Assembly (NCBI GenBank): GCA_958296235.1
Contig: OY282457.1
Span: 4,335,338 to 4,399,337, forward strand
Length of the DNA stretch: 64,000 nt
Source of the DNA: an uncultured Candidatus Binatia bacterium
GTDB lineage: Bacteria; Desulfobacterota; Binatia; Bin18
Direction of reading: 5' to 3'
Positions 1 through 64,000 of this stretch are shown here, in pieces. How positions within the stretch are numbered: the first letter of the stretch is position 1; each line of letters begins with the position of its first letter. The notes beneath the pieces are model-generated. The model was given only the letters and a program-made list of their open reading frames with translations, was not told the origin of the DNA and did not search any database. A program made the position numbers and the translations under genes.

Positions 1-504
1 CGCCCAGATATGGGCGTGCGGCAACTCAGTGGCGAGGGCAACGGCAATGCAGCCGCTGCCGGTCCCCATATCAAGGATGCGCGGGGCGGTTATCCGAGAC
101 GCTGTCAGCAGACGGAGAGCCGTCTCAACCAGGACCTCCGTATCGGGACGCGGAATAAGCACGCGGGGGTTGACCTGAAACTCCAGAGACCAGAATTCCT
201 GGCGGCCGGTGATGTAGGCAACCGGCTCACGCCGAGTGCGGCGGACCACGCACCGCTGGAAGTCATTTTTCTGAGAATCTGAAACCATCTCCTGAAGCCG
301 CGTGTACAGGCAAGCCCTGCTGATATGGAGCGTATGCGCCAGCAGGACTTCCGCGTCCAACCGAGACGTATCTATCCCGCACGTCCTGAGTCTATCTTCA
401 GCCCAGGTCACAAGCTGGGCAACCGTCTCAACACAGGCTAAGGAATCTGGCTGGAGACGTGGGGGTATTGCGAGCGGGGTAGGGAGAGTCTGGATGTTCT
501 TCAC
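1..504 (-). CDS. prmC: Peptide chain release factor N5-glutamine methyltransferase PrmC (3' end cut by window)
   Basis: The visible part translates to about 168 residues and the gene continues past the window start. PrmC methylates the glutamine of the GGQ motif in release factors. The segment VLIPRPDTEVLVE (substrate/SAM region) and the SAM-binding motif LDMGTGSGCIAVALA are both readable; the catalytic NPPY motif would lie outside the window. It follows prfA by 26 bases on the same strand, the usual prfA-prmC order, so enzyme and substrate are probably co-expressed. The start is taken as a GTG at 504; no ATG fits, and no clear ribosome binding site is visible, so the exact N-terminus is uncertain. 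Confidence 0.9.
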   Translation of the reverse strand, partial: MKNIQTLPTPLAIPPRLQPDSLACVETVAQLVTWAEDRLRTCGIDTSRLDAEVLLAHTLHISRACLYTRLQEMVSDSQKNDFQRCVVRRTRREPVAYITGRQEFWSLEFQVNPRVLIPRPDTEVLVETALRLLTASRITAPRILDMGTGSGCIAVALATELPHAHIWA

Positions 505-530
505 CGGAGAGCAAACCCGCAGGACTGGAT

Positions 531-1616
531 TCAGCCGGCTTCGGTGTGAAGCATTTCGGCTTGATGCGAAGTGACGAGAGCATCGACGACCGGGTCGAGT
601 TCGCCATCGAGAATACGTTCCAGCGTGTGGAGCGTCATATTGATCCGATGGTCGGTCATGCGCGATTGGGGGAAATTATAAGTGCGTATCCGCTCGGACC
701 GATCCCCCGAGCCGACCATGCTGCGTCTGGAAGCCGTGATTTCAGCGTGTTGTTCTTCTTGTGCCCGTTCGAGGAGTCGGGAACGCAGGATTTTGAGCGC
801 CTTGGTTTTATTTTTGTGTTGTGACTTCTCATCCTGGCAGGAGACCACGAGGTTTGTTGGCAGATGCGTAATGCGGACGGCCGAATCCGTGGTATTGACA
901 CTTTGTCCGCCCGGACCGGAAGACCGAAAAACATCGATACGGAGTTCTTTTTCGTCAATGGCGATATCGACCTCACCCGCTTCGGGCAGGACGGCGACGG
1001 TGACGGCCGAGGTGTGAATCCGGCCGGACGCTTCCGTCTCGGGGACGCGTTGGACGCGATGCACCCCGCCCTCGAATTTGAGACGACTGTACGCCTTCTT
1101 GCCCGTAATCATACTGATGATTTCCTTAAATCCACCCAGGCCGGTTGGGCTCGAACTCAGCACCTCCATGCGCCAGTGACGCTGTTCGGCATAATGCGAA
1201 TACATCCGAAACAAGTCTGCGGCAAACAAGCTGGCTTCCTCGCCGCCGGTACCGGCCCGGATTTCAAGGATGACGTTTTTCTCGTCAAGCGGGTCTGAGG
1301 GAAGGAGCAAGAGGTGGAGTTGGTCTTCAAGCTGGGTCGCCCGTTGGCTCAGACCCGCGATCTCTTCTTGTGCCAGGTCACGAACCTCCGGGTCGCTATC
1401 CTCCAGCAAGTCTTTACTGTCTTCGAGTTCGGCATGAACCTTCCGCCATTCCCGAAAACACGTCACCACCTCTTCCAGGGCGGCATGCTCTTTTGCCAGT
1501 TTCGCATATTCTTTGGCGTCACTGGCGACCTCGGGACGGCCCAGCGTGCGTTCCACTTCTTCGTAACGCTTCTCAACCTCGGAGAGTTTTTCGCGCAACG
1601 CAACGGCTTCGCTCAT
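531..1616 (-). CDS. prfA: Peptide chain release factor 1
   Basis: A 361-residue class I release factor that terminates translation at UAA and UAG, full length for the family. The GGQ catalytic motif is in [20 protein letters not shown], and the RF1-type codon-recognition tripeptide is P-E-T within [18 protein letters not shown], which separates it from RF2 (SPF). The N-terminal third is the charged helical domain 1. It lies between rpmE and prmC on the minus strand, a common bacterial order. The ATG at 1616 gives the standard N-terminus. Confidence 0.97.
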
Positions 1617-1653
1617 AATCGTAACCGGGAGCTATAGCAAGAGCTACATACAC

Positions 1654-1712
1654 GGAGGGGCGGTAGAAAACCGCCCCTCCGCTCGGTTTTGCTCTGCGTC
1701 TGTCCGACGCAG
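1654..1712. terminator. Two hairpins between rpmE and prfA
   Basis: A perfect 11-bp inverted repeat with a 5-base loop lies at 1654-1680, and a 7-bp inverted repeat (CTGCGTC/GACGCAG) at 1694-1712, immediately downstream of the rpmE stop. Neither has a T-run on the minus strand, so they are not textbook intrinsic terminators. They could be an attenuator or an mRNA-processing element that sets the different levels of L31 and RF1. Confidence 0.45.
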
Positions 1713-1713
1713 A

Positions 1714-1989
1714 CTAGGCGTCTTCTTTTTTCTGTGTTGGGTCCTGTAACCCATATTTCCGGCGGAAGCGCTCAACGCGGCCTGCAGTATCAACAATGCG
1801 CTGTTTCCCCGTGTAGAACGGATGGGACGCGCTCGAAATATCGAGTTTATACAACGGATAGGTCTTGCCGTCTTCCCACTCGATTGTTTCGTCCGTCTCG
1901 ATGCACGCCCGAGTGAGGAAGGCGAAGTTCGCCGCGGTGTCCTGAAAGACGACCTGCCGATAGGCTTGGGGATGAATTCCTGCTTTCAT
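1714..1989 (-). CDS. rpmE2: 50S ribosomal protein bL31, zinc-independent (type B)
   Basis: This 91-residue protein has the L31 signature: [17 protein letters not shown] at the start, then [13 protein letters not shown] and a basic VERFRRKYG tail. It lacks the CxxC zinc pairs of type A L31, so it is the C-minus, zinc-independent form (rpmE2/ykgM-like) that in many bacteria replaces the zinc form under zinc limitation. Here it occupies the housekeeping rpmE-prfA-prmC position and may be the main L31. The ATG at 1989 has GGAGG six bases upstream; a TTG two codons earlier is less likely. Confidence 0.93.
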
Positions 1990-2053
1990 TCTCAACCTCC
2001 AGCGGCTAGTATTACCATCTCGTCAGATGGGTCGCAACTCAAGCGAGGAGGGT

Positions 2054-3226
2054 ATGGACGAAGACCGCTTGCGTGAGATTCAGCACGCACTGCAAGAGGA
2101 GACGCTCGACGGGTGGCTGTTTTATGATTTTCGGGGCAGTGACCCGCTCGCCTACCGGATTCTCGGGCTTGATGCCACTGAGCTGTCGACGCGACGCTGG
2201 TATTATTTCATTCCGGCTGAGGGCGTGCCCGTTGGGCTCGTGTCCGCTATTGAGCCGTATCGTCTGGATAGCCTGCCTGGACCCAAGCTGCGGTTTTTTA
2301 CCTGGCAGCAGCACGCAGCACGCCTGGCCGAGCTGTTGGGCAACCGGCGGCGGATTGCCATGCAGTATTCGCCGGGGAATGCCATCCCGTACATATCACG
2401 GGTTGACGCCGGCACAATTGACACTATCCGTCAGCTTGGGGTTGAGGTTGTCTCGTCTGCGGACCTGGTGCAGCGTTTTGAAGCGGTCTGGACCCAAGAG
2501 CAATGGCAGAGTCATTGTCGCGCAGCCACGCTGGTCCGCCAGACGGTTGATGCCGCCTTTGGCTATTTGCGCGATAATGCGCCGGTGTCTGAATATCAGG
2601 CGCAGCAATTCATCCTGGATTGCTTTGTCCGGCACGGGCTGACGACCTACTATCCGCCTGTGGTGGCGGCCAATGCCCATAGCGCGGACCCGCACTACAC
2701 GCCAACGGCCGAGCAGACGGCGCTGATTCGGCCCGGTGACTTTGTACTGATTGACCTCTGGGCCAAAGAACCGGACGGGGTGTATGCCGATATCACCTGG
2801 ACCGGTTTTATGGGCACGGTCGTCCCCGAGCGCTACCAGGAGATATTTCAGCTCGTTCGTGAGGCGCGTGATGCCGCGCTCGCCTTTGTGCAAGAGCGCG
2901 TGGCCGGCGGGCGGACGTTTTTCGGCCATGAAGTTGATGCCGCGTCTCGAAGCGTCATTGCCAACGCCGGCTATGGCGACCAGTTTTTTCATCGAACCGG
3001 CCACTCTATCGGCACGGAAGTCCACGGCAACGGCGCAAATATGGATGGTGTTGAGACCCATGATACGCGCCGGGTGCTGCCCCATACCTGTTTCTCCGTT
3101 GAGCCGGGGATTTATCTGGCTGGAGACTTTGGGGTACGCAGTGAGGTTGACGTCTATATCACCGAGAATGAAGCGATTGTGACTGGTGACCCGGTCCAGA
3201 CGGAAATCATCCGCATTCTCACCTGA
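2054..3226 (+). CDS. M24 family Xaa-Pro aminopeptidase-like metallopeptidase
   Basis: About 390 residues with a creatinase-type N-terminal domain followed by a pita-bread metallopeptidase domain. All five expected metal ligands are visible: Asp in VLIDLWAKE, Asp in VYADITWTG, His in RTGHSIGTEVHG, and two Glu in CFSVEPGIYL and GVRSEVDVY. It probably releases N-terminal residues preceding proline from cytoplasmic peptides. The start is uncertain: ATG 2054 gives the family-like MDEDRLREIQHAL, but GGAGGG is only one base away. ATG 2027 in the same frame is the alternative and adds nine residues. It is divergent from rpmE. Confidence 0.88.
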   Translation: MDEDRLREIQHALQEETLDGWLFYDFRGSDPLAYRILGLDATELSTRRWYYFIPAEGVPVGLVSAIEPYRLDSLPGPKLRFFTWQQHAARLAELLGNRRRIAMQYSPGNAIPYISRVDAGTIDTIRQLGVEVVSSADLVQRFEAVWTQEQWQSHCRAATLVRQTVDAAFGYLRDNAPVSEYQAQQFILDCFVRHGLTTYYPPVVAANAHSADPHYTPTAEQTALIRPGDFVLIDLWAKEPDGVYADITWTGFMGTVVPERYQEIFQLVREARDAALAFVQERVAGGRTFFGHEVDAASRSVIANAGYGDQFFHRTGHSIGTEVHGNGANMDGVETHDTRRVLPHTCFSVEPGIYLAGDFGVRSEVDVYITENEAIVTGDPVQTEIIRILT

Positions 3227-3257
3227 AGCCCATTCTCCCCTGAAGAAAGCTGAACCT

Positions 3258-3578
3258 ATGGCAAAAGTGTGGTTTATCCAACAGCAAAATCGATTGATTG
3301 CCGTTGGCGGCAAGCCCGCCTATGAGCGGCCTTTTGAGACGGTTCAGTGGCCGTTGGATATTGGCGTCCATCGATTTTATACGGACCAGGCTCCCGCGTT
3401 TGACTCTGGCCTTCCGACTCAAGACGTGTCGTCTGCCGACATGGTGCTCGTCGAACTGCAACGCAGCGATGTTGCTGCCGGGTCGAGTTACCAGGTCGGT
3501 TTCTACTCGTCTCCGTATTCCCCACGCGCAGTTGCCGAGCGGCTCGGCCAACCCTGGGCCGAGGGCTCCACGACCTAA
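3258..3578 (+). CDS. Small hypothetical protein
   Basis: A 106-residue protein (MAKVWFIQQQNRLIAVGG...) that I do not recognise. It follows the M24 peptidase by 31 bases on the same strand and may be co-transcribed. There is no signal peptide or membrane segment and no obvious catalytic motif. Its composition (Trp, aromatic and Pro residues, no low complexity) looks like a real protein. The 3' end overlaps the convergent hemoglobin gene by four bases. Confidence 0.6.
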   Translation: MAKVWFIQQQNRLIAVGGKPAYERPFETVQWPLDIGVHRFYTDQAPAFDSGLPTQDVSSADMVLVELQRSDVAAGSSYQVGFYSSPYSPRAVAERLGQPWAEGSTT

Positions 3579-3994
3579 TCCTGCGTCCGACAGCGTTCCG
3601 CGGGAACAGCCAACTGTTTGAGCAGATACGTCTTGAAGCTTGCGGCGTAGGGCTGTTGCTCCAGCGCCTGCTGCATACAGGACAGCCAGGCGTCGCGCTG
3701 TTTCGTCCCAATATTCAGATGGGCATGTGCGCTCGGAATCCTGATCGGGCCATATTTTTCACGATACAGCTTTGGCCCGCCTAACCAGCCACATAAAAAC
3801 CGGGCCAGTTTGTCTCGGGACTGGGTGAGAGCAGCCGGGTGCATGGCCCGAATTTCCTGGGCCTCGGGCAAGCCTTCCATCAAATCGTAAAAATCATCGA
3901 CTAACTGTCGAATCCCTGCCACACCGCCGGCGGCCTGAAAGGAGGCGTCGCCGGTGCCATAGCCCAGTTTTTCTGTGTACATGCGTGTCGTCAT
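3575..3994 (-). CDS. Truncated hemoglobin, group II (TrHbO-like)
   Basis: 139 residues. Truncated hemoglobins are 2-on-2 globins that bind O2 or NO, with group II often linked to oxidative or nitrosative stress. The features seen are a YGTGDASFQAAGGVAGIRQL start, a Phe-Tyr in VDDFYDLM, the group II block FLCGWLGGPKLYREKYG, a candidate proximal His in PSAHAHLNIG, and RDAWLSCMQQAL. It is convergent with the small upstream gene, overlapping by four bases, and no operon partner is evident. Confidence 0.88.
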   Translation of the reverse strand: MTTRMYTEKLGYGTGDASFQAAGGVAGIRQLVDDFYDLMEGLPEAQEIRAMHPAALTQSRDKLARFLCGWLGGPKLYREKYGPIRIPSAHAHLNIGTKQRDAWLSCMQQALEQQPYAASFKTYLLKQLAVPAERCRTQD

Positions 3995-4080
3995 GTCCTC
4001 AGCCCAGTTCTTCTGGTATGCTCTCTCGCCTGAGATACTCTCTCGCCTGAGATATATGCTGTTCGGAAAGGATAGTCACC

Positions 4081-4899
4081 ATGTCAGACTTTGACCTTCG
4101 CATTTTTTCTTATCTGCCCAACCCCCGCATCTGGAAGGCCACCATTGCCGCCCGCCTGTGCGATATCCGCCTTGATATCCGCGGCAGCGCTCCTCCCGAC
4201 TTGCAGAACTGGCTGTGGGATTTTGAGGCGCGCCCGCTGACCGAAGAAGAAAAGACGGCTCCCCAGGAGACGGAACGACAGGCTCGCGCCGGTTTTAGCG
4301 GCCGGTTGTTCAAGACGGACGCCTTTCTCGAAGCACACCCGTTTGGAACGGTTCCGGCCGCGTTCAGTCCTGACGGCAAGACTGGGATTTTTGAATCGAA
4401 CAGTATCATGCGCGCGGTGGGGCGTCTGGGCCAGGAGACCTATCCGGTGTATGGAACGGATGCGTATGCGGCTGCCCGTATTGATAGCTTTCTGGACGCC
4501 AGCCTGGTCTTTGCGCGGGACACGCAGATTTATCTCTTGGCCTTAATGGGCGGCTCGCTCACGGCAGATGTTCACGCCAGGGCGAAAGACGCCTTTGGGC
4601 TCTATCTTTCCGGCATTGAGCGGGGACTGGCACCGAACCGGGACTATCTCGTTGGTGAGAGCGTTACCCTGGCAGATATCTGCTTTGTGGCGGAAATTGC
4701 CCTGTTCTCCAACGAAAAGGCGCAAGGAAAGCTGTTGGCTGATAACGGGCTTGCCCTGATATTCCATGCCAGCGCGGAAGCCGAATATCCGCGAGCGTTG
4801 GCTCACTTTGCTAGGCTGTCCGAGCGCGAGGCGTTTGCGCCAGATGTCCAACCCTATCTGGAGAAGCTGCACAAGCGGATTGAACGGCAGAGCGCCTAG
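4081..4899 (+). CDS. Glutathione S-transferase family protein
   Basis: 272 residues. It has a thioredoxin-like N-terminal domain (LRIFSYLPNPRIWKATIAAR) with an insertion before KTDAFLEAHPFGTVPAAF, the cis-Pro segment of the glutathione site, and ESNSIMRAVGRLG. A helical C-terminal domain follows, with the conserved DYLVGESVTLADICFVAE motif. The overall form resembles the EF1B-gamma-like class. The substrate cannot be predicted. GGAAAGGA lies upstream of the ATG at 4081. It appears to be a single-gene unit. Confidence 0.85.
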   Translation: MSDFDLRIFSYLPNPRIWKATIAARLCDIRLDIRGSAPPDLQNWLWDFEARPLTEEEKTAPQETERQARAGFSGRLFKTDAFLEAHPFGTVPAAFSPDGKTGIFESNSIMRAVGRLGQETYPVYGTDAYAAARIDSFLDASLVFARDTQIYLLALMGGSLTADVHARAKDAFGLYLSGIERGLAPNRDYLVGESVTLADICFVAEIALFSNEKAQGKLLADNGLALIFHASAEAEYPRALAHFARLSEREAFAPDVQPYLEKLHKRIERQSA

Positions 4900-4916
4900 G
4901 CGGGAAAAAGTAACCT

Positions 4917-5780
4917 TTACGGCCCTGTCTCCTTGACCTGTCTCTGGCTGTTCCTGCTCAGGCTGACCTGAGTATCCGTCAATGTCACTAACCTCTTCTT
5001 ATACAGCGCGCCCAAGGCTTTTTTATACGTCTTCTTGCTCACCCCGAACCACTGACGGATACACGCGGGCGTACTCCGGTCGGTAACGGGAATCTGTCCA
5101 CCCTGTTGTTCCAGAGCGTCTAGAATGGTCGTGCTGATATCCTGGACTTTTGCATACCCCGGCTTGTGCAGGCAGGCGTCAATCTTCCCGTCCGTGCGTA
5201 CGGTTTTGATGAAGCCGGTCAGCCGTTGGCCGCTCTGAAGCGGCTGAAAGATGTCGCTGGAGTGCAACAGCCCCCAGTGTGCACGATTGATAATGACCTT
5301 GCGGCCCAGCGCCGTCTGAGTACAGACGAAAAGCTCAACTTCCTGACCGGGGTGAAGATCGGTCGCGGTATCGGACAGAAAGCGGTCGAGTTTTGCCGAG
5401 GCCACGACGCGCTGACTCCGCTCATCCAGATAGACCCTGACAATATAGGCGCGTCCCTCTTTCATCGGCGTGGCTTGTTCTCGAAAGGGAACCAGCAGAT
5501 CTTTGGGTAAACCCCAATCGAGAAAAGCGCCGACCGGTGTCTCGGCAACGACCTTGAGTTGCGCAAAGTCGCCGGCCATAGCCAACGGCGATTGCACGGT
5601 GGCAACTGGGCGATCATCAGAATCCGTGTAGAGAAAAACGGTGAGATGTTCGCCCGCCCGCGTAGCGGGAGCAGCGGACTGCGGGAGTACGATCTCGCCG
5701 AGTTCTCCCGCGTCGAGAGAGATTCCGCGGTCTGTTGTGTTGAGCACCCGGAGCGTATTGAGCCTGCCGATGTGTGGCAT
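4917..5780 (-). CDS. cvfB: S1-like RNA-binding protein of the CvfB family
   Basis: 287 residues, typical of CvfB/YitL. It has tandem S1-like OB folds (GAFLDWGLPKDLLVPFREQ is the characteristic second repeat) followed by RVYLDERSQRVVASAKLDRF, a third S1-like region and a C-terminal winged-helix segment (VSKKTYKKALGALYKKR). CvfB binds RNA and affects virulence or stress genes in Firmicutes; its role here is unknown. It lies 18 bases downstream of the LLM oxidoreductase on the same strand. Confidence 0.9.
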   Translation of the reverse strand: MPHIGRLNTLRVLNTTDRGISLDAGELGEIVLPQSAAPATRAGEHLTVFLYTDSDDRPVATVQSPLAMAGDFAQLKVVAETPVGAFLDWGLPKDLLVPFREQATPMKEGRAYIVRVYLDERSQRVVASAKLDRFLSDTATDLHPGQEVELFVCTQTALGRKVIINRAHWGLLHSSDIFQPLQSGQRLTGFIKTVRTDGKIDACLHKPGYAKVQDISTTILDALEQQGGQIPVTDRSTPACIRQWFGVSKKTYKKALGALYKKRLVTLTDTQVSLSRNSQRQVKETGP

Positions 5781-5798
5781 GTGTGGATTGTCCTCACT

Positions 5799-6782
5799 CT
5801 AGCGGGACACAAACTCGGGCATGACGCGCTGAACGAAGAGCGCCTGCGAATCAGCGGAGGCCGGTATGAGAATGAAATACGTGATGCCCAGGTCTTCAAT
5901 GCGCATGGTGAGATCGCGCCTGACCTCGTCTGGCGTGCCCATACAGAGCAGGGGCGAGCGGCGGGCCGTTTCCACATCAGGAAAGCCCAGGCGGGACGCA
6001 ATTTTACCGAACAGGGGATCGTCTGTCGTATTGGACAGACAGAGCATGGCCATGCCGCCAAGTTCGATGCTGTGCGGGTCGCGGCCAACTTCACCGACAT
6101 AGGTGTGGAACATGCCAATCCGCCGTTCGAGTTGGGTCATGTCAAAGGCGACGGTGGCGACCGGGTCGTTCACAAAGTCTTTGCCGTTAAAAATAGGGGG
6201 GATGATATTGAGGATGTCGGCTTCGGCCGCGGCGATTTTAAGCAGTCCGCTTCCAGAACCGCCCAGCATAAGCGGCGGACGGGGCTGTTGCGCCGGGCGC
6301 GGATTATTATACGCCTTATCGATCGAGTAATACTGGCCGTGAAACGTCGGCTCTGGCTGGGTCCACATGGCCTTGATGACCTGGATGGCCTCGGCCATTT
6401 GGGCCAGACGTTCCGCGTTGGAGGGATAGGCATAACCGTGAGCATCGTATTCCGATTGCTGCCAGCCGGCTCCCAAGCCCAGGGTCAGCCGCCCATTACT
6501 GACGTGGTCCAGAGTGGCGGTCATCTTGGCCAGCAGCGGGGGCGGACGAAACGAAGCGGCGGCGACCGTGGGGGTCAGACGGATGCGGCTGGTCACGGCG
6601 GCAACAGCCGTCAGGGTAGTGAAGCACTCCAACTGCGGGATCTGCGGCGCGCCCAACGGAGAGAAAAAATGATCGTTAATCGACACCGAATAAAAGCCGT
6701 CGTTCTCAGCACGGAGCGCGACCTGCTTTGCCGCGGCAAAGTCGCCAGTGGGTAAGAACAAACCAAACTTGACAGCGTGCAT
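5799..6782 (-). CDS. LLM class flavin/F420-dependent oxidoreductase
   Basis: About 327 residues of the luciferase-like monooxygenase TIM barrel: MHAVKFGLFLPTGDF start, VSINDHFFSP, TSRIRLTPTV, and the diagnostic DHVSNGRLTLGLGAGWQQSE. Members use reduced FMN or F420 to oxidise varied organic substrates, and the substrate here is not predictable. The ATG at 6782 has AGGAGAG four bases upstream; a longer reading frame begins inside the operator region and is unlikely. Two identical palindromes lie 25-53 bases upstream of the start and may regulate it. Confidence 0.9.
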   Translation of the reverse strand: MHAVKFGLFLPTGDFAAAKQVALRAENDGFYSVSINDHFFSPLGAPQIPQLECFTTLTAVAAVTSRIRLTPTVAAASFRPPPLLAKMTATLDHVSNGRLTLGLGAGWQQSEYDAHGYAYPSNAERLAQMAEAIQVIKAMWTQPEPTFHGQYYSIDKAYNNPRPAQQPRPPLMLGGSGSGLLKIAAAEADILNIIPPIFNGKDFVNDPVATVAFDMTQLERRIGMFHTYVGEVGRDPHSIELGGMAMLCLSNTTDDPLFGKIASRLGFPDVETARRSPLLCMGTPDEVRRDLTMRIEDLGITYFILIPASADSQALFVQRVMPEFVSR

Positions 6783-6806
6783 ACGTCTCTCCTGTGCCTC
6801 CCGTTT

Positions 6807-6835
6807 CTGTCGCCGACAGATTCTGTCGCCGACAG
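6807..6835. promoter_or_regulatory. Tandem 13-bp palindromes (candidate operator)
   Basis: Two identical copies of the perfect palindrome CTGTCGCCGACAG occur at 6807-6819 and 6823-6835, 16 bases apart centre to centre. They lie in the intergenic region between the divergent LLM oxidoreductase (start 6782) and the AbrB-VapC pair (start 6947). Tandem dyads of this form usually bind a dimeric repressor cooperatively. The regulator is unknown; the AbrB-like antitoxin next door is one candidate. Confidence 0.6.
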
Positions 6836-6946
6836 AGGCCGATAGGTATATCAGATGGGTGTCCGCTGCAAACACTTGTCCCTGACCGCTTGCTTGTGCG
6901 CCGCCTTTGTCTTACCCTGTTCTTACTTTTAGAAAGGATGCCGACT

Positions 6947-7210
6947 ATGGAAACGACCCGGCTTTCAAGTAAAGGGCAGATCATTATTCCCAAGGCCATT
7001 CGGCAAGCCTGCAAGTGGTCGGTTGGGCAAGAGTTCCTTGTTGAACAAGCCGAGCAGGGGATATTGCTCCGCCCTCAAGTTCCCTTCCCTCAAACATGTC
7101 TGGATGACGTGGCTGGTTGTCTTCAATACAAGGGACGGGCGAAGACCTTGGAGGATATGAATAACGCCATGAGACGGGGCGTTTTGGAGCGTGGGCGTGA
7201 TTGCGGTTGA
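6947..7210 (+). CDS. vapB: AbrB/MazE-type antitoxin of a VapBC-like module
   Basis: 87 residues. The N-terminus (METTRLSSKGQIIIPKAIRQ) is the SpoVT-AbrB swapped-hairpin DNA-binding fold, and the C-terminal part would wrap the toxin. It overlaps the downstream PIN gene by 14 bases, typical translational coupling of antitoxin and toxin. The ATG at 6947 is preceded by AGAAAGGA with eight-base spacing; an upstream ATG at 6938 overlaps that site and is less likely. Antitoxin-toxin complexes usually autoregulate, perhaps through the nearby palindromes. Confidence 0.88.
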   Translation: METTRLSSKGQIIIPKAIRQACKWSVGQEFLVEQAEQGILLRPQVPFPQTCLDDVAGCLQYKGRAKTLEDMNNAMRRGVLERGRDCG

Positions 7211-7592
7211 TACCAATGTGCTCGTGCGTCTTTTGACGCGAGATGATGAGACGCAATTCAAGAAAGCGGTCAAACTGTTCAGAGAACCGCGGCTCTTTGT
7301 TTCAGAGAGTGTTCTGCTCGAAACTGAATGGGTCCTCCGCTACGCCTATACATTTTCTCCAGATACTATCGTGCAGGCTTTCCGTAAGCTGCTGGGACTC
7401 CCGCAGGTTTCTGTTGGGAATGCTCAGAAGATGAGGCGGATTATCGATTGGCACGAACAAGGACTCGACTTTGCCGATGCCATGCACCTCGCCAGTTGTG
7501 AGAGTGAGGGCTGCTCAGAGTTGGCCACTTTTGATAAGAAGTTTATGAAGCAAGCAAAAGGGCGGGGAGAATGTGTGGTTCGGGTGGTCTGA
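7197..7592 (+). CDS. vapC: PIN-domain toxin ribonuclease VapC
   Basis: About 131 residues with a PIN-domain fold. The acidic metal-binding residues are visible: Asp in IAVDTNVLVR, Glu in LLETEWVL, Asp in LDFADAMHLA and Asp in LATFDKKF. VapC toxins are Mg-dependent RNases that cut tRNA or rRNA. The GTG at 7197 has GGAG seven bases upstream; a GTG at 7191 is too close to it. Its reading frame is intact, so the module is probably active. Confidence 0.9.
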   Translation: MIAVDTNVLVRLLTRDDETQFKKAVKLFREPRLFVSESVLLETEWVLRYAYTFSPDTIVQAFRKLLGLPQVSVGNAQKMRRIIDWHEQGLDFADAMHLASCESEGCSELATFDKKFMKQAKGRGECVVRVV

Positions 7593-7628
7593 GTCAGCAT
7601 CGACCCCGCCAAACGAAAGGACGCTAGT

Positions 7629-8336
7629 ATGGCAGAAAAACCAGTTGTCGCAGTGCTTGGAGTTGGTCCGGGCTTGGGGGCCGCGCTAGCCCATCGGTTC
7701 GCTCAAGAATATGCCGTGGCCATCAACGCCCGCCGCGCGGAATATCTCAAATCGCTGGCGGAAGAGATCCGCGCTAAAGGAGGCCAGGTCTGCGAGGCCC
7801 CAGCCGACCTGAGCGACCAAGCCCAGATCGAGACGCTGTTCAAGACGATTCGTGAACAGCTCGGCCCGCCTGAAATCCTGCTCTATAACGCCGGCAGTGG
7901 TGCCTTTGGCACAATCGCCGATATGACCCCGGAACAGTATGAGGACGCCTGGCGTGTCAACGCCTATGGCGCGTTTCTGAGCGCAAAGGAAGTGGTCCCG
8001 GACATGCTTGAACGCGGGCGCGGCTCCATGCTGTTTACCGGCGCGACCGCCGGCGTCAAGGCCGGCCCCCGTTCAGTGGCCTTCGGTCCGGCCAAATTCG
8101 CCCTGCGCGGCCTGGTGCAATCGCTGGCGCGCGACCTGGGTCCCAAGGGCATCCATGTGGGCTGGGTCAATGTTGACGGTGTAATCGACATCCCTGGCCG
8201 CAATTTTCCCAATATGACCGAGGAAGATATGCTCAAGCCCGAGGCCATTGCCGAAACCTACTGGCATATGGCCCATCAGGACCGCAGCTCGTGGACGACC
8301 GAAATCGACGTGCGGCCGTTTAAGGAAAAATTCTGA
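7629..8336 (+). CDS. Short-chain dehydrogenase/reductase lacking the catalytic tyrosine
   Basis: 235 residues with a Rossmann fold. The nucleotide-binding loop is LGVGPGLGAALA (a variant of TGxxxGxG), followed by LLYNAGSGAFG (the NAG motif). The catalytic YxxxK site reads AFGPAKFALRG, so the tyrosine is replaced by phenylalanine while the lysine is kept. A subset of SDR proteins with an FxxAKFA site exists and may act with a different mechanism or as binding proteins. The start codon follows CGAAAGGA. It lies 36 bases after vapC but is probably unrelated. Confidence 0.87.
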   Translation: MAEKPVVAVLGVGPGLGAALAHRFAQEYAVAINARRAEYLKSLAEEIRAKGGQVCEAPADLSDQAQIETLFKTIREQLGPPEILLYNAGSGAFGTIADMTPEQYEDAWRVNAYGAFLSAKEVVPDMLERGRGSMLFTGATAGVKAGPRSVAFGPAKFALRGLVQSLARDLGPKGIHVGWVNVDGVIDIPGRNFPNMTEEDMLKPEAIAETYWHMAHQDRSSWTTEIDVRPFKEKF

Positions 8337-8363
8337 GTCCGACCGGGACAGAGCGCGCGGCTC

Positions 8364-9161
8364 CTAGCCCTGCCCGAAGCGGCTGCCCGGCGCGGGCGGC
8401 TCTTCCGGCGGACCGGCAAAACACTGGGCAATGGCCATCCATCTGGTAGCGGTATCGCCGCTCACTCGAAGTGAGGTGTCCGCGATATTCCGCACCTGCG
8501 TGACCACCTGACAGAACTCGACCGCGCTGCCCTCGATCCGGTTCTCCTGATCGGGTTGATTCCACTCCCATATCTCTCCCGAGGGCGCGCTGAGCCGCAG
8601 GGAAGGGATGTCTGGTGGTACGGTGAGGTTGCGATTCGTGAAGGTCCAGCCGAAAGTATTCACCCCCATGACGACAACATTTTTGATCCGGTCGGTGTTG
8701 GCGCGGGTTTGGCCCAGCAGGTCGTATATGGCCTGACTGTGCGCCCAGGTTTCCATCAGGCGCGCCGTAATACTGGAACGCACGCTCATGTCCGGTCCGA
8801 ACCATTGCACCCGTTTTTTCGGGTCCGCCACCGCAAAGCGCTCCGTCATCTCAAGCGAGAAATCACGCCAGTGATGCAACAGCGTCCGGGCGCGCAAACC
8901 ATTGAGCCAGACCTGGGTGAAGGCCAGACGACCGTGCTGTTGGCTGCCGGCGGCGAATTCTTTCACCAAGTCCAGGAAGGCGTTTGTATCCTGCAATGAG
9001 AGGTCGGCCGCATAGTTACCCATATGCAGATGGGCAATAATGTCGTTGAGAGTCCACTCTTTGAACTGCGTTTTCCTTCCCCAGTCCTGATCGTCCAACC
9101 CGTCGAGCAGGGCGAAGACCGCTTCGCTCTCTTCCCGGAAATCCAGGGCTTGCTGCAACAT
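8364..9161 (-). CDS. TIGR03084-type DinB-like metal-binding protein
   Basis: 265 residues. The N-terminal half is a DinB/maleylpyruvate isomerase-type four-helix bundle: WTLNDIIAHLHMGNYAADLS with a His-containing helix, and METWAHSQAIYDLLG providing another His. The C-terminus AIAQCFAGPPEEPPAPGSRF is typical of this family. These proteins are often thiol-dependent enzymes in actinobacteria; the function here is unknown. It is convergent with the SDR gene with 27 bases between stops. Confidence 0.82.
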   Translation of the reverse strand: MLQQALDFREESEAVFALLDGLDDQDWGRKTQFKEWTLNDIIAHLHMGNYAADLSLQDTNAFLDLVKEFAAGSQQHGRLAFTQVWLNGLRARTLLHHWRDFSLEMTERFAVADPKKRVQWFGPDMSVRSSITARLMETWAHSQAIYDLLGQTRANTDRIKNVVVMGVNTFGWTFTNRNLTVPPDIPSLRLSAPSGEIWEWNQPDQENRIEGSAVEFCQVVTQVRNIADTSLRVSGDTATRWMAIAQCFAGPPEEPPAPGSRFGQG

Positions 9162-9295
9162 AGGCTACTCCTATCCGCTGTATCGCTCATTTGACCAGGC
9201 AAACAAATCACACCCAGGGGGAAAAGGCCACGTGGTTTCTCCACCGATTTTCCTATACGTAGAAGCAATTCTCTTCCACACCATTGAGGTTCTCT

Positions 9296-11137
9296 ATGTA
9301 CGAACGAGAGCAGCGAAGCCTTGCCGCCGTACTTGGACACCTGACTCGGATTGTTTTCCTGGGCGTCGCCGTCGTGGGCCTGGGGAGTACGGCGACCAAG
9401 GCGGTCGAGGAGGCGCGTTTACGCCAAGCCCACACCGACCATGACAACTGGTTGACCTATGGACACGGCTATGCCAATCAGCGCTATAGCGGGCTTGAGC
9501 AGATCACGACCGACAACGCGTCCCGACTGGCGCCGAAGTGGATATATCAGACCGGTGTACTCGGGACGTTTCCAACGAATCCTCTTGTTGCCGACGGAAC
9601 GATGTATCTCACCACGCCGTACAACCACGCGGTTGCCCTTGATGCAGCAACTGGGATGGAACGCTGGCGTTACACGCATGAGATGTCCGTTGACACGCTC
9701 TGTTGCGGCACCCACAACCGGGGCCTCGCCCTTGGCTACGGGCGACTGTATATGATCACCGCGGACGCGCGTCTGATAGCGCTCGATGCCCACACGGGAA
9801 CACCCGTGTGGGATATACCGGTTGTCGATCCGACGACCGGAAACCCGGCCGACCTCACGGCGCTCAAAGAGCTCAAAGCCACAGACGCCGCAAAGCCCGA
9901 GAACACAGCTGCACTCGCGGCCCTGACGCGCTTTGCCGGCAATATGGCGCCGGTCGTCTACGACGGCAAGGTATTTGTCGGTGTGAGCGGGACTGGATAT
10001 AGCGGGGTACTGGGTGAAGCCGAAGCAAACGACCCGTCTCTCCTCGGTCGGCCCGGTCCGCGACGTGGCCTGCGCGCTTTCCTGTCGGCCTATGACGCAA
10101 CGACCGGGCAATTGGTCTGGCGCTGGTATTCGAGCGCCTCGGAAGGCTGGGAAGGCGATTTTGTCGGGCAGACTGCGTTCGGTGATGTCCTGGAACGCGA
10201 CCTGGCCGCCGAGCGTGCCAATGCGGACCAATACCGCGACGCCTGGAAGACTGGCGGCGGTTCGATTTATTCCTCCCCGTCAATTGACCCGGAATTGGGG
10301 CTGATTTATTTCGGAACTGGTAACGCTTCGCCTGGCTATGCTGATTACAAACGCCCCGGCGACAACCTGTACACTGCCTCCCTGGTCGCACTCGACATAC
10401 AGACCGGCGCGTTGCGCTGGTATCACCAGCTCGTCCCGCATGACATTTGGGGCTATGACGTAGCCTCACCCCCGGTTCTGTTTGATTTTCCCGCCAATGG
10501 GAAAACGATACGGGCGGTGGCGGAAGCCTCGAAATCCGGTTGGCTGTATATATTCGATCGGGAGACTGGCAAGCCATTACGCCGCTCGGAAGCCTTTGTG
10601 CCCCAGAACGACTTGCTCTTCCGCAGACCGACTTCCGAGGGGATGTTGATTGCGCCCGGAGCCGCGGGCGGAGCAAATTGGCCGCCCACGTCGTATAGTC
10701 CCAAGACCGGCTGGTTGTACGTCTCAGGCACCCACAACCCGACGCGCTATCAACTGAAACCAGGGGAGGAGGGGAAGCCGGATAGTATCGTCATTTCGTT
10801 TGATAAAACCGTGGAACGCTGGGGGACCCTGAGCGCCATTGCGCCCCAGGACGGACAGATCAAATGGCAGGTCAAAACAGACTTGCCACTGGTGAGTGGC
10901 TCACTTGCGACTGCGGGCGGGCTGCTCTTTTACGGTGAATCGAACGGCCAGTTTGTTGCCCGCAACGCCCAGGACGGTGCGGCGCTGTGGCGCTTCAACG
11001 CTGGAGCCGGGGTCAATGCTCCGCCGGTGACCTATGCGGTGGATGGGAAGCAATTTGTCACGGTTGCTGCCGGTGGACACAAGTTGTTCGGTTTTCCTCT
11101 GGGCAATGCCGTGATCGCCTTTGGCCTGCCTGACTGA
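9296..11137 (+). CDS. PQQ-dependent dehydrogenase, methanol/ethanol family
   Basis: About 613 residues. A hydrophobic N-terminal segment (RIVFLGVAVVGLGSTATKA) predicts export to the periplasm. The body is an eight-bladed propeller with repeated tryptophan-docking segments. The adjacent cysteine pair in VDTLCCGTHNRGLA forms the unusual vicinal disulfide seen over PQQ in alcohol dehydrogenases. HDIWGYDVASPPVLFD is also characteristic. It should oxidise an alcohol or aldehyde and pass electrons to a cytochrome; no cytochrome c or pqq genes are in the window. ATG 9296 has GAGG seven bases upstream. Confidence 0.9.
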   Translation: MYEREQRSLAAVLGHLTRIVFLGVAVVGLGSTATKAVEEARLRQAHTDHDNWLTYGHGYANQRYSGLEQITTDNASRLAPKWIYQTGVLGTFPTNPLVADGTMYLTTPYNHAVALDAATGMERWRYTHEMSVDTLCCGTHNRGLALGYGRLYMITADARLIALDAHTGTPVWDIPVVDPTTGNPADLTALKELKATDAAKPENTAALAALTRFAGNMAPVVYDGKVFVGVSGTGYSGVLGEAEANDPSLLGRPGPRRGLRAFLSAYDATTGQLVWRWYSSASEGWEGDFVGQTAFGDVLERDLAAERANADQYRDAWKTGGGSIYSSPSIDPELGLIYFGTGNASPGYADYKRPGDNLYTASLVALDIQTGALRWYHQLVPHDIWGYDVASPPVLFDFPANGKTIRAVAEASKSGWLYIFDRETGKPLRRSEAFVPQNDLLFRRPTSEGMLIAPGAAGGANWPPTSYSPKTGWLYVSGTHNPTRYQLKPGEEGKPDSIVISFDKTVERWGTLSAIAPQDGQIKWQVKTDLPLVSGSLATAGGLLFYGESNGQFVARNAQDGAALWRFNAGAGVNAPPVTYAVDGKQFVTVAAGGHKLFGFPLGNAVIAFGLPD

Positions 11138-11169
11138 CCTGACGTTGCTACTGAAACACATCCCTCGCC

Positions 11170-11745
11170 TCAGCCGCTTGGCCCGTCTTTACTGTGGGCG
11201 TCGAGCTGCCGGACGTGGCGTTCGAGTTCGGAGACATGCGCATCCGTTATGCCCAGGCCGCGTAAGCTCTCGGCCAGTCGGAGCAGGTAGTCCCGATTCG
11301 AGCCGCTCGGCCCCTTGGCATGAAAAATATGGCGTGCCATCTCTGGCACGGAGGCCGGGCCGAGATAGTGCGGGTTGTCGTCCCGAGCGATGTAGACAGC
11401 GGCGGTGGTAACGGAGGGCGCAGAGGCATCCGCGGGTTCGGTCCTGGGGTAAAAGTCCACCTGATGCCGGCGAAACCCGCCTTGCTCGCGCTCATCAAGA
11501 TAGGAAAAAATCGATGCCAGAGGCTCTCCGACAACCTGATAGGCCACACCCCAACATACGGATTGGGCCTCGGCGACTAAGGTCGCAACGCGGCCTGGGG
11601 AACCCGGAATCCCTCTATGGTCAGTTGAGCCCTGGTAAAAACGGCGCGCCCAGCCGCGGATGTAACCGACTTGACTCTGTTCAAAAGAAAAGCCGGGGTT
11701 CCAGACCAATGACCCATAGCCAAAAATCCAGATTTTTGTACGCAT
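11170..11745 (-). CDS. chaC: Glutathione-specific gamma-glutamylcyclotransferase
   Basis: 191 residues of the ChaC type, cleaving glutathione to 5-oxoproline and Cys-Gly. Visible motifs are IFGYGSLVWNPGF at the N-terminus (the substrate-binding YGSL loop) and the catalytic glutamate in YLDEREQGGFRRH. The family length is normal. It may turn over glutathione used by the two GST-like proteins in this window (inference). The ORF is convergent with the PQQ dehydrogenase. Confidence 0.9.
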   Translation of the reverse strand: MRTKIWIFGYGSLVWNPGFSFEQSQVGYIRGWARRFYQGSTDHRGIPGSPGRVATLVAEAQSVCWGVAYQVVGEPLASIFSYLDEREQGGFRRHQVDFYPRTEPADASAPSVTTAAVYIARDDNPHYLGPASVPEMARHIFHAKGPSGSNRDYLLRLAESLRGLGITDAHVSELERHVRQLDAHSKDGPSG

Positions 11746-11833
11746 CGCACTTTTTGTACTGATACTGGATAAGTTGAGGAGGGGGGCCGGGTCTGACCTC
11801 CAAGGAGGAAAAGGAGAGGCGGATGATCTCCCC

Positions 11834-12055
11834 CTACGTTAGTGCGACCCCGGTCATCATCACCATCAGATAGGTCACCTGCCATTGCAGGATAGACAGT
11901 TTACGCTCGACACTGACAATGCGGCTTTCATAGACGGCCAATTCTCCAGCGGCTTCGCGGGCGGCATCGTTCGGCGTGCCGGCTTGCTTCAGCGCTTCAT
12001 ACATTTTCATCAGTGCAAAGGCCCTAGCCCTGTCCCTTCTTGATTGCCAAGACAT
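11834..12055 (-). CDS. Small coiled-coil membrane-anchored hypothetical protein
   Basis: 73 residues. The first part is helical and charged (YEALKQAGTPNDAAREAAGE), followed by a heptad-like segment ESRIVSVERKLSILQW and a C-terminal hydrophobic helix (VTYLMVMMTGVALT). The layout resembles short DUF1640/CCDC90-like proteins, which have a coiled coil and one membrane helix. The ribosome binding site is weak. I cannot assign a function. Confidence 0.55.
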   Translation of the reverse strand: MSWQSRRDRARAFALMKMYEALKQAGTPNDAAREAAGELAVYESRIVSVERKLSILQWQVTYLMVMMTGVALT

Positions 12056-12106
12056 CTGCTCTATTTAGTAGACCATTTATCAACGACGCGAAACCATAAT
12101 GCCTGC

Positions 12107-12138
12107 GAAAAAGAAAAAGGCGGGCCACATGGCCCGCC
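12107..12138 (-). terminator. Intrinsic terminator of the LLM-hydrolase-VOC operon
   Basis: On the minus strand an 8-bp GC stem (GGCGGGCC/GGCCCGCC, 4-base loop, 12119-12138) is followed by a T-rich run at 12108-12118. It lies 30 bases beyond the VOC stop codon, so it should end the three-gene transcript. Confidence 0.85.
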
Positions 12139-12167
12139 TCTCAGGAAGGGTTGACTGCCGGCGGCTC

Positions 12168-12536
12168 TTATCCCATATGGATGGCATTCAGCTTGTTGCC
12201 GTCCAGATCACGAAAATACCCGATGGTCATGCCGCCGTCGCCACGTGGTCCGGGCGCTCCTTCATCTGTACCGCCCAACTCCAGCGCTTTTGCATGGATT
12301 GCGGCCACCTGTTCAGCACTGCTCGCGGCGAGCGCGACCATCACGCCATTGCCAACCGAGGCGGCACTGCCGTCAAACGGCTTGCACACCGCCAGCATCG
12401 GCGCCCCTGAGGCGCCCCACAAGATAATGCGCTCATTCTCCATCATGCGCTTGGCCCCAACTTCGGCCAAGAGTTCGTCATAATACTTGGCCGCGCGGTC
12501 AAGATCGTTCGTTCCGATTGTGACATAACTAATCAT
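12168..12536 (-). CDS. VOC (glyoxalase/bleomycin-resistance) family protein
   Basis: 122 residues with the paired beta-alpha-beta-beta-beta layout: MISYVTIGTNDLDRAAKYYD at the start and GYFRDLDGNKLNAIH at the end. The metal-ligand positions are not all evident. It is the last gene of a unit with the alpha/beta hydrolase (31 bases upstream) and an LLM oxidoreductase, suggesting a small catabolic operon that ends at the terminator at 12107-12138. Confidence 0.85.
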   Translation of the reverse strand: MISYVTIGTNDLDRAAKYYDELLAEVGAKRMMENERIILWGASGAPMLAVCKPFDGSAASVGNGVMVALAASSAEQVAAIHAKALELGGTDEGAPGPRGDGGMTIGYFRDLDGNKLNAIHMG

Positions 12537-12567
12537 GCTCTACCTCCTTCTTCTTCTGTAACAGGGT

Positions 12568-13365
12568 TTAAGACTGAATAAAATCCCGGACCAGACCGGA
12601 GACGCGCCCGAGCTGCTCTAGCTGTGGCAGGTGGGCCGCCTGCTCGACCATTTCAATCCGTGAGCCGGCAATCCGGCTGCCAAACTCCTCGGCATACGCC
12701 GGCGGGACGAGCTTGTCCTCAGTGCCCCAGACAATCAGGGTCGGGGCGGTAATCCGATGGATGCGCTTCTTGAGCCCTTTGTCTGGAATGGGCCAGATAA
12801 ACTTGCCGGTACAGGCGAGTGACCAGGTCACCCGAATTTGCAGGTCCTGGGCTTCTTTCTCGTCCTCCGGCACGGTCAGCATCTGCTGGGCGAGGGGACC
12901 ACCGGCGTCGTAGAAGGCAGCTTTGACCACTTCTTCCAGAGGCAGGATCATCCAGTTTTTGACCGGGACGTCGTCCCGCCAGAGGCCAATGGGATTCAGC
13001 AGCACGAGTTTGCCGACACGTTGCGGATAGCAGGCGGCGATCTCCGAGGCGACCATGCCGCCAAACGAATGACCGATGACCGCTGGATTGTGGAGGCCGA
13101 GCTGCTCAAACAGCTCATCGTAATACAGCACCAGGTCCCATAAATCATCCAGGGCCTTCACGCCGTCCGGGTCGCCCAGGGTCGTACCCGGATGCTCCGG
13201 TGCGTACACAGTATACTGCTCGGACAGCGTGTCCAGAAAGGGGTCCCAGGTCAGGCCGTAGGCGCCGTGCAAGAAGACTAGCGCCGGCCCACTGCCGGCG
13301 ACGTGGACTTTGGGGTTAATCTGATTTTTCCACACACTGACGGTTTGTTCTTGGACTGCAACCAT
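12568..13365 (-). CDS. Alpha/beta hydrolase
   Basis: 265 residues with the alpha/beta hydrolase fold. PALVFLHGAYGLTWDP gives the oxyanion HG region, and the nucleophile elbow is VIGHSFGGMVASE (G-H-S-F-G). The acid is likely in IVWGTEDKLVPP and the catalytic histidine in EQAAHLPQLEQ. It follows the LLM oxidoreductase by 24 bases, so a lactone or ester made by the oxidoreductase could be its substrate (inference). Confidence 0.9.
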   Translation of the reverse strand: MVAVQEQTVSVWKNQINPKVHVAGSGPALVFLHGAYGLTWDPFLDTLSEQYTVYAPEHPGTTLGDPDGVKALDDLWDLVLYYDELFEQLGLHNPAVIGHSFGGMVASEIAACYPQRVGKLVLLNPIGLWRDDVPVKNWMILPLEEVVKAAFYDAGGPLAQQMLTVPEDEKEAQDLQIRVTWSLACTGKFIWPIPDKGLKKRIHRITAPTLIVWGTEDKLVPPAYAEEFGSRIAGSRIEMVEQAAHLPQLEQLGRVSGLVRDFIQS

Positions 13366-13389
13366 CTGTTTTTCCCTTGAGGTCTATCC

Positions 13390-14637
13390 TTACAAGGCCG
13401 CAATTGAGGCCTGGCGCTTGGTCCGCAGCTTTTCCGGCCACCAGTGATTCTCCCACTGGTTGTCCCACATATCGTGGATATGGGGCATGACTTCGCTGCT
13501 GAACATATCAATGTTCTTGAGGGTTAAGTCATGCGGCATGGAGCCGATATGCAACAAGACCATCAGATTGCCGACCCGCAGGTCGGTGACGGCATCGGTG
13601 AGCATGTCGCGCACCGTCGCCGGGCTGCCGGCAATCACAAAGCCTTCATCCACAAAGTCTTTGAACTTCCAGTTGGGGATACTATCAAGTTTATCGAAAT
13701 AGCTCTTGAAGATGCCCTTGCGGATATTGTTTTCCAGGCTGCGATAATCCTGGTGGCCTGGCGGGAAGAAGTATTCAGGCGGAATATGCAAGGATTTGTT
13801 ATAGAAGTATTGGATATGCTTTTCATACAGGGCTTCGGCCTTGGCGTCGGTTTCGGCGACGGCCACGAGTTGCAGAAAGCCGGCGCGGTAGGGGTTGGGC
13901 TCGATGCCACGATCACCGATGAACTGCCAGAACCCGTCCATCACGCTCTTGCCGGCCTTGGGGCCGTAATAGCTCAAAAAGCAGTAGCAATGGTTGTGTT
14001 GGGCGGCAAACTCCCAGGTGCTGAGGCTGCCGAGTCCCGGAATCCAGACCGGCGGATGGGGCTGTTGGATTGGCCGCGGCCAGACATTGACCTTGGGGAG
14101 CTGATAGTATTTGCCGTTCCAGGCGAAGATGTCATCCGCAGTCCAGGCCTTGAGGATCAAATCGTGGGCCTCGTAATAGCGCTCGCGCTGCTCAATCGGC
14201 GTAATACCCGCACACAAGGTGGCATCCATTGCCGTTCCCAGCGGCATCCCGGCGACTAAACGTCCGCCGCTGATGGTATCCAGCATGCCGTATTCTTCGG
14301 CCACGCGCGTGGGCGGGTTAGTCGTTGGGAGCGTAGAGCCCATTTGCACCACCGCCACGTCCATACCATTGGTGGCGCGGGCCAGGACCGAGCCCATCAG
14401 GTTGGGGTTGGGCATAAAGCCATAGGCATTCTGGTGATGCTCATTGACACAGATCCCGTCCATCCCGGCTTTGGCGGCATGGATCAGCTCGTCCAGTGAC
14501 CAGTTGTAATACTGGCCGACTTTCTCGGCGTCGCCCAGTTCCGTCCAGGGCGGGTCGACCCAGACCGAGTGGTATTTTTGCTCAAAATCGTCCGGCAGGT
14601 CCCGGTAGGGCATCAGGTGAAACATGGATACTTTCAT
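13390..14637 (-). CDS. LLM class flavin-dependent oxidoreductase
   Basis: 415 residues, luciferase-like. MKVSMFHLMPYRDLPDDF is the start, GICVNEHHQNAYG contains the conserved His pair of bacterial luciferase-like proteins, and LDTISGGRLVAGMPLG is the flavin-site signature. It is longer than the 5.8 kb paralogue and belongs to another subfamily. GGAGG lies upstream of the ATG. It is the first gene of the LLM-hydrolase-VOC unit. Confidence 0.9.
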   Translation of the reverse strand: MKVSMFHLMPYRDLPDDFEQKYHSVWVDPPWTELGDAEKVGQYYNWSLDELIHAAKAGMDGICVNEHHQNAYGFMPNPNLMGSVLARATNGMDVAVVQMGSTLPTTNPPTRVAEEYGMLDTISGGRLVAGMPLGTAMDATLCAGITPIEQRERYYEAHDLILKAWTADDIFAWNGKYYQLPKVNVWPRPIQQPHPPVWIPGLGSLSTWEFAAQHNHCYCFLSYYGPKAGKSVMDGFWQFIGDRGIEPNPYRAGFLQLVAVAETDAKAEALYEKHIQYFYNKSLHIPPEYFFPPGHQDYRSLENNIRKGIFKSYFDKLDSIPNWKFKDFVDEGFVIAGSPATVRDMLTDAVTDLRVGNLMVLLHIGSMPHDLTLKNIDMFSSEVMPHIHDMWDNQWENHWWPEKLRTKRQASIAAL

Positions 14638-14742
14638 ACCTGGCCTCCTTTATGTGTACTGTGTTTGGCCAAAATACCAATTGTGGCAGGGTTTGACTAG
14701 GCGACCTGACCACCGGTTCACGCAACGGCCCTTCAGACTTCT

Positions 14743-15072
14743 TTATTCCTCGGCAACTGCCGCTTCTAACGTATCTGATACCCACGTATTCAGGCTTTTT
14801 CTGTCACGTTTTGCATGGATGTAGACCTTCCGATGCAACTCCGGTGGGATACGAAGTGAAAACTTGCCCGAAAACGGCTTATCAGGCGATTCGTTCCGAG
14901 ATTTGCAGAATTCGAGGTAGTCATCGACAGATTCTCGAAATGCTTTATGGATATCTTTGACGGAGGTTGCTTGAAATGTAACGACATCCCGAATGTTGAT
15001 AATTTCGCCGTGGAGAACATTCGCTTCGTCATCGAACTCAACGTGTCCAATATAGCCTTTGTACTCCATCAT
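14743..15072 (-). CDS. hicB: HicB-family antitoxin, apparently without HicA
   Basis: 109 residues. The partial RNase-H-like HicB fold is in MEYKGYIGHVEFDDEANVLHG and TFQATSVKDIHKAFRESVDDYLEFC, and the C-terminus (FSLRIPPELHRKVYIHAKRD) is a ribbon-helix-helix DNA-binding segment. A HicA toxin would normally lie upstream, but only 131 bases separate this gene from the next one. An in-frame remnant ending GVLKSVQRFLLEAGIKP and a stop is readable there. It is probably an orphan antitoxin. Confidence 0.83.
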   Translation of the reverse strand: MMEYKGYIGHVEFDDEANVLHGEIINIRDVVTFQATSVKDIHKAFRESVDDYLEFCKSRNESPDKPFSGKFSLRIPPELHRKVYIHAKRDRKSLNTWVSDTLEAAVAEE

Positions 15073-15203
15073 GGTTTGATACCTGCCTCCAATAAGAATC
15101 GTTGAACAGACTTGAGGACACCTTTGTCAGTTTCCTTACGTAAGATCAGTCGTAACCGAATGCAACGGGCTAGAGAGTGTGGGGGAGGCGAAAACGCCGA
15201 GCG

Positions 15204-15827
15204 TTAGAGAAACTTCATGCAATAACTGATCCGCGCGGCGCTGTCGTAATCCGCGTCGGCCGCTACGAGTTGTCTGTCTTTCACAAGGGCGCGCAGCTCG
15301 GTATCGACCACGCTTGAAAAGACTTCAAAGCCGCGTGCCAGATAGGCTTTGGGCGGCTGCCCGCCCATAAAAGCCATGACGGCCCGTGGGGTAGGGGTGG
15401 CCTTGGCCGTAACGGCCTCGAAGCCGGCCTGCTCGGCCCATTTCAAAAAAGAGTCCAAGAGATGCAGCCCAATGCCCCGGCCCTGATAGCGCGCGTCTCG
15501 GTCGTCAGTGTCGTCGAGCTGGCCGACGTGGTAGCAGTAAATGGACAGGCTGCGGTCAGGCAGCGCGGGCGCTGCGCTGCCAAACTCGCCCCAATACAGC
15601 GGGTCCCACAGCCCCTTTGGCGAGCGTGTGTCCGCGGCGTAGCGCCGAAACTGGAGTTGGCCGACATGCTGGGCGGCGTCAAACGCCAGGATCGCGCTTG
15701 AGCCAAGGTCCTGGATGCGGGCGCGGACTTCCCGCTCATCGCCCTGATGGCCGATCGGCACCGTCCCGAGGTCTTCGGCGGTCATCGGTCGGTAGCGAAT
15801 CGTCGGAGTAGTCTTGCTGCTGCTCAT
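15204..15827 (-). CDS. GNAT family N-acetyltransferase
   Basis: 207 residues. The acetyl-CoA-binding motif A is RDARYQGRGIGLHLLDSFLKWA (Q-x-x-G-x-G). It is preceded by a beta strand SIYCYHVGQLDD. The protein substrate or small molecule is unknown. The gene starts 17 bases after the neighbouring GST stop region and runs on the same strand, so the two may be co-transcribed. Confidence 0.82.
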   Translation of the reverse strand: MSSSKTTPTIRYRPMTAEDLGTVPIGHQGDEREVRARIQDLGSSAILAFDAAQHVGQLQFRRYAADTRSPKGLWDPLYWGEFGSAAPALPDRSLSIYCYHVGQLDDTDDRDARYQGRGIGLHLLDSFLKWAEQAGFEAVTAKATPTPRAVMAFMGGQPPKAYLARGFEVFSSVVDTELRALVKDRQLVAADADYDSAARISYCMKFL

Positions 15828-15843
15828 AGCTCAATACTGCGGA

Positions 15844-16491
15844 CTAGCTCTTGTTTTTGAAGGCCGCGAAATCTCGTTGCATCACGGAATCGACCGCGTT
15901 GACCGACGGGCGTTCGCCGACCATTTGCAAATAGGCGCCAAGGCCGGGCACGTCAGCCGTAATGTCCCAGTCGTAGATTTGGGTCGTGTGCAGATTGGTG
16001 AAGCGCAGCTCGAAATAGGTGGTCAGGTCGGCGAAGGTGAAGGTTTCGCCTGCGATATAGGGCTCGAAGCGGGCGAGTTGTTTGAGTGCCCGCAGCCCGT
16101 TTTCCAGTAATGGCCGGACTGCGTCGTACGCGGTCTGATCGACCGGCGCGCCGAAGTACACGGTCGGCAGATGGCGTCGCGCCGGTGTGTCGAGATACAG
16201 CTCGACAAAGCGGATGATTTCTTTGGTTTTGGCTCTTGCCCAGGGGTCGCTGGGATACAGCGCCGGCTGTGGCTGGACATCTTCGAGATAGTCGAAGATG
16301 ACGTTTGTCTCGGTCAAGGTTGTGCCCTCGACTTCGATATAGGGAACCTTGCCCATCGGGCTTTTGGCCAGGACTTCGGGTGTCGGGCTCGGCATAACCG
16401 AGACTTCCTCAAAGGCCAGTCCTTTTTCGACCAGCGCGGCCTTGGCCGTGCTGTAATAATTGCTCAGGGTCGTTCCGTAGATTTTCAGCAT
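15844..16491 (-). CDS. Glutathione S-transferase
   Basis: 215 residues. The thioredoxin-like domain begins MLKIYGTTLSNYYSTAKAAL (Ser/Tyr glutathione-activating region). MGKVPYIEVEGTTLTETNVI contains the cis-Pro and the glutathione-binding T-E-T (usually E-S) motif. The C-terminal all-helical domain has YIAGETFTFADLTTYFE. This is a more classical GST than the one at 4.1 kb. It is probably the first gene of a GST-GNAT unit. Confidence 0.9.
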   Translation of the reverse strand: MLKIYGTTLSNYYSTAKAALVEKGLAFEEVSVMPSPTPEVLAKSPMGKVPYIEVEGTTLTETNVIFDYLEDVQPQPALYPSDPWARAKTKEIIRFVELYLDTPARRHLPTVYFGAPVDQTAYDAVRPLLENGLRALKQLARFEPYIAGETFTFADLTTYFELRFTNLHTTQIYDWDITADVPGLGAYLQMVGERPSVNAVDSVMQRDFAAFKNKS

Positions 16492-16621
16492 GGTGTGTGT
16501 CCTCCGTGCAGTGTGGGTTCAGATGCTCAGGGCGCATGCCTTTTTTCGTCCCTCACATCATAAATGTCAATGCGTGTGAGTGTACACCCCGTGGTAAAGC
16601 GGGGCAGCCCTTATCTCGACC

Positions 16622-16858
16622 TTACTGCACCAATGCCTCAAACACGCGGGTCAGCCGGGGCAGCTCTCCATCCCTAGCTTCATTGACCAGCCGGTCCAGC
16701 CTTTGGCGGAGTTGGGCCGGTTGCTGTCCTTCCTCCGGGCGATACCGAAACAATTCGGGTAGCGGAACCTCCAGGCCAGTAGAAAGGCGCTCAAGCAGGG
16801 CCAGCGTCGGATTTGCCTCTCCCCGCTCAATGCCGGCCAGATATTTGGAACTTAAGTT
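16622..16858 (-). pseudogene. N-terminally truncated XRE-type HTH regulator
   Basis: On the minus strand a frame without a start reads NLSSKYLAGIERGEANPTL, the last helices of an HTH_3 domain. It continues LPELFRYRPEEGQQPAQL and ends in a stop at 16622-16624. The first helices and the start codon are missing: the frame breaks at about 16858, where an ankyrin fragment on the opposite strand begins. It appears to be a gene remnant cut by a rearrangement. Confidence 0.7.
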
Positions 16859-17099
16859 ACTGCTTCTTGTCGGGGCGGCCGTGAATGTGCGGAATGACTA
16901 CGGTATGGCGCCCTTGCATGACGCGAGCATCTCGGGCCGCATTGAAATAGTCCGGCTCCTGCTATGAAGCCGGGGCGGCCGCGTACGCGCGCGATGAACG
17001 CGGCTGGACGCCTTTAGACTGGGTGGAAGACTCGCCCTGGGGAGTTCCACAAGCCAGTGACGAACTCATCCAGATTCTGAAAGAGGCCGGAGGTGAATG
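16850..17099 (+). pseudogene. Frameshifted ankyrin-repeat fragment
   Basis: The plus strand reads VGAAVNVRNDYGMAPLHDAS and then SGRIEIVRLLL, one ankyrin repeat, before a stop. Shifting one frame at about 16966 continues with ARDERGWTPLDWVEDSPWG, a second repeat, and ends ILKEAGGE at the TGA. So the C-terminal two repeats of an ankyrin protein survive with one frameshift and no start. The fragment abuts the truncated HTH gene head to head. Confidence 0.7.
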
Positions 17100-17497
17100 A
17101 GCGCAGTCACCTCCACTCAGTTCGGTAGGACGGCTTACACTCCGCGAAGCCGTCCCACCGCTGTTCCTTTCCGCGCAGGTCAGGTTGAATGGGAGACGGG
17201 GCGGAAGTTGATCTCGACTCGACAGCCGCCCGCCTCTGCATACGCCTCAGTTGGCGTCAGCGTTGGTGAGACCGGCGAATGCACGTTTTCTCAGCGTATC
17301 ATCCAACAGCGGGCTGACAGTCTCAGAATTCAGCCTATGGGCTGAGCGCCATGCCACGCGCCCACGACCCAGACCGCGTGCTGTTCTGGACGATAGAAAA
17401 AACGATATGGAGCAATAATGACTTCCCAGTAGGGTAACTCCTCCGGCAGAGGGCAAGAGCGATGTAAAACTGAACCACTATCCGTTTATGCCTTGTT
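17100..17497. other. Intergenic stretch without a convincing gene
   Basis: No reading frame here looks like a protein. There is a 9-bp inverted repeat (GGACGGCTT at 17128-17136 with AAGCCGTCC at 17147-17155). Near the end, 17465-17482 carries AAACTGAACCACTATCCG, which matches the end of the dispersed repeat element at 39.96 kb. Confidence 0.5.
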
Positions 17498-19075
17498 TTA
17501 CACACCCTTGAACAGCGTCCGAATGTGCGACTCGGGCAGTGGCCGGGTCGCTTTGGAGACGACGATGGTGAAGGCAACCGAGGTCAGGCTGGCGATGGAC
17601 GAGCAGGAAAACGGATTCGCGCCTTCGGTGTAGAGCCAGGCCATGACGGTGCGCAGGGTGCCGGCTGCAAACCAGGCCGGGTCGAGTAATTGAGCGTGCA
17701 GGACCAGAAAGCAGACAAAGCCGCTGACCAGACCGGCATAGGCCCCGGCCCGGGTAACGCCGCGCCACAGGGCCCCGAATACCAGAGAACCTGCGAAGGC
17801 CGACATGACGCCGCCGGTCCCGATCCAGACAATCAGCATCACGTTGGTTTCCACCCACGCCCAGGCGATGGCCGCACAGAGCACAAGAACGACAACCGTC
17901 GCCACCCGGCTGATGTACAAGACCTGTCGGTCGAGCTGTCCCTCAGTGAGCTGATGCTTCAACCTCGGGGCCACGGTCCGACGGTAGAGGTCATTGGCGA
18001 TAATCTGGGAGGAGGACACCACCAGCCCGTCCGCGGTAGACATAATGGCGGCCAGCACGCCAACCCCGACGAGCGCCGCCAGCCAGGTCGGAAACAGCTC
18101 GATGAAAAGCGTAGGCAGGGCGTGATTCGAGGTCGCTCCTTCGGCGAACAGAGCGTCCCCCAGCAGCGCCCGGGCCAGCAGACCGCCCAAGGTCAGCATG
18201 GCCAGGGTGATGATGAATATGATTGTGAGGCCAAGAAAGCGACTCTGGGAGGAGGTGTCTTTTAAGGCCCAGAGCTTATTGCCCAGGTGGGGCAGCACGC
18301 CCAGCGGAATGAACGAAATCACCAGCGAGACAATGGACCACCAGGAGTGATACAGCGGGGTTTTGGTGTTGAGCGGGCCGACCAGGTGTTCATCCTGAGC
18401 GGCCAGATTATCGACCAGACCCAGGAACCCGCTTCTTCCCGCTTCTCCCCCGTCCAGCCCAAAGCCGATGAGAAACAGCACGAGCACCACCACGGCGACC
18501 AGCAGCATCAGGCATGCCTGGATACCATCGGCGATGATGTCGGCATGGGCGCCGCCCAGGACAACGTAAATCAACAGCACGGATGTGGTGATGATGAGTG
18601 CCCACAGCGGTGGTAAACCCAGCAGAATCTCGAACATGACCAGCCCGGATACGAGTTGCCCGGCCAGATAGAAACACAACAACAGGGAAAACAGCGAGAC
18701 CAGCACGCGAATGCCTTCGGACTGATAGCGGTCGCCGAGGTACTCGGGTATGGAGCGGTGGCCGAACCGCTGGCCGGAGAGCGTAATCAGGCGCATGGTA
18801 AGCAACATGCCCAGACATAAGCCGGCCGGCCCCAGAAAGACGCCCCACAGCGTGGTCAGTCCCCAGGTGTAGCTCAGTCCCGGCATGCCCAGGAAAGTTG
18901 CCCCGCTCACAGTGGTCGCCGAAAATGCCAGGGCCAGAAACAGGGGGCCGTACGCACCACGCGCCGTAGCAAAGTCGTCGGCATGTTTAACGCGCCGCTG
19001 GGCCACAACCCCGATGGTCAGCATGACGCCGATATAGATGACGAGGAAGAACCACGACCAGGTAACGAGTGTCAT
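17498..19075 (-). CDS. Sodium:solute symporter family protein (copy 1)
   Basis: 525 residues with about 13 hydrophobic segments, in the SSS family. The N-terminal WFFLVIYIGVMLTIGVVAQR and the sodium-site region ATTVSGATFLGMPGLSYTWG are recognisable, as is IMSTADGLVVSSSQIIANDL. It probably imports a carboxylate, amino acid or similar solute with Na+. It is closely related along its full length to the symporter at 20.4-22.0 kb. The two are separated by an NTF2-like gene and HigBA. Confidence 0.93.
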   Translation of the reverse strand: MTLVTWSWFFLVIYIGVMLTIGVVAQRRVKHADDFATARGAYGPLFLALAFSATTVSGATFLGMPGLSYTWGLTTLWGVFLGPAGLCLGMLLTMRLITLSGQRFGHRSIPEYLGDRYQSEGIRVLVSLFSLLLCFYLAGQLVSGLVMFEILLGLPPLWALIITTSVLLIYVVLGGAHADIIADGIQACLMLLVAVVVLVLFLIGFGLDGGEAGRSGFLGLVDNLAAQDEHLVGPLNTKTPLYHSWWSIVSLVISFIPLGVLPHLGNKLWALKDTSSQSRFLGLTIIFIITLAMLTLGGLLARALLGDALFAEGATSNHALPTLFIELFPTWLAALVGVGVLAAIMSTADGLVVSSSQIIANDLYRRTVAPRLKHQLTEGQLDRQVLYISRVATVVVLVLCAAIAWAWVETNVMLIVWIGTGGVMSAFAGSLVFGALWRGVTRAGAYAGLVSGFVCFLVLHAQLLDPAWFAAGTLRTVMAWLYTEGANPFSCSSIASLTSVAFTIVVSKATRPLPESHIRTLFKGV

Positions 19076-19194
19076 GGGCAGGTCTCCTTACACGTCTATA
19101 AGGGAAGCAGGGGGATTCCACGGGCCCCGGTGCGCCCCTGTGCGCATACAGGGGCTCCTGTTGCCGATTGACCCTGGTTATTGACGGTGGACCC

Positions 19195-19623
19195 TTATCG
19201 ATCGGCTGTCATTCGCAGGGCGACCCGTAAGTGTTGGTACTTCCACTCTCCGTTGACTTTCACGTAGTCGTCGTCATAGCGCAGAGCCAGCCATTTCTCA
19301 TCGTCATTTTCGGCATACGTCCACGGACCCATGATGTACCAGATGCCGGTGGCGCGCTCGCCGTTGACCTCGATTATCGGGTTCGTGATGTTGTGCTGAG
19401 AAAAGCTGAACATTCTTTGGAATTTGCGAAATAACTCGCGAATAGCGGCATGGCCCTCAGCCTTGCCGAAATCGGCACTTTCCCAGATAGCATCTTCAAC
19501 GAAGACCGACGCGACTCTGTCGGGGTTGTGCATATCGTCACAGATTTCGCAGTAGCGAGCTTTGAGCTGTTTTATCGCCTCAATGTCTTCGAGCCGCGTG
19601 ATTCGCGCTTCCAGTTCTGACAT
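19195..19623 (-). CDS. SnoaL/NTF2-like domain protein
   Basis: 142 residues. The cone-shaped alpha+beta fold is suggested by IEAIKQLKARYCEICDDMHN, FVEDAIWESADFG and KVNGEWKYQHLRVALRM, typical of SnoaL-like enzymes (polyketide cyclases, ring-hydroxylating small subunits, dehydratases). The likely catalytic Tyr/Asp pair is near the start. GAGGAGGG precedes the ATG at 19623. The substrate is unknown. Confidence 0.85.
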   Translation of the reverse strand: MSELEARITRLEDIEAIKQLKARYCEICDDMHNPDRVASVFVEDAIWESADFGKAEGHAAIRELFRKFQRMFSFSQHNITNPIIEVNGERATGIWYIMGPWTYAENDDEKWLALRYDDDYVKVNGEWKYQHLRVALRMTADR

Positions 19624-19730
19624 GTTAAACCCTCCTCTTGGCCAGACCTTTGGTTTCATTCTTACTCGAACTCATCTCATAAACAGGAAGGTCGTCTTAA
19701 CGTACATCTCCATTCAAAATCCAGAGAAGC

Positions 19731-20042
19731 TCAAGATCGTGCTTGAAGGGCGTCACGCTCCGGCATAAGCCGCTTCACCTTGATCTGGTCCGCCTTCTTC
19801 ATAGCCTGGGCCAGTTCGTAGGTCGATTGCAGTCGGTACCACGTCTCTGCGCCGCCGCCGAACGCTTTGTCGAGACGGATTGCCATTTCAGGCGAAATGC
19901 CGGAGCGACAATTCACAATATCCGAAAGCTGCTTACGACTGATACCCAGCTTGCGCGCCGCCTCTGAGACATTGAGCCCCAGAGCCTCCAGGCAATCGTG
20001 GCGCACGGACAGGCCCGGATGGGGTGGGTTCTTCATCGGCAT
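19731..20042 (-). CDS. higA: HigA-type antitoxin
   Basis: 103 residues. [19 protein letters not shown] is the N-terminal signature of the HigA/VapI addiction-module antitoxin. An XRE-type HTH follows ([20 protein letters not shown]), and [16 protein letters not shown] is the conserved C-terminal segment. It follows higB by 12 bases in the usual toxin-first order and should neutralise HigB and repress the operon. Confidence 0.92.
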
Positions 20043-20054
20043 GTCGCAATCCTC

Positions 20055-20333
20055 CTAATGGTAATCGACCAAATCAACCTCTCTGACATCCCGTCCATCG
20101 AAGCGAAAGACAATACGCCAGTTGCCAGACACTCTCACTGCCCAAGAACCCGCTCGATCGCCTCTCAACGGATGGAGTCCGAAACCCGGCAGGTCCATGT
20201 CTCTCGGCTCGGTCGCTTCATCAAGACGGGCAAGAACACGCTCAACCTTGGCGACCAACAGAGGTGAAACTCGCTTGCGATCTTCCTTCTCGAACAATCG
20301 CGCAAGGCCCCTGTGGCGAAAGCCAAGGATCAT
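20055..20333 (-). CDS. higB: HigB-type toxin (RelE superfamily mRNA interferase)
   Basis: 92 residues. MILGFRHRGLARLFEKEDR is the start, LPGFGLHPLRGDRAGSWAVRV the core, and SGNWRIVFRFDGRDVREVDLVDYH the C-terminus. This is the plasmid-maintenance killer type, a ribosome-dependent mRNA endonuclease. The length and frame are intact. The module lies between two paralogous symporters. Confidence 0.92.
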   Translation of the reverse strand: MILGFRHRGLARLFEKEDRKRVSPLLVAKVERVLARLDEATEPRDMDLPGFGLHPLRGDRAGSWAVRVSGNWRIVFRFDGRDVREVDLVDYH

Positions 20334-20396
20334 GTGTGAGAGTGTAACGTATCACTGGGCAGTTCACAATCTGGAAAGAAGTCGTCCTTTCGCAAC

Positions 20397-21965
20397 CTAC
20401 GTTCCTTCAAACAACGCCTTCACATGCGACTCCGGCAATGGTTGCGTTGCTTTGGAGACGACATAGGTACAGGCGACCGACATGAGTTCTCCCAGCGTTG
20501 CGCAGGAGAACGGACTCGGTCCTTCGGCGTGCAGCCAGGCCACGGCGGTGTGCAGCGGGCCGGGCGCAAACCAGGCGGGGTCAATCATTTGCGTGTGCAG
20601 CGCGAGGAAGGTGACGAAACCGCTGACCAGGCCGGCATAGGCGCCTTTGCAGGTGACGCCGCGCCAGAGCGCGCCGACCACGAGGGGCCCGGCAAAGGCC
20701 GCCATCATGCCCCCGTTCCCGATCCAGACAATGAGCGCGATATTGGTCTCGACCAAAGCCCAGGCCAGGGCGGTACACAGTACCAGAACAACAACCGTCG
20801 CCACCCGACTGATGGATAAAATACGCCGGTCCAGTTGCTCAGCATTCGGAGGATTCTTGAGGCGAGGCACGATGGTCCGACGGTAGAGATCGTTGGCAAT
20901 CACCTGGGATGAGGAGATGACCAGCCCATCCGCGGTGGACATGATAGCCGCCAGCACACCCACCCCAATGAGGGCGGCGAGCCAGGTTGGAAACAACTCG
21001 ATAAAGAGGAGGGGGAGGGCCTGATTCGGGTTCGCCCCCTCGGCATAGAGCGCGTCGCCCAATATCGCGCGGGCGAGGAGACCGCCCAGCCCGAGCATGC
21101 CCAGCGTCAGCCCAAACGTGAAGGCCAGCCTGATAAACGATTTCTGTTGGCTCACGCTTTGTAATGCCCAGAGTTTGTTCCCGAGATGGGGGAGCAGACC
21201 AAGCGGTATATGCGCAATAAAAATAGCCACAACGGACCACCAGGAGTGATACAGCGCAGTCTCGGCATTGAGCGCGCCGACCAGGTGCGCGTCCTGCTCG
21301 GTGAGGCTGTCGATGATGCCCAGCAGGCCGGCTCTTTCGCCGTCCACCCCAAATCCGGTCAAAAACAGGACGATTACCATTACCGCGACCAGCAGCATCA
21401 TGAAGCCCTGCACCCCATCGGTCAGGATGTCGGCATGCGCGCCGCCGAGCACGACGTAAATCAACAACACGCTCGTGGTAATGAGCAGCGCCCACAGGGG
21501 GGACAGGCCCAGCATAATCTCGAACATCACCAGCCCGGATACCAGCTGGCCGGCCAGATAGAAAAACAGCACGAGGGAAAAGACCGAAATGAGTATCCGA
21601 ATGCCTTCGGACTGGTAGCGGTCGCCGAGGTATTCCGGTATGGAGCGGTTCCCAAACCGATGGCCCGAGGTGGTAATCAGACGCATGGCGACCAACACGC
21701 CGACATACATCCCGGTCGGGTACAGGAAGCAGCCCCACATCGTCGGCAGTCCCCACTCGTAGCCAAGTCCTGAGCTGCCGAGAAAGGTGGCGCCGCTGGC
21801 CGTGGTCGCGGCAAAGGCAAACGCGAGAAATAACGGTCCGTACGCCCCGCGCGCGGTTGCAAAGTCGTCAGCGTGCTTGACCCGTCGCCCGGCCAACACG
21901 CCGATGGCCAACATGCCGCCGATATAAATGATGAGAAAGGTCCACGACCAGGCAATGAGTGACAT
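20397..21965 (-). CDS. Sodium:solute symporter family protein (copy 2)
   Basis: 522 residues, a paralogue of the 17.5 kb symporter with the same start (WTFLIIYIGGMLAIGVLAGR), sodium-site region (ASGATFLGSSGLGYEWGL) and IMSTADGLVISSSQ block. It begins 24 bases after the CoA-transferase on the same strand, so uptake of an acid and its CoA activation are probably co-expressed. Differences from copy 1 are spread along the sequence, consistent with an old tandem duplication. Confidence 0.93.
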   Translation of the reverse strand: MSLIAWSWTFLIIYIGGMLAIGVLAGRRVKHADDFATARGAYGPLFLAFAFAATTASGATFLGSSGLGYEWGLPTMWGCFLYPTGMYVGVLVAMRLITTSGHRFGNRSIPEYLGDRYQSEGIRILISVFSLVLFFYLAGQLVSGLVMFEIMLGLSPLWALLITTSVLLIYVVLGGAHADILTDGVQGFMMLLVAVMVIVLFLTGFGVDGERAGLLGIIDSLTEQDAHLVGALNAETALYHSWWSVVAIFIAHIPLGLLPHLGNKLWALQSVSQQKSFIRLAFTFGLTLGMLGLGGLLARAILGDALYAEGANPNQALPLLFIELFPTWLAALIGVGVLAAIMSTADGLVISSSQVIANDLYRRTIVPRLKNPPNAEQLDRRILSISRVATVVVLVLCTALAWALVETNIALIVWIGNGGMMAAFAGPLVVGALWRGVTCKGAYAGLVSGFVTFLALHTQMIDPAWFAPGPLHTAVAWLHAEGPSPFSCATLGELMSVACTYVVSKATQPLPESHVKALFEGT

Positions 21966-21989
21966 GCGGGTAGTGAGCGCTGTGTGGCG

Positions 21990-23231
21990 TCAGATCGCGC
22001 CCTCGGTCCGGGCTGCCTCAACCTCTTCGTCGTCGTACCCGACCAGCTCCCGCAGGATTTCCTGGGTATGCTCGCCAAGGCGGGGCGAAGTTGTGACCTC
22101 GACTGGAGAATCTGAAAGCTTGAGCGGACAGCCGACCGTCTTGAACCGTCCGCGCTCAGGATGCTCGACTTCGGCCACAATATCCCGCGCGGCCAACGAC
22201 TCATCTTCCATCAACTCTTTCATGTCCAGAACCGGGCCACACGGCACGTTGATTGTGTTAAGGAGTTGCATTGCTTCATACTTGGTGTGCTTCTGGGTCC
22301 AGGCTTCGATCGTGGCGAAGCAGTCATCCAGGTGGGAGAGACGCGCCTCTGGCGTGGCGTACTCCGGGTTATCAATAAGGTCCTCACGGCCGATGAGCTG
22401 CATCAATGGCTGCCAGACCTGGGCCTGGACGACCACATAGATGTAGTCGTTGGGACCGCCGGGTTTGCATTTGAGGGCGACGCCTGGATGGCCACCCCCA
22501 GAGGCGTTGCCGGAACGCGGCACGGCTGGGCCAAAGGCTTTGTTGGGATATTGCGGGTATTCCTTCAAGGGTCCGCGCGCCAGGCGCTGCTGGTCGCGCA
22601 GCTTGACACGACACAGGTTCAGCACGGCGTCCTGCATGGCCACCTCAACCCGCTGACCGGACCCGGTTTGCTCGCGCTGAAAGAGGGCTGCCAGAATCGC
22701 CGCCACCAAATGTATCCCTGTACCGGAATCGCCAATCTGGGCTCCGGTGCTGGTTGGCGGGCCATCGTCCCAGCCCGTCGTGCTCATGGCCCCGCCCATG
22801 GCCTGGGCGACGGTCTCGTAGGCCTTGCAGTCTGCGAACGGACCGGGGCCGAACCCCTTGCCGGAGGCATAAATCATGCGTGGATTGAGCTGCCGGATGA
22901 CCTCCCAACTGAATCCCTGGCGGTCCAGCGCGCCAGGCGCAAAGTTCTCGACCAGCACATCGCACACTGCGATCAGCTTGCGAAAAATATCTTGCCCTTT
23001 CGGAGTCTTGGTGTTGATGGTGATGCTGCGCTTATTACAGTTGAGCATGGTGAAATACAGGCTATCAACCTCAGGCAGGTCCCGGAGCTGCTGGCGGGTG
23101 ATATCGCCTCGCCCCGGCAGTTCGACTTTGATGACGTCCGCGCCGAGCCAGGCGAGAATCTGGGTACAAGAAGGCCCCATCTGGACGTGGGTCATGTCAA
23201 GAACGCGGATACCGTCCAACGCTTTTCCCAT
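21990..23231 (-). CDS. Family III (CaiB/BaiF) CoA-transferase
   Basis: 413 residues with the interlocked family III fold. [20 protein letters not shown] gives the CoA-binding start, [16 protein letters not shown]-like sequence ([13 protein letters not shown]) follows, and the catalytic aspartate lies in [12 protein letters not shown]. The phrase [20 protein letters not shown] is close to formyl-CoA/oxalate-type transferases. It is the first gene of a transferase-symporter unit and would move CoA onto an imported carboxylic acid (inference). Confidence 0.9.
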
Positions 23232-23392
23232 GGTTTTCTCCTTGCCAGATCAAATGACTGTTTCGCGCTTACTTGTACCGTGTCTGATTCCTGACGCAAA
23301 GAGGGGCGCAGGGCCGCTCCCTTGCCGTGGCCAGGGCCATCCCATATCATACCGCCTGCAAAAACGCCCGGTAGGATGAGGGGAGGGCCTCA

Positions 23393-23466
23393 ATTTGACC
23401 ATTCCCCCTCACTCCAGCCCTCTCCCCTTCGACAGGCTCAGGACAGGACTCCAGAGGAGAGGGAGC
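23393..23466 (+). repeat. Dispersed palindromic repeat element, copy 1
   Basis: The stretch begins near TCAATTTGACCATTCCCCC, then runs through CCCTCTCCCC, TTCGACAGGCTCAGGACAGG and AGAGGAGAGGGAG. The outer CTCTCCCC and GAGGAGAGGGAG arms are complementary, so it can fold into a hairpin. Related copies occur near 26.6, 39.9, 46.1 and 60.6 kb. It lies upstream of glyS. Confidence 0.75.
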
Positions 23467-23492
23467 CGCACAGACAAGATGAGAACACCTGT

Positions 23493-25115
23493 ATGCGCAA
23501 ACAGACTCCACCCGTAACAAAATCAATGGACCCCATTGTCTCGCTATGCCGCCGCCGGGGATTTATCTTTCAGTCGTCCGAGCTGTACGGCGGCATTAAC
23601 GGCTTCTGGGACTACGGCCCGCTCGGCGCCGAACTGAAACGCAACCTCAAGGAAGCCTGGTGGCAGGACGTGGTGCGCTGCCCGGCCCCCGGCCCGGACG
23701 GGCGGCCCATTGAGATCGTTCCGGTGGATGCGACCATCATCATGAACCCGAAAGTCTGGGAAGCCTCGGGGCACGTGGGCGGATTCTCCGATTTAATGAG
23801 CACCTGCCGGCATTGTAAGAAGCTTGTGCGGTACGACCACATCTGGGAGATCATCCACGAAAGCGCCTGGTATGCTTCGCTTAAAGAGCTGTATAGCGCG
23901 GGGAATGTGACCGCCAACAATGTGAAGCGCTGGGGAGAAAAGACCGCAAAAAAACTCACCCCGAACCTGGCGCTTGTCCGCAAGCCCGCGGAAACGCTGG
24001 CTCTCCTGACCGAGGGACTGGAGCCGGAAGAGTCGCCGCTTGACATAGGGTTGGACCAATTAGTCGGGCAGCTTGCCACCGAGCGGCGTGTGGCTGGCGA
24101 GTTACCGCCGCCGTGCCCGTTCTGTGGCGGGGAGGTCACGGAGCCGCGGCCTTTTAATCTGATGTTCAAGACCACAACCGGCGCAGTCGAAGACCCGTCC
24201 GCGGTTACCTATCTGCGCCCGGAGACGGCCCAGGGAATTTTTACTCAGTTCTGGAATGTGCTGGATACGAATCGGGTCCGGGTGCCGTTTGGGATCGCCC
24301 AGATCGGCAAGGCGTTCCGCAACGAGGTTACGCCGCGCAATTTTACGTTCCGGTCGCGTGAGTTCGAGCAGATGGAAATCGAGTTCTTCATTCATCCCGA
24401 GGAGGCCGCGGAGTGGTATCAGTACTGGCGCGATACCCGTTTTCGCTGGTGGCAGTCGATCGGTCTGGCGGGCGAAAACCTGACGCTGCGCGAGCACGAC
24501 CAGGACGAATTGGCCCACTACGCCAAAGAAGGCGCGGGCACGAGCGATGTCGAGTACCGTTTCCCGTTTACCGCGCCCGGCTATGGGGAACTGGAAGGCG
24601 TGGCCCATCGGGCGGACTATGACCTGCGCCAGCACGCCACCCATTGCGGTCAGGGGGACAAACTGCGCTACTTTGATGACCAGCGCAACGAGCGCTATTT
24701 CCCGCACGTAATTGAGCCGAGCGCCGGCGCTGACCGTGGCGTCTTGGCCGCGCTGTGTGAAGCCTATACGCCCGACGAGAGCCGGCCGAGCAAGGTCTAT
24801 ATGAAGTTTCACCCCCGGCTGGCGCCGATCAAGGCGGCGGTGTTTCCCCTGGTCAACAAAAGCGGCATGCCCGAGGTGGCCGAAAAGCTCTACCAGGAGT
24901 TACGTCCAAAGTATGCCGTCCAGTTTGATGTGAAACAGAACATCGGCAAACGCTACGCGCGCATGGATGAGGCCGGTACGCCCTACTGCTTTACAATTGA
25001 CGGCGACACGCTTGCGGACCGGACCGTAACCGTGCGTTACCGCGACACGCTTGAGCAGGAGCGCATTGGGATTGATACGGTCGGCGCATTCCTGGACGAA
25101 AAGATGGCCGGGTAA
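23493..25115 (+). CDS. glyS: Glycyl-tRNA synthetase, dimeric class II type
   Basis: 540 residues of the alpha2, eukaryote/archaea-like GlyRS (also found in many bacteria). DPIVSLCRRRGFIFQSSELYGG is the family N-terminus. Zinc-like cysteine pairs are in STCRHCKKLV and PPCPFCGGEV. Class II motif 2 appears as FRNEVTPRNFTFRSREFEQM, and motif 3 and the anticodon-binding domain follow near the C-terminus (AVFPLVNKSGMPEVAEKLYQ). It charges tRNA-Gly. ATG 23493 is chosen; ATG 23526 is possible and would begin at the conserved residues. Confidence 0.95.
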   Translation: MRKQTPPVTKSMDPIVSLCRRRGFIFQSSELYGGINGFWDYGPLGAELKRNLKEAWWQDVVRCPAPGPDGRPIEIVPVDATIIMNPKVWEASGHVGGFSDLMSTCRHCKKLVRYDHIWEIIHESAWYASLKELYSAGNVTANNVKRWGEKTAKKLTPNLALVRKPAETLALLTEGLEPEESPLDIGLDQLVGQLATERRVAGELPPPCPFCGGEVTEPRPFNLMFKTTTGAVEDPSAVTYLRPETAQGIFTQFWNVLDTNRVRVPFGIAQIGKAFRNEVTPRNFTFRSREFEQMEIEFFIHPEEAAEWYQYWRDTRFRWWQSIGLAGENLTLREHDQDELAHYAKEGAGTSDVEYRFPFTAPGYGELEGVAHRADYDLRQHATHCGQGDKLRYFDDQRNERYFPHVIEPSAGADRGVLAALCEAYTPDESRPSKVYMKFHPRLAPIKAAVFPLVNKSGMPEVAEKLYQELRPKYAVQFDVKQNIGKRYARMDEAGTPYCFTIDGDTLADRTVTVRYRDTLEQERIGIDTVGAFLDEKMAG

Positions 25116-25147
25116 AATTGCCGCCTCATTTGCGCGTTGTGACCAAT

Positions 25148-26482
25148 TCATCGAGGCTGAAAAAAGGGATTCTCCGGCCGGGGCAGGCCAAGGTTTTCAC
25201 GTAGCGTAGCGCCCTCGTACTCGCGCCGGAACAGGCCGCGGCGCTGGAGTTCCGGTACGACCCGATCTACAAAATCGTCGAGTCCGCCCGGCAGATAGGG
25301 AAACATGACGTTAAAGCCGTCCGACCCTTCGGTCATAAGCCATTCCTCCATGTGGTCGGCGATCATGCTCGGCGTGCCGGTGAGTTCCAGGGTGCTGAAA
25401 CTCCCGCCCACATACTGGGCAAGCTGTCTGATGGTCATATTGTCCCGGCGCGCCATATCGACCAGTTTCTGCCGCCCGGATTGACTGGCGTTGCTTTCCG
25501 GGATGTCAGGCAGCCGGCCGTCCAGGTCATAGCCCGACACGTCATGGCCCAGCATGATGCAAAGCGAGGCCATACCGCTGTCCGGGTGGACCAGGCTGTC
25601 GAGCTTGGCCTTCTTTGCCCGCGCTTCCGCCAGGGAATCGCCAACGACAACAAAGGCGCCGGGCAGTATTTTCAGATGGTCGCGACAGCGCCCGCAGGCC
25701 TCCATCCGGCCTTTGACATCCGCATAGTAGGCCTGGGCGTCCTTCAGATTATTAACCCCGGAAAACACGACCTCAGCGGTCTCCGCGGCGAGCTGCCGAC
25801 CGGCTTCTGACGCGCCGGCCTGCACGATGACCGGCCAACCCTGAATGGGCCGGGCGATATTCAGCGGGCCGCGCACGGACAGATGCGGGCCTTTATGGTT
25901 CAGCACGTGCAGTTTGTCAGGATCGAAATACACGCCGGCCTCGACATCGCGGATAAAGGCATCGTCCGCCCAACTGTCCCACAGCCCGGTGACCACATCG
26001 TAGAACTCACGCGCCAGACGATAGCGCGCGTCGTGTTCCATGTGTTCCTCGCGTCCGAAATTCAATGCCTCGTCCGGGTTGGCCGAGGTCACCACATTCC
26101 AGCCGGCCCGCCCGCCGCTGATATGGTCAAGCGAGGCAAACTTCCGCGCCACATGGTACGGATCGTTATAGGTGGTGGAGGCCGTGGCAATCAACCCCAG
26201 ATGCGTAGTGACCGTGGCCAGCGCCGGGAGCAGGGTGAGAGGATCAAAGGACGTGACCGTCGCACTCCGTTTCAGCGCCGCCATTGGCATATTGAGCACG
26301 GCCAGGTGGTCGGCCATGAAAAAGGCGTCGAAGCGTCCCCGTTCCAGGGTATGCACAAAGCGCTGGTAGTGCGCAAAATTGAAGTTGGCATCAGGAAAAG
26401 CCCCCGGATAGCGCCAAGCCGCAGTATGAATGCTGACCGGTCGCATGAACGCGCCCAGCCGCAGCTGTCGTAAGTGTGCCAC
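25148..26482 (-). CDS. NtaA/DszA-type FMN-dependent monooxygenase
   Basis: 444 residues. This is the NtaA/SnaA/DszA branch of the luciferase-like superfamily: AAWRYPGAFPDANFNFAHYQ, FFMADHLAVLN, TTYNDPYHVARKFASLDHIS and GRAGWNVVTSANPDEALNFG are characteristic. Relatives oxidise nitrilotriacetate, dibenzothiophene sulfone and similar compounds with FMNH2 from a partner reductase; none is nearby. It is convergent with glyS. Confidence 0.93.
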   Translation of the reverse strand: MAHLRQLRLGAFMRPVSIHTAAWRYPGAFPDANFNFAHYQRFVHTLERGRFDAFFMADHLAVLNMPMAALKRSATVTSFDPLTLLPALATVTTHLGLIATASTTYNDPYHVARKFASLDHISGGRAGWNVVTSANPDEALNFGREEHMEHDARYRLAREFYDVVTGLWDSWADDAFIRDVEAGVYFDPDKLHVLNHKGPHLSVRGPLNIARPIQGWPVIVQAGASEAGRQLAAETAEVVFSGVNNLKDAQAYYADVKGRMEACGRCRDHLKILPGAFVVVGDSLAEARAKKAKLDSLVHPDSGMASLCIMLGHDVSGYDLDGRLPDIPESNASQSGRQKLVDMARRDNMTIRQLAQYVGGSFSTLELTGTPSMIADHMEEWLMTEGSDGFNVMFPYLPGGLDDFVDRVVPELQRRGLFRREYEGATLRENLGLPRPENPFFQPR

Positions 26483-26593
26483 ACTCCCTCCGTCGTGGTC
26501 ATGAACTCAGAGACAGAGTAGCAAATCACCGGGTTATGGCTACACCGGAGAGCGTGTTTTCAGCGGGGTCGGGAGCAGTAGCTAATGGTCGGG

Positions 26594-26646
26594 GGAGTCC
26601 ACTTCCCTCTCCCCTGGAGGGAGAGGGTTAGGGTGAGGGGGCCTGC
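26594..26646 (+). repeat. Dispersed palindromic repeat element, copy 2
   Basis: A short version of the family: CCCTCTCCCCTGGAGGGAGAGGGTTAGGGTGAGGGG read in pieces gives an inverted repeat (CCCTCTCCC with GGGAGAGGG) followed by GGGTGAGGGGG. It lacks the TTCGACAGGCTCAGG core. It directly precedes the left boundary repeat of the polysaccharide island. No coding sequence lies between 26483 and 26900 apart from these repeats. Confidence 0.7.
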
Positions 26647-26650
26647 TCAC

Positions 26651-26802
26651 CCCGAGCGGCCCGTGGTACCTGGATAAGGACATTGTTTTGCCTTAGCATT
26701 ATGTCCAACTCATGGATTCTCTCCCCAATAAGTCCGCCCATGTCTCCCCTCCCCCCCGCAAAACCTTTGTAAATTCAACAGTTTACCAGTAAGTTGAGCA
26801 CA
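26651..26802 (+). repeat. Left boundary repeat of the polysaccharide island
   Basis: About 150 bases that match, in the same orientation, 39977-40115 on the other side of the island. Shared blocks include TGGTACC, TTGTTTT-CCTTA, AAGTC-GCCCATGTC, AAAACCT and TGTAAATTCAA. The two are clearly homologous but diverged and differ by a few indels. Each is preceded by a palindromic repeat, so the composite unit is about 200 bases. Confidence 0.65.
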
Positions 26803-26862
26803 TCCCGCCAGGCTCCTGTCCGTCGTCCTCCCCTGCTTCAACTATAACTAGGGCCGTTACTG

Positions 26863-27534
26863 CTGGCTTGCCGCATGTTGCTAGGCATGATTGAAAAGAG
26901 ATAAATGAATTCTGGTCCCATTGGCAAGCGCCACAGGGCTCGAAGTCCAGCGTCCGGTTCACCAAGCCGTGTTGCGCTCCAACCGAAGCCGGCAATGACA
27001 GAGACGCTGGAAGTCCCGGCCACAACCGGCGGGCAGGACGTGTCCGTCATGTTAGTGACCCTGGCTGGCATGGCGGGGCTGACCCTGCTGATACAGGGGC
27101 TGCTCACAGCCGCGAGTGGGCTCATGCTGGGGTTCCTGCTGATCTCCAGCGCGGTGGGTACCGCGCTGTTCCCCTGGGTCGCGGGCGTGGAACGCGTCGA
27201 GATGGTCGCGCGCTGCCTGCGCCTGGTCTGCGTGAGGACCGCGCTTCCCCTGCTCGTCCTGCTCGCGCTCAGCGCCACCCTGGTGCGTCTCCTGCTTTCG
27301 GACGCCTTCCTGCCGGTGGTGCCGCTCTTGTGGATTATCGCGCCGGGGCTGCTCGCCTACGCCGTCTCGGGAATCTTCATGACCCACTTCAAGGGTGCCC
27401 ACCGCCCGGATATCTGCTCGTGGGCGGTCTTCCTGGGGCTGTGCGCCAATCTCGGCGTGCTGCTCCTGCTCTACCCGAGCCTCGGCGTCGCGGCGGCGGC
27501 GCACAACGACGACCGACATCTTGCGAAGGTGTGA
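26863..27534 (+). pseudogene. Internally deleted Wzx-type flippase remnant, copy 1
   Basis: From the ATG at 26995 (or 26905) the frame reads ATTGGQDVSVMLVTLAGMAG, which matches the N-terminus of the intact flippase at 31.3 kb (TTGGQDAAIVFATG). It then joins straight to the C-terminal half (LMLGFLLISSAVGTALFPWV through VVPLLWIIAPGLLAYAVSG). About 200 residues in the middle are absent. At 27501 the match to copy 2 stops and the frame ends at 27532. The 639 bases 26863-27501 align without gaps to 34954-35592 with about 20 mismatches. It could still make a small membrane protein, but as a transporter it is broken. Confidence 0.8.
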
Positions 27535-27537
27535 CCG

Positions 27538-28806
27538 GTGGCCGACGGCAGACTCCATATCGGGTTCGTGCTGCCCAGCCTGGGCGGGGGCGGGGCGGAA
27601 CGCGTCATTCTGAACCTGACGCAGTCTCTCGTTGAGCGCGGACATCGGGCGGACTTGTTGATCCCTCGGTTCGCGGGAGACTACCGGGCCGCAATTCCTC
27701 GTGGAGTGCGATTGTATCGGGGGCGGCTTCCTCATACCGACAGGAGGTTCCTGCGGGAAGTCCAACAGTCGGCGGCAGGAGGCGCAGAGGGCGCAGGAGT
27801 AACGGCGCTTGGCGTGAATCCGGTCATGGTCGCATGGGTCGGGCTGATTCTTGGCCGCAAGTACCCTGGCGTACGCGTCCCGCGCAAGCGTTCTCTTTAT
27901 GCTTCTGTCCACATTCTGAACCGTTACGTTCGCGAGGTGCGTCCTCATGTGTTGGTGTCGGCGCTGCCGGGCCCCAACACCGTCGCGGTCTGCGCTGCCG
28001 AGTTGACGGACCGGGCCGTGCCGGTGGTGGTCACGGTACATAACAACGTCGCCGCGGACTATGCGCCGGAGTGGCTGGCCGCGGCCCGGACACTCTATCC
28101 ACTGGCCGACGCGGTGGTGGCGGTGTCCAAGGGCGTGGCCGAGTCCGTGCGGCGATCATTGGGGATGGACGCCGAGCGCGTTCGCACCATCTACAACCCC
28201 ATTCCCGCCGCCAGCATACGAAGGCTGGCGCAGGGGGAAGTCACGCACCCCTGGTTCGCGGACGGTGAGCCGCCGGTGGTCCTGAGCGTCGGGCGCGAAG
28301 CGCCGCAGAAGGACTTCCCCACCCTGGTGGAGGCGTTCGGGCTGGCGCGGCGCGAGGTGGACGCACGGCTGGTCATCCTCGGCAAGCTCTCGGCGCCCTT
28401 CCGGGCAAGGCTGCGGTCCCTGGCGCGGGGCCATGGCGTGGAAGGGGACCTTGGCTTCGTGGACTTCGACGAAAACCCGTACCGCTACATGCGGCGGGCG
28501 GGGCTGCTCGCCCTCTCCTCGCGCTGGGAGGGTTTGCCGGGAGTGATCCTTGAGGCGCTGGCGTGCGGCACGCCGGTGGTCAGCACCGACGCGCCCTACG
28601 GTCCGCGCGAGATCCTTGGGGGTTGGGGTGACCTGCCGCCGGTGGGCGACGTGCCGGCGCTGGCGCGGGGGCTGGTCGCCACGCTGCGGGGCGCGCGGCC
28701 AACGGCGGCAGCTCTGCGGGCACGCGCCGCCGACTTTTCACCCGAGCAGGCCACCGACGCCTATGTCGCGCTGTTCGAGAAGCTGGCGAGGGGGCGCGCG
28801 GGGTGA
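27538..28806 (+). CDS. GT4-type glycosyltransferase (tandem copy 1)
   Basis: 422 residues, GT-B fold. The N-terminal acceptor domain starts LHIGFVLPSLGGGGAERVIL with the glycine-rich loop. The C-terminal donor domain has VVLSVGREAPQKDFPTLVEA and the EX7E motif in SSRWEGLPGVILEALACGTP. From about residue 185 to 360 it is nearly identical to copy 3, while its N-terminal residues 55-130 are the most divergent of the three. The GTG start at 27538 lies three bases after the flippase remnant's stop. It probably adds one sugar of a surface polysaccharide. Confidence 0.92.
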   Translation: MADGRLHIGFVLPSLGGGGAERVILNLTQSLVERGHRADLLIPRFAGDYRAAIPRGVRLYRGRLPHTDRRFLREVQQSAAGGAEGAGVTALGVNPVMVAWVGLILGRKYPGVRVPRKRSLYASVHILNRYVREVRPHVLVSALPGPNTVAVCAAELTDRAVPVVVTVHNNVAADYAPEWLAAARTLYPLADAVVAVSKGVAESVRRSLGMDAERVRTIYNPIPAASIRRLAQGEVTHPWFADGEPPVVLSVGREAPQKDFPTLVEAFGLARREVDARLVILGKLSAPFRARLRSLARGHGVEGDLGFVDFDENPYRYMRRAGLLALSSRWEGLPGVILEALACGTPVVSTDAPYGPREILGGWGDLPPVGDVPALARGLVATLRGARPTAAALRARAADFSPEQATDAYVALFEKLARGRAG

Positions 28807-30062
28807 GTTCGGACCATCTCCATATCGGCTTCCTGCTGACCAGCCTGCACGGCGGCGGGGCGGAGCGCGCCATGCTCAACCTGGCGGCGGCGCTCATCGA
28901 ACGCGGGCACCGGGCGGACCTGGTGATCCCCCGGTTGGCGGGAGACTACCGGGCCGCGATCCCTGGCGGGATGCGGGTCTGGCGGGCGCGGATTCCCGGC
29001 ACCGACGGGAAGTTCCTGCGGGCGATCCGGCGGGCGGGAGTCGACGTGGAGGCGATGACCGTCAACCCCATCGGGGCCGCGCGGACCTGGCTGGTGCTCG
29101 CGCGCAGGTATCCCGGGATACCGGTGCTACGCGGCAGCGGTCTGCGCTCCATCTATCCCCTCGCCCATTTTCTGTCGCGGTACGTTCGCGAGGTACGCCC
29201 CCATGTGCTGGTGTCGGCGCTGCCGGGCCCCAACACCGTCGCGGTCTGCGCTGCGGAGTTGACGGACCGGGCCGTTCCGGTAGTGGTCACGGTGCGCAAC
29301 GTCCCCGCGGACTACTATGCACCGGAATGGCTGGCCGCATCCCGGACGCTCTATCCACTGGCCGACGCGGTGGTGGCGGTGTCCAGGGGCGTGGCCGAGT
29401 CCGTGCAGCAATCGTTGGCGGTGGACGCCGAGCGCGTTCGCACCATCTACAACCCCATTCCCGCCGACAGCATACGGCGGCTGGCGCAAGCGGAAATCAC
29501 GCATCCCTGGTTCGCGGACGGCGAGCCGCCGGTGGTCCTGAGCGTCGGGCGCGAAGCGCCGGCGAAGGACTACCCCACCCTGGTGGAGGCGTTCGGGCTG
29601 GCGCGCCGCGAGGTGGACTCACGGCTGGTCATCCTCGGGCGGCTCTCGGCCCCATACCAGGAAAGGCTCAAGTCCCTGGCGCGGGGCCATGGCGTGGAAG
29701 GAGACCTCGGCTTCGTGGACTTCGACGAAAACCCGTACCGCTACATGCGGCGCGCGGGACTGCTCGCGCTCTCCTCGCGCTCGGAGGGGCTGCCGGGGGT
29801 GATCCTCGAGGCGCTGGCCTGCGGCACGCCGGTGGTCAGCACCGACACGCCCTACGGTCCACGGGAGATCCTTGGGGGTTGGGGCGACCTGCCGCCGGTG
29901 GGTGACGCGCCGGCGCTGGCGCGGGCGCTGGCCAGGACACTGCGGGGCGAGAGGCCAACGGAGGAGGCACTACGGGCGCGGGCCGCCGACTTTTCCCCCG
30001 AAAAGGCCGCCGACGCCTATGTCGCGCTGTGCGAGAAGCTGACGAGGGGGGGCGTGCGGTGA
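28803..30062 (+). CDS. GT4-type glycosyltransferase (tandem copy 2)
   Basis: 419 residues, with the same architecture as copies 1 and 3: FLLTSLHGGGAERAMLNLAA near the start and SRSEGLPGVILEALACGTPV as the EX7E motif. The GTG start overlaps the previous stop as GTGA, giving translational coupling. The N-terminal 90 residues are closest to copy 3, while the segment LVSALPGPNTVAVCAAELTD matches copy 1. It therefore looks like part of a mosaic set. The donor sugar is unknown. Confidence 0.92.
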   Translation: MSSDHLHIGFLLTSLHGGGAERAMLNLAAALIERGHRADLVIPRLAGDYRAAIPGGMRVWRARIPGTDGKFLRAIRRAGVDVEAMTVNPIGAARTWLVLARRYPGIPVLRGSGLRSIYPLAHFLSRYVREVRPHVLVSALPGPNTVAVCAAELTDRAVPVVVTVRNVPADYYAPEWLAASRTLYPLADAVVAVSRGVAESVQQSLAVDAERVRTIYNPIPADSIRRLAQAEITHPWFADGEPPVVLSVGREAPAKDYPTLVEAFGLARREVDSRLVILGRLSAPYQERLKSLARGHGVEGDLGFVDFDENPYRYMRRAGLLALSSRSEGLPGVILEALACGTPVVSTDTPYGPREILGGWGDLPPVGDAPALARALARTLRGERPTEEALRARAADFSPEKAADAYVALCEKLTRGGVR

Positions 30063-31300
30063 GTTCGGCCAAGCTTCATGTCGGCTTCCTGCTGACCGGC
30101 CTGAACGGGGGCGGGGCGGAGCGCAACATTCTCCGCCTGGCGGCGGCGCTCATCGCGCGCGGGCACCGGGCGGATCTGGTGATCCCCAAGTTCGCGGGAG
30201 ACTACCGGGCCGCGATCCCTGACGGGATGCGTGTCTGGCGAGCGCGGATTCCCGGCACCGACAGGAAGTTCCTGCGGGCGGTGCAGCGGGCGGGAGTCGA
30301 GGTGGAAGCGATGACCGTCAATCCCTTCGGGGTCGTGCGGAGTTGGCTGGTGCTTGGCCGGAAGGGTCTCCACCTGCCGGCTCGAAGGCGTCACCGTGTC
30401 TATGCGTATGCAGCCATGATTGCGACGTACGTTCGCGAAGTACGCCCGCATGTGCTGGTGTCGGCGCTGCCGGGTGCCGACGCCGCCGCGGTCTGCGCCG
30501 CGGAGTTGATGGACCGGGCCGTTCCGGTGGTGACCACGGTGTGGAACAACGTCACCGCGGACTATACGCCGGAATGGCTGGAAGCATCCAGGACACTCTA
30601 TCCGCTGGCCGACGCGGTGGTGGCGGTGTCCAAGGGCGTGGCCGAATCCGTGCGGCGATCATTGGGGATGGACGCCGAGCGCGTTCGCACCATCTACAAC
30701 CCCATTCCTGCCGCCAGCATACGAAGGCTGGCGCAGGGGGAAGTCACGCACCCCTGGTTCGCGGACGGCGAGCCGCCGGTGGTCCTGAGCGTTGGGCGCG
30801 AAGCGCCGCAGAAGGACCACCCCACCCTGGTGGAGGCGTTCGGGCTGGCGCGGCGCGAGGTGGACGCACGGCTGGTCATCCTCGGCAAGCTCTCGGCGCC
30901 CTTCCGGGCAAGGCTGCGGTCCCTGGCGCGGGGCCATGGCGTGGAAGGGGACCTTGGCTTCGTGGACTTCGACGAAAACCCGTACCGCTACATGCGGCGG
31001 GCGGGGCTGCTCGCCCTCTCCTCGCGTTGGGAGGGTTTGCCGACGGTGATTCTCGAGGCGCTGGCGTGCGGCACGCCGGTGGTCAGCACCGACGCGCCCT
31101 ACGGTCCGCGCGAGATCCTTGGGGGTTGGGGTGACCTGCCGCCGGTGGGCGACGCGCTGGCGCTGGCGCGGGCGCTGGCCAGGACACTGCGGGGCGAGAG
31201 ACCAACGGCGGCAGCTCTGCGGGCACGCGCCGCCGACTTTTCCGTCGAGCAGGCCACCGACGCCTATGTCGCGCTGTTCGAAGAACTGGTACGGCGCTAG
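30059..31300 (+). CDS. GT4-type glycosyltransferase (tandem copy 3)
   Basis: 413 residues from the GTG at 30059, again overlapping the previous stop as GTGA. The N-terminus (LHVGFLLTGLNGGGAERNIL) resembles copy 2. Residues from about 180 onward resemble copy 1 with only a couple of changes (KDH for KDF, LPT for LPG). The final part (ALARALARTLRGERPT) resembles copy 2 again. The acceptor region around GRKGLHLPARRRHRVYAYAA is unique. EX7E is SSRWEGLPTVILEALACGTP. Confidence 0.92.
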   Translation: MSSAKLHVGFLLTGLNGGGAERNILRLAAALIARGHRADLVIPKFAGDYRAAIPDGMRVWRARIPGTDRKFLRAVQRAGVEVEAMTVNPFGVVRSWLVLGRKGLHLPARRRHRVYAYAAMIATYVREVRPHVLVSALPGADAAAVCAAELMDRAVPVVTTVWNNVTADYTPEWLEASRTLYPLADAVVAVSKGVAESVRRSLGMDAERVRTIYNPIPAASIRRLAQGEVTHPWFADGEPPVVLSVGREAPQKDHPTLVEAFGLARREVDARLVILGKLSAPFRARLRSLARGHGVEGDLGFVDFDENPYRYMRRAGLLALSSRWEGLPTVILEALACGTPVVSTDAPYGPREILGGWGDLPPVGDALALARALARTLRGERPTAAALRARAADFSVEQATDAYVALFEELVRR

Positions 31301-31313
31301 AGCTGTCGAAGCC

Positions 31314-32645
31314 ATGACACCGGAAGAGTCGAATAGGCCACTCGGTCCGCGCACGACCGGCGGACAGGATGCAGCCATCGTGTTCGCGACCGGTGTCTGC
31401 ACGGTCATCTTCGGCCTCGCGATCCAGAGTCTCCTGGCCTATACGCTGTTGCCGGAAGGACGCGGCAGCTTTGCCCTGTGCGTCGTGTTCGCAAGTGTTC
31501 TCGGCGTGCTCTTCACGCCCGGGGCGCGAGAAGGCGCGCAGTATTTCGTCGTGACCAGACAGGCGACCGTCTCGGAAGGTGTCGGTGCCGCCCTGGCGAT
31601 CTGCCTCGCCGGTGGGGCCTTGGCGCTCACATTGGCGGCCCCGTTTGTCCACAGCGATATCGCCTTCTTTCACAAGGCAGAGACGCGCTCGTTCTACCTG
31701 GCGCTTGCCCTGGTACCTGTCATGGCGTTCTCGGGCGCCACGGAGTATCAACTCGCCGGGCTCCGGCGCTTCGGACATCTCGCGGTTTTCACCCTGGTGC
31801 ATGTCGCCGTGAACATCCTCGTTCTGCTGGTCCTCGTCTGGGTCGGGCGGCTCGGGGTGGACGGTGCCGTCGCGGCGGTCGTCGGCGCGCATGGTTGCAC
31901 GGTGGTCTTGTGTGCGTGGTACCTGCGGGGCCATTATGGGCTGGTTCTGACCAATCCGCTCCGCGCTGTCTCTGCGCGAATCGTCGGCTACGGTCTGCGA
32001 TTCCATCCCGCGGGCATAGGCAGCGCACTGGAAATGAGCGCGGGCGTTCTCATTCTCGGGCTGTTCGCGAGCCAGGCCGAAATCGGCTTGTTCGCAACGG
32101 CGAGCGCGCTCATGTTCCGACTGCGAATAATCTCCGACGCGGTCGGCAATGCGCTGCTGCCCCGTATCGCCGGCAGCGGCCGCCCGGAATTGACGACACT
32201 CTGCCTGCGTGTCGTGTCGTGTGGCACCGTGGCCACGATTCTTGTCATACTGCTGATCCGTACGCCGCTGGTTCGGATCCTCTTCTCCGAGGCCTTCCTG
32301 CCGGCGGTCCCGCTACTGTGGATCATCGCCCCGGGAGTGCTCGCCTATGCCTGCGCCGGCATACTCGAAACCTATTTCAAGGGTATCGACCGCCCGGGCA
32401 TCTGTTCCTGGGCTGTCTCCCTGGGACTGGCTGCGAATCTGATTGCGATTCTCGTGCTCTATCCGGTAGTCGGCGTCTCAGCCGCAGCCTGGGGGTTGGC
32501 CCTGGGAATGATTTGCCGACTCGTCCTTCTCGCGACGGCGTTTGCAAGAGCGACTCGAATGCGCTGGCTCTCAATCTGGCTGCCGCGACCCGGCGACGCG
32601 GTCTCTTTCTGGCGGGCATTCCGCGCCGCGCTCGGCAGCGGGTAA
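31314..32645 (+). CDS. wzx: Wzx-type polysaccharide flippase
   Basis: 443 residues with 12 or more hydrophobic segments, in the MOP/MATE-like polysaccharide transporter family. It would flip lipid-linked repeat units across the inner membrane. The start GPRTTGGQDAAIVFATGVCT and the C-terminal RILFSEAFLPAVPLLWIIAP correspond to the two halves kept in both remnants in this island, so this is the intact parent type. It follows the third glycosyltransferase by 13 bases and is convergent with asnB. Confidence 0.9.
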   Translation: MTPEESNRPLGPRTTGGQDAAIVFATGVCTVIFGLAIQSLLAYTLLPEGRGSFALCVVFASVLGVLFTPGAREGAQYFVVTRQATVSEGVGAALAICLAGGALALTLAAPFVHSDIAFFHKAETRSFYLALALVPVMAFSGATEYQLAGLRRFGHLAVFTLVHVAVNILVLLVLVWVGRLGVDGAVAAVVGAHGCTVVLCAWYLRGHYGLVLTNPLRAVSARIVGYGLRFHPAGIGSALEMSAGVLILGLFASQAEIGLFATASALMFRLRIISDAVGNALLPRIAGSGRPELTTLCLRVVSCGTVATILVILLIRTPLVRILFSEAFLPAVPLLWIIAPGVLAYACAGILETYFKGIDRPGICSWAVSLGLAANLIAILVLYPVVGVSAAAWGLALGMICRLVLLATAFARATRMRWLSIWLPRPGDAVSFWRAFRAALGSG

Positions 32646-32742
32646 CCTTGCGATACACGCGAGACGCTTGCTCTGTAAGGCGGAGTCCGATCAGGAACAA
32701 ATGCTGGTGCCTGAACGCTTACGCGCAAAGACGTTCGGGCTC

Positions 32743-34749
32743 TCAGGGCCCGGTACGCCTGGTCCAGAGTTCCCGTCGACTGCGGTCCAGCCATGCCTGA
32801 AACATCAGAATGTTCCAGAGGTGCTGTTCACATTGCGCATGCGCATTCAGAAATTCATACCATTTTCGACGGACGGGCCGCGGGTCGAAAAAACCCTCCG
32901 TCCGCAGCCGTCTGGCGTCCAATAATGCCTCCGCCCAATCCCTGAGTGGACCACGCAGCCACGAGGCGAGCGGTATGGAGAATCCCGCCTTCGGCCGTTC
33001 GACGAGCCGCATCGGTACGTACTTGTAGAGCACCTGCCGCAAAACCCACTTGCTCTGAGCGTTACGGATCCTGAAAGACAGCGGCAACCGCCAGACAAAC
33101 TCCATGACGTGATGGTCAAGGAATGGCGCACGCGTCTCGAGACTCACGCCCATCGCCGCCCTATCCACTTTAACGAGAATATCATCTGGAAGGTAACTCA
33201 GACTGTCGACCGCCATCAATCGTTCTGCAAATTCAGACGCAGCGGGCCAGCTTGCGGATTTGTTCAGGACGGTTTCAGGTTCGGACGCTCCGCGCACGAC
33301 CGCGGACGGATTCCGCCAGTGAGAGAGGGAGAGCCAATGGAGTTCCTCCTGCGTCCGACAATTGGCTAACAGCGCCAGCGTGTGCGCTTTGGCTTGTAGC
33401 CGGTGTCGCCCGCGGTCCATTGGCAGCCGGCCAAGGACACGGGCCGGTAAACTGTCCGCTCCATGCGCCTGAGTGGCTATGATCGCGCCTGCGACGAAGC
33501 GGCGCAACGGTGCCGGCACACTGGACAGCCAGCGCCATCGCCGGGGCGTCGAGACGTAGTGCCCATAACCGCCGAACATCTCGTCGCCGCCGTCTCCAGA
33601 CAGGGCGACGGTGACGTGCCGGCGGGCCATCCCGGCAACCAGGAAGGTCGGGATCTGCGAGGAATCGGCAAAAGGCTCGTCGAAGAGGTCAGGCAAGCGA
33701 GGAATGACGTCGAGCGCATCCCGCGCTGATACGTATAGTTCGGTGTGTTCGGTCCCCAGGTGGCCGGCCACGGCCTTGGCGTGTTCCGCTTCGTTGTATT
33801 CGGATTCGTCGAATCCGATGGCGAAAGTTCGTACCGGCCACCTGGATTGCGCCTGCATCAATGCAACGACGGTCGACGAGTCGATCCCGCCGGAGAGGAA
33901 GGCACCGAGCGGGACGTCCGCGGCCATCTGCCGGCGCACTGCCCGGAGCAACAGGTCGTGCAGGGCGTCCACCGCGTCTTCGGGGGTGCCCTCGAACGGT
34001 TGCGCCCGTCCTGCTGCTACCACGTCCCGCAACGACCAGTAACGCCGCGGTTCCGGCAGTTCGCCGACACGCTGCTCCCGTGAAGCGCCGGCAGCCACCC
34101 TGAGGTACATGCCCGCCGGCAGCTTTCGCACTCCCTTGTAGATCGACCAGGGGGATGCAATGTAGCCGTGGCGCAGGAGCAGGGTGAGCGCGTCCCTGTC
34201 GATGTCTCCCTCGAATGCAGGATGCGCCGCGAGCGCCTTCAGCTCGGACCCGAACAGGAACACGCCGTTCTGCCAGCCGTAATAGAGCGGTTTTTCGCCC
34301 ATCCGGTCGCGGGCCAGACAGAGTGTTCTGTCCTCCCGGTCCCAGAACGCGAAGGCGAACATGCCGGTGGCCGCCTGCAACGCCTCCTCCAACCCCCAAT
34401 ACTCGATGGCGGCCAGCAGCGTTTCCGTATCGGAATGTCCCCTCCAGGACAAAGCGTCCGGACGCCGGGCCTCGATCTGCCGCCTGAGGTCAAGGTGGTT
34501 GTATATCTCGCCATTGAAGACGATGACGCTTCGCCCAGAGGCGGACTGCATCGGCTGGCGGCCGGCTGGTGACGGATCGATGACGGCCAGACGCCGGTAG
34601 GCCAGTGCGATTTCGGCCTCACGGTCGATCCAGACCCCGGCATCGTCGGGACCACGATGCGCAACGGCGTCCACCATCCCGCGTGCGACCGGCGACGCTT
34701 CTTCTGGAGTGAAACGCTCGCCTCCAAGAAAACCGGCTATGCCGCACAT
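32743..34749 (-). CDS. asnB: AsnB-type glutamine-dependent amidotransferase
   Basis: 668 residues. The class II glutaminase domain begins MCGIAGFLGGERF, so Cys2 becomes the N-terminal nucleophile after Met removal. The synthetase domain has the ATP pyrophosphatase loop PLGAFLSGGIDSSTVVALM and SGDGGDEMFGGYGHYV. Homologues make asparagine, or in polysaccharide islands amidate uronic acids or other sugar acids; the location favours the latter (inference). It is transcribed against its neighbours. An upstream in-frame start would add 42 residues that lack family similarity. Confidence 0.92.
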   Translation of the reverse strand: MCGIAGFLGGERFTPEEASPVARGMVDAVAHRGPDDAGVWIDREAEIALAYRRLAVIDPSPAGRQPMQSASGRSVIVFNGEIYNHLDLRRQIEARRPDALSWRGHSDTETLLAAIEYWGLEEALQAATGMFAFAFWDREDRTLCLARDRMGEKPLYYGWQNGVFLFGSELKALAAHPAFEGDIDRDALTLLLRHGYIASPWSIYKGVRKLPAGMYLRVAAGASREQRVGELPEPRRYWSLRDVVAAGRAQPFEGTPEDAVDALHDLLLRAVRRQMAADVPLGAFLSGGIDSSTVVALMQAQSRWPVRTFAIGFDESEYNEAEHAKAVAGHLGTEHTELYVSARDALDVIPRLPDLFDEPFADSSQIPTFLVAGMARRHVTVALSGDGGDEMFGGYGHYVSTPRRWRWLSSVPAPLRRFVAGAIIATQAHGADSLPARVLGRLPMDRGRHRLQAKAHTLALLANCRTQEELHWLSLSHWRNPSAVVRGASEPETVLNKSASWPAASEFAERLMAVDSLSYLPDDILVKVDRAAMGVSLETRAPFLDHHVMEFVWRLPLSFRIRNAQSKWVLRQVLYKYVPMRLVERPKAGFSIPLASWLRGPLRDWAEALLDARRLRTEGFFDPRPVRRKWYEFLNAHAQCEQHLWNILMFQAWLDRSRRELWTRRTGP

Positions 34750-34953
34750 GTCATGCGCTTGATGGATTTCGGCGCTGGCCGTGGCCCGTCCGTCCGCACT
34801 TCTGTCCCATATACCTTCAAATAAAGGCGGCTTGAACCTTCCATATCTGGTAGAGTGATTGGTAGCATAACCCATTAAAAAGACAGGGGTCCAAGCCGTG
34901 GCTCATCATAACACAGTCTTCGCGCAATTTCGGCCACCAGATGGCCATCACCA

Positions 34954-35799
34954 CTGGCTTGCCGCATGTTGCTAGTCATGATTGAAAAGAGATAAATGAA
35001 TTCTGGTCCCATTGGCAAGCGCCACAGGGCTCGAAGCCCAGCATCCGGTTCGCCAATCCGCGTCATGCTCCAATCGAAGCCGGCAATGACAGATGCGCTG
35101 GAAGTCCCGGCCACAACCGGCGGGCAGGACGTGTCCGTCATGTTAGTGACCCTGGCTGGCATGGCGGGGCTGACCCTGCTGATACAGGGCCTGCTCACAG
35201 CCGCGAGTGGGCTCATGCTGGGGTTCCTGCTGATCTCCAGCGCGGTGGGTACCGCGCTGTTCCCCTGGGTCGCGGGTGGGGAGCGCGTCGAGATGGTCGC
35301 GCGCTGCCTGCGCTTGGTCTGCGTGGGGACCGCGCTTCCCCTGCTCGTCCTGCTCGCACTCAGCGCCACCCTGGTGCGTCTCCTGCTTTCGGACGCCTTC
35401 CCGCCTGTGGTGCCGCTCTTGTGGATTATCGCGCCGGGGCTGCTCGCCTACGCCGTCTCGGGAATCTTCATGACCCACTTCAAGGGTGCCCACCGCCCGG
35501 ATATCTGCTCGTGGGCGGTCTTCCTGGGGCTGTGCGCCAATCTCGGCGTGCTGCTCCTGCTCTACCCGAGCCTCGGCGTCGCGGCGGCGGCGTGGGGCCT
35601 GACCATCGGCATGGTGTGCGGGTGTTCGTTCCTCTCCATCGTTTTCCACAGAACGACACGAACGGGTCTGACTGCGGTCTGGCGGCCGCGGCACAGCGAC
35701 CTGGACTTCCTGTGGGCCGCGGGCCGGGTCGGGCTGTCCGGTAGGGTCAGGGGGAGGGCCGCCGCCCATACTCAACTCGTGAAAGAGGCATCCCGTTGA
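34954..35799 (+). pseudogene. Internally deleted Wzx-type flippase remnant, copy 2
   Basis: From ATG 35086 the frame reads ATTGGQDVSVMLVTLAGMAG and jumps at the same point as copy 1 to the C-terminal half. Unlike copy 1 it keeps the true C-terminus (WGLTIGMVCGCSFLSIVFH onwards). It is about 237 residues and lacks roughly the first half of the membrane segments. The last 170 bases shared with copy 1 appear identical. Its stop overlaps the next glycosyltransferase as TTGA, so it may still be translated and coupled. Confidence 0.8.
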
Positions 35800-36920
35800 G
35801 CGGGAAAGAGCGCCGAGCGCCCCGCATCCTGCTCATCGCTCCGATACAGAAGGCCGGAGCGTCCGTTAGCAACGTGGCCGGGGGCAACAAGGTGATGGCC
35901 GACGAACAGGTGCGGGAATTGGGGGCACGCGGCTTCGAGGTGGACGTCATCGACACGTCGGGGGGCGTGACCAATCTGCCCGCCTGGAAAATCTGGGCCA
36001 ATCGTCTGGCAAGGTTCCTGCGAGTAGCCTGGGGAGTCGCAAGGAAGCTATGGCGCTCCGACGTCGTGTTCCTCATCATCGCGTCCTATTCGGCGCTGAG
36101 CCTGGCATCGTTCCTGTGGGCCGTCTGCAAGATCGCGCGCAGGCCCCTGGTGTTGCGTATCACCGGGGGCGACATGATGGTGGAGTACTTGGAATATGGC
36201 GCGTTCGCGCGTTGGCTGGCCGAGCGGACCTATATGCGCTCTTCACTGGTGTACGTGGAGACGCAGTATCTGCACCAGAGCTTCGACAACCGGGGCAACT
36301 TCAGGTGGTTCCCGAATACGAGAAGCATGGAGGCACCCGCCCGGACCGGGCGCGACAGGGTGGAAAGGCTGATTTTCGTTGCTCGTTTAGCGATGTTCAA
36401 GGGGCTGGCCGAAGCCCTCGAGGCGTGCCGCCACCTGCCGGAGAATTGTCATCTCAACGTCTTCGGTCCCGGCATGTCCGACACGGATTTCTCCCTGTTC
36501 GAGGACCATCCCAGGGCGACCTACGGTGGCGTCCTGGACCCGGCGGAAATACCACGGGCCCTCAGTGAACACGACCTGCTGGTGTATCCCAGCTACTACC
36601 GGAACGAGGGCTACCCCGGCGCCATCCTCGAAGCCTTCCAGTGCGGCCTGCCCGTCGTCGCCACCAGGAGGGGCGGCATTGCGGAGCTGGTCGAGCACGA
36701 AGAGAGCGGGCTGCTGGTGGAACCCCGTTCCGCTGCAGAGGTCGAGTCCGCGATCAAGCGGTTGCTGGACGAGCCCGAACTGTACCGGCAACTCTGTGAG
36801 GGAGCAAGACGGCGAGGGGACCAGTTTCGGAGCGCGGACTGGTACGACCGCGTGGCCGCCGAGTTGCGCAGCCTGTGCCGGAAACAGAGCCCACGCGGCC
36901 GGCGGGCCCCACGGCCATGA
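35796..36920 (+). CDS. GT4-type glycosyltransferase (unrelated to the tandem set)
   Basis: 374 residues. The N-terminus APRILLIAPIQKAGASVSNV fits a GT4 start, followed by a hydrophobic stretch (SDVVFLIIASYSALSLASF). The donor domain has VERLIFVARLAMFKGLAEAL and the EX7E motif in NEGYPGAILEAFQCGLPVVA. It starts at a TTG overlapping the flippase remnant's stop and is followed 15 bases later by the wzy-like gene, so the genes are probably one transcript. Confidence 0.9.
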   Translation: MSGKERRAPRILLIAPIQKAGASVSNVAGGNKVMADEQVRELGARGFEVDVIDTSGGVTNLPAWKIWANRLARFLRVAWGVARKLWRSDVVFLIIASYSALSLASFLWAVCKIARRPLVLRITGGDMMVEYLEYGAFARWLAERTYMRSSLVYVETQYLHQSFDNRGNFRWFPNTRSMEAPARTGRDRVERLIFVARLAMFKGLAEALEACRHLPENCHLNVFGPGMSDTDFSLFEDHPRATYGGVLDPAEIPRALSEHDLLVYPSYYRNEGYPGAILEAFQCGLPVVATRRGGIAELVEHEESGLLVEPRSAAEVESAIKRLLDEPELYRQLCEGARRRGDQFRSADWYDRVAAELRSLCRKQSPRGRRAPRP

Positions 36921-36935
36921 CGCAAGGGTAAACGT

Positions 36936-38678
36936 ATGTTGCCGCTGCTTCCGTTCCTCTGGAGGCGACTCGAGTCCGTAGCGGTTGCCTGCAGCGCCCG
37001 CCGAACCGAGCCGCTCCAGGCCACGCTGATCGCAGTCGCGTTCTGGACATTGGCGATCATCGCTCTGACCAACCTGAGGTACGTGCATCTTGGGGGGATA
37101 CCACAGGTCGAGGTAGTCATTGCACGGGCGACCATGGCCTGCTGTGTCCTCTTGTTGGGCCTGGTTGGAGCCCGGTGCGTGATTGCCTGGCGAAAGTCTA
37201 CTTCTCTCCTTTCTCTCTGGGGGGTACTTGGCGGAACACCCGGCATGTTGTTGTTCGCTGCGGTGGCGTCCTATCTGGCGATCGGCGCTGCCGTGCTGGG
37301 CGTCGAGGCAATCTCGCAGCCCGAAACGGCTGGGAGATTGAAGTATCGAGTCCTCCATTTCAGCGTGCTCGTGGCCGCCGCGGTCGGTGGCCGCGCGGTG
37401 CTGGAACGAACCGGAGCCAAGACGTTGTTGCAGTGGACGCTCGTGATTCTGGTGGCAAGCTGCGCCGTCGTTCTGGCCTCGCCGGTCCTGCGTGATATTG
37501 GCATGCTGCCGGAGTACCGGCATCTCTATCGCATGACCGGTACTTTTTCCGATCCCAACGACGCGGGCTTCATCGCTTGCATGACGGTAGTACTGGCATT
37601 GGCATTTCAATCCAACGAACGGCAACGCGCCCTTGGGTATCTGGCCCTGGTCCTGGGATGCGCCGCGGGACTCGCATCGTTCTCCGCTACAGCGATTCTT
37701 GTTCTGGGCGGGATGCTCATTCTGTTCCTGCTGCTGAATGTCCGCCGCCTGAGACAAGACCTCTTGCATACCGGCCTGACTGTTCTGTGCATGGCCGGCA
37801 TCCTGGTTTGGCTCATTCCGGGGGCACCGGTAGTGAATACCCACCAAGCCTGGATTGATGATCCGTACGAAGCGAAGCGTGTCGGAGACACTATCACCGT
37901 TTACCTGGTTGACAACAAGCCCCACCGGGCTGACGACTACCCGGCAAATTCCTGGCGATGGCAGCGGGCCGACGCCCGGCCCGGCGATGTCAATACGCCC
38001 GACGACGCTACTTGGACCAACATCGAAGGCGCGCTTTCATCCAACTACACCCCGGCGGACGAAGACGGGGGCAAGTTCTTGCGCGCCTGGATGTCCTACG
38101 AGAAGAACGGCATGACGCACCGGGTTCAAACGGAGGCCATAGGCCCGATTATGGCGGCACCCGCAGCGACCGCGACGGATGCCAACGCGCTGGCCCATCC
38201 ACTGAAGGCACCAAGTGAGACCGTGGAGGCTTTCAGTGGCAAAGTCGATTCCACCAGCGGCAGTGGGAGAGCTCTATCGAGACGAATGCTCTTGTGGGAG
38301 ATGGGCTTCAATAAGGTCCTGGAATCGCCCATCATAGGTCACGGCTTGTATCAGCTCCACTGTATGGAGGGCGCCCCTATCGGAAACCAGGGGACGCCGA
38401 CCGGGGTCCACAATGTGTACCTGATGCTGGTTGGCGAAGCGGGCATTATTCCATTTGCATTATACTTGCTATCTCTGTTCTTCTTGATGCGGTTGCTTTG
38501 GACCGTGCCGAAGTCCCTGGGCAGGGATTTGGTTGTTGGATGGGTTATTGTGATGGCCCTGTACGGCCTGTCGTTTCACCATTTACTCACCACGGGGGCC
38601 TACAATTTCGTTATCGGCCTGGCCTGTGCCACCGCGGCGTTCCTCGTTCAGAGGCAAAGAGACCCAACCGCGGCGTGA
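36936..38678 (+). CDS. Wzy/WaaL-type O-antigen polymerase/ligase with an Ig-like insertion
   Basis: 580 residues. About ten hydrophobic segments and a Wzy_C loop (GVHNVYLMLVGEAGIIPFAL, with the conserved His in GxHN) place it with O-antigen ligases and polymerases. Between about residues 312 and 404 lies a hydrophilic module with the bacterial Ig-like pattern: VGDTITVYLVD, then SWRWQRAD, then ATWTNIEGALSSNYTPADED, then GKFLRAWMSYEKNG. Typical family members lack this module. It sits in the expected periplasmic loop. The enzyme would join or polymerise lipid-linked glycans. Confidence 0.88.
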   Translation: MLPLLPFLWRRLESVAVACSARRTEPLQATLIAVAFWTLAIIALTNLRYVHLGGIPQVEVVIARATMACCVLLLGLVGARCVIAWRKSTSLLSLWGVLGGTPGMLLFAAVASYLAIGAAVLGVEAISQPETAGRLKYRVLHFSVLVAAAVGGRAVLERTGAKTLLQWTLVILVASCAVVLASPVLRDIGMLPEYRHLYRMTGTFSDPNDAGFIACMTVVLALAFQSNERQRALGYLALVLGCAAGLASFSATAILVLGGMLILFLLLNVRRLRQDLLHTGLTVLCMAGILVWLIPGAPVVNTHQAWIDDPYEAKRVGDTITVYLVDNKPHRADDYPANSWRWQRADARPGDVNTPDDATWTNIEGALSSNYTPADEDGGKFLRAWMSYEKNGMTHRVQTEAIGPIMAAPAATATDANALAHPLKAPSETVEAFSGKVDSTSGSGRALSRRMLLWEMGFNKVLESPIIGHGLYQLHCMEGAPIGNQGTPTGVHNVYLMLVGEAGIIPFALYLLSLFFLMRLLWTVPKSLGRDLVVGWVIVMALYGLSFHHLLTTGAYNFVIGLACATAAFLVQRQRDPTAA

Positions 38679-38723
38679 CGGCGGGCGGGGGCAAAAATCA
38701 AGTTATGTGGAGATCGCTTGGAA

Positions 38724-39800
38724 ATGAATAATAGTTTCCGAAGTCTCTTGCGGCTATGGCGCCGGGTAGGAATGGGCAGCCCTCGAAAGTATTACAGTCG
38801 GGGCGGGCGGATAGCCAGGCGTCTTGGGCTGAAAAGGACTCCTTTCCTGCCCACCAGCATCGACGTCGAGCCCATCGATACGTGCAACTTTGCCTGCGAC
38901 CATTGTCAGGTGACGCATTGGACGCGGAAGACGACCCGGTTGACCACCGAGCGGTTCATCTCAATTCTCCGCCAGTTGCCGATGCTTCGTCAGATCAAGC
39001 TCCAGGGAATGGGAGAACCGCTGCTGAACCGACATCTTATTGAGATGCTGGAAGAGGGAGAGATGGGGGGACGTAGCGTCTCCATCGTCACCAATGGTTC
39101 GGTTTATACCGAGAATATCGCCCAGCGGCTTAGCTCTCTGCGGGGGACGACGATTACCATCAGCATGGACGGCGCGACCGCGGAGACGTTCGAGGCAATC
39201 CGAGTCAACGGCAACTTTCAGAAAGTGGTCGATAACGTCGCAGACATGGTCCGCCGCCGCGGCCGCAGCGTCTGGCCCGGTATCGAACTGCGGTCGGTCG
39301 TTACGCTCCGAAACGCCCACGAACTTCCAGATCTCGTGCGGTTGGCGAAACGCCTCGGTGTGGACAAGCTGACGGCAACAACTTTGCTCACCGACTGGGG
39401 AAAAGAGGAGATGGAGGGGTCAATTGCGGCGATAGACGTTTCCCGGGGAGATCCCCGGGTGGACCAGTCCATCCGGGAGTCGAGAGAAGTCGCCGCCGAG
39501 GTCGAGATGCCGCTCAGCGTCGAGCATGGTCAAAGGTATTCCAAGGCGAACCGCTGCCCCTGGCCTTGGACCGCCTCCTACATCGCGGCGAACGGCGACG
39601 TCGTCCCCTGCTGTCAAATAGCCGATTCCAGCGTCGTAAAAATGGGCAACGTGTTCGACGAGCCATTCGCCGATATTTGGAACAACGACAAATACCGGGA
39701 ACTGCGCCGGCGCATTGCCGGCGACGACATTCCGCACTATTGCCGCGGTTGCTACGGAATGAAGCCGGTAGCCGCCTCCACGGACCGGCGGTCGCAATGA
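38724..39800 (+). CDS. Radical SAM protein with SPASM-type C-terminus
   Basis: 358 residues. The radical SAM cluster motif is in IDTCNFACDHCQVTHW (CxxxCxxC), and KLQGMGEPLLNRHLIEMLEE is the SAM-binding GGEP-like region (here GMGEP). The C-terminus has Cys-rich NRCPWPWTASYIAANGDVVPCCQ and PHYCRGCYG, a SPASM/twitch cluster. Such enzymes modify peptides or sugars, and its position at the end of a glycan island suggests a sugar or linker modification. ATG 38724 is used; a TTG at 38718 has slightly better Shine-Dalgarno spacing. Confidence 0.9.
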   Translation: MNNSFRSLLRLWRRVGMGSPRKYYSRGGRIARRLGLKRTPFLPTSIDVEPIDTCNFACDHCQVTHWTRKTTRLTTERFISILRQLPMLRQIKLQGMGEPLLNRHLIEMLEEGEMGGRSVSIVTNGSVYTENIAQRLSSLRGTTITISMDGATAETFEAIRVNGNFQKVVDNVADMVRRRGRSVWPGIELRSVVTLRNAHELPDLVRLAKRLGVDKLTATTLLTDWGKEEMEGSIAAIDVSRGDPRVDQSIRESREVAAEVEMPLSVEHGQRYSKANRCPWPWTASYIAANGDVVPCCQIADSSVVKMGNVFDEPFADIWNNDKYRELRRRIAGDDIPHYCRGCYGMKPVAASTDRRSQ

Positions 39801-39894
39801 AATGCAGGTGACCATCGCCCGAGGCAGCGGAGGGACAAAGCCAGCGAGAGCGCGCAATTTCGATGATACAATTCCGCAGAAGCCGGGTTCTGCT

Positions 39895-39952
39895 TCCCTC
39901 GCCCCTGGAGGCCTGTCCTGAGCCTGTCGAAGGGGAGAGGGCTGGGGTGAGG
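39895..39952 (-). repeat. Dispersed palindromic repeat element, copy 3
   Basis: Read on the minus strand it is CCCTCACCCC, CCTCTCCCC, TTCGACAGGCTCAGGACAGG and CTCCAGGGG, the same order as at 23.4 and 46.1 kb. Near its other end AAACTGAACCACTACC follows at 39963-39979. It sits just after the radical SAM gene and before the right boundary repeat. Confidence 0.75.
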
Positions 39953-39976
39953 GGGAATAAGCAAACTGAACCACTA

Positions 39977-40115
39977 CCGAGGCCCTTGGTACCGCTAGGG
40001 TCGTTGTTTTTCCTTACGTTACGCCTGACTCATAGATGCTCGCTCCGCTAAGTCAGCCCATGTCCACCCGAAAAACCTCTGTAAATTCAATAGCTTAACA
40101 GTAAATAACACTCAT
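39977..40115 (+). repeat. Right boundary repeat of the polysaccharide island
   Basis: The diverged direct copy of 26651-26802 (see there). No gene lies between 39801 and 40173; the stretch is filled by this repeat, the palindromic element before it and about 60 AT-richer bases. Confidence 0.65.
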
Positions 40116-40173
40116 CTTGCCACGATTCTGTCGGGCGATTACGCCGAGATTAAATATACTTCTTTATCTCCAC

Positions 40174-40767
40174 TCATTCCGTTGTTGGGCAACCGCGGGT
40201 GACGCAGGAATCGGAAAAAATAATGGTATCTTCATTCGGGTAACTGTGGGCGGTCTTGATGGTCACACGCTGGCGCGCGCTGTCGAGCATCACCCAGACC
40301 AGGGTTTGTGGAGCCGCGCCTCGTGGTGTGGCTGGAAAAGCATACGTGAGACCCAGACTGGAGGGCAGGGTGGTAGCGGCGCTCGTTCGGACAATACGCC
40401 GCGCCAATGCCTGGAAGGGAGGCTGCCCGCGCTGGCTGTCCGTTCGCCGGGCCTCAAAATGATAGTGCATTGCCGGCGTGAGCTGGAGGTCAACAGGGCG
40501 AACCAAGTTTGCAATCCAGTCTGAGAACGCCGGTTGTAATGTGGGGGGGATATCCGCGCAGGCCAGGATTTCGGAAACATGGTGGGTGTTGTCATACGCT
40601 ATGTGGATGAGGTGGCTGGTGCCGATAATACTCGCCTGTACCTGGAACTGGGGTTGTTCCAGGCGCAGCGTGGCCAGCGGCCTGAAGTGCTGAAAATCCA
40701 CCCTGTCGGCGATAACGTGGAGCCGGAGCTCGGCGGCGGACTGCTCCTTGTAGGTAAGCGCGCTCAT
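40174..40767 (-). CDS. DUF2617 family protein
   Basis: 197 residues from the ATG at 40767. VQASIIGTSHLIHIAYDN, EILACADIP, YHFEARRTDS and the closing TIKTAHSYPNEDTIIFSDS match the layout of DUF2617 proteins. Family function is unknown. Its ATG overlaps the TSUP permease stop as ATGA, so the two are translationally coupled. No signal peptide is seen. Confidence 0.8.
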   Translation of the reverse strand: MSALTYKEQSAAELRLHVIADRVDFQHFRPLATLRLEQPQFQVQASIIGTSHLIHIAYDNTHHVSEILACADIPPTLQPAFSDWIANLVRPVDLQLTPAMHYHFEARRTDSQRGQPPFQALARRIVRTSAATTLPSSLGLTYAFPATPRGAAPQTLVWVMLDSARQRVTIKTAHSYPNEDTIIFSDSCVTRGCPTTE

Positions 40768-41591
40768 GCGGCGTCTAGTGCGGAAACAGCGGACAAGCGC
40801 AGGAGTGGAGAGAAGGCCAACAGCGGGCGGAGTCCCTCCCACACCCCGAGCAACTGGAGTGCCATGACCACTATTGTCCCAGCCAACACAATCCGAATCC
40901 AGCCTTCACCCTTACTGACCCCCCAGTGCGCCCCGAACCACGCGCCGATGCTGGTCGTTAGTGAAAGGAGCAGTCCCACACGCCAATCAACTTTCCCGTT
41001 CAGCGCAAAGACGCAGCAGGCAATACCAGTCAGGCCCATGACAATAACGACTTTCACGCCATTTGCCAGGGTGAGATTCAAGCCGCCCACAGTGCTCAGC
41101 GTCACCAGTATCAAAATACCTGCCCCAATCTGAAGTAAGCCACCGTAGAGGCCGATGCCGAAAAAGACGCCTTGGAGCAGGCGTCGCCCCCGACCTGTCC
41201 CGCTGACAGCCAGCAGTTTGCTGCTGAGGACCGGCTCAAACATTATCGGGATGAGCAGAACCAGCATGGTGATGGCCAATACACTCTGGAAGACTGCATC
41301 GTCCAGACGGACCGACACCAGCGCGCCACACACCGAACCCAGCATGGCCGGGAGCATGAGCGTAAGGGCTAAGCCTGAGTCAGTCTGGTTCAGTTTTGTA
41401 TACGCAGCCAGCGCAGTCAGACTTTGCAGGACAACGGCCAGACGATTCGTTCCGTTGGCAACTCCCGGCGGCAGCCCGACCAGAATGAGGACTGGCACGG
41501 TCAGCATGGCCCCTCCGCCGGAAACCGCGTTGAGAAAACCCGCGGCCAGACCGCTGAGGGTAATGAGGAGCATATCGGTGAGTGACAGCAT
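40764..41591 (-). CDS. TSUP (TauE/SafE) family permease
   Basis: 275 residues with about eight membrane helices. The first repeat contains SGLAAGFLNAVSGGGAMLTV, the family glycine-rich signature, and the second GLYGGLLQIGAGILILVTL. Members move sulfite, sulfonates or other small anions. ATG 41591 gives the family N-terminus; a longer frame would add 41 residues of translated repeat DNA. Upstream, two copies of GGGCAGCCACAGGGGG occur at 41600-41655. It precedes the CRISPR locus and is transcribed away from it. Confidence 0.87.
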   Translation of the reverse strand: MLSLTDMLLITLSGLAAGFLNAVSGGGAMLTVPVLILVGLPPGVANGTNRLAVVLQSLTALAAYTKLNQTDSGLALTLMLPAMLGSVCGALVSVRLDDAVFQSVLAITMLVLLIPIMFEPVLSSKLLAVSGTGRGRRLLQGVFFGIGLYGGLLQIGAGILILVTLSTVGGLNLTLANGVKVVIVMGLTGIACCVFALNGKVDWRVGLLLSLTTSIGAWFGAHWGVSKGEGWIRIVLAGTIVVMALQLLGVWEGLRPLLAFSPLLRLSAVSALDAA

Positions 41592-41700
41592 AATAGAAAG
41601 GGCAGCCACAGGGGGGCAGCCGCAGGATAAAAAGGGCAGCCACAGGGGGCTGCCCCTACCATTGCGGCGCCTGGATTGTGTGGCGATTGTTGCGTGTCTG

Positions 41701-41747
41701 AGCGAGAGGGTCAAGCAGAAGGCGTCGGGCAGGAAAGAATCTCGTCG
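41701..41747 (+). repeat. Left flanking direct repeat of the CRISPR-Cas9 locus
   Basis: 47 bases that match 46002-46048 in the same orientation at 42 positions. Shared blocks are GTCAAGCAGAAGGC and GGCAGGAAAGAATCT. It lies 57 bases before the tracrRNA 3' end; its partner lies 38 bases beyond the last CRISPR repeat. I found no other copy in the window. Confidence 0.75.
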
Positions 41748-41759
41748 TCAGCGGAGGGA

Positions 41760-41839
41760 AAGGCCCGGCGTACCGAGCCTTCCAATTTTGTGACTTGAGC
41801 CTTGTTAACGAGTTGGCTCAAATCCAGATGATCTAAGCT
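41760..41839 (-). ncRNA. tracrRNA
   Basis: On the minus strand the sequence from 41839 down is the anti-repeat: 22 consecutive pairs with the CRISPR repeat (one G-U), then a small bulge, then a six-pair lower stem (CAACTC with GGGTTG) and a final GTTG/TAAC pairing. A tail with AACAAGGCTCAAGTC follows. It ends in a 9-bp GC hairpin at 41760-41781 with a four-base TACG loop, then TTTCCC. This is the layout of a type II tracrRNA. The 5' end is inferred and could extend a few bases toward cas9; a TATACGAT element about 10 bases upstream may be the -10 box. Confidence 0.87.
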
Positions 41840-41901
41840 GTGGAAGCGTAGCATCGTATACGCTAGCCTGCAAGAAATATTTGAAAGAGAGGAGGGCAAG
41901 C

Positions 41902-44900
41902 ATGGCGTGGCGTCTGGGGATTGATCTGGGAACAAACTCTTTAGGCTGGTGGGCGTTCAACGTTGAAAAAGAAGGCCATCAGTGGCGGGTCAGCGACTCG
42001 CTCAACGGGGGCGTGTACATCTTCCCGGATGGGCGGGAGCCGGCAAAAAGTGGGCGTGTGGGTAACAGCAACGCGGTAGAACGCCGCAGGGCGCGGTCAA
42101 TGCGCCGCAACCGGGACCGACGCAAAACACGCCTTCGTGCCTTCATGCGCGAGCTTGTTGAGTTGGGGCTGATGCCCAAATCGCGAGACGAACGTGACAA
42201 GCTGTTCCAGCCACGAGCGAAATCCAACGCTCCTGACCGCTCCAATCCCTATTGGCTGCGCGCCGAGGCAGTGGAACGGCTCCTTGCACCCTACGAACTT
42301 GGGCGGGCGTTGTTTCATCTCGGACTACGGCGAGGCTTTAAGTCCAACCGGCTTGAACAGGCGGATGACGATGGCGGTAAACTCAAGAAACACAAACTCA
42401 AGAAACGCATAGACGAACTCCACAAGACCCTGAACGGCAGAACGCTCGGTCAGGTCCAATGGGCGCAATTCCAGGCGGAGAGAGAACGGCAAAAGTCGGG
42501 TGAAAAGCCTGCTGGCATCCGGTTCAGGGGCGAGAGCGAGTTCTACCCGGACCGAGCCATGTACGCGGCGGAGTTCGACGAAATCCGCAAGAAGCAGGAG
42601 GCCCACCACCGTCCAGAGCCCGCTGATTGGGACCGTTTACGGGATCGGTATGTTCTTTTTCAATGGCCTTTGAAACCTGTGGAAAGAGGTCGCTGCGAAT
42701 TCTTTCCAGAAGAGGCTCGACATTGGCGCGATACTCCTATCGGCCACGATTTCCGTATCTATCAGGAAGTCAATATGCTGCGTTGGGTCGATGCCGACTA
42801 CCAGGAGCATCTCTTGAGTGACGACCAAAGGTCAGCCGTATTGCATCTCTTGCTCACCAGAAAATCTGAAGTCAAATTCAACTCACTACGTAAACAGAAG
42901 CGCCGAGACCGTACCCCGCTGTTCCCCGGCTGTATACGGTTCAATCTGGAAAGCGAGAAGCGCAAAGGACTCAAGAACCACGCTATCGGTGCAACGCTCG
43001 CAAAGAATCCGAATCTTTCCCACCTGTGGCAACGCCGCTGCTCAGACGAAGGCGACGCCGGTCTGCTCGATAACGTTTTCGAGGCGCTTCACGAAGAAGC
43101 CGAACCGGAAAGTCTCGCAACACGGCTCGCGGCAGATTTTGAATTTGATAGTGCAGTTATTGAGGCGTTTTCTACACTCCACCCTTCCCGGGCAACCGCA
43201 AATGTTTCCCGCCGATTCATGGAAGCCATCGTACCGATCATGCGCGATCAGAAACTCTTGTACTGGGAAGCGGTCCGTGAGGTTAAAGACGGGAACGGCT
43301 CTCCTCTGCGTCACAGTCAACAGCCTGAAGGTAGACACCATGACACTCTTCCTTATTATGGGGAAATACTGCATGGCTCGACACTCGGAGCAGACCCCAC
43401 AGCCGACCCGCAGACTGCACCTGAACAACACTTTGGCAAGATCAACAATCCGACGGTTCATGTCGCGCTCAACAGCCTTCGGCGAGTCGTAAATACCTTG
43501 ATTGAACGGTACGGTGAACGACCAGTTGAAATCCATGTGGAGCTGTCGCGAGCCCTGAAACGGACTCGGAAAGAGCGCGACGAAGACACTAAACAGCAAG
43601 CTCACAACCAGGAGGAAAATGACCGTATTCGAAAGGAACTCTCGAAACTCGGAGTCGCACAATCAGCGCGTAACATCAAGAAGTTTAAGCTGTGGGAGGA
43701 ACTCGGTAAGAACACGCTGGCTCGTTGCTGTCCCTACTCTGGGAAGCCGATTTCTTGTGCCCAGCTTTTCAACGACAATGGAGAGGCGGAAATTGAACAT
43801 ATCCTCCCATTCAAGCGCACGCTCGATGATTCTATAGCCAACCTCACCGTCGCAATGCGCTGGGCCAACCGGCGCAAGGGCAATCAGACACCCTACGAGG
43901 CGTTTGCTTCAAACGCTCACGCCGCTTACGGCATCGAGTGGGACACCGTGCGCAGGCTCGCTGACGGCTTACCCGACAACAAAAAATGGCGGTTCGGACC
44001 GGACGCAATGGCCCGGTTTGAGGGTGAGAACGATTTCATTGCTCGGCAGTTGACGGACAACGCCTATATCGCGCGCGCAGCTATGCGTTACCTTCGCTGC
44101 CTCAAGAATGTAGAACAGATTGTTCCCAACCGTGGCGGCCTGACCTCCCTATTGCGTAGGAAATGGGGCTTCAAGAAGGACCGTGGAGATCACCGTCACC
44201 ACGCCGTTGACGCCGCCGTCATTGGGCTGGCCGACCGGGCGATGCTTAATAGGGTCTCCAGACAGACCGCCCGAGGCGCGGATGACCGGGTGCACATCAT
44301 CGTGCCCGAACTCCCGGGACCGATTGAGCAAGCGATTCGCGCCCGTGTTCCTGAAATTGTCGTGGCATTCAAGCCAGACCACGGCTGGCAGGGAGCGATG
44401 TTCAAAGACTCCGCATATGGTTTCATTGCGCCGGAACGACGCGACCCGGATATGCCGGAACACAATCTCGTGGTTCGCAAGGCGTTCACGGATCTTACCC
44501 TCAAAGAATGTGGATTCATCAAAGATAAAGATAAGCCGCCTCGCTATGTTGGTGGTTGCATCCGCGCTGAGCGGCTTCGCAACTCCATAGGTGTATACCT
44601 CACACAGGCAGCAGAAAATGGGGAAGATTTGACAAAGCCCGCCATATTGAAAAAGGTCCTGGCACGTTTCGGAGCAGAGTACGGGGTCGGCAAGGTGCGG
44701 ATTCTGGTTACTGACCAAACCGTTGTGCCCATACCCTCGACTCCCTACAAGGGCTATAAGCCTGATTCCTACGTCTGTTGTGATATCTGGCGTTGTCCAA
44801 AGGGGGAGAAGGGTGGGTGGCAGAAAGGGAAATACGAGTGGCGCGGTGTGTATTGGTCCTATGCGGATACGCCGAACGGTGTACCTGCACCGGGAGCGCG

Positions 44901-45150
44901 TAAGCCACACCCCGCCGCAAAGCTGGTCGCTCGTCTTTATAAGAGCGACATGATCGCCTACGAGAAAGACGGGCAAACGCAGATCATGCGCGTTGCCGGG
45001 TTCAGCACGACAAATAATAAGTTGGACGTGGTTCCGCATTCCGCTGCCGACCCGAAACAGAATTTTGTGCTCATCGACAAGCTTGGCGCTGGAGGCCTGC
45101 GGAAACTCTGGGTGTTTCCAGACGGTCGGATAAAGGGCCTCAAAAGATGA
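41902..45150 (+). CDS. cas9: Compact Cas9 endonuclease (type II-C-like)
   Basis: 1082 residues. The order is RuvC-I (WRLGIDLGTNSLGWW, Asp8), arginine-rich bridge helix (ERRRARSMRRNRDRRKTR, near residues 60-78), a REC lobe, RuvC-II (RPVEIHVELSRALK, Glu547), HNH (EAEIEHILPFKRTLDDS, His633, with ANRRKGN), RuvC-III (DHRHHAVDAAVIG, His767 and Asp770) and a C-terminal PAM-interacting region. All catalytic residues are present, so it should cut both DNA strands. ATG 41902 has GGAGG six bases upstream. The size is near the small II-C enzymes. No cas1, cas2, csn2 or cas4 lies nearby. The PAM is not predictable. Confidence 0.97.
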   Translation: MAWRLGIDLGTNSLGWWAFNVEKEGHQWRVSDSLNGGVYIFPDGREPAKSGRVGNSNAVERRRARSMRRNRDRRKTRLRAFMRELVELGLMPKSRDERDKLFQPRAKSNAPDRSNPYWLRAEAVERLLAPYELGRALFHLGLRRGFKSNRLEQADDDGGKLKKHKLKKRIDELHKTLNGRTLGQVQWAQFQAERERQKSGEKPAGIRFRGESEFYPDRAMYAAEFDEIRKKQEAHHRPEPADWDRLRDRYVLFQWPLKPVERGRCEFFPEEARHWRDTPIGHDFRIYQEVNMLRWVDADYQEHLLSDDQRSAVLHLLLTRKSEVKFNSLRKQKRRDRTPLFPGCIRFNLESEKRKGLKNHAIGATLAKNPNLSHLWQRRCSDEGDAGLLDNVFEALHEEAEPESLATRLAADFEFDSAVIEAFSTLHPSRATANVSRRFMEAIVPIMRDQKLLYWEAVREVKDGNGSPLRHSQQPEGRHHDTLPYYGEILHGSTLGADPTADPQTAPEQHFGKINNPTVHVALNSLRRVVNTLIERYGERPVEIHVELSRALKRTRKERDEDTKQQAHNQEENDRIRKELSKLGVAQSARNIKKFKLWEELGKNTLARCCPYSGKPISCAQLFNDNGEAEIEHILPFKRTLDDSIANLTVAMRWANRRKGNQTPYEAFASNAHAAYGIEWDTVRRLADGLPDNKKWRFGPDAMARFEGENDFIARQLTDNAYIARAAMRYLRCLKNVEQIVPNRGGLTSLLRRKWGFKKDRGDHRHHAVDAAVIGLADRAMLNRVSRQTARGADDRVHIIVPELPGPIEQAIRARVPEIVVAFKPDHGWQGAMFKDSAYGFIAPERRDPDMPEHNLVVRKAFTDLTLKECGFIKDKDKPPRYVGGCIRAERLRNSIGVYLTQAAENGEDLTKPAILKKVLARFGAEYGVGKVRILVTDQTVVPIPSTPYKGYKPDSYVCCDIWRCPKGEKGGWQKGKYEWRGVYWSYADTPNGVPAPGARKPHPAAKLVARLYKSDMIAYEKDGQTQIMRVAGFSTTNNKLDVVPHSAADPKQNFVLIDKLGAGGLRKLWVFPDGRIKGLKR

Positions 45151-45176
45151 TTGGCGGTCTCGTTGAAGTCGCTGAA

Positions 45177-45200
45177 AATGGACGCTACCTATCCGTCCAT
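45177..45200 (-). terminator. Hairpin at the cas9-proximal end of the array
   Basis: Between the cas9 stop and the first repeat, ATGGACG (45178-45184) pairs with CGTCCAT (45194-45200) around a nine-base loop. Read on the minus strand the stem is followed directly by TTTT; on the plus strand by CGAG. This fits an intrinsic terminator for an array transcribed from right to left. Confidence 0.6.
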
Positions 45201-45202
45201 CG

Positions 45203-45963
45203 AGCTTAGATCATCTGGACTTGAGGTCAACCCGCAACCCGGTAATGATTGACCCGTTCATCGGCCATAGCTTAGATCATCTGGACTTGAGGTCAACCCG
45301 CAACGCGACCAAGGGGGGGGCGCTGCCCGACAAGAGCTTAGATCATCTGGACTTGAGGTCAACCCGCAACCCGCGCCGAAATGGTTTCCTCCGTTGGTGG
45401 AGCTTAGATCATCTGGACTTGAGGTCAACCCGCAACCGCAGGTCCTGCCAGGCCGTCGGGCCACTAAGCTTAGATCATCTGGACTTGAGGTCAACCCGCA
45501 ACCCTGCTCGCAGCATGGGAAGAGGAAGGCAGAGCTTAGATCATCTGGACTTGAGGTCAACCCGCAACACAAGCCTGGTTGCGGCATTCGGGGGCATAAG
45601 CTTAGATCATCTGGACTTGAGGTCAACCCGCAACTAAGGGGGGGGACTTGATGGACGAAGCAATAGCTTAGATCATCTGGACTTGAGGTCAACCCGCAAC
45701 CTGCGCGGCCTCCAGCCCATACCGAGGGCGAGCTTAGATCATCTGGACTTGAGGTCAACCCGCAACAAGCGGGTGGACCCCTGAAGAATCACTGGAAGCT
45801 TAGATCATCTGGACTTGAGGTCAACCCGCAACTCCAGCGCATCCCTTTTGAACATGATCGCAGCTTAGATCATCTGGACTTGAGGTCAACCCGCAACCCG
45901 GGTCGGGCTGCCGGGCAAGATATTGACAGCTTAGATCATCTGGACTTGAGGTCAACCCGCAAC
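45203..45963 (-). CRISPR. CRISPR array, 12 repeats and 11 spacers
   Basis: Twelve 36-bp repeats, all identical by eye, starting at 45203, 45269, 45335, 45401, 45467, 45533, 45599, 45665, 45731, 45797, 45862 and 45928. Spacers are 30 bp except one of 29 (45833-45861). In the inferred minus-strand direction the repeat begins GTTGCGGGTTGACC and ends GATGATCTAAGCT. The 3' half pairs with the tracrRNA at 41804-41839. Neither end repeat is degenerate, so the age order of spacers cannot be read. No spacer matches another part of this window. Confidence 0.98.
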
Positions 45964-46001
45964 GTCACATATCGGTGACTGACATCACAGGACTGACACG
46001 T

Positions 46002-46048
46002 AGCGAGAGCGTCAAGCAGAAGGCACCCGGCAGGAAAGAATCTTGTCG
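46002..46048 (+). repeat. Right flanking direct repeat of the CRISPR-Cas9 locus
   Basis: Partner of 41701-41747 (five mismatches in 47 bases, no gaps). It starts 38 bases after the last CRISPR repeat, leaving very little room for a leader. The 38 bases contain the inverted repeat GTCAC/GTGAC (45964-45979). Confidence 0.75.
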
Positions 46049-46057
46049 ATAATGTCC

Positions 46058-46200
46058 CAGTTTGCAGATTCCCCCTCACCCCAACCCTCTCCCCTTCGAC
46101 AGGCTCAGGACAGGCCTCCAGGGGAGAGGGAGCAGAGCCTCTGTCAGGGAGGGGGGCGCTGGGCCGGCAGCGGGGGAGGGGGATGTGAAACTGAGACACT
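46058..46200 (+). repeat. Dispersed palindromic repeat element, copy 4
   Basis: The copy begins CCCAGTTTGCAGATTCCCC, continues with CCCTCACCCC, TTCGACAGGCTCAGGACAGG and CAGGGGAGAGGGAG, and then CCTCTGTCAGGGAGGGGGG, which is shared with copy 5 at 60.74 kb. It ends near AAACTGAGACACTCC. With the flanking repeat it fills the space 45964-46276; no gene is seen there. Confidence 0.75.
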
Positions 46201-46276
46201 CCCATCTTGTCTGTTTCCTTGACCCTCAGCGTGTCTCTGCCTATGATCCGAGGACGCTGGCCAAAGGAGGGCGGAC

Positions 46277-47455
46277 ATGCCTGTGGGGAACCTCAAAGAT
46301 GTTGCGGCTGTGTGTGGTGTGGGCCATACGGCATACGGTCGGAAAATGAATCGGAGTCAGATCGATCTTGCGGGTGAAGCCATCCGCAACGCGCTTGATG
46401 ACGCTGGGCTGGGGCGGGACGATTTGGACGGGCTCATCGTCAGTTTTGGGACGCCGATTGGGGCGGACGCTGACACCCTGGCCTATGCGCTGGGATTAAA
46501 GCTGCGCGCGTATAATCAAACCTGGGCGCACGGACGGTTTACGGCCAGTAGCCTACAGTGGGCGGCGATGATGGTCGGCGCCGGGCTGGCCAATGTGGTG
46601 GCCTGCATGGCCTCGATCAGTTTTTCAGGATTTCGCAAACCCATGATGGGCGGGTCTGGAGATGCTGAGGGCGCGCGTGAGGCCGGCGGTGGGCACGGCG
46701 AAGACCCGGTGTTCGGCATGACCTCGCCGGGAGCCGGGGCCGCGCTGGTCGCCCGGAAGTATTTTGATCGCTTTGGCGCCACGAGTGAGCAGCTGGCCGC
46801 GGTGGCAGTGGCGTTTCGGAAGCACGCGGCCCTGAATCCGAATGCCGTCATGCAGACCCCGATCAGCGTCGAAGATCACCAGAACTCGCGTTTTGTGTGC
46901 GAGCCGCTGCACCTGCTCGACTATTGTCTGATTAACGATGGCGCGGCGTGCGTCCTGGTGACCACCCAGGAACGCGCCCGGGACATGGCCAAGCGGCCGG
47001 TGTGCATCAGCGGGATGCAGGGCTTGCCGGCGGGACGGCAGGAATTCATTTGGACCTATCCCGGCTTTGGGACTTCTCAACAAACCGCCTTTGATTATAT
47101 TCCCGGCCCGCAGCTCGTGTATGAGATGGCAGACGTATCACCCAGGGATGTGGATGCGCTGTTTACCTATGATGCGTTCTCGATTCTGGCCTGGACCGCG
47201 CTGGAGCGCTTTGGGTTCTGTGGGCAGGGCGAAGCCGCGGCCTTTACCCAAGACGGGCGTATCGAGCTGGGCGGGGAACTGCCCATGAACACTAATGGCG
47301 GGCTGATGTCCGAGGGGCATATCATGGGCTGGAATCACCAGGTCGAGATTGTGCGCCAATTGCGAGCGGAGTGTGGCGAGCGACAAATTCCGAATGCGCA
47401 GCGTATCCAATGGGCCAACGCGTACGGAGACTCGTTAATCTACAGCGCGGGCTGA
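46277..47455 (+). CDS. Thiolase-like protein (SCP2/acetyl-CoA acetyltransferase family)
   Basis: 392 residues, in the thiolase branch that pairs with DUF35 proteins. CGVGHTAYGRKMNRSQIDLA and the closing ELPMNTNGGLMSEGHIMGWN are typical. The family's N-terminal active-site Cys is not obvious: the nearby segment reads VVACMASISFSG rather than the classical CSS/CG pattern. GGAGG precedes the ATG by six bases. It is the first gene of an acyl-CoA operon that continues with the Zn-ribbon protein and two CoA-transferases. Confidence 0.88.
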   Translation: MPVGNLKDVAAVCGVGHTAYGRKMNRSQIDLAGEAIRNALDDAGLGRDDLDGLIVSFGTPIGADADTLAYALGLKLRAYNQTWAHGRFTASSLQWAAMMVGAGLANVVACMASISFSGFRKPMMGGSGDAEGAREAGGGHGEDPVFGMTSPGAGAALVARKYFDRFGATSEQLAAVAVAFRKHAALNPNAVMQTPISVEDHQNSRFVCEPLHLLDYCLINDGAACVLVTTQERARDMAKRPVCISGMQGLPAGRQEFIWTYPGFGTSQQTAFDYIPGPQLVYEMADVSPRDVDALFTYDAFSILAWTALERFGFCGQGEAAAFTQDGRIELGGELPMNTNGGLMSEGHIMGWNHQVEIVRQLRAECGERQIPNAQRIQWANAYGDSLIYSAG

Positions 47456-47469
47456 AAAAAGGAGAGGGT

Positions 47470-47883
47470 ATGGCCGAGTATACAAAGCCGCTCCCGGCAA
47501 TTTCGACACTCAATCAGCCGTACTGGGATGGCCTGAAACAACGGCAGATGGTGTTGCCCTGCTGCGCGGCATGTGAGGCTGTCTGGTATCCTCCGACTCC
47601 GTTTTGCCCAGACTGCTGGTCGCGTGATTTTCGCTGGCAGGCGGTGAGCGGGCGGGGCGTGGTGAACTCCTGGGTCGTTTTTCATCAAGCCTACTTCTCG
47701 TCGTTCAAGGATGACCTTCCGTACTCTGTTGCCGAGGTCGAACTGGAAGAAGGCCCCCGTCTGCTGACCAATCTGGTCGAAGTTGCGAACGAGGACATTA
47801 CCAGAGGTATGCCGGTGGAAGTGGTCTTCGATGATGTGACCGATGAGGTCACGCTGGCCAAGTTTCGACCCCGGAAAGGCTAA
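47470..47883 (+). CDS. DUF35 Zn-ribbon/OB-fold acyl-CoA-associated protein
   Basis: 137 residues. An N-terminal helix is followed by a rubredoxin-like zinc ribbon (LPCCAACEAVWYPPTPFCPDC) and an OB fold (GVVNSWVVFHQAYF, YSVAEVELEEGPRLLTNLVE). These proteins form complexes with thiolases and keep or channel acyl-CoA. It begins 14 bases after the thiolase stop with GGAGAGGGT upstream, so the pair is co-translated. Confidence 0.9.
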   Translation: MAEYTKPLPAISTLNQPYWDGLKQRQMVLPCCAACEAVWYPPTPFCPDCWSRDFRWQAVSGRGVVNSWVVFHQAYFSSFKDDLPYSVAEVELEEGPRLLTNLVEVANEDITRGMPVEVVFDDVTDEVTLAKFRPRKG

Positions 47884-47925
47884 GCAGACCGGCACGGCAA
47901 CACTGAAGGGAGAGAAGGAGTATTT

Positions 47926-49128
47926 ATGCCTGGTATTCTCGACGGTATTCGCGTGTTTGACCTCAGTATCGCAGCAGTCGGACCCTGGGCGTCCAAATTG
48001 CTGGGCGAACTGGGCGCGGATGTGATTAAGGTTGAGTCGCCCGGCGGTGAACTCTCGCACGCTATCCCGCCGCCTATTAAGGGCACGGCCGTCCTGTATA
48101 TCTCGGCCAATTTCAACAAGCGGCATATTGTCCTTGATCTCAAAGAAGAGGGGGACCGGGCTATTGCGCTCAAGCTGGTTGAAAAGAGCGATGTGTTTGT
48201 TCAGAACATGCGTCCGGGCGCGGTTGAGCGTTTGGGCCTGGGCTATGCTGTGGTCTCTCAGCTCAACCCGCGCCTGGTGTATGTGTCTGCGTCTGCGTAT
48301 GGCCGAACCGGTCCGATGGCCACGGAAGCCGGGATCGATCCGACTGTCCAGGCATTTGGCGGCTGGTGCAGTATTACCGGCAGGCCCGGGTCGACGGGAG
48401 AGATGTTCCGCCATCTGGCGCATCTTGACATTACGACCAGTACGATGATTGTCGAAGCCGTTTTGCAGGCGCTGCTGGCGCGGGAGCGCTCGGGCAGGGG
48501 GCAGCATATTGAGATCGATATGATCTCAGCCGCACTGTCGCTGCAAACCAGCCGCCTGGCGGAATATTTTGCGACTGGCGAACAACCGCAGCCCCTGGGC
48601 AGCGCCGCGGCAACGACGGTGCCGCACCAGGCCTTTCTGTGTGAGGATCAGGAATATCTGGCGGTCGGGGTGGTGAGCGAAGACCACTGGCCGCGCTTTT
48701 GTCGCGCGACCGGGCAGGCAGCCTTGTGTGACGATCCGCGCTTTGCGACCAACCCGCAGCGGGTTGAGAACCGGGCCGCCCTTGTAGCGCTGCTTGAAGA
48801 TCATTTCAAAACCAAGCCAACCCGCTGGTGGAGTCTGCGGCTCACCCAGGCAGGGGTGCCAAATGCGCGGGTGGACCGCACAGTCAATTTTCAGGCGCTC
48901 CGCACCGACCCCCAAGTCACACGCAATCAGCATATTGTTGATATGGAGACGCCACATTGGGGCAGGCTGAGCGTGGATGGGCTGCCGTGGAAGTTTGAGA
49001 AAACTCCGGCCGGTCCGATTCGTCCGGGCGGACTGCAAGGCGAGCAGACCGAGGCAGTCCTGCGCGAGTTTGGGATAGCGTCAGAGACGCTGGAGAAGAA
49101 CAGAAGAGAGAAGAGACTGGAGCCGTGA
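47926..49128 (+). CDS. Family III (CaiB/BaiF) CoA-transferase, operon copy A
   Basis: 400 residues. MPGILDGIRVFDLSIAAVGP and the CoA-binding [18 protein letters not shown] are family starts. VFVQNMRPGAVERLGLGY is the conserved middle segment. The likely catalytic Asp is in RHLAHLDITTSTM. It lies 42 bases after the DUF35 gene. Its last base is the first base of the next transferase's ATG, so the two may form a heteromeric enzyme like BbsEF-type transferases (inference). Confidence 0.9.
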   Translation: MPGILDGIRVFDLSIAAVGPWASKLLGELGADVIKVESPGGELSHAIPPPIKGTAVLYISANFNKRHIVLDLKEEGDRAIALKLVEKSDVFVQNMRPGAVERLGLGYAVVSQLNPRLVYVSASAYGRTGPMATEAGIDPTVQAFGGWCSITGRPGSTGEMFRHLAHLDITTSTMIVEAVLQALLARERSGRGQHIEIDMISAALSLQTSRLAEYFATGEQPQPLGSAAATTVPHQAFLCEDQEYLAVGVVSEDHWPRFCRATGQAALCDDPRFATNPQRVENRAALVALLEDHFKTKPTRWWSLRLTQAGVPNARVDRTVNFQALRTDPQVTRNQHIVDMETPHWGRLSVDGLPWKFEKTPAGPIRPGGLQGEQTEAVLREFGIASETLEKNRREKRLEP

Positions 49129-50330
49129 TGCCCGGCGCACTGGATGGTTTTACCATTATTGATTTCACCCACGGGCTGTGCGGGCCGTTTGCCTCCATGC
49201 GTCTGGCGGACGCGGGGGCCGAGGTGATCAAAATTGAGCCGCTGAGCGGCGATTCCGCACGGACTATGGGCCCGCCGTTCGTCCAGGACGAAAGCGCAGT
49301 CTTCCTGAGTCTCAACCGCAATAAAAAGAGCGTAGCCCTTGATGTCACGACCCAGGACGGCCAGGAGATTGCGCGCCAACTGATTGCACGGGCCGATGTT
49401 GTCCTGGAGGACTTTGGGCCGGGCCAGGCAGAAAAGCTGGGGCTGGGCTATGACGCCCTCAGCCAGACGCAGGCGACGTTAGTGTATTGCGCGATCAGCG
49501 CCTTTGGAGAGGAAGGACCACTGCGAGACCAGCCAGGGGCAGAGCTGGTGGTTCAGGCCCTGGCCGATTACACCCATTCGCTGGGGAAAATTGGAGAGGC
49601 TCCGGTTCGCTTGGGGACGGATGTGGCCAGTCTCAACACCGGCATTATGGCCTCCCAAGCGGTAACGGCTGGGCTGTTTCACCGCGTTCGCACAGGCGAG
49701 GGGCAGCGGGTTGCGGTCAGTATGCTGGGGACCCTGCTCCACATGCGCGGCATTATGTGGACGTCCATGACGGACCCGGACGAGTGGTATGGCTTCCATC
49801 TCGACCATTACACCCGTCCGCCCGACGAAGGCTATAAAACCAAGGACGGCCATGTCTATTTCGGCCTCCGGCGGGGCAATAGCGAGGATTGGGACCGGCT
49901 GATGCTGACGCTGGGCCTGGCGGACTATATTACTGATCCGCGTTTTGAGGGCTTCGGACGAGAGGCGACCAGCATTGGCCGCTATGCGCCCGAGGTCAAG
50001 CCGGTCTGGGAGCGGGCGTTTCAGCAATTGACAAACGCTGAGGTGGTCAAACTCGTCCACGAATTCCGTGGGGATGCCGTGCCCTTTAACGATTACCCCA
50101 CATTGTGCGCCCATCCCCAGGTGGCCGAGCTCGATATCCTGAAGGACGTTGACCACCCGGCAGGGGGTCGCTTTCGGACCATTGGTCCAGTCTGGCATCT
50201 GGCGGATACGCCGGCAGAAATAAAATCCCCTCCACCGACTCTTGGCCAGCATACGGACGAAGTCCTGACCGGAACAGGTCTGAGTGAGGCGGACCTGCAG
50301 CGGCTCAGGACGGCCCGGATAGTCGCTTGA
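49128..50330 (+). CDS. Family III (CaiB/BaiF) CoA-transferase, operon copy B
   Basis: 400 residues from the ATG at 49128, which overlaps the previous stop as TGATG. MPGALDGFTIIDFTHGLCGP, AGAEVIKIEPLSGDSARTMG and VVLEDFGPGQAEKLGLGYD are the family motifs, and the likely catalytic Asp is in RLGTDVASLNTG. It is clearly diverged from copy A, which supports different roles of the two subunits. The substrate is unknown. Confidence 0.9.
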   Translation: MPGALDGFTIIDFTHGLCGPFASMRLADAGAEVIKIEPLSGDSARTMGPPFVQDESAVFLSLNRNKKSVALDVTTQDGQEIARQLIARADVVLEDFGPGQAEKLGLGYDALSQTQATLVYCAISAFGEEGPLRDQPGAELVVQALADYTHSLGKIGEAPVRLGTDVASLNTGIMASQAVTAGLFHRVRTGEGQRVAVSMLGTLLHMRGIMWTSMTDPDEWYGFHLDHYTRPPDEGYKTKDGHVYFGLRRGNSEDWDRLMLTLGLADYITDPRFEGFGREATSIGRYAPEVKPVWERAFQQLTNAEVVKLVHEFRGDAVPFNDYPTLCAHPQVAELDILKDVDHPAGGRFRTIGPVWHLADTPAEIKSPPPTLGQHTDEVLTGTGLSEADLQRLRTARIVA

Positions 50331-50365
50331 CGTAGCGCGGCCAGCAGAACGGGGCGCAAAGAAAT

Positions 50366-50391
50366 CCGGGCCAGTCTGGAACCAGCCCGGG
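50366..50391 (-). terminator. Possible terminator of amt
   Basis: CCGGGC (50366-50371) pairs with GCCCGG (50385-50390). On the minus strand it is followed by ATTTCTTT. It lies between the convergent CoA-transferase and ammonium transporter stops. The T-run is interrupted, so confidence is moderate. Confidence 0.4.
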
Positions 50392-50406
50392 TCCGTTGCC
50401 TGCGCC

Positions 50407-51735
50407 TCAGGCGATATAGCCGCTCTCGTCGTGGTCGGTCAGGTCGAGACCTTGCTGCTCCCCCTCTTCGCTGATGCGCGCCCCTCCGGTGAGGGCATTG
50501 GCCACAAAATAGGCGATCACAGAGACCACACCACTCCAGATGATGGTGACGATAACGCTCTTGATCTGTTCGGTGACCTGGGCCGCGACGCTCATGGTTT
50601 CATCGAGCCCGGCGCCGCCCATGAATTCGGCTGCGCACAGACCGGTCAGGGTCGCCCCAACAATGCCGCCGACGCCGTGCACCCCGAAGACGTCGAGGCT
50701 GTCGTCATAGCCGAAGGACCGTTTTATTGTGGTGGCGGCCAGATAGCACAGAAAGGCTGAGGCTGCGCCGATCAGGATCGCGCCCATAGGGCCGGCTGTG
50801 CCGCTGGCCGGCGTAATGGCGACCAGACCAGCCACCGCAGCGGTAGCCATGCCGAGAATGCTCGGCTTGCCATGCCTGACCCACTCGATAAGCATCCAGA
50901 CAACGACGGCTGTGGCGGTGGAGACCTGGGTGACGAGCAGGGCCATGCCCGCGGTGCCGTCGGCGGCAAGCTCACTGCCGGCGTTGAAGCCAAACCAGCC
51001 CACCCAGAGCATGCCGGCTCCAACGACGGTCAGGACGAGGCTGTGGGGTCGCATCGGCTCGGTGGGGTAGCCAGCGCGCGAGCCGATCATGACGCAGACA
51101 ACCAGCGCGGCGACCCCGGCATTGATATGCACGACAGTCCCGCCGGCAAAATCAAGCACGCCCCAACCGGCGAACAGGCCGCCGCCCCAGGCCATATGCC
51201 AGATCGGGACATAGCTGAAGGTGAACCAGATAATCATGAAGATCAACATGGCGCTGAACTTCATACGCTCGGCAAAAGCCCCAACGATGAGCGCCGGGGT
51301 GATGATCGCAAAGGTCATCTGGAAAGTCAGGAAGACCGACTCGGGTATGGTGCCACTGAGGGAATCGACCCGTAGGTCCTTGAGGAAGAGCATGGAGGCG
51401 TTGCCTATGATGGCGTTCCCCTCGGTGGCGGCATAGCTATAGCCATAGATGATCCAGAGCAGGGTCATGACGCCGGCCATTGCCAGGCATTGACCCAGGA
51501 CCGAGAGGACGTTTTTTGTCCTCACCAGGCCGCCGTAGAATAATGCCAGACCCGGAAGGGTCATGAAGAGTACCAGCGCCGTGGCAGTAAGCATCCAGGC
51601 GGTGTCTCCGCTATCGAGCGTTGCTGTTTCCTGGGCCCAGGCTGGTACGGCTGTACCGAGCAGACTGAGTAATCCGAGTGAGCCTGTTCTCCACCCGCAC
51701 CAGGCGGATTGTCGCGTCTTCCGAAAAAGTTTCAC
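50407..51735 (-). CDS. amt: Ammonium transporter Amt
   Basis: 442 residues. A signal-peptide-like N-terminus (GLLSLLGTAVPAWAQ) is followed by 11 membrane helices, including LFYGGLVRTKNVLSVLGQCL, AGGTVVHINAGVAALVVCVM (first pore His) and VFGVHGVGGIVGATLTG (second pore His). The C-terminal tail GLDLTDHDESGYIA matches the GlnK-binding end of AmtB proteins. No glnK gene is adjacent, so PII control would come from elsewhere. A sigma-54-type promoter is seen upstream. Confidence 0.95.
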   Translation of the reverse strand: MKLFRKTRQSAWCGWRTGSLGLLSLLGTAVPAWAQETATLDSGDTAWMLTATALVLFMTLPGLALFYGGLVRTKNVLSVLGQCLAMAGVMTLLWIIYGYSYAATEGNAIIGNASMLFLKDLRVDSLSGTIPESVFLTFQMTFAIITPALIVGAFAERMKFSAMLIFMIIWFTFSYVPIWHMAWGGGLFAGWGVLDFAGGTVVHINAGVAALVVCVMIGSRAGYPTEPMRPHSLVLTVVGAGMLWVGWFGFNAGSELAADGTAGMALLVTQVSTATAVVVWMLIEWVRHGKPSILGMATAAVAGLVAITPASGTAGPMGAILIGAASAFLCYLAATTIKRSFGYDDSLDVFGVHGVGGIVGATLTGLCAAEFMGGAGLDETMSVAAQVTEQIKSVIVTIIWSGVVSVIAYFVANALTGGARISEEGEQQGLDLTDHDESGYIA

Positions 51736-51829
51736 AGTAGATTCCTCCTTCCCTCATGTCTCAGGACAAATATGGCCGTTGCCGATTGCCCCGTATTGGC
51801 AACAGCAGGTGAGGGTAGTCCTTCGTAGT

Positions 51830-51847
51830 AGGCAAAAAGAATGCCGA
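51830..51847 (-). promoter_or_regulatory. Candidate sigma-54 promoter of amt
   Basis: On the minus strand GTCGGCATTCTTTTTGCC has GG and GC ten bases apart (GG-N10-GC) and keeps the CA after GG and TTTGC at the -12 element; the base before GG is C instead of T. It lies about 95 bases upstream of the amt ATG. Ammonium transporters are often under NtrC/sigma-54 control. An inverted repeat GTTGCC/GGCAAC (51778-51803) lies in the predicted leader. No clear NtrC sites were found. Confidence 0.5.
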
Positions 51848-51985
51848 CCGGAAAATGCTGCATCTGCTTGACTTTTTTGCTTTGAGGGAACCGGCGGCGC
51901 TGCTGCTGCTGACTGGATTTTAAGCAACGCCTATTTTTTCGTCAGCTTTGCGCTGGGAGCGGACGCGGCTACGGGAAGGGGGCCG

Positions 51986-53272
51986 CTATTGAGGAGACCA
52001 GAAGGCGATATGGCCGTCTGAAAGCCGCTGTGGTGTGGCATCCTTCGTAACGGGGACGATATAGACGGACGGGCCCCGAACGCCTGGGCCTGGGTTCGGG
52101 TTGGAGTCTGTATGTCCGCTAAAAGTAAAAAACTGGCTGTCTGGAGACCAGAGGCGATGCGACAGCGCATACTGGTCGAAATACTGGAAAACCATGATCT
52201 GGGGACGGGACGGAATGAAATTGACCACCGGAAAGGAGGTGCGGCTGTGGACGTCTACGACCACCCAGGTCCAGTAGGCGCGCTCCGGGTTGCGTTTGGC
52301 ATACAGGATGCGAGTCCCGTCCGGGGACCAGAAAAAGGCGGCCAGAGGCTCTTGAATCAGGGGATGCCGCGCGCCTGAGGCCACGTCGAATAAGCGTACC
52401 TCCTCAAAGAGGGGGGCTCTGATAAAGGACGTGGTGGCAATGGCCAGAAGATGTTGCGTTGGGGACCAGGCGAGGGCCATGCGTTTGGGCACAAGCGCGA
52501 CAGATTCAGGCTGACGACCATCGCCGGCAGCAATCATCAGCGCTGCTTTTTTTTGGCCGGCGCGCGCATTGCCATAGGCGAGCCATTTGTCATCAAAAGA
52601 CCAGGACGGTGGTCCAAATGCCGAGGGTGAGCGAGAGAGCAGATGCCGTTCGCCAGTGGGAATGGCGACGACGCTAACGGCATGGCCGGCCCCTCCTCTG
52701 CGATTTCCTCCGGTATGAGTGAGCACCGCTTGTCCATCCGCGCGCCAATGAAAATAAAAGGGGGCGCCCTGGGCAACTCTTTGAGGGCGCTGGCCGCTTG
52801 ACGGTGGCCAGAGGTTGAGCGAGAAAGGTCCCCGGCCGCCCAAAAGGATGCCCAATTGCTGGCTCGTGGGTGACCAATAGGCATAAATGGGCTGGAGACC
52901 AGGCTCTTTATAGGCATGGAGAATGCGGGCGCTGATAGCGTCGAAGATATACAGGCCATCGGTGAGTTGGCCGCCATTGCGCTCAACGCGAAAGCTGGCC
53001 AGGCGTTGTCCGTCGGGCGACCAGGCCGGCCAGCTATAAAAGTCCTGACTGCGCTGGACCGAGCGGGGGGCGAAGCTGGCTTGCTGGAGCATTTCGCCGG
53101 AAGCCATTTTTTGGCGACCGGTCCCGTCGGGCCGAACGGTATACAGATCGCCGGCGCGATCAATATAGGCGATCCGATTGATAGATGGTGCCGCGCTCAG
53201 ACGCGGGGCGTGCGTCAGGAGCAGAGCGGTCGCAAAAAGAAAGGAAAGAGCAACGTGGCAGCGTGCAGTCAT
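51986..53272 (-). CDS. Exported TolB-like beta-propeller protein
   Basis: 428 residues. MTARCHVALSFLFATALLLT with an Ala-rich cleavage region (RLSAAPS) is a signal peptide. The rest consists of PD40-like blades such as FYSWPAWSPDGQRLASF, IYAYWSPTSQQLGILLGG and AFFWSPDGTRILYAKRN. TolB-type propellers bind proteins in the periplasm; a Pal or TolA partner is not in the window. It is upstream of dxr in the opposite direction. Confidence 0.87.
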   Translation of the reverse strand: MTARCHVALSFLFATALLLTHAPRLSAAPSINRIAYIDRAGDLYTVRPDGTGRQKMASGEMLQQASFAPRSVQRSQDFYSWPAWSPDGQRLASFRVERNGGQLTDGLYIFDAISARILHAYKEPGLQPIYAYWSPTSQQLGILLGGRGPFSLNLWPPSSGQRPQRVAQGAPFYFHWRADGQAVLTHTGGNRRGGAGHAVSVVAIPTGERHLLSRSPSAFGPPSWSFDDKWLAYGNARAGQKKAALMIAAGDGRQPESVALVPKRMALAWSPTQHLLAIATTSFIRAPLFEEVRLFDVASGARHPLIQEPLAAFFWSPDGTRILYAKRNPERAYWTWVVVDVHSRTSFPVVNFIPSRPQIMVFQYFDQYALSHRLWSPDSQFFTFSGHTDSNPNPGPGVRGPSVYIVPVTKDATPQRLSDGHIAFWSPQ

Positions 53273-53476
53273 GATTGATCCAGCCCGCGGCTACGATAGC
53301 AGAGTGGGTGAGAAGGGCAACGATCCAGGAGATAGGAACAGGCTGAGCTTGACGGCCCCTCGTCCCGTTCGGTACGAATGCTGGTCATGGCGAAAAGTAT
53401 CCCATTCTTGCGTAGAGAATCGGGTAGAGCATTGCGGAGAGAACTCTGAAGCGCCGTGAGAGGAGGGGTGGAGAAA

Positions 53477-54652
53477 ATGAAGCGTATTGCCATTCTCGGT
53501 TCAACCGGCTCCATCGGGGTGTCAACGCTCGATATTATTGGACGCTTCCCTGAAAAATTTCGCGTGGTGGCCCTGGCGGCCGGCAAAAACCTGACGCAAC
53601 TCATTGAGCAGATCAAATCTTTCCAGCCCCTTTTGGTCTCCCTCGCCCAAGAAGAAGATGCAAAAAAGCTGCGGCGCGAGCTGCCCGATTTCGAGGGAGA
53701 TATCGTCTGGGGGGCAGACGGATTGCACGCGACCGCAACGCATGCGGACGCGGATATGGTCATGGCCGCCCTGGTGGGGGCCGTCGGGTTGCCCCCGACC
53801 CTGGCGGCGATACGGGCGGGCAAAGATGTCGCGTTAGCCAACAAAGAAGCCTTGGTCGTGTCCGGCGAACTCATGACCCGTGAGGCAGCGCAACACGGCG
53901 GGCAACTCCTGCCGGTTGACAGTGAACATAATGCTGTCTTTCAGGCTCTGCATGGACATAAGCAGGAACAGGTCAAGCGGATTATTCTGACCGCCTCCGG
54001 CGGGCCGTTTTTACACCGCCCGGCTGAAGACTTTCAGACCATCCGTATAGAAGAAGCGCTCCAGCACCCGACCTGGAAGATGGGCAATAAAATTACAATT
54101 GACTCGGCAACGCTCATGAACAAAGGGCTGGAAGTCATTGAAGCGCGTTGGCTTTTTAACCTGTCCCCGACGCAAGTCTCGGTGATCGTGCATCCCCAAA
54201 GTATTGTGCACTCCCTGGTGGAGTACGTGGATGGTTCTGTGCTGGCTCAGTTGGGCATTCCTGATATGCGGGTGCCGATCTCATACATTCTTGCCTATCC
54301 AGACCGTTTACCGCTTACGCATCTCCCGCAGCTGAATCTCGCCGAGGCCGCCCGGCTCGAATTTGTCGAACCGGATTATGACAAGTTTCCCTGCCTGGGT
54401 TTAGCCTATACGGCGCTGGAGCGGGGGGGGACGTGTCCCGCAGTACTCAACGCCGCGAACGAAGTAGCGGTGGCGTTGTTTCTTTCCGGACAAATAGCTT
54501 TCACCGATATTGCCCACATCAATAAGCAGCTCCTTTCATCCCATACCGCGCAGCCGGTGCAAGACCTGGAGAGCGTTCTTGAGGCTGATGGTTGGGCGCG
54601 CGCCCAGGCGAAAAAGATAGCCGGCATAGCCGAACAGACCGCGGCAGCCTAG
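53477..54652 (+). CDS. dxr: 1-deoxy-D-xylulose 5-phosphate reductoisomerase
   Basis: 391 residues of the second enzyme of the MEP isoprenoid pathway. The NADPH loop is LGSTGSIGVSTLDII, the catalytic region LANKEALVVSGEL and LLPVDSEHNAVFQAL, and the metal/substrate site ITIDSATLMNKGLEVIEARW. The family length is normal. GGAGGGGTGGAG lies upstream of the ATG at 53477, and an in-frame start seven codons earlier overlaps that site. It is followed by hpnD 30 bases later, linking precursor supply to hopanoid synthesis. Confidence 0.97.
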   Translation: MKRIAILGSTGSIGVSTLDIIGRFPEKFRVVALAAGKNLTQLIEQIKSFQPLLVSLAQEEDAKKLRRELPDFEGDIVWGADGLHATATHADADMVMAALVGAVGLPPTLAAIRAGKDVALANKEALVVSGELMTREAAQHGGQLLPVDSEHNAVFQALHGHKQEQVKRIILTASGGPFLHRPAEDFQTIRIEEALQHPTWKMGNKITIDSATLMNKGLEVIEARWLFNLSPTQVSVIVHPQSIVHSLVEYVDGSVLAQLGIPDMRVPISYILAYPDRLPLTHLPQLNLAEAARLEFVEPDYDKFPCLGLAYTALERGGTCPAVLNAANEVAVALFLSGQIAFTDIAHINKQLLSSHTAQPVQDLESVLEADGWARAQAKKIAGIAEQTAAA

Positions 54653-54682
54653 GCCGGCGCAGGAGATTCTTGGACAGGGAAT

Positions 54683-55636
54683 ATGAGTGAGGACGCCGGC
54701 ATGTTTCGGGAGCGGCCCGCGGCAGGGCTTTCGCCCTCACCAGAGGCTGGCTCGCTCGCGGATGCGTACGCCTATTGCCGCGATATTACGCAGCGCAGCT
54801 CGTCGAATTTTTACTATGCCTTCCGGCTGCTGACCCGAGAGCGACATAATGCGCTGTGCGCGCTGTACGCCTTTTGCCGATTCATAGATGATATCGCGGA
54901 TCAGGACCTCTCCCCCGCTGATGGGAAACAACCCCAGAGCCGAAAAGAGCGGCTCGCCCAGCTCCTGGACACCTGGCGAGAGGAGCTGACCTGCTGCTAT
55001 GCCGGGACTCCGCGCCATCCCATTTCGTGCGCCTTGGCCGATGCGGTGCGGCGTTTTCCCATTCAGCAGGAGCACCTGGTCGGCATTATCGATGGTGTTG
55101 CCATGGACCTTAGTCGGACTCGCTACCAGACGTTCTCAGAATTGTATGAGTATTGTTACCGGGTGGCCTCTTTGGTCGGCCTCGTCTGCATAGAAATTTT
55201 TGGCTACCAATCCCCGCGGGCGCGCGACTACGCCATTAATCTGGGTATCGCGTTTCAACTGACGAATATTATGCGGGATGTGGGTGAAGACGCGCAGCGG
55301 GGCCGGATTTACCTGCCGCTTGAAGACCTGGACCGGTTTGCATACTCGGAGCAGGAACTACTGAGTCATGAGTACAACGCGGCATTTCTGAAACTGATGA
55401 CCTTTGAGGGCCAACGCGCTCAGGAGTATTATAGCCGGGCGGTCAGCTTATTGGACCGTCAGGACCGCCGCTCTCTTGTTGCCGCAGAAGCGATGCGGCT
55501 CATTTATCATAGACTGCTCAAAAGAATTGCGTTGCAGCAATTCAATGTTTTCCAACATCGGGTGACGCTGCCCACCCCATGCAAGGTGGGTTTCGCCCTG
55601 GCCGCTTGGGGGCGGAGCTTGTTTGTTTTTCCGTAG
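54683..55636 (+). CDS. hpnD: Presqualene diphosphate synthase HpnD
   Basis: 317 residues of the squalene/phytoene synthase family. SSSNFYYAFRLLTRERHNAL and ALYAFCRFIDDIADQD carry the first Asp-rich motif, and LTNIMRDVGEDAQRGRIYLP the second. The C-terminal LIYHRLLKRIALQQFNVFQH fits HpnD rather than HpnC. HpnD makes presqualene diphosphate from farnesyl diphosphate in the HpnCDE route to squalene; hpnC, hpnE and shc are not in the window. Confidence 0.9.
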   Translation: MSEDAGMFRERPAAGLSPSPEAGSLADAYAYCRDITQRSSSNFYYAFRLLTRERHNALCALYAFCRFIDDIADQDLSPADGKQPQSRKERLAQLLDTWREELTCCYAGTPRHPISCALADAVRRFPIQQEHLVGIIDGVAMDLSRTRYQTFSELYEYCYRVASLVGLVCIEIFGYQSPRARDYAINLGIAFQLTNIMRDVGEDAQRGRIYLPLEDLDRFAYSEQELLSHEYNAAFLKLMTFEGQRAQEYYSRAVSLLDRQDRRSLVAAEAMRLIYHRLLKRIALQQFNVFQHRVTLPTPCKVGFALAAWGRSLFVFP

Positions 55637-55832
55637 TCTGACTCGCGAGGTTTCCTTAATCGAAGAGAAAAGGGCGCGCTCTCCGGGGTTGGTTCTGATG
55701 GGAAGGCCGGGAATCCCGGCGAGACGCACAGCATCCCTGGGTTCATGCCGGCTGATAGAGAAAAGGGAAGGCCCGCCAAACTCGCGAATCCGGCTGAAGC
55801 GCCTCCTGTTCCGATGTTTCCTGGGAACAGAG

Positions 55833-56243
55833 TCAGGCGACGGCGCGAAGTTTCTTCCCGCCCCGGGAGGAATTTTTCATTCCCTCATTGTCCGGGAGAT
55901 GATCTGCGATGTTCGTCTTCGCGTAACGCGAGCCTGGAAACAGTGAACGGATGGCAAACGCGACTTGGCCCATCAGGCGCTTGACTCCCACCGTTTTTTC
56001 TACTGGGGAAGTCGGCTCAAGGCGAACCGTGGCCCCATTGCTCTTTTTACACACCTGGATAAAAAACTGCTGTTTTTTCCCCGGCTCTATCACAAGCGCT
56101 TCGAGCAGCAGTTTGGTACATTCGGTATTGATATAGTATTCGCTGACGCGTTTAATGCCATCCGGGTCGCGGAGAAACATCTCTGGCCGACGGATAATGA
56201 TCTGGCGTAGGTCAATCGGCCCTTGGATTGCTACGTTTGGCAT
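55833..56243 (-). CDS. Hypothetical protein
   Basis: 136 residues I cannot assign. The N-terminal half (IIIRRPEMFLRDPDGIKRVS) looks like a small beta-rich domain, and the C-terminus is basic. AAGGAG precedes the ATG at 56243 with good spacing, so translation is likely. It is convergent with hpnD and divergent from ribBA. The 196 bases between it and hpnD hold no gene. Confidence 0.6.
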   Translation of the reverse strand: MPNVAIQGPIDLRQIIIRRPEMFLRDPDGIKRVSEYYINTECTKLLLEALVIEPGKKQQFFIQVCKKSNGATVRLEPTSPVEKTVGVKRLMGQVAFAIRSLFPGSRYAKTNIADHLPDNEGMKNSSRGGKKLRAVA

Positions 56244-56497
56244 AAGCCTTCTCCTTACGTGTTGACGCCCTGTCTGGAATCACGTTTCCCCTACTCTCGG
56301 CGTGTTCCAGAGCCCTCTCTTCGCATCTTTTTTGCCTACCCCTCCACAGGCGGGTGTTTGTGCTATGTATCTGGCGCTTGTCGGACGGTCAAGTCTTCGG
56401 GGTCATATGCGGAACATGCGGCTACTTTACAGATCGTCAGGACACCAGTTATAAGCTCCTGTAAGAACGTTGAAATCCATGAGAAGAGAGAACGGTT

Positions 56498-57730
56498 ATG
56501 TTTTCGGTCCCTTCGCGTGTCCCCGATCATAAGAGCCCTCATATCGCATCGATCCAGGAAGCGATCGAAGAAATTCGGGCCGGACGCATGATTATCCTCA
56601 TGGATGATGAAGATCGGGAGAACGAGGGCGACCTGTGCATGGCCGCGGAAAAAGTGACGCCCGAAGCCATTAACTTTATGGCAAAACTCGGGCGTGGGTT
56701 GATTTGTATGCCCATGGCGGAGGAGCGCATTGACGCCCTTGGGCTGCCGATGATGGTGGCCAAGAACACGGCTCCTCTTGGGACCGCATTCACCATATCT
56801 TTTGACGCCCGAAGGGGGGTGACGCGGGGAGTTTCGGCGGAGGACCGAGCTACCACTATTCTGACGGCCACCCGCAAGGACGCGCGGCCTGAAGATTTTG
56901 TCGTGCCCGGTCATGTGTTCCCGCTGCGCGCCCGGAAGGGGGGCGTCCTGGTCCGCACCGGACAGACGGAAGGCTCGGTTGACCTCTCCCGTTTGGCCGG
57001 CCTCGACCCGTCCGGGATTATTTGTGAGATTATGCGAGAGGACGGGACCATGGCCCGTCTGCCCGACCTGGAAGAATTTGCTGTTGAATACGGCCTGAAA
57101 ATCGCCACGATTGCCGACCTCATCCACTATCGTCTTGAGCATGATTCCCTGGTCCATCGTGTTGCTGAGGCCCGCCTTCCAACTCAGTACGGAGGAGAAT
57201 TCACGGCCCACGTCTATACCAGCGATGTGGATGAGGCCGAGCATTTTGTGTTGGTCAAGGGCGAGATCAACCCGGATGAACCCGTACTCGTTCGGCCGCA
57301 CGCCGAGTATGTGCCGGGAGATGTCTTCGGCTATACATTTGGGAATACCAGCGCGCTCCTGCAGCAGTCTATGGCTATGATCGCCGCAGCAGAGAAGGGT
57401 GTTATCCTCTACTTGCGCCAAGGCGGCCAGGGAGAGCAACTCTTCCGTGATACCAGCCGGGCGGATAAACACAGCAACAAAAGCGCGGAGCAGGCGAGTA
57501 CGAATCCAGGCTCTCAGTTGCGGGATTTTCGGGATTATGGAATTGGCGCGCAGATTCTCCGCGACCTGGGCGTCCGCAAGATGCGACTTTTGACGAACTC
57601 TCCGCGCCGTCTGGTGAGCCTACCGGGGTATGGGCTTGAGGTCGTAGAAACTGTTCCGTTAGACCTGCATTCCCGTCAGCAGTCTGCTGCCAGGAAAAAA
57701 AGACGCTCCGCCTCAGACGTGCGTGTCTGA
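56498..57730 (+). CDS. ribB: RibBA-type protein with a degenerate GTP cyclohydrolase II half
   Basis: 410 residues. The N-terminal RibB domain is intact: GRMIILMDDEDRENEGDLCM carries the catalytic DDEDRENEGD, and THIL-type substrate residues appear in VPGHVFPLRARKGG and TEGSVDLSRLAG. It makes 3,4-dihydroxy-2-butanone 4-phosphate for riboflavin. The C-terminal RibA half is aligned but damaged: instead of the C-x10-C-x-C zinc site it reads YVPGDVFGYTFGNTSALLQQ, and the Q-E-G-R-G-I-G-L loop reads QGGQGEQLFRD. It is probably monofunctional. No FMN riboswitch is visible in the 254-base upstream region. Confidence 0.9.
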   Translation: MFSVPSRVPDHKSPHIASIQEAIEEIRAGRMIILMDDEDRENEGDLCMAAEKVTPEAINFMAKLGRGLICMPMAEERIDALGLPMMVAKNTAPLGTAFTISFDARRGVTRGVSAEDRATTILTATRKDARPEDFVVPGHVFPLRARKGGVLVRTGQTEGSVDLSRLAGLDPSGIICEIMREDGTMARLPDLEEFAVEYGLKIATIADLIHYRLEHDSLVHRVAEARLPTQYGGEFTAHVYTSDVDEAEHFVLVKGEINPDEPVLVRPHAEYVPGDVFGYTFGNTSALLQQSMAMIAAAEKGVILYLRQGGQGEQLFRDTSRADKHSNKSAEQASTNPGSQLRDFRDYGIGAQILRDLGVRKMRLLTNSPRRLVSLPGYGLEVVETVPLDLHSRQQSAARKKRRSASDVRV

Positions 57731-57737
57731 CCCCATC

Positions 57738-58631
57738 ATGAGTCGTTCAATTCCTGCTGATGTGCTGGTCAAGGCAACGGCTGCCGGCAACACCATCCGC
57801 GCCTTGGCCGTGGTGACTACTGGTGTTGCGGAAGAAGCTCGAAGCCGCCATCAGACGGCGCCCACCGCGACTGCCGCTCTCGGACGTGTCATGACCGCGG
57901 GACTGCTTATTGGCAGTATGATGAAAGAGGAGGAACAGCTCTCTATTCAGTTTATGGGTAATGGACCCCTCCAAGGGTTGGTGACTGATGCCAATGCCAG
58001 AGGAGAAGTCCGTGGTTTTGTCTATCAGCCCCGGGCGCACCTCCCCATAAAAAATGGCAAGTTGGATGTTGGCGGCGTTGTTGGAGAGGGCACTATGGCT
58101 GTCGTGCGCCGGCAGCACTGGGATAAAGAACCCTATCGTTCCGTCCTGCCGATTGTGTCAGGAGAAATTGGCCAGGATATTGCCAACTATCTGCTGACAT
58201 CCGAACAAGTGCCTTCTGCGGTGAGCCTGGGGGTCTTTGTCCGGCCTGACGAGGTTGTTTCTGCCGCCGGTGGTTTCATTATCCAGGCCATGCCAGACGC
58301 CGATGAGGCCACGCTGGCGCGCATAGAAGAGGCGGTGGCCCAGGCAAGGCCGGTCAGCCAGATGGTGCGTGACGGGCTGGCGGCATGGGACATGCTGAGA
58401 CAGGCGCTCGCGGATTTTTCGCCAACGCTCCTGGACGAAATGCCGGTTCGCTTTGCGTGTCGCTGCTCACGTGAGCGCGTTCACGGCATTATTGTTGCCC
58501 TGGGCGCTGAAGAAGTAGAAGAACTGCTTGAGAAAGAGGGCCAAATCTCGGCCGCGTGTGAATTCTGTGCCGAGCAGTACGCCGTTGGGTCAGAAGAGGC
58601 GCGGGCGCTTGTGGCTGACGCACGGCGTTAG
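57738..58631 (+). CDS. hslO: Redox-regulated chaperone Hsp33
   Basis: About 297 residues. Hsp33 is a cytoplasmic holdase activated by oxidation of a zinc-binding four-cysteine centre. That centre is visible: CRC in PVRFACRCSRERV and CEFC in AACEFCAEQYAV. The N-terminal domain has TAPTATAALGRVMTAGLLIG and FMGNGPLQGLVTDAN. The ATG at 57738 follows ribBA by seven bases; a GTG at 57723 overlapping the ribBA end is possible. Confidence 0.95.
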   Translation: MSRSIPADVLVKATAAGNTIRALAVVTTGVAEEARSRHQTAPTATAALGRVMTAGLLIGSMMKEEEQLSIQFMGNGPLQGLVTDANARGEVRGFVYQPRAHLPIKNGKLDVGGVVGEGTMAVVRRQHWDKEPYRSVLPIVSGEIGQDIANYLLTSEQVPSAVSLGVFVRPDEVVSAAGGFIIQAMPDADEATLARIEEAVAQARPVSQMVRDGLAAWDMLRQALADFSPTLLDEMPVRFACRCSRERVHGIIVALGAEEVEELLEKEGQISAACEFCAEQYAVGSEEARALVADARR

Positions 58632-58716
58632 GCCCGTATTCTCCGCATCGTCCCTCTCGTGTCGTCCGACGCGCTCAATCCCCGCCTGTGGAGAAAACCG
58701 GAGCGCGCTTGAGGAG

Positions 58717-59154
58717 CTACTCCTCCCAGTCATATCTGCCGGTGCTGCCGCTGAAAGAGAACGTGCCTTTCGGGCAGGTCGCGTGCGTCCCTGTGACATC
58801 GACAGCGGTGGTGTTGTCCGTAACGGTGATAGTGACGCCATCACTTTCGATCTTCACCGCAGGGTCATAGGCCTGACTATCCGCATACTCGACCTCTTGG
58901 GCGGTGACGGTGTTCTTCACGTCCGATTCAACCCGTGAGCAAAACGCCTGCGCGCGATAGGAGGCAAACTGGGGAATGGCAATAGCGGCTAAAATGCCAA
59001 TGATGGCGACAACAACGAGCAGCTCGATGAGCGTAAACCCCGCTGCATTCTTTTTCGGCCGGCTGTGCTTTCCTGCGGCAGGCGTGGGTGCTTGGGGCGA
59101 GCAGCCTCCGCTCCTGCCTTTTTGTCGCTGTCTTCTTTTCTCTTGTGTGTACAT
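58717..59154 (-). CDS. Type IV pilin-like protein with an unusually long leader
   Basis: 145 residues. The prepilin cleavage motif is KNAAG/FTLIELLVVVAIIG with Glu5 of the mature protein, followed by GspG/PilA-like helix LAAIAIPQFASYRAQAF. Two cysteines late in the sequence (ATCPKGTF and FCSRVE) may form a disulfide loop. The leader before the cleavage site is about 39 residues, longer than usual, and contains no alternative start. It follows pilC by 100 bases. Confidence 0.88.
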   Translation of the reverse strand: MYTQEKRRQRQKGRSGGCSPQAPTPAAGKHSRPKKNAAGFTLIELLVVVAIIGILAAIAIPQFASYRAQAFCSRVESDVKNTVTAQEVEYADSQAYDPAVKIESDGVTITVTDNTTAVDVTGTHATCPKGTFSFSGSTGRYDWEE

Positions 59155-59254
59155 GAGGATGCCTCACAACCTTGCGTTTCGAGTTGCGTATTCTGAAAAC
59201 GCCAGTTCTTTGACACAGTATAGCCTGAATCCCGGAGAGTAAACGCATACACGT

Positions 59255-60475
59255 TTAGTTGAGAACCGAGCCAAGCTGGAATATGGGCAGATACATTGAG
59301 ACAATAATGCCGCCAATGACGACGCCGAGAAACAGAATGACGACAGGTTCGACGAGAGTCGTCAGATTCGAGGCCGCGGTATCGACCTCATCATCGTAAA
59401 AATCGGCAATTTTAGACAGCATGGTGTCCAACGCGCCAGTCGTTTCCCCAACCTGAACCATTTGACATACCATGGGGGGGAAGACCTGACTTTTGATGAG
59501 TGGGTCCGCCAGTGTCTTTCCTTCGCTGATGCTCTGGCGAGCGGCCAGAACGGCCTTTTCAACGACTTTATTCCCGGCCGTCTTTCCGGTGATGGCGAGC
59601 GAGTCCAGAATGGGGACACCGGACGAGACTAAGGTGCTGAGCGTTCGGGTGAACCGAGCGACCGCGGTCTTGCGCAAAATATCACCAACAACAGGCAACC
59701 TGAGGAGAACGCCATCAATCATTTGCCGGCCATGCTCTGTCCTGTAATAGGCACGGACGCTGACAATCGTCCCAACAACCCCCGCAACCATATGCCAGAA
59801 ATAGGCGATCGCAACAGAACTCAGATTGAGCGCGATTTGGGTTGGGAGCGGCATCTCCTCGCCAAAGCCGGCAAACATCTCACCAAAGACGGGGATGACG
59901 TACACCAGGAGCAGAGCGGTCACGAGCACGGCGACGCTGATAACGCTGAGGGGATAAATCATGGCACTTTTGATTTTCGCCTTCAGTTTCACCGCTTTTT
60001 CCATATACACGGCCAGGCGGATAAGAATGGTATCGAGCATTCCTCCCAGCTCACCGGCTGAGACCATATTGGTATAGAGTTCGTCAAAGACTGCGGGATG
60101 TTTGGCCAGGGACTCCGCCAACGCTGAGCCGCTTTCGACGTCGTGTTTGAGGGTAGCAATCACCCCAGAGAAGGTTTTATTTTCCGTTTGCTGGGCCAAG
60201 AGGTCGAGCGCCTGCACGATGGGCAGGCCGGCGTCAATCATAGTCGCAAGCTGACGGGTAAAAATGACCACGTCGCGTTGTTTGACCTTCTCCCCTAAGC
60301 CTGGAATGTGGAGCGCGCTCTCAAGGCCCCTGCCTTTGGCGCGGATGCGGTCCGGGAGGGGGCGGATACGCCGAAGGCGAAGACGAGTAGCAACGACGGA
60401 AGCGTTCGGGGCGTCCATCTCGCCCTTTACCGTTTCTCCGTTCGGTCCGACTCCTTGCCAACGAAAGATGGCCAT
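59255..60475 (-). CDS. pilC: Type IV pilus/type II secretion inner-membrane platform protein
   Basis: 406 residues of the GspF/PilC family. Two T2SSF repeats are clear: VIFTRQLATMIDAGLPIVQA with SAGELGGMLDTILIRLAVYM, and RFTRTLSTLVSSGVPILDSL with VQVGETTGALDTMLSKIADF. Hydrophobic segments VLVTALLLVYVIPVFGEM and VEPVVILFLGVVIGGIIVSM span the membrane. The protein would anchor the extension ATPase (PilB/GspE), which is not in the window. It precedes the pilin gene. Confidence 0.93.
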   Translation of the reverse strand: MAIFRWQGVGPNGETVKGEMDAPNASVVATRLRLRRIRPLPDRIRAKGRGLESALHIPGLGEKVKQRDVVIFTRQLATMIDAGLPIVQALDLLAQQTENKTFSGVIATLKHDVESGSALAESLAKHPAVFDELYTNMVSAGELGGMLDTILIRLAVYMEKAVKLKAKIKSAMIYPLSVISVAVLVTALLLVYVIPVFGEMFAGFGEEMPLPTQIALNLSSVAIAYFWHMVAGVVGTIVSVRAYYRTEHGRQMIDGVLLRLPVVGDILRKTAVARFTRTLSTLVSSGVPILDSLAITGKTAGNKVVEKAVLAARQSISEGKTLADPLIKSQVFPPMVCQMVQVGETTGALDTMLSKIADFYDDEVDTAASNLTTLVEPVVILFLGVVIGGIIVSMYLPIFQLGSVLN

Positions 60476-60572
60476 GAGGATTGCTCTCCAGAAAAAGAAA
60501 TGACGCTCGGAGCGTCACGAAGGAGGGATGGTAGCGCAGATGTGAAGCGTAATCCAACCTCCTGGACCGGCG

Positions 60573-60790
60573 GATAGTGTCTCAGTTTGGATTTTCCCCT
60601 CACCCCACCCCCTCTCCCAGCGGGAGAGGGGCTCCTGTCTTTCCCTCTCCCCTGGAGGGAGAGGGTGGCCCTGAGCCTGTCGAAGGGCCGGGTGAGGGGG
60701 CCGACGGACCGCTTGGAGGGCCGGCGACACAATGTGCATCACACCTCTGTCAGGGAGGGGGGCGCTGAGCTGGCCGCGGGCGGGCAGGGA
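60573..60790. repeat. Dispersed palindromic repeat element, copy 5 (composite)
   Basis: The copy begins GTGTCTCAGTTTGGATTTTC, then CCCCTCACCCCACCCCC, CTCTCCC paired with GGGAGAGG. A second palindrome CCCTCTCCCCTGGAGGGAGA follows with GGGCCGGGTGAGGGGGCC. CCTCTGTCAGGGAGGGGGG at 60744-60762 matches copy 4. The CTGAGCCTGTCGAAGG core at 60672 is present in reverse. It occupies the interval between pilC and aroE, which holds no gene. Confidence 0.7.
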
Positions 60791-60800
60791 GAAAAGTGCA

Positions 60801-61670
60801 TTACGTAGAGACGCTGAGCGACCGGGCTAACGCACTCGACATGACCCTGAGTGGAGCCGGGTGGCCGGTCCAGAGTTCAAAGGCGAGCGCCCCCTGGTGC
60901 AATAACATGCGGCGACCGTCCAGCGTCGGGCGCTGGGCGTGGTGAGCGCGCTGCAAGAAGACCGTGGGCTGGGGTCCGTAGACTAAATCATAAAAGAGAC
61001 AGCCGCGTGGCGTTGCCCCGTAGTCGAGCGCCGGGAAGGTGTCGTTGTGGAGGCCGAGCGGGATGCCGTTGACAACGAGCGCTGCGCGTTTCATGCGGGC
61101 TGGGTCTTGGAGCGCCTCCAGCGATGCAGACACGAGCCGGGTTGGGCCCAGCGACTGGTACGCCCGTATCAGCTTTTTCGCATGGGCCTGCGTTCGGTTG
61201 GCAATGGTAATCTGTGCGCTGCCGGCCTGAATGAGCGCAACCAGAACGGCCCGGGCTGCCCCGCCGGCGCCAATCAGCACAATATCGCGGTCTTGTACCG
61301 AGCGTTTGCGTTCCGCCAGCGAGCGTAAAAACCCTTGCCCATCCGTATTCTCTCCGTAGAGGGAGCCGTGCCGATTGATGACCGTATTGACGGCTCGATA
61401 CAGGCTGGCCGCCGGACTGAGCTCATCCAGATACCGCAGAATCTTTTCCTTGTGGGGGACGGTGACGTTCACCCCGACAAGATTCAGGGCGCGAATACCG
61501 GCGGTCGCTTTCCCGAGTGCCGCTGGAGGGACGGAGAAGGGCAGATAAACATACGGTAAGCCCAGCGCCCGAAATGCGGCATTATGCAGGGCCGGTGAGC
61601 GGGTGTGGGCAATGGGCTGGCCGAAAATCCCGATGACGCGAGTTTCCCCATTCACGCTCAAAGTGGTCAT
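60801..61670 (-). CDS. aroE: Shikimate dehydrogenase
   Basis: 289 residues. The substrate domain has NVTVPHKEKILRYLDE (catalytic Lys) and NTDGQGFLRSLAER (catalytic Asp). The NADP domain has VLIGAGGAARAVLVALIQ and IANRTQAHAKK. The start RVIGIFGQPIAHTRSPALHN is typical. It reduces 3-dehydroshikimate in aromatic amino acid synthesis. It follows ppdK by 50 bases on the same strand. Confidence 0.95.
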   Translation of the reverse strand: MTTLSVNGETRVIGIFGQPIAHTRSPALHNAAFRALGLPYVYLPFSVPPAALGKATAGIRALNLVGVNVTVPHKEKILRYLDELSPAASLYRAVNTVINRHGSLYGENTDGQGFLRSLAERKRSVQDRDIVLIGAGGAARAVLVALIQAGSAQITIANRTQAHAKKLIRAYQSLGPTRLVSASLEALQDPARMKRAALVVNGIPLGLHNDTFPALDYGATPRGCLFYDLVYGPQPTVFLQRAHHAQRPTLDGRRMLLHQGALAFELWTGHPAPLRVMSSALARSLSVST

Positions 61671-61720
61671 GCCGAAAAGAGACCTCGGTGTGAGAATATG
61701 CCGGCTGCCGCGCTAGCGGT

Positions 61721-64000
61721 TCATCCTGGCGCAAGGACGGCGCTTGATGGCTTGGCTGAGACTTTCCGCGAAGCCGGCGGCTCATTCGCCAGCTGCTCCT
61801 TGAGGACAGCATGCGCCGCGGCGAGGCGCGCAATCGGAACGCGATAGGGCGAACAGGACACATAGTCCAGGCCGATGTTGTGACAGAACTCAACCGAGGC
61901 CGGGTCGCCGCCATGTTCGCCACAGATCCCCATTTTTAATCCCTCTCTGACGGCACGTCCCTTTTGGACGGCAAGGTTGACAAGCTGGCCGACGCCAGCG
62001 AGGTCGAGGGAGGCAAATGGGTCCTGCGGGAAGATCCCCTGTGAAACGTAGTCAGGCAGAAATCTCCCGGAGTCGTCTCGGCTCAGCCCCAGTGTCATTT
62101 GCGTCAGATCGTTTGTCCCAAAGGAAAAGAAGTCGGCGACTGCTGCAATGTGATCTGCTCGCAGGGCTGCGCGTGGAACTTCTATCATCGTTCCAATCAA
62201 ATAATGCGGTGTCGCGCCTTGGGATGAGATCACTTCAGCGCACACATGCGCAATTCGTTTTCGCAGGATTTCAAGTTCTCGCTTATAGCCAACAAGGGGA
62301 ACCATGATCTCGGGGAGAACATTCACCCCCGCTCGTGTCAGTTCACACGCGGCTTCCATAATCGCCGTTACCTGGGCCTCATAAATTTCTGGAAAGGTGA
62401 TGCCCAGGCGACAGCCCCGATGCCCCAACATCGGATTCAGTTCGTGCAAAACATTCCGTTTTGTTCGGAGGCGTCCGGCTGGAATGTTGAGCTTAGCGGC
62501 CAACTCGTCAATGTCCTTATCCGTCTGAGGCAAAAACTCATGGAGGGGGGGATCAAAGAGACGGATCGTCACCGGCAGGCCCTCCATCGCGCGTAAAATA
62601 CCGATAAAGTCCGCCTTTTGCATGGGAACAATTTTCTCTAAGGCGCGAATGCGACCGATCGTGTCATCGGCCAGAATCATCTCACGCACCGCGTCTATGC
62701 GATCTCCTTCAAAGAACATATGTTCCGTTCGACACAGGCCTATCCCCTCCGCGCCAAAGGACCGGGCGACTTGCACATCATGCGGGGTATCGGCATTCGC
62801 TCGGACACGCAGGCGACGGGTACGGTCTGCCCAGGTCATGAGGGCTTTGAAGGCCGGGCTTTCCATGCTCGGTTCACTGGTTGGAACGTAGCCCTGAAAG
62901 ACTTCTCCGGTTGAGCCATCTAAGGTCACCAAATCGCCGGCTCGGAGGACGATATCCGTGCCACGCACCCGTACCTCTTCCTGGCCGTAATCGATGTCGA
63001 GCGCCTCACAGCCGACGACGGCGCATTTCCCCATACCGCGACTTACCAGGGCCGCGTGCGAGCTCGCGCCGCCTCGCGCGGTGAGGATCCCTTCCGCGGC
63101 ATTCATTCCATTGATGTCTTCCGGTGAGGTTTCAATCCGAACCAGGATAACCTGTCGCCCGGTTTGCGCCGCGCTTTCGGCATCCTCAGCGGAGAACACC
63201 ACTTCTCCGCTGACGGCTCCCGGAGAGGCGGGCAAGCCACGGGCGACGGCTTCCTTTGGGGTATCAGGGTCAAGAATGGGATGGAGCAGTTGGTCAAGCT
63301 GAGCCGGCGCGACACGAAGGATCGCCTGCTCTTCATCAATACGACCTTCGTAGACCATGTCCACGGCGATTTGTACGGCTGCCGCGGCCGTTCGCTTGGC
63401 CGTTCGCGTTTGGAGCATCCATAACTGCCCGTGCTCTGCGGTGAATTCGATATCTTGGGCATCATGGTAGTGAGATTCCAGCGTTTGCGCGATCTCTTTC
63501 AACTGCTCGAAGCAGGCTGGCATCTGCTCTTCCAGGGCCGGGTAGCGTTTTTTCCGCTCATCTTCCGAATACCCTTCCCGCTGGGCGCGCTGGCGTGACG
63601 CTGAGAGGGTAATCTGCTGGGGGGTGCGGATGCCGGCAACGACATCTTCCCCTTGGGCGTTAATGAGAAAATCGCCGTTCAGATCGGGCGCGCCGGTGGA
63701 CAGGTCGCGGGTAAAGGCGACGCCAGTGGCACAATCATCCCCTGAGTTGCCAAACACCATGCCCTGAACCGTGACCGCAGTGCCCCATTCGTCCGGGATG
63801 TTTTCAATCCTTCGATACGTGATCGCTCGGTTATTATTCCACGAACTGAACACTGCGCCGACCGCGCCCCAGAGTTGATCGTGCGGGTCATCGGGAAACG
63901 GAAGGCCCAAACGTTCCAGGATAAGAGCCTTGAATGCGGAGACGAGGGCCTGCAAGTCCTCTGCTGTAAATTGCGTGTCGTACTCTATGCCTTTTGCTGT
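61721..64000 (-). CDS. ppdK: Pyruvate phosphate dikinase (N-terminus outside window)
   Basis: About 759 residues are visible, with roughly 130 N-terminal residues missing beyond 64000. The phosphohistidine domain is TARGGASSHAALVSRGMGKC. The PEP/pyruvate TIM barrel contains GLCRTEHMFFEGDRIDAVRE, NPMLGHRGCRLGITFPEIYE, FSFGTNDLTQMTLGLSRDD and the catalytic cysteine in GICGEHGGDPASVEF. PPDK interconverts pyruvate and PEP using ATP and phosphate. The chain ends normally with a stop at 61721. Confidence 0.96.
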   Translation of the reverse strand, partial: TAKGIEYDTQFTAEDLQALVSAFKALILERLGLPFPDDPHDQLWGAVGAVFSSWNNNRAITYRRIENIPDEWGTAVTVQGMVFGNSGDDCATGVAFTRDLSTGAPDLNGDFLINAQGEDVVAGIRTPQQITLSASRQRAQREGYSEDERKKRYPALEEQMPACFEQLKEIAQTLESHYHDAQDIEFTAEHGQLWMLQTRTAKRTAAAAVQIAVDMVYEGRIDEEQAILRVAPAQLDQLLHPILDPDTPKEAVARGLPASPGAVSGEVVFSAEDAESAAQTGRQVILVRIETSPEDINGMNAAEGILTARGGASSHAALVSRGMGKCAVVGCEALDIDYGQEEVRVRGTDIVLRAGDLVTLDGSTGEVFQGYVPTSEPSMESPAFKALMTWADRTRRLRVRANADTPHDVQVARSFGAEGIGLCRTEHMFFEGDRIDAVREMILADDTIGRIRALEKIVPMQKADFIGILRAMEGLPVTIRLFDPPLHEFLPQTDKDIDELAAKLNIPAGRLRTKRNVLHELNPMLGHRGCRLGITFPEIYEAQVTAIMEAACELTRAGVNVLPEIMVPLVGYKRELEILRKRIAHVCAEVISSQGATPHYLIGTMIEVPRAALRADHIAAVADFFSFGTNDLTQMTLGLSRDDSGRFLPDYVSQGIFPQDPFASLDLAGVGQLVNLAVQKGRAVREGLKMGICGEHGGDPASVEFCHNIGLDYVSCSPYRVPIARLAAAHAVLKEQLANEPPASRKVSAKPSSAVLAPG

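Follow-up and report, generated by a model that had tools for sequence, protein, structure and literature searches.

Remnants of replaced genes and exchanged gene modules are both familiar from bacterial surface-polysaccharide loci. The O-antigen gene clusters of Salmonella contain remnant wzy genes (PMC3715488), in which a glycan-processing gene that has been functionally replaced survives inside the cluster. Capsule loci are exchanged as modules by recombination in pneumococci (cps; PMC5850285) and Klebsiella (PMC13043062), within one species or genus in the parts of these reports considered here. Lateral gene transfer between distant lineages has been described for sponge symbionts, and the portion of that study considered here deals with sialidases, esterases, attachment, restriction and CRISPR proteins, and eukaryote-like repeats (Robbins et al. 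2021, PMC8163846). Both polymerase remnants in O-antigen clusters and, in general terms, transfer among sponge symbionts are already known.

The locus described here lies in a 64,000-nucleotide stretch of a Candidatus Binatia genome (the window) and combines features of these systems. As in Salmonella, the remnant is a glycan-processing gene, but it is wzx rather than wzy, it carries differing lesions over several phyla rather than in one species, and one remnant is duplicated around an incoming module. Likewise, the exchange takes place between distant lineages, across phyla, and appears to involve a whole surface-glycan synthesis module together with its flippase. We consider it probable that a horizontally acquired cassette replaced the resident flippase, that the resident gene, wzxA, decayed, and that a duplication-type recombination left its wreck on both sides of the newcomer. 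The twice-present broken gene would then be a scar of module exchange. Surface glycans govern the encounters of symbionts with host and phages.

The features of the locus are collected in Table 1. The original prediction had recognised 639-bp direct repeats, with clustered mismatches and an identical end, lying in direct orientation around three glycosyltransferase genes, an intact flippase gene and asnB. Ungapped alignment (offset 8091) bears this out, with 21 mismatches and 96.7% identity: 12 mismatches fall in the first 142 bp and eight at 27186-27315; the last 186 bp (27316-27501) are identical and could be a conversion tract. The open reading frames (ORFs) between the copies are three GT4 genes, an intact flippase homologue and asnB. 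The limits of the feature, by contrast, need some amendment, as the homology extends about 11 bp further to the left (to 26852 and 34943), copy 1 is also truncated at its 3′ end, and asnB is on the minus strand. BLAST gives E = 0, and chance likeness is therefore excluded. In the whole 4.62-Mb genome, the deleted wzxA is present as these two copies only; their next relative is an intact wzx, 71% identical, 0.4 Mb away.

Table 1. Features of the glycan gene island in the window, and the parts of wzxA that survive in composite clusters (lower rows, in bp of the intact 1464-bp gene)
Feature	Position	Strand	Remarks
Glycan gene island	26567..40198	.	13.6 kb; missing in four same-genus genomes (G001-G004)
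GT2 N-terminal scrap, left of copy 1	26812..26842	+	LLSVVLPCFNY; 31 bp, 90% identical to L079, 87% to L088
Copy 1, deleted flippase gene	26863..27501	+	ORF 26905-27534; wzxA bp 1-201 plus 850-1254
Deletion joint, copy 1	27097..27105	+	9-bp near-repeat GGGCTGCTC; 9-bp overlap between the alignments to intact wzxA
Last 11 codons of wzyB polymerase gene	27502..27534	+	HNDDRHLAKV and stop; fused in frame to copy 1
GTa1, GT4 family glycosyltransferase	27538..28806	+	PF00534, PF13439
GTa2, GT4 family glycosyltransferase	28803..30062	+	
GTa3, GT4 family glycosyltransferase	30059..31300	+	Middle part 95-100% identical to GTa1
wzxB, intact flippase homologue	31314..32645	+	443 aa; 55% identical to wzxA over its length; no Pfam or NCBIfam match above cut-off
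asnB-like amidotransferase	32743..34875	-	710 aa; PF00733; TIGR01536 above cut-off; best score to TIGR03108 (exopolysaccharide-type amidotransferase), yet under cut-off
GT2 scrap, left of copy 2	34913..34968	+	SRNFGHQMAITTGLP; 91% over 43 bp to L079; right end inside repeat
Copy 2, deleted flippase gene	34954..35592	+	ORF 34996-35799 (267 aa), C-terminus retained; wzxA bp 1-201 plus 850-1464
Deletion joint, copy 2	35188..35196	+	9-bp near-repeat GGCCTGCTC
3′ end of wzxA, likely GTd translation start region	35770..35799	+	GAAAGAGG ... TTGA stop/start overlap
GTd, GT4 family glycosyltransferase	35796..36920	+	Comes after wzxA or its remains
wzyA, O-antigen polymerase/ligase-like	36936..38678	+	Wzy_C
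Radical SAM/SPASM protein, A-type cluster	38718..39800	+	
wzxA remains, window	bp 1-201 plus 850-1464		
wzxA remains, L086 (Nitrospirales)	bp 1-921 plus 1216-1464		In frame
wzxA remains, L082	bp 1199-1464		
wzxA remains, L083	bp 77-211		
wzxA remains, L085	bp 1434-1464		
wzxA remains, L087	bp 641-748		
wzxA remains, L089	bp 54-106 and 471-494		

A scan of 84,980 genomes yielded 21 loci that encode relatives, 20 of which are in chromosomes of metagenome-assembled genomes (MAGs) with accessions OY282352-OY282460. At five loci (L051-L055), a close orthologue of 474-487 aa is found without the deletion, and the leader peptide of the copies recurs from its start in four of them, while L055 has an in-frame stop inside the leader. 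Intact wzxA (487 aa) followed by GTd occurs in MAGs of Dehalococcoidia and Latescibacteria, with 83-89% DNA identity over wzxA-GTd. The intact L051 protein matches PF01943 (45.9 bits against a cut-off of 28.2), and its predicted model retrieves MATE, MurJ and WzxE (9g9p_A, TM 0.67/0.78) in Foldseek with E about 1e-8. By profile and predicted fold, intact wzxA thus qualifies as a putative Wzx-type flippase of the MOP superfamily. In contrast, the copies in the window lack about 216 residues of this fold; neither matches a Pfam family at 0.001, and the complete MOP fold is absent.

Compared with L051, both copies miss bp 202-849 of 1464. This deletion of 648 bp is in frame and takes out most of the Polysacc_synt domain region seen in the intact gene, and it joins Wzx residues 1-67 (the 40-residue leader included) to the C-terminal half at an identical point; the original prediction had likewise placed both joins at one point. 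In L051, the ends of the missing segment carry a 9-bp near-repeat, GGGGCTGCTC on the left and GGGCTGTTC on the right. That the deletion came before the duplication had also been claimed, and it is supported, because the copies are each other's closest relatives: they are 96.7% identical to one another and 81-88% identical to the intact orthologues. The data do not call for gene conversion as a means of spreading the deletion, nor do they speak against it. The Nitrospirales wzxA at L086 (3362-4528) has independently lost 294 internal bp in frame, and its joint shows a 10-bp overlap.

The edges of the copies hold traces of other genes, which the earlier interpretation, right about the shared deletion, the order of events and the orientation, had overlooked together with the presence of the cassette across phyla and the recurrent breakage of wzxA. 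Copy 1 runs in frame into the last codons of wzyB, a gene that stands directly 5′ of the GTa array in other genomes such as L083. The wzyB gene of L083 ends in AAAHNGDRHLAKA / ...LAAAHNGDRHLAKA, each before the stop, which is the same as the tail of copy 1, and the joint falls in a shared GC-rich stretch. The end of a glycosyltransferase gene such as L004 6538-7647, which also matches RHLAKV and the stop, was considered as the source of this tail and rejected, as the wzyB ends of several genomes match better and have the right position. On the left of each copy is a scrap of a GT2 gene. Both scraps match a single gene in L079 and a single gene in L088, in either of which the two matches are separated by 199 bp, and the scrap of copy 2 comes from a more central part of the gene than the N-terminal scrap of copy 1. 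Consequently, the duplicated unit comprises GT2 remains and deleted wzxA, and one such unit now stands on either side of the B module.

These edges also bear on whether the repeat is real. A duplicated or misjoined copy might arise in the assembly of a mixed community, particularly as many genomes, which probably stem from similar communities, share the cassette at about 90% identity. Such an artefact is, nevertheless, extremely unlikely in view of the 21 differences between the copies, their differing flanks with consistent GT2 scraps, the fusion of copy 1 to wzyB, and a genome that consists of a single 4.62-Mb contig.

Comparison with other genomes reveals two types of gene cluster. The A-type consists of wzxA, GTd, wzyA and the radical SAM gene, and full-length wzxA is found in L072-L076 (Dehalococcoidia and Latescibacteria, with some genes missing in some). 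The B-type consists of wzyB, a varying number of GTa genes, wzxB and, often, asnB. Composites of both, in which the B module is joined to GTd or wzyA, are found in the window, L082, L083, L085, L086, L087 and L089. In all seven composites wzxA is broken, with surviving pieces that all differ (Table 1), whereas it has its full length in all five close A-only clusters. The corresponding Fisher probability is 1/792, a figure that shared ancestry would weaken, though the lesions differ. As the composites may share ancestry, the losses of wzxA need not all be independent. A possible exception to a rule of one flippase is a Vicinamibacterales genome (G066, L080/L081), where wzxB and a wzxA relative of 63% identity are both intact and stand about 25 kb apart in opposite orientation; hence, co-presence is not always resolved. 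With a module at about 90% DNA identity across phyla and flippase breaks that differ, the composites amount to a natural repeated experiment on flippase replacement.

The DNA of wzxB in the window is 82-93% identical to that of nine other genomes, while the RF1 protein is only 51-69% identical to that of the same organisms. The carriers at high identity include Gammaproteobacteria, Nitrospirales, Acidobacteriota, Entotheonella and another Binatia. For instance, the window and Nitrospirales have 93.0% identity in wzxB DNA against 51% in RF1, and Vicinamibacterales and a Gammaproteobacterium have 95.0% against 52%. In the wzxB tree, the window has no supported place, and the Vicinamibacterales sequence is grouped with three Gammaproteobacteria (support 100/99). 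Within the class, GTa3-wzxB occurs at high identity in two of 145 genomes, the window and one with the coordinates of the Candidatus Binatia MAG OY282432 (L083), which places the window, by inference, in the same class. Homology to the four same-genus genomes stops at 26566 (26542 in G003) and restarts at about 40199; there, these genomes hold 0.6-3.4 kb of other DNA. GC content is 64.7% in the island and 58.6-58.8% in its flanks, with 68.6% in the GTa-wzxB part against 58.6% in the left flank. Absence in relatives, conflict between gene and organism, and deviating GC thus all mark the island as horizontally acquired. On these comparisons of sequence, the best reading is that A-type and B-type clusters move by horizontal transfer among several phyla.

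A purely local history would instead have the resident flippase lose its middle and the segment duplicate in this genome, with an old and native cassette between the copies. The copies are indeed closest to each other, and the bases that they share upstream are absent upstream of wzxA in L051, L052, L054 and L086. Nevertheless, this history has very little probability, given an island missing from four genomes of the genus, a module confined to two of the 145 class members, an identity of cassette DNA across phyla that far exceeds that of RF1, and the difference in GC between GTa-wzxB and the flank. A plasmid or virus was considered as the carrier of the module and rejected, since wzxB has no relative in viral contigs and a single weak match, 30% identical, in plasmids. 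Judging from the lineages that accompany them under neighbouring accessions, the bacteria that carry the module probably share marine sponge hosts. A report on Petrosia ficiformis lists a similar community, but its text contains none of these accessions, and accession searches turned up no sponge genome paper citing the series. The shared module suggests that unrelated sponge symbionts may have surface sugars in common.

In the history that we propose, an A-type cluster (GT2, wzxA, GTd, wzyA, radical SAM) and a B-type module (wzyB, GTa array, wzxB, asnB) would have been brought together. With wzxB present, wzxA would have become dispensable and could have lost its 648 bp between the short near-repeats. 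Duplication-type recombination would then have placed a GT2 scrap and deleted wzxA on both sides of the B module, for which two routes can be conceived. If a circle that carried the B module together with a segment of wzxA entered the resident wzxA by a single crossover, the observed order would result in one step. Alternatively, a tandem duplication and the subsequent loss of the stretch from copy 1 to the end of wzyB would give it in two. Profile searches of the main ORFs of the island gave neither a transposase nor an integrase, and no mobility gene or circle was seen; both the vehicle and the duplication route are thus guesses.

A further possibility is that a composite mobile element transports the cassette and has the direct repeats on either side of the module as its ends. 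In the gammaproteobacterial MAG L089, two GTd copies (2144-3258 and 5320-6434), 97.2% identical and direct, enclose an asnB-like gene in the same kind of arrangement. However, no transposase or integrase turned up in the searches just mentioned and the B module occurs in related clusters without these repeats, which makes such an element a very unlikely explanation. A bolder idea, to which we give a small chance, is that the flippase wrecks serve as recombination handles: exchange between the repeats would free the glycan module as a circle, which would enter the wzxA of another bacterium by a single crossover. If true, this would account for the distribution of one module among several phyla within a host, with no need for a transposase. 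It is, in any case, plausible that recombination between the repeats could delete the whole cassette, which would leave the island without an intact flippase, though another sits 0.4 Mb away.

Under the replacement history, the end of the wreck beside GTd may persist because the translation start region of that gene would lie in the last ~30 bases of the wreck. This final segment of wzxA includes a GAGAAAGAGGAGG-like stretch and the TTGA overlap. It is still recognisable 5′ of GTd in the window and in six other composites, which suggests such a function. A different view is that copy 2 encodes a half-size membrane protein that still works and is kept by selection (as a partner, a regulator or a minimal flippase), and that it was duplicated for dosage. 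Its deletion is in frame and its ORF is open to the native stop, and L086 has its own in-frame deletion. Furthermore, since the duplication copy 2 has accumulated eight synonymous changes and one non-synonymous change, compared with three and six in copy 1 (Fisher p = 0.05, although nine changes per copy are too few to decide). This 8:1 excess hints that copy 2 may not be pure debris; selection may act on its product or on the reading frame into GTd. Yet the Polysacc_synt domain region is mostly gone, the predicted model is poorer than that of intact wzxA (pLDDT 74 vs 83), almost the whole of wzxA is gone in other composites, and in-frame lesions also keep translation running into GTd. A working protein seems, therefore, unlikely, and decay after replacement by wzxB is the reading that we favor.

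Some further observations concern the island and its surroundings. The three GTa genes (27538-31300) are mosaic, GTa1 and GTa3 being 95-100% identical in the middle and 47-73% identical in the first 400 bp. This likeness may stem from gene conversion or recent duplication, with the mosaic pattern in favour of gene conversion. Other genomes differ in how many GTa genes they have. A REP-like repeat of about 85 bp with a CCTGTCCTGAGCCTGTCGAAGG core is found at 39890-39985, 23375-23470 and 46052-46145, and in at least 40 places in the genome. Because of this abundance, the REP-like repeats on both sides of the island (26658-26820 and 39981-40132) were set aside as weak evidence for insertion ends. 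At the island site, the same-genus genome G002 (L122) has a 963-aa ORF that resembles a DNA methylase/restriction protein; this locus might be a hot spot for insertions. The stretch at 41739-46213, which is absent from same-genus genomes with a clean joint at 41738/46214, harbours a Cas9 gene of 1089 aa with HNH and RuvC profiles; this is a second insertion directly beside the glycan island. Finally, two neighbouring sodium/solute symporter-like genes (17498-19075 and 20397-21965), with about 74% DNA identity, form a separate tandem pair.

Follow-up and report, generated by a model that had tools for sequence, protein, structure and literature searches.

An Ig-like domain in the catalytic loop of a Wzy_C-family ligase-like protein: a candidate docking module within a glycan cassette shared between phyla

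Introduction

Why would a putative glycan-transferring membrane enzyme carry, in the loop that leads to its catalytic residues, a domain of the kind found in bacterial adhesins? The question is raised by one open reading frame in a 64,000-nucleotide stretch of DNA from an uncultured Candidatus Binatia bacterium, the whole of which is called here the window. The original prediction, made from the letters alone, had recognized a bacterial Ig-like pattern at residues about 312-404 of a Wzy/WaaL-type protein, ahead of its catalytic GxHN region, and knew of no described case. The features needed to follow the argument are:

36936..38678, + strand: open reading frame of 580 amino acids, a Wzy_C-family lipid-linked-glycan ligase/polymerase/O-OTase-like protein with an Ig insert (Pfam Wzy_C)
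37530..37532, + strand: R199, probable counterpart of WaaL R215, invariant, placed by motif mapping
37848..38168, + strand: Ig-like domain, residues 305-411, from the AF2 model, fold matches in the PDB and a profile match to adhesin repeats
38169..38270, + strand: variable linker between the Ig-like domain and the catalytic half, residues 412-445, delimited by dN/dS
38283..38285, + strand: R450, probable counterpart of WaaL R288, invariant, placed by motif mapping
38409..38411, + strand: H492 of GVHN, probable counterpart of WaaL H338, invariant, placed by motif mapping

The Ig-like domain and its fold

The motifs on which the Ig-like pattern had been based are present at residues ~312-404, which correspond to window positions 37869-38147. 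An AF2 model of the segment, built on 18 aligned domains taken unaltered from the window and related loci, predicts an Ig beta sandwich (mean pLDDT 77.5, pTM 0.74). When this model was compared with the PDB by VIA-align, the Ig domain of SCAB1 came first (4dix_A; Z 10.3, rmsd 2.6 over 91 residues, 24% identity), followed by PDE12 (Z 9.0), CD22 (Z 8.6), RAGE (Z 8.1) and many Ig/Fn3 chains, the rows beneath the first few being possibly common-fold matches; the best Foldseek matches in the PDB were PDE12 (E 9.0e-5) and the SCAB1 Ig-PH (E 2.2e-4). All 18 domains are invariant at columns that include W42, W44, D58, W62, Y73 and D79, as well as G81, L84, G94, T101 and P106 (segment numbering).

The profile searches gave a divided answer. 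Taken alone, the segment has a convincing match in none of Pfam, NCBIfam and the PDB sequences: the nearest Pfam model, SCAB-Ig, matches 4 of 9 members with a best E of 0.0023, below cut-off, and no Big_* family appears among its Pfam matches up to E 10. On the other side, a profile of the domain matches Ig-like repeats of adhesins absent from its training set (E 7.3e-12, 3.4e-11 and 9e-13), which come from two large proteins, one of which also has cadherin and Big_9 domains; the adhesin-like character that had been read from the letters is thereby upheld. A shuffled control of 1,100 sequences returned a single match at E <= 10 (E 0.0012), and chance resemblance to Ig was ruled out by the fold match, the profile match and this control together. 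Predicted structure and profile thus confirm the segment as an Ig-like domain, which by profile would form a single homologous family with the adhesin repeats.

A Wzy_C enzyme interrupted in its catalytic loop

The assignment of the host protein to the Wzy/WaaL type also proved correct. The 580-residue product matches Wzy_C (PF04932) at 45 bits (cut-off 31.7; E 1.2e-11), and the match, at residues 441-511, covers the C-terminal half of the model (positions 75-149). A second ligase of the same genome, which lacks the insert (G000:C1:3991536-3992774), has Wzy_C unbroken at residues 278-431 (model 1-149). When the two proteins are aligned, 154 loop residues of the window ligase face 28 of the paralogue, and the extra stretch consists of residues ~305-411 plus the variable linker. 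The Ig-like domain is therefore placed, as had been proposed, in the loop ahead of the catalytic GxHN, here GVHN, after the last N-terminal helix and before the catalytic R450/H492. Twelve hydropathy segments, some of them overlapping, were found in the window ligase, where the family expects about 12 helices and one large periplasmic loop; the AF2 model of the whole ligase is poor (pLDDT 44). Hydropathy and loop charges suggest that the loop with the Ig-like domain probably faces the periplasm.

R199, R450 and H492 are unchanged in 10 of 10 Ig-type rows and in the insert-less paralogue, their equivalence to WaaL residues being drawn by motif and not by structure, with no solved homologue aligned; the WaaL numbering (R215, R288, H338) and the conservation of these residues in PglL follow PMC3643930. 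From the family and these residues, we infer that the window ligase is catalytic. A more precise assignment was sought in subfamily models: PglL_A (PF15864) was not among the Pfam matches of the ligase at E <= 10, the NCBIfam models PEP_O_lig_1 and TfpM scored far under their cut-offs (23.8 against 188.1 bits and 23 against 600 bits, respectively), and a whole-ligase profile found chance matches only among PDB sequences. Given these low ligase and O-OTase subfamily scores and the absence of PglL_A, donor and acceptor are not assignable from models.

One scaffold, several loop modules

The search for the same fusion in other genomes, which had been suggested as a check, was successful. A scan for close relatives in 84,980 species genomes yielded 72 candidate stretches, of which 19 were confirmed, at 17 loci. 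The Ig insert is present in 10 of them (L007-L016, where L013 and L015 are near duplicates), and the other seven (L017-L023) carry leucine-rich repeats (LRR) in the same loop of the same scaffold, in frames that span 807 to 2,049 amino acids. LRR and Wzy_C were found jointly by Pfam in all four LRR-type ligases tested, the Wzy_C of L019 being under the cut-off (28.1 against 31.7 bits). Record titles of the relatives name Nitrospirales, Gammaproteobacteria, Pseudomonadales, Latescibacteria, Entotheonella, Dehalococcoidia and Vicinamibacterales. Ligase relatives occur in 14 of 14 genomes (the window's own and 13 others), homologues of the window ligase are intact in nine other genomes, and both kinds of ligase coexist in four (G058, G059, G061 and G062), where LRR motifs were confirmed in as much of the second ligase as was fetched.

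Furthermore, the loop of one Dehalococcoidia ligase (L056:12093-14597) holds three tandem Ig-like domains, and the domain is likewise carried by two more ligase scaffolds, both diverged (L052/L058/L056:12093 and L056:3-2375), so that it is inserted at the same loop in at least three diverged scaffolds. The third-scaffold ligase, L056:3-2375, combines one Ig-like domain with a long acidic repeat linker in that loop. This series (one Ig, three Igs, LRR) suggests that the loop modules are swappable recognition parts.

Of the sequence alignments, that of ten Ig-type ligase rows (A1) omits L015, as a near duplicate of L013, and the second copy of L011, and another (A2) omits L008. Selection on the parts of the ligase was compared by dN/dS. 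That of the Ig segment ranges from 0.21 to 0.92 in seven comparisons, with 0.92 in one pair; that of the membrane core ranges from 0.32 to 0.81, and that of the linker from 0.78 to 1.75 in the 6 of 7 comparisons that gave a value. By these estimates, constraint on the Ig-like domain is comparable to that on the membrane core and clearer than that on the linker, and weak in places.

Beyond the ligases, an 18-row profile of the domain gave 68 matches in 13 of the 14 genomes. Among 30 of these that were fetched, 16 are ligases, 13 are polytopic GT-C-like proteins with the Ig-like domain at their C-terminal side (one, L129, with only three hydrophobic segments before it) and one lacks membrane segments. 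The label "GT-C-like" is ours: of three proteins compared with NCBIfam, two gave weak matches (E 1e-4 to 1e-3) to a family of putative glycosyltransferases, and the one examined against Pfam has no match at 0.01. In the window genome, a protein of this kind is located at G000:C1:2143705-2143998. In another locus, L009:1551-3968 is a GT-C-like Ig protein apparently broken inside the Ig-like domain, and L009:5505-7796, a further one, has an N-terminal stretch that resembles the ligase N-terminus, a likeness hinting at recombination at gene starts.

Rarity was assessed with a nine-row profile at E <= 1e-6. The window's own phylum gave one matching genome in 297, its own; the phylum of G063 gave 2 in 301 and that of G060 2 in 64, in both cases the ligase genome itself and an adhesin; and the phylum of G059 gave 1 in 398, G059. 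These counts are lower bounds, since in three of the searches first-look filters limited many genomes to 12-16 scored candidates. By this profile, the Ig domain of the ligase is rare.

A mosaic gene in a shared cassette

The ligase gene belongs to a glycan cassette, whose other members, together with a tandem GT4 group and a segment of the ligase gene itself, are:

27538..31300, + strand: three tandem GT4 glycosyltransferases (Pfam)
31478..32800, + strand: membrane protein, flippase-like by eye only, with no Pfam match at 0.001
32743..34875, - strand: asparagine-synthase-like gene, named by eye
35796..36920, + strand: GT4 glycosyltransferase ending 15 bases upstream of the ligase (Pfam Glycos_transf_1, E 1.8e-25)
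36996..37385, + strand: ligase segment, about codons 21-150, swapped with an LRR-type ligase (DNA identity in 45-nt bins; dS)
38718..39800, + strand: radical SAM/SPASM protein downstream of the ligase (Pfam)

Copies of the adjacent GT4 gene, 73-87% identical, were found in L007-L011 and L013-L016, and copies of the radical SAM gene (75-90% identical) in L009, L010, L011, L013, L015 and L016, with a version split in two in L008. The tandem GT4 genes recur in L010, L017-L019 and L021-L023, and elsewhere these adjoin LRR-type ligases; the membrane protein recurs in L007, L010, L011, L018 and L019 (75-81% identical), and the asparagine-synthase-like (AsnB-like) gene in L007 (91%) and L011 (88%). 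Other loci have the GT4, radical SAM, AsnB-like and membrane-protein genes in an altered order and orientation. At the DNA level, identity of the cassette is mostly 86-92% to L007-L011 and mostly 86-90% to L016.

Other elements lie among or near these genes. A 267-residue frame at 34996-35799, with partial matches only to the membrane-protein genes of other loci and without Pfam match, is possibly a truncated flippase. About 2 kb from the cassette, 41881-45966 encodes Cas9 (TIGR01865, 512 bits), directly followed by a repeat array (45196-45966; 12 copies listed, with a spacing of 66 bp), and two 28-bp direct repeats, 34 bp apart, occupy 41588-41649, within the start region of a TauE gene frame.

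The ligase gene itself is, by its pattern of identities, a mosaic of LRR-type and Ig-type ligases. Its first ~15 codons and everything beyond codon ~150 track the Ig-type genes of L008 and L010, codons ~31-150 track LRR-type genes, and the breakpoints lie near codons 16-30 and 150. Inside the exchanged segment, 45-nt bins are 67-98% identical to LRR-type genes and 47-68% to the Ig-type L008/L010; after it, identity to L008/L010 is 78-98%. Likewise, dS to L008-L010 is 1.4-1.7 inside the segment against 0.20-0.22 in the next one, and ligase dS beyond it is mostly 0.1-0.3. The same exchanged segment is also found in L007 and in the first copy of L011. The presence of an LRR-ligase remnant elsewhere in the window was ruled out, the sole match being the ligase itself.

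How far the cassette has travelled can be judged against RpoB, which was chosen as a marker since a 16S search missed 8 of the 14 genomes, the window's own included. Between the window genome and the 13 others, RpoB identity is 51.8-59.7%, taking one locus per genome, with the four Dehalococcoidia values resting on 881-1160 columns. The ligases of five genomes of other labels are 74-81% identical to the window protein (G058 81%, G059 77%, G060 74%, G061 77%, G062 76%). Because these values exceed those of RpoB, the comparison of sequences shows that ligase and cassette have spread horizontally between phyla. A lower group follows (G066 69%, G063 62%, G064 58%, G065 53%), and in G065 the ligase is no more conserved than RpoB. 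In turn, no match to the ligase was found in the 15 genomes of the family to which the window belongs, which rules out restriction to its own lineage, and three other genomes of the same class gave weak C-terminal matches only. As for carriers, no plasmid match was obtained, and none of 253 candidate viral stretches was confirmed, in searches that may miss distant relatives. Fragments of Ig-type ligase genes lie at G061:C1:4190356-4190670 and G070:C1:2648420-2648617, one of them 90% identical to residues 476-580; these would be signs of turnover of cassette genes.

Proposed function and alternative explanations

We propose that the Wzy_C enzyme would move an undecaprenyl-linked glycan onto an acceptor located at the inner membrane's outer face, and that the Ig module of its catalytic periplasmic loop would be one of an interchangeable set (Ig, three Igs, LRR arrays), docking either the acceptor, which could be a surface glycoprotein or a further glycan, or a partner enzyme close to R450/H492. 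A glycan- or protein-binding module that could position the acceptor had already been put forward in the original prediction; the exchangeable modules, the recombinant gene, its movement between phyla and the GT-C-like carriers of the domain go beyond what that prediction covered. The conserved catalytic residues and the probably periplasmic loop place the Ig-like domain probably near the acceptor site. Exchange of the module would re-target the enzyme. The cassette itself moves in rearranged form from phylum to phylum, the exchange taking place probably among symbionts that live together in a host. As to the acceptor, LpxC is encoded in 9 of the 14 genomes and is missing from the four Dehalococcoidia and the Latescibacteria genome; among the ten with Ig-ligases it is present in the window's own and four others and absent in five, so that in these five the acceptor is probably other than lipid A. 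On balance, and by a narrow measure, we favour this reading of a modular acceptor- or partner-docking Ig on a lipid-linked-glycan transferase, in a cassette that moves between phyla.

The domain could also be an assembly handle, which, instead of holding the acceptor, pairs with the Ig-like domains of GT-C-like enzymes and other ligases of one pathway within a periplasmic glycan-assembly complex. The near confinement of this Ig family to polytopic glycan enzymes, to which 29 of the 30 fetched loci belong, the GT-C-like Ig proteins that flank the ligase in L007, L008, L009 and L012, and the invariant W, Y, D and G positions shared by both kinds of domain are in keeping with such pairing. Nevertheless, the GT-C-like protein of the window genome lies ~2.2 Mb from the ligase and LRR-type ligases have no Ig, and we regard this explanation as unlikely, if the best of the alternatives.

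It is more doubtful that the Ig and LRR modules face an animal host, directly in organisms devoid of LpxC or after shedding, and modulate phagocytosis, with the ligase as a mere anchor. Sponge symbionts are enriched in LRR and similar eukaryotic-like domains, according to PMC9531527, LRR inserts push some of our proteins over 2,000 residues, and the four Dehalococcoidia genomes are without LpxC; yet the enzyme part is conserved in its catalytic residues and membrane core, the loop would be periplasmic in LpxC-bearing genomes and the ligase genes are located in glycan cassettes.

Slightly less probable still is a neutral or merely structural passenger of a selfish or often-exchanged cassette. 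The linker's dN/dS, the single Ig comparison at 0.92, the ligase fragments nearby in G061 and G070 and the broken GT-C-like gene in L009 would fit a passenger, against which stand the 10 of 10 Ig-type rows where the domain is intact and its core residues are invariant, and the insertion of the domain at the same loop of at least three diverged scaffolds. Finally, that mis-assembly or wrong genome labels have created a false appearance of sharing across phyla is hardly credible: all 17 loci do come from one accession range plus one other assembly, but RpoB differs from the window's own by 40-48%, so that the lineages are distinct from it, gene copies differ by ~7-14% in DNA and so are not one molecule, and the genomes are long, mostly single chromosomes.

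Returning to the docking module, its interest is that acceptor choice is the hard part of WaaL, PglL and Wzy biology, and a natural series of scaffolds (no insert, one Ig, three Igs, LRRs, recombinant) makes the choice of acceptor by loop modules testable. The exchange of surface-glycan machinery among phyla would also be a plausible route to a common coat for co-resident symbionts. The taxa of the Ig-ligase genomes resemble those in the abstract of PMC12586988, and they would suggest a sponge community as the source. It is tentatively conceivable, though distinctly less probable than docking itself, that unrelated phyla within one host swap the cassette and that Ig or LRR loop modules set the target of the ligase, giving shared, re-assorting glycan coats. 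If true, the surface glycans of unrelated symbionts would be identical or would re-assort rapidly, through a shared, domain-swapping coat system.

Comparison with known systems

In the open-licence full-text literature, no description was found of an Ig-like domain in the periplasmic loop of an O-antigen ligase or oligosaccharyltransferase, in agreement with the original prediction; PMC12419801, which combines O-antigen ligase and Ig-like terms, is unrelated to the Ig-ligase in the portion available, and the available excerpts on sponge symbionts describe LRR and eukaryotic-like proteins, with none in ligases found.

The O-antigen ligase WaaL (CAZy GT121) resembles the window ligase in its polytopic nature, in Wzy_C above cut-off and in two arginines and one histidine; unlike WaaL, the latter has its Wzy_C loop interrupted by an Ig-like domain of ~107 residues plus linker, and lipid A-core is not assumable as its acceptor, half of the Ig-ligase genomes being without LpxC. 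The O-oligosaccharyltransferases PglL, PilO and TfpM, of the same superfamily and with the same catalytic His/Arg, could explain a function without lipid A; the window ligase differs from PglL and TfpM in giving no PglL_A match and in reaching so little of the TfpM score, and WaaL and PglL are said in PMC3643930 not to be distinguishable by simple sequence comparison. Wzy polymerases share enzyme class and reaction type, and the window gene lies in a glycosyltransferase cassette; no polymerase-specific model matched it, the sequence models used leaving ligase and polymerase unseparated.

As for the inserted modules, SCAB1, a plant actin-binding protein, offers the closest solved fold (Z 10.3), with only the fold shared and no functional link. 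Among sponge symbionts, eukaryotic-like proteins with LRR, ankyrin, fn3 or cadherin domains recall the LRR of the sister ligases, and the taxa here are those usual in sponge communities; here, unlike there, the module lies inside a membrane glycan enzyme and the host is presumed. The Ig repeats of bacterial adhesins are, by profile, of a homologous domain family, but they sit in large multi-domain proteins that bear cadherin-like domains, whereas the Ig-like domain of the window sits in the catalytic loop of a putative enzyme.

Follow-up and report, generated by a model that had tools for sequence, protein, structure and literature searches.

How did a CRISPR array with 11 spacers come to stand beside an apparently complete cas9 gene and a tracrRNA without a working adaptation module, and what can such a locus still do? 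We addressed this question in a stretch of DNA of 64,000 nucleotides (the window), and we proposed, with a probability of roughly 0.88, that a horizontally gained type II-C locus was cut by deletion to an interference-only unit. This reading draws on features that are legible in the DNA itself, namely the insertion, the cas1 stump, the intact Cas9, the complementarity of tracrRNA and repeat, and the lack of a type II Cas1. By position in the window, the features are:

41701-41747, no strand: left copy of a 47-bp direct repeat, in the upstream region of the TSUP gene; single in congeners.
41753-41803, minus strand: tracrRNA tail, with a conserved GTTAACAAG core and a terminal hairpin (41759-41781).
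41804-41839, minus strand: tracrRNA anti-repeat, predicted to pair along the crRNA repeat with a duplex energy of -51.9 kcal/mol.
41902-45150, plus strand: cas9, 1082 aa, type II-C group, catalytic residues intact.
45147-45202, plus strand: cas1 stump MIGGLVEVAENGRYLSVHR, 19 codons, cut off at the first CRISPR repeat.
45203-45963, minus strand: CRISPR array, in which 12 identical 36-nt repeats enclose 11 spacers.
45964-46001, minus strand: probable leader side, at the array end farther from cas9, assigned from position and orientation only.
46002-46048, no strand: second copy of the 47-bp direct repeat, on the right of the insert.
46049-46213, no strand: dispersed repeat element, with 53 matches in the genome and absent from the congeners' site.

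As the first-pass annotation had claimed, the Cas9 of 1082 aa retains all of its catalytic residues (D8, E547, H633, H767, and D770). The HNH asparagine N656 is also in place, TIGR01865 matched residues 4-1041 with 512 bits in a profile search, and the best PDB match spans both lobes. The HNH histidine is preceded by Glu, where Asp is the commoner residue, and the same Glu was observed in the Kordiimonas and Novosphingobium relatives. The nearest Cas9, 48% identical, was that of a Kordiimonas MAG (locus L066). In a tree built without classical references such as Nme Cas9, these two were sisters (100/100) within a clade of nine rows (100/99), which includes Nitrobacter, Limnohabitans, and sphingomonad Cas9s, comprises loci with the cas9-cas1-cas2 architecture or its remnants, and is separate from the long-branched II-A Cas9 of Nicoliella. 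The expectation that the protein would lie outside any well-studied clade was therefore borne out only in part, because it falls in a well-supported II-C clade. No ORF for csn2 (II-A) or cas4 (II-B) was found between the TSUP and thiolase genes, and the closest relatives have only cas9-cas1-cas2, without csn2 or cas4. An assignment to Cas9d (type II-D) was rejected, with NF049971 scoring 102 bits against a cut-off of 375. A full-length Cas9 that has both active sites, RuvC and HNH, and an anti-repeat complementary to the array repeat characterize the locus as type II; its position in the Cas9 tree is that of II-C, and of the cas1 and cas2 genes that a II-C operon should contain, only 19 cas1 codons are left. 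These comparisons supported a II-C ancestry of the locus, which is not a complete II-C system. No Cas9 relative was matched in viral contigs; a 6.8-kb "Bacteriophage sp." record from human faeces (MT837457.1, H110) encodes a distant one, with 27% identity over 85% of the query. With its crRNA-tracrRNA pair identified, this compact, divergent nuclease could be used in PAM assays.

The claim of a tracrRNA and a 12-repeat array in which all repeats are identical was likewise upheld. Ten of the spacers are 30 nt long and one is 29 nt. The tracrRNA tail and hairpin favor the minus strand for both array and tracrRNA. This reading and the repeat unit of 36 nt (GTTGCGGGTTGACCTCAAGTCCAGATGATCTAAGCT on this strand) correct the earlier description; from 41839 to about 41753, the minus strand holds the anti-repeat, then the GTTAACAAG core, and then the hairpin. 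The resulting orientation of the array, opposite to that of cas9, is in line with what Fonfara and colleagues described for II-C loci (PMC3936727). The tail is homologous to the Kordiimonas tracrRNA, with the same arrangement and the same core. Only a short T-run (TTTCCC) follows the hairpin here, and a long T-run follows it in Kordiimonas; given the short T-run, termination of the tracrRNA may be impaired. Repeat-internal crRNA promoters are known from Neisseria. The minus-strand repeat of the window embeds a -35-like TTGACC and a weak -10-like TAAGCT (TTGACC-16-TAAGCT; the Kordiimonas equivalent is TTGACC-16-TACACT), which would fit promoters of the Neisseria kind, albeit with a weak -10. 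An Rfam scan of the locus gave no match, even at E up to 1, and the repeat was not found in viral contigs. One intergenic stretch of 33 nt (L077, G012:C368:1066-1098) shares 88% identity with the repeat and lies in a genome from the same family in which no Cas9 was matched; with an E of 4.5e-4 for one of 145 genomes, this marginal stretch is perhaps a relic repeat or perhaps due to chance.

At the place where adaptation genes would be expected, the beginning of a cas1 gene is preserved. Its ATG overlaps the stop codon of cas9, and its frame enters the first repeat and then stops. These 19 codons can be aligned gap-free with the first 19 residues of intact type II Cas1 proteins, with 11, 11, and 10 identities over 19 to those of Azospirillum, G009, and Kordiimonas, respectively. 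Scored against these three proteins, the stump reached 52; among the 127,888 six-frame positions in the window, the runner-up reached 22 (background mean -18, standard deviation 7.8). In the Kordiimonas locus, cas9 is followed by cas1 and cas2, both intact, and then by a 15-repeat array with 30-nt spacers. Because the stump sits at the operon position and the Kordiimonas relative has an intact cas9-cas1-cas2, the simplest reading would be that a canonical II-C locus lost cas1-cas2 through a deletion that began at cas1 codon 20 and ended at the array. The shortness of the stump (19 codons) counts against this reading, as does the lack of the exact ancestral sequence, the closest relative being just 48% identical. 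Thus, cas2, csn2, and cas4 are absent as previously stated, and cas1 is not entirely so; the locus is, as described, compact and self-contained and has no working adaptation module, with 19 codons of cas1 left and cas2 gone.

The neighbors of the locus, a TSUP permease gene on one side and a thiolase/lipid-transfer protein gene on the other, are unrelated to it, in line with the first-pass annotation. In all six congeners of the collection, these two genes adjoin with no CRISPR between them (an empty site), and in one of them (G002) the junction of the flanks corresponds to window positions 41738 and 46214. The two 47-bp copies are identical at 42/47 positions, compared with 26/47 for the next best place in the window; the bounds originally given for the locus (41701 and 46048) coincide with this repeat, which had gone unmentioned. 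The dispersed repeat element beyond the right copy is about 155 bp long, and its best other match (81%) adjoins the array of a second Cas9 locus. No integrase, transposase, or conjugation genes were found in 41748-46213, and the congener alignment revealed no further inserted gene at the site. The G+C content of the locus (0.54-0.58) is lower than that of its neighbors (0.56-0.65), a difference too mild to be used as evidence of transfer, and it was left out as such. Because the six congeners have the empty site and the 47-bp direct repeat flanks the insert, we concluded from these genome comparisons that the locus was gained by horizontal transfer in this lineage. Recombination using the duplicated 47-bp block is one possibility for the insertion. 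Alternatively, though less probably, recombination between the 47-bp copies may have removed the locus precisely in the ancestor of the congeners. As for the earlier suggestion that the locus moved as an effector-only unit, the six empty sites show that the locus did move, and the stump and the intact Kordiimonas operon contradict a unit that was effector-only from the start.

Taken together, these features led us to propose that a canonical II-C operon, in which a minus-strand tracrRNA was followed by cas9-cas1-cas2-array, was inserted between the TSUP permease and thiolase genes, and that a deletion beginning at cas1 codon 20 and reaching to the first repeat would afterwards have taken out the rest of cas1 together with cas2. 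The remnant would be capable of interference only: once expressed, as it should be, its minus-strand crRNAs would pair with the tracrRNA and load Cas9, and the loaded Cas9 should direct DNA cleavage of the 11 recorded targets. The crRNAs should be processed by host RNase III, or would arise from the repeat-internal promoters. The array in the window should be unable to acquire new spacers. RNA-guided DNA interference with a frozen memory is most likely the function of the locus. The differences between the two 47-mers (5/47) translate into about 0.055 changes per site in each copy, a dating that rests on 47 positions and assumes identical 47-mers at insertion followed by neutral drift. At 0.055 per site, about six nonsense changes in cas9 and about 24 changes in the repeats would be expected, and none was observed, which is suggestive of selection on Cas9 together with either selection on the repeats or renewal of the array after insertion.

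The memory would not be frozen if the array still gained spacers in trans. The genome, one contig of 4.62 Mb that is 98% complete, contains three genes matching the generic Cas1 model, located in a I-E locus (Cas1e, Cse1, Cas3), a I-D-like locus (Cas6d, Cas3), and a III-B locus (Cmr3, Cmr6, Csx1); together with two II-C loci, these (L014, L015, L016) make five CRISPR-Cas loci. The presence of these three cas1 genes and the identity of all 12 repeats would accord with supply by the Cas1-Cas2 of one of these systems, and in F. columnare the VI-B system uses a II-C Cas1 despite differing leaders and repeats (PMC8092290). However, the donor Cas1 in F. columnare was of type II, and a search of the 4.62-Mb genome for another type II Cas1 (TIGR03639) gave nothing above the cut-off. 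Moreover, the spacers are 30 nt long, as in intact II-C loci, and not 33 nt (I-E), about 34-39 nt (I-D-like), or 39-45 nt (III-B), and the repeats of these three arrays are unrelated to that of the window. We consider spacer gain in trans very unlikely, and the initial idea that adaptation acts from elsewhere in the genome was not sustained. Because the 30-nt spacers are common to the window and Kordiimonas arrays and do not match the genome's other arrays, they were most likely captured by a II-C Cas1-Cas2 prior to its loss. That loss could already have taken place in the donor, in which case the locus travelled as an effector-only tracrRNA-cas9-array; this is possible, but we regard it as doubtful. 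The insert begins near the tracrRNA hairpin and ends near the leader, CampyICE1 provides a mobile precedent (PMC8743540), and adaptation-less Cas9 loci are frequent in the clade: in a small sample of nine, mostly plasmids, intact cas1 lies near cas9 in three members (Kordiimonas, G009, and Limnohabitans), and the other six have a cas1 fragment, a pseudogene, or nothing. Conversely, the flanking repeats differ at 5/47 positions and the array repeats at 0/432, and the roughly 24 changes expected without renewal hint that the array was renewed after the insertion, although the dating behind this argument is weak, the 47-mer being short.

A different question is whether the locus works at all. That it is a decaying, functionless fossil would be in keeping with the loss of cas1-cas2, the short T-run of the tracrRNA, and the wholesale decay of plasmid-borne relatives, and also with the search for protospacers: when the array was compared with phages, plasmids, and 145 genomes of the class, and six of its spacers with viral contigs, the near matches that came up were all short and unconvincing, and no PAM could be derived from them. 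However, the frame of 1082 codons is open with every catalytic residue kept, anti-repeat and repeats pair along their length, the repeats are all identical, and cas9 shows none of the approximately six nonsense changes expected if the divergence of the flanking repeats is neutral, so we judged decay to be improbable. Least likely in our view is that Cas9 was kept for gene regulation, like the scaRNA-type regulation in Neisseria or Francisella. A fixed set of guides without adaptation would suit a regulatory role, and an Nme scaRNA offers an example (PMC13431127), but no spacer matches the host genome, where the comparison returned only the array itself, the anti-repeat, and one 20-nt near match.

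The same genome contains a second Cas9 locus (L013 6453-11129; G000:C1:1656.5-1661.1 kb), whose Cas9 is 28% identical to that of the window and belongs to another clade. Its array has 14 identical repeats. Of its cas1, residues 1-30 survive, possibly along with a C-terminal piece, and cas2 is still there but frameshifted. This insertion is also absent from the six congeners, in which the flanks lie close together without Cas9. The tree places the second Cas9 with others from the same class (G024; 99/96) and that of the window with Kordiimonas (100/100); as judged from the tree and the insertion sites, each locus was gained and stripped independently of the other. An assembly error might account for the frameshift in cas2 but hardly for the deletion in cas1. 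It is conceivable, if rather unlikely, that selection and not just decay was responsible, in that two unrelated II-C loci would independently have become frozen-memory units in this lineage, perhaps as the host acquires its spacers through the I-E, I-D-like, and III-B systems.

Interference-only Cas9 loci are already known as a type. Effector-only loci have usually just been listed as devoid of cas1-cas2; in this case, the sequence allows the mechanism to be followed, from the gain of a complete II-C operon, with the empty site in six congeners, to its deletion down to a 19-codon cas1 stump. The doubled loss of adaptation in one genome is the most interesting part of the finding, and the two cases, together with the broken cas1 in most relatives of the clade, make drift versus selection testable.

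In comparison with known systems, the locus resembles the type II-C systems of Neisseria meningitidis, Pasteurella multocida, Limnohabitans plasmid pTEGF4, and Kordiimonas MAG NAT158 in the size and domains of Cas9, the tracrRNA beside cas9, the 36-nt repeat, the 30-nt spacers, the predicted reading of the array opposite to the cas operon, and the lack of csn2 and cas4; unlike these systems, its cas1 has 19 codons and its cas2 is gone. It shares the Cas9 clade and the missing or broken adaptation genes with loci, having cas9 alone or a degraded cas1, in Nitrobacter hamburgensis X14, Bosea ANAM02, Sphingobium RAC03, Novosphingobium ES2-1, and Pseudosulfitobacter plasmids, but most of those loci have no array near cas9 as detected with a simple finder, whereas the array and tracrRNA of the window are complete. 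Among the alphaproteobacterial plasmid relatives (L070, L072, L086, L087, L089), cas1 is mostly broken or missing, and that of the Pseudosulfitobacter plasmid is split by insertion sequences. A mirror case was observed on the Azospirillum thermophilum plasmid (L071), in which cas1, cas2, and a 31-repeat array are intact and cas9 is annotated in two frames. The published adaptation-less II-C Cas9 of CampyICE1 in Campylobacter jejuni/coli (PMC8743540) is likewise a horizontally acquired II-C Cas9 with an array and without intact cas1 or cas2. However, CampyICE1 is an integrative conjugative element that carries three arrays, whose spacers target plasmids, whereas the locus in the window is one chromosomal insert without mobility genes and, unlike CampyICE1, still keeps its cas1 stump.

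Follow-up and report, generated by a model that had tools for sequence, protein, structure and literature searches.

Which strand carries the RNAs of a Cas9 locus has to be known before a guide RNA can be written for that Cas9, its crRNAs predicted or its PAM sought. Here, the question concerns a locus in a 64,000-nucleotide stretch of the genome of an uncultured Candidatus Binatia bacterium (contig OY282457.1; hereafter the window), for which an earlier note had deduced from G-U wobbles that the tracrRNA and the CRISPR array are both transcribed opposite to cas9. We consider it very probable that the window encodes a minus-strand tracrRNA for the Cas9 at 41902-45150 together with an array read from the same strand, both part of a II-C-derived module inserted at a site that congeners keep empty.

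A Cas9 module that has lost its adaptation genes

The protein-coding part of the module and its array comprise the following features.

41902 to 45150, plus strand: cas9, 1082 aa (TIGR01865, 3e-153; alignment)
45147 to 45202, plus strand: N-terminal cas1 remnant of 19 codons, MIGGLVEVAENGRYLSVHR (matches to Cas1 N-termini)
45203 to 45963, minus strand: CRISPR array of 12 identical 36-nt repeats and 11 spacers (repeat detection, with the strand inferred)

The Cas9 falls in the II-C size range and has both RuvC and HNH active sites, the catalytic residues D8, E547, H633, H767 and D770 all being present in the alignment, and neither csn2 nor cas4 is found beside it. The neighbours of the module are tauE, on the same strand as the tracrRNA, and a thiolase gene. 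Ten of the spacers are 30 nt long and one is 29 nt. The ATG of the cas1 remnant overlaps the cas9 stop codon (ATGA), and the remnant runs straight into the array, the first repeat beginning at the very next base. MIGGLVEVAENGRYLSVHR matches the N-termini of four II-C Cas1 proteins (0/1000 shuffles in each case) and gave no match to a divergent Cas1 control; a description of the locus as having no cas1 at all was dropped in view of this remnant. No cas2 is present in the module, and none of the three other Cas1 proteins of the genome is type II, their best matches being I-D, I-E and an untyped class. The locus is therefore one derived from a cas9-cas1-cas2-array locus, and since the cas9-cas1-cas2 operon is incomplete, we file it as II-C-derived and II-C-like in its working rather than as a complete II-C system. 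With cas1 cut and cas2 gone, no spacers can be acquired with the locus's own genes, and defence would be expected only from the 11 stored spacers. It is an adaptation-deficient, lineage-specific Cas9 module with an ordinary II-C-type tracrRNA.

In II-C systems, new spacers enter at whichever repeat is transcribed last, and the repeats carry their own promoters (PMC12080349). In the layout of the window, the last transcribed repeat is the cas-proximal one, and because the boundary between remnant and array is then the spacer-adding end, our guess is that the cas1 deletion used the cas-proximal spacer-insertion site. None of the spacers had a convincing match in phages, plasmids, the bacterium's own genome or its relatives, and three scans of viral contigs for exact 20-21-base matches gave none either, so that there is no protospacer from which to read the 3' PAM that would test the strand independently. 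The viral contigs also yielded no close relative of the window Cas9 under the patterns used.

Three related loci, L005, L081 (an Azospirillum thermophilum plasmid) and L076 (a Limnohabitans plasmid), share the layout of the window, with an anti-repeat that immediately precedes cas9 and lies on the other strand, an array downstream and likewise opposite to cas9, and a common UAACAAG core, nexus and 3' hairpin; the L005 Cas9 is 48% identical to that of the window. All three retain cas1 and cas2, in contrast to the 19-codon cas1 remnant and missing cas2 of the window. The II-C loci of Clostridium cellulolyticum (PMC7038990) and of Neisseria and Campylobacter likewise have a tracrRNA anti-repeat and an array opposite to the cas genes. 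Transcription of the array from within the repeats has been reported or suspected for them, whereas the repeat end in the window, GATCTAAGCT, is a poor match to an extended -10 element, and the window also differs from them in lacking adaptation genes.

The same genome holds a second II-C-like Cas9 locus, L018 (G000:C1:1650500-1666500, the locus itself at G000:C1:1656452-1661128), with cas9 at 5953-9105 of that stretch, a minus-strand anti-repeat upstream at 5914-5951 and a downstream array of 14 repeats at 9736-10629. Its adaptation genes are also broken or lost. It differs from the window in its repeat, in its Cas9 (29% identical), in the strong U-tract hairpin of its minus-strand tail and in what persists downstream, namely a frameshifted cas2 and, judged by eye, only a possible short C-terminal cas1 remnant. 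A third Cas9-like protein of about 1006 aa (L019, 4979-8002, minus strand; G000:C1:459978-463001) matches the Cas9d (II-D) model at 6e-167, and no array of at least three repeats was detected in the 12 kb around its gene.

Anti-repeat, hairpins and signals of the tracrRNA

The covariance-model match described below places the tracrRNA at 41751-41839 on the minus strand, where it and its immediate surroundings are made up as follows.

41804 to 41839, minus strand: anti-repeat, with the 5' end of the RNA at 41839 (alignment to the repeat and cofolding)
41792 to 41801, minus strand: nexus-like short hairpin, GGC-UCAA-GUC, three pairs (fold of the minus strand)
41758 to 41783, minus strand: 3' hairpin of 11 bp with a UACG loop at 41769-41772, followed by UUUCCCUCC (folding)
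41845 to 41873, minus strand: possible weak tracrRNA promoter, TTGCAG-17-TACGCT (by position, from L005 and L018)
41791 to 41826, minus strand: alternative hairpin of the free tracrRNA, in which GAUUUGAGCC (mid anti-repeat) pairs with GGCUCAAGUC

The anti-repeat is complementary to the CRISPR repeat and lies outside the array, near cas9. Cofolding of the minus-strand pair recovered the upper stem, bulge and lower stem that had been claimed: the upper stem has 23 bp and is separated by a 2x1 internal loop from a lower stem of 11 bp, which contains a one-base bulge. The anti-repeat is followed on the same strand by the nexus-like hairpin, whose counterpart in L005 is GAC-GAAU-GUC (RNAfold of the L005 tail), the middle pair changing from G-U in the window to A-U in L005, and then by the 3' hairpin. 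The minus-strand tail of 52 nt has a folding energy of -19.0 kcal/mol (z -2.2 against shuffles), and the equal plus-strand stretch, at -10.1 kcal/mol (z -0.9), does no better than shuffles; for the whole 88-nt RNA, the z-scores are -4.7 on the minus strand and +0.3 on the plus strand. At the gathering threshold, Rfam gave no match in the window.

Beyond these computed duplexes and folds, we infer expression, processing and interference, the last two from characterised type II systems. The array would be transcribed from the minus strand, towards cas9; in every pre-crRNA the repeat portion would be bound by the anti-repeat, the duplex consisting of the upper stem, internal loop and lower stem, with the nexus and then the 3' hairpin after it; RNase III would cut the duplex, and the dual RNA would be loaded into Cas9, which would then carry out guided interference.

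The signals around this RNA are less canonical. That a hairpin with a TACG tetraloop ends the minus-strand RNA was right as to the hairpin, although its loop is closed by a G-C rather than a C-G pair and it is not a canonical terminator: it runs into UUUCCCUCC with no U-tract, and a terminator scan found no intrinsic terminator on either strand. We treat a U-tract terminator as common rather than defining, as it is present in most homologues and not in all; the minus RNA ends in a U-tract hairpin in L005, L018, L076 and L077, the L005 and L076 hairpins differing from that of the window in this respect. At the 5' side, L005 and L018 have sigma-70-like promoters (TTGACG-17-CAATCT and TTGCTC-17-TATATT, respectively; by eye) seven bases before the anti-repeat. 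The corresponding TTGCAG-17-TACGCT of the window stops 5 nt before the anti-repeat; no promoter was reported there by an automatic scan, and it is a possible tracrRNA promoter by position.

These signals bear on the best-surviving alternative, which accepts the strand and takes the locus to be a relic in decay, its promoter and terminator degraded or read through into tauE, and no functional tracrRNA is made. The truncated cas1 and lost cas2 would fit decay, as would a window with neither a canonical promoter at the expected site nor a U-tract, where L005 and L018 have both. Decay is harder to reconcile with 12 identical repeats, with an intact cas9 that keeps all its catalytic residues and with an anti-repeat that still fits the repeat and is followed by both hairpins. 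We regard a relic as unlikely.

The free tracrRNA could also fold differently. In the alternative hairpin (10-12 bp predicted), the pairing partner of one part of the anti-repeat is a stretch resembling the repeat, and none of 1000 shuffles of the 3' arm paired as well; its formation excludes the crRNA duplex and the nexus alike. Alternative hairpins near this core also occur in several homologues, at differing places. Therefore, we claim no conserved switch and make no argument from covariation, the helix being at different positions among homologues. Such masking of part of the anti-repeat, together with the divergent arrangement of tracrRNA and cas9 and the overlap of their promoter regions, would suit an RNA whose main role is regulatory, for instance at the divergent cas9 promoter, rather than in interference. 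Against that role stand the full set of tracrRNA features, the array of perfect repeats and the genome itself, in which only the array and the anti-repeat were found, with no further partial match to the repeat that could act as a regulatory copy; we hold it to be very improbable.

Strand evidence in the window and in homologous loci

The earlier deduction rested on the few differences between anti-repeat and repeat. Aligned to the minus-strand repeat (GTTGCGGGTTGACCTCAAGTCCAGATGATCTAAGCT), the anti-repeat is identical at 31 of 35 bases and differs by three transitions and one transversion. The transitions are plus-strand A at 41807, 41811 and 41822, where the repeat has G, and all three give G-U pairs in RNAs made from the minus strand and A-C mismatches in RNAs made from the plus strand, as had been claimed. 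The proposed folding check agreed, the minus-strand duplex being more stable by 7 to 8 kcal/mol (-49.9 versus -42.9 kcal/mol for the 36-nt anti-repeat; -51.9 versus -43.6 kcal/mol with flanks). A lower-energy plus-strand duplex with a terminator, which the earlier note had named as evidence to the contrary, did not appear. When three transitions were placed randomly on the same skeleton, however, a gap at least as large arose in 7.6% of 2000 draws, and the chance of three transitions all falling in one given sense is 1/8. Therefore, the wobbles at this locus alone are weak evidence of strand, with the right sign and little power, and as proof from a single locus they had been overstated.

The argument becomes convincing once it is pooled over homologues. 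Over six loci (the window, L005, L018, L076, L077 and L081), 13 transitions fit the minus strand and 2 speak against it, counts that are partly dependent as the first wobble (GTTG versus GTTA) recurs in several related loci, and the minus-strand duplex is the more stable in all six. The homologues were chosen by similarity to the window Cas9 and are mostly plasmid-borne Proteobacteria. A covariance model (R1) trained on minus-strand tracrRNAs from four homologous loci, the window not being among them, was searched over both strands of the window; its best match in the 64 kb scored 31.9 bits (E 1.5e-5) and lies on the minus strand at 41751-41839, with the next match at E 0.77, these E-values being rough owing to a shortened calibration. 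R1 also matched the minus strand just upstream of cas9 in L070, L072, L073 and L074, at E-values from 8e-5 down to 4e-8; its match upstream of the L075 cas9 is weak (E 0.034), and none of the five loci had been used in building it.

Perhaps unsurprisingly, this orientation is the published one. In one published comparison, the experimentally determined II-C arrays all ran opposite to the cas genes, "as a rule" in the words of the authors (PMC6737040), II-C arrays have elsewhere been described as opposite to cas (PMC3936727), and RNA-seq in C. cellulolyticum shows an array opposite to cas (PMC7038990). The orientation found here is thus expected and not new, and the remark that it occurs "as in several II-C loci" gave the direction correctly and understated the frequency. 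As the R1 match, the homologous minus-strand tracrRNAs, the pooled excess of transitions and the II-C rule all agree, and as the orientations of tracrRNA and array are tied by complementarity so that one decides the other, both RNAs are almost certainly encoded on the minus strand, opposite to cas9, as the earlier note predicted. The least probable reading of all, that both RNAs run along cas9 on the plus strand with the anti-repeat as part of a leader RNA into cas9, is permitted by complementarity and by a plus-strand duplex that is still strong (-42.9 kcal/mol), and it faces three A-C mismatches, a tail that folds no better than shuffles, no terminator ahead of cas9 in the scan, the preference of all homologues and of the homologue-trained model for the minus strand, and the II-C rule (PMC6737040).

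In each of the five plasmid cas9 loci L070, L072, L073, L074 and L075, a minus-strand tracrRNA is thus predicted, weakly so in L075. No array of at least three repeats was detected in the stretches fetched for them, and several also have no annotated cas1 and cas2.

Probable arrival of the module in one lineage

More unusual than the orientation is that the spacer-adding genes have been lost and that the Cas9 module occurs in only 1 of the 7 genomes of the genus that were examined. In the six congeners, a short spacer free of CRISPR parts lies between tauE and the thiolase gene, an empty site, and no Cas9 above the family cut-off was found in these genomes. The tauE-thiolase intergenic sequence, single-copy in the six, is duplicated around the module.

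41571 to 41747, no strand assigned: left copy of the duplicated tauE-thiolase intergenic sequence (comparison with congeners)
45968 to 46048, no strand assigned: right copy, 81 nt, without the GGGCAGCC part (comparison with congeners)

The two copies are 89% identical over a 47-nt stretch. A leader at the far end of the module was dropped as a candidate, the sequence from 45968 onward being duplicated intergenic DNA. The left flank also contains the GGGCAGCCACAGGGGGCTGCCCCTACC element (41588-41680), a short element with many copies in the genus that is missing from the right flank. Insertion in one lineage is a simpler reading of this pattern than loss in all six congeners by recombination between the two flank copies. 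In the Cas9 tree, the window protein groups with a Kordiimonas MAG with full support, and the Cas9 of a member of the same family, G009, groups with Limnohabitans and not with the window Cas9, which suggests that the Cas9 module was transferred horizontally. The minus-strand tracrRNA module would then have entered this lineage at the site that the six congeners keep empty. The locus thereby offers a further example of II-C without adaptation, restricted to one lineage. A more elaborate scenario, in which a self-contained 4.2-kb tracr-cas9-array block, trimmed precisely at the first repeat by a deletion at the site of Cas1-Cas2 spacer insertion, moved into one lineage and left the intergenic target sequence imperfectly duplicated, with the tracrRNA restrained by its repeat-mimicking hairpin until a crRNA opens it, seems to us improbable as a whole.

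Several other elements in the genome and its relatives touch on this history. The site of L018 is empty in congeners too, and one congener without Cas9 (G001) has an orphan array with the same 36-nt repeat and neighbourhood as L018 (L103, 334-754; G001:C1:2425833-2426253). In a family-level relative with no Cas9 above the cut-off (G012), a solitary and nearly full-length copy of the window CRISPR repeat lies between genes (L061, 1067-1100; G012:C368). A dispersed repeat, about 150-180 bp long and with inverted ends resembling GTGTCTCAGTTT, matches the genome at 46 or more places. One copy lies beside the window array, at 46053-46205, and the copy closest to it in sequence adjoins the other Cas9 array, in L018 at about 10700-10890.
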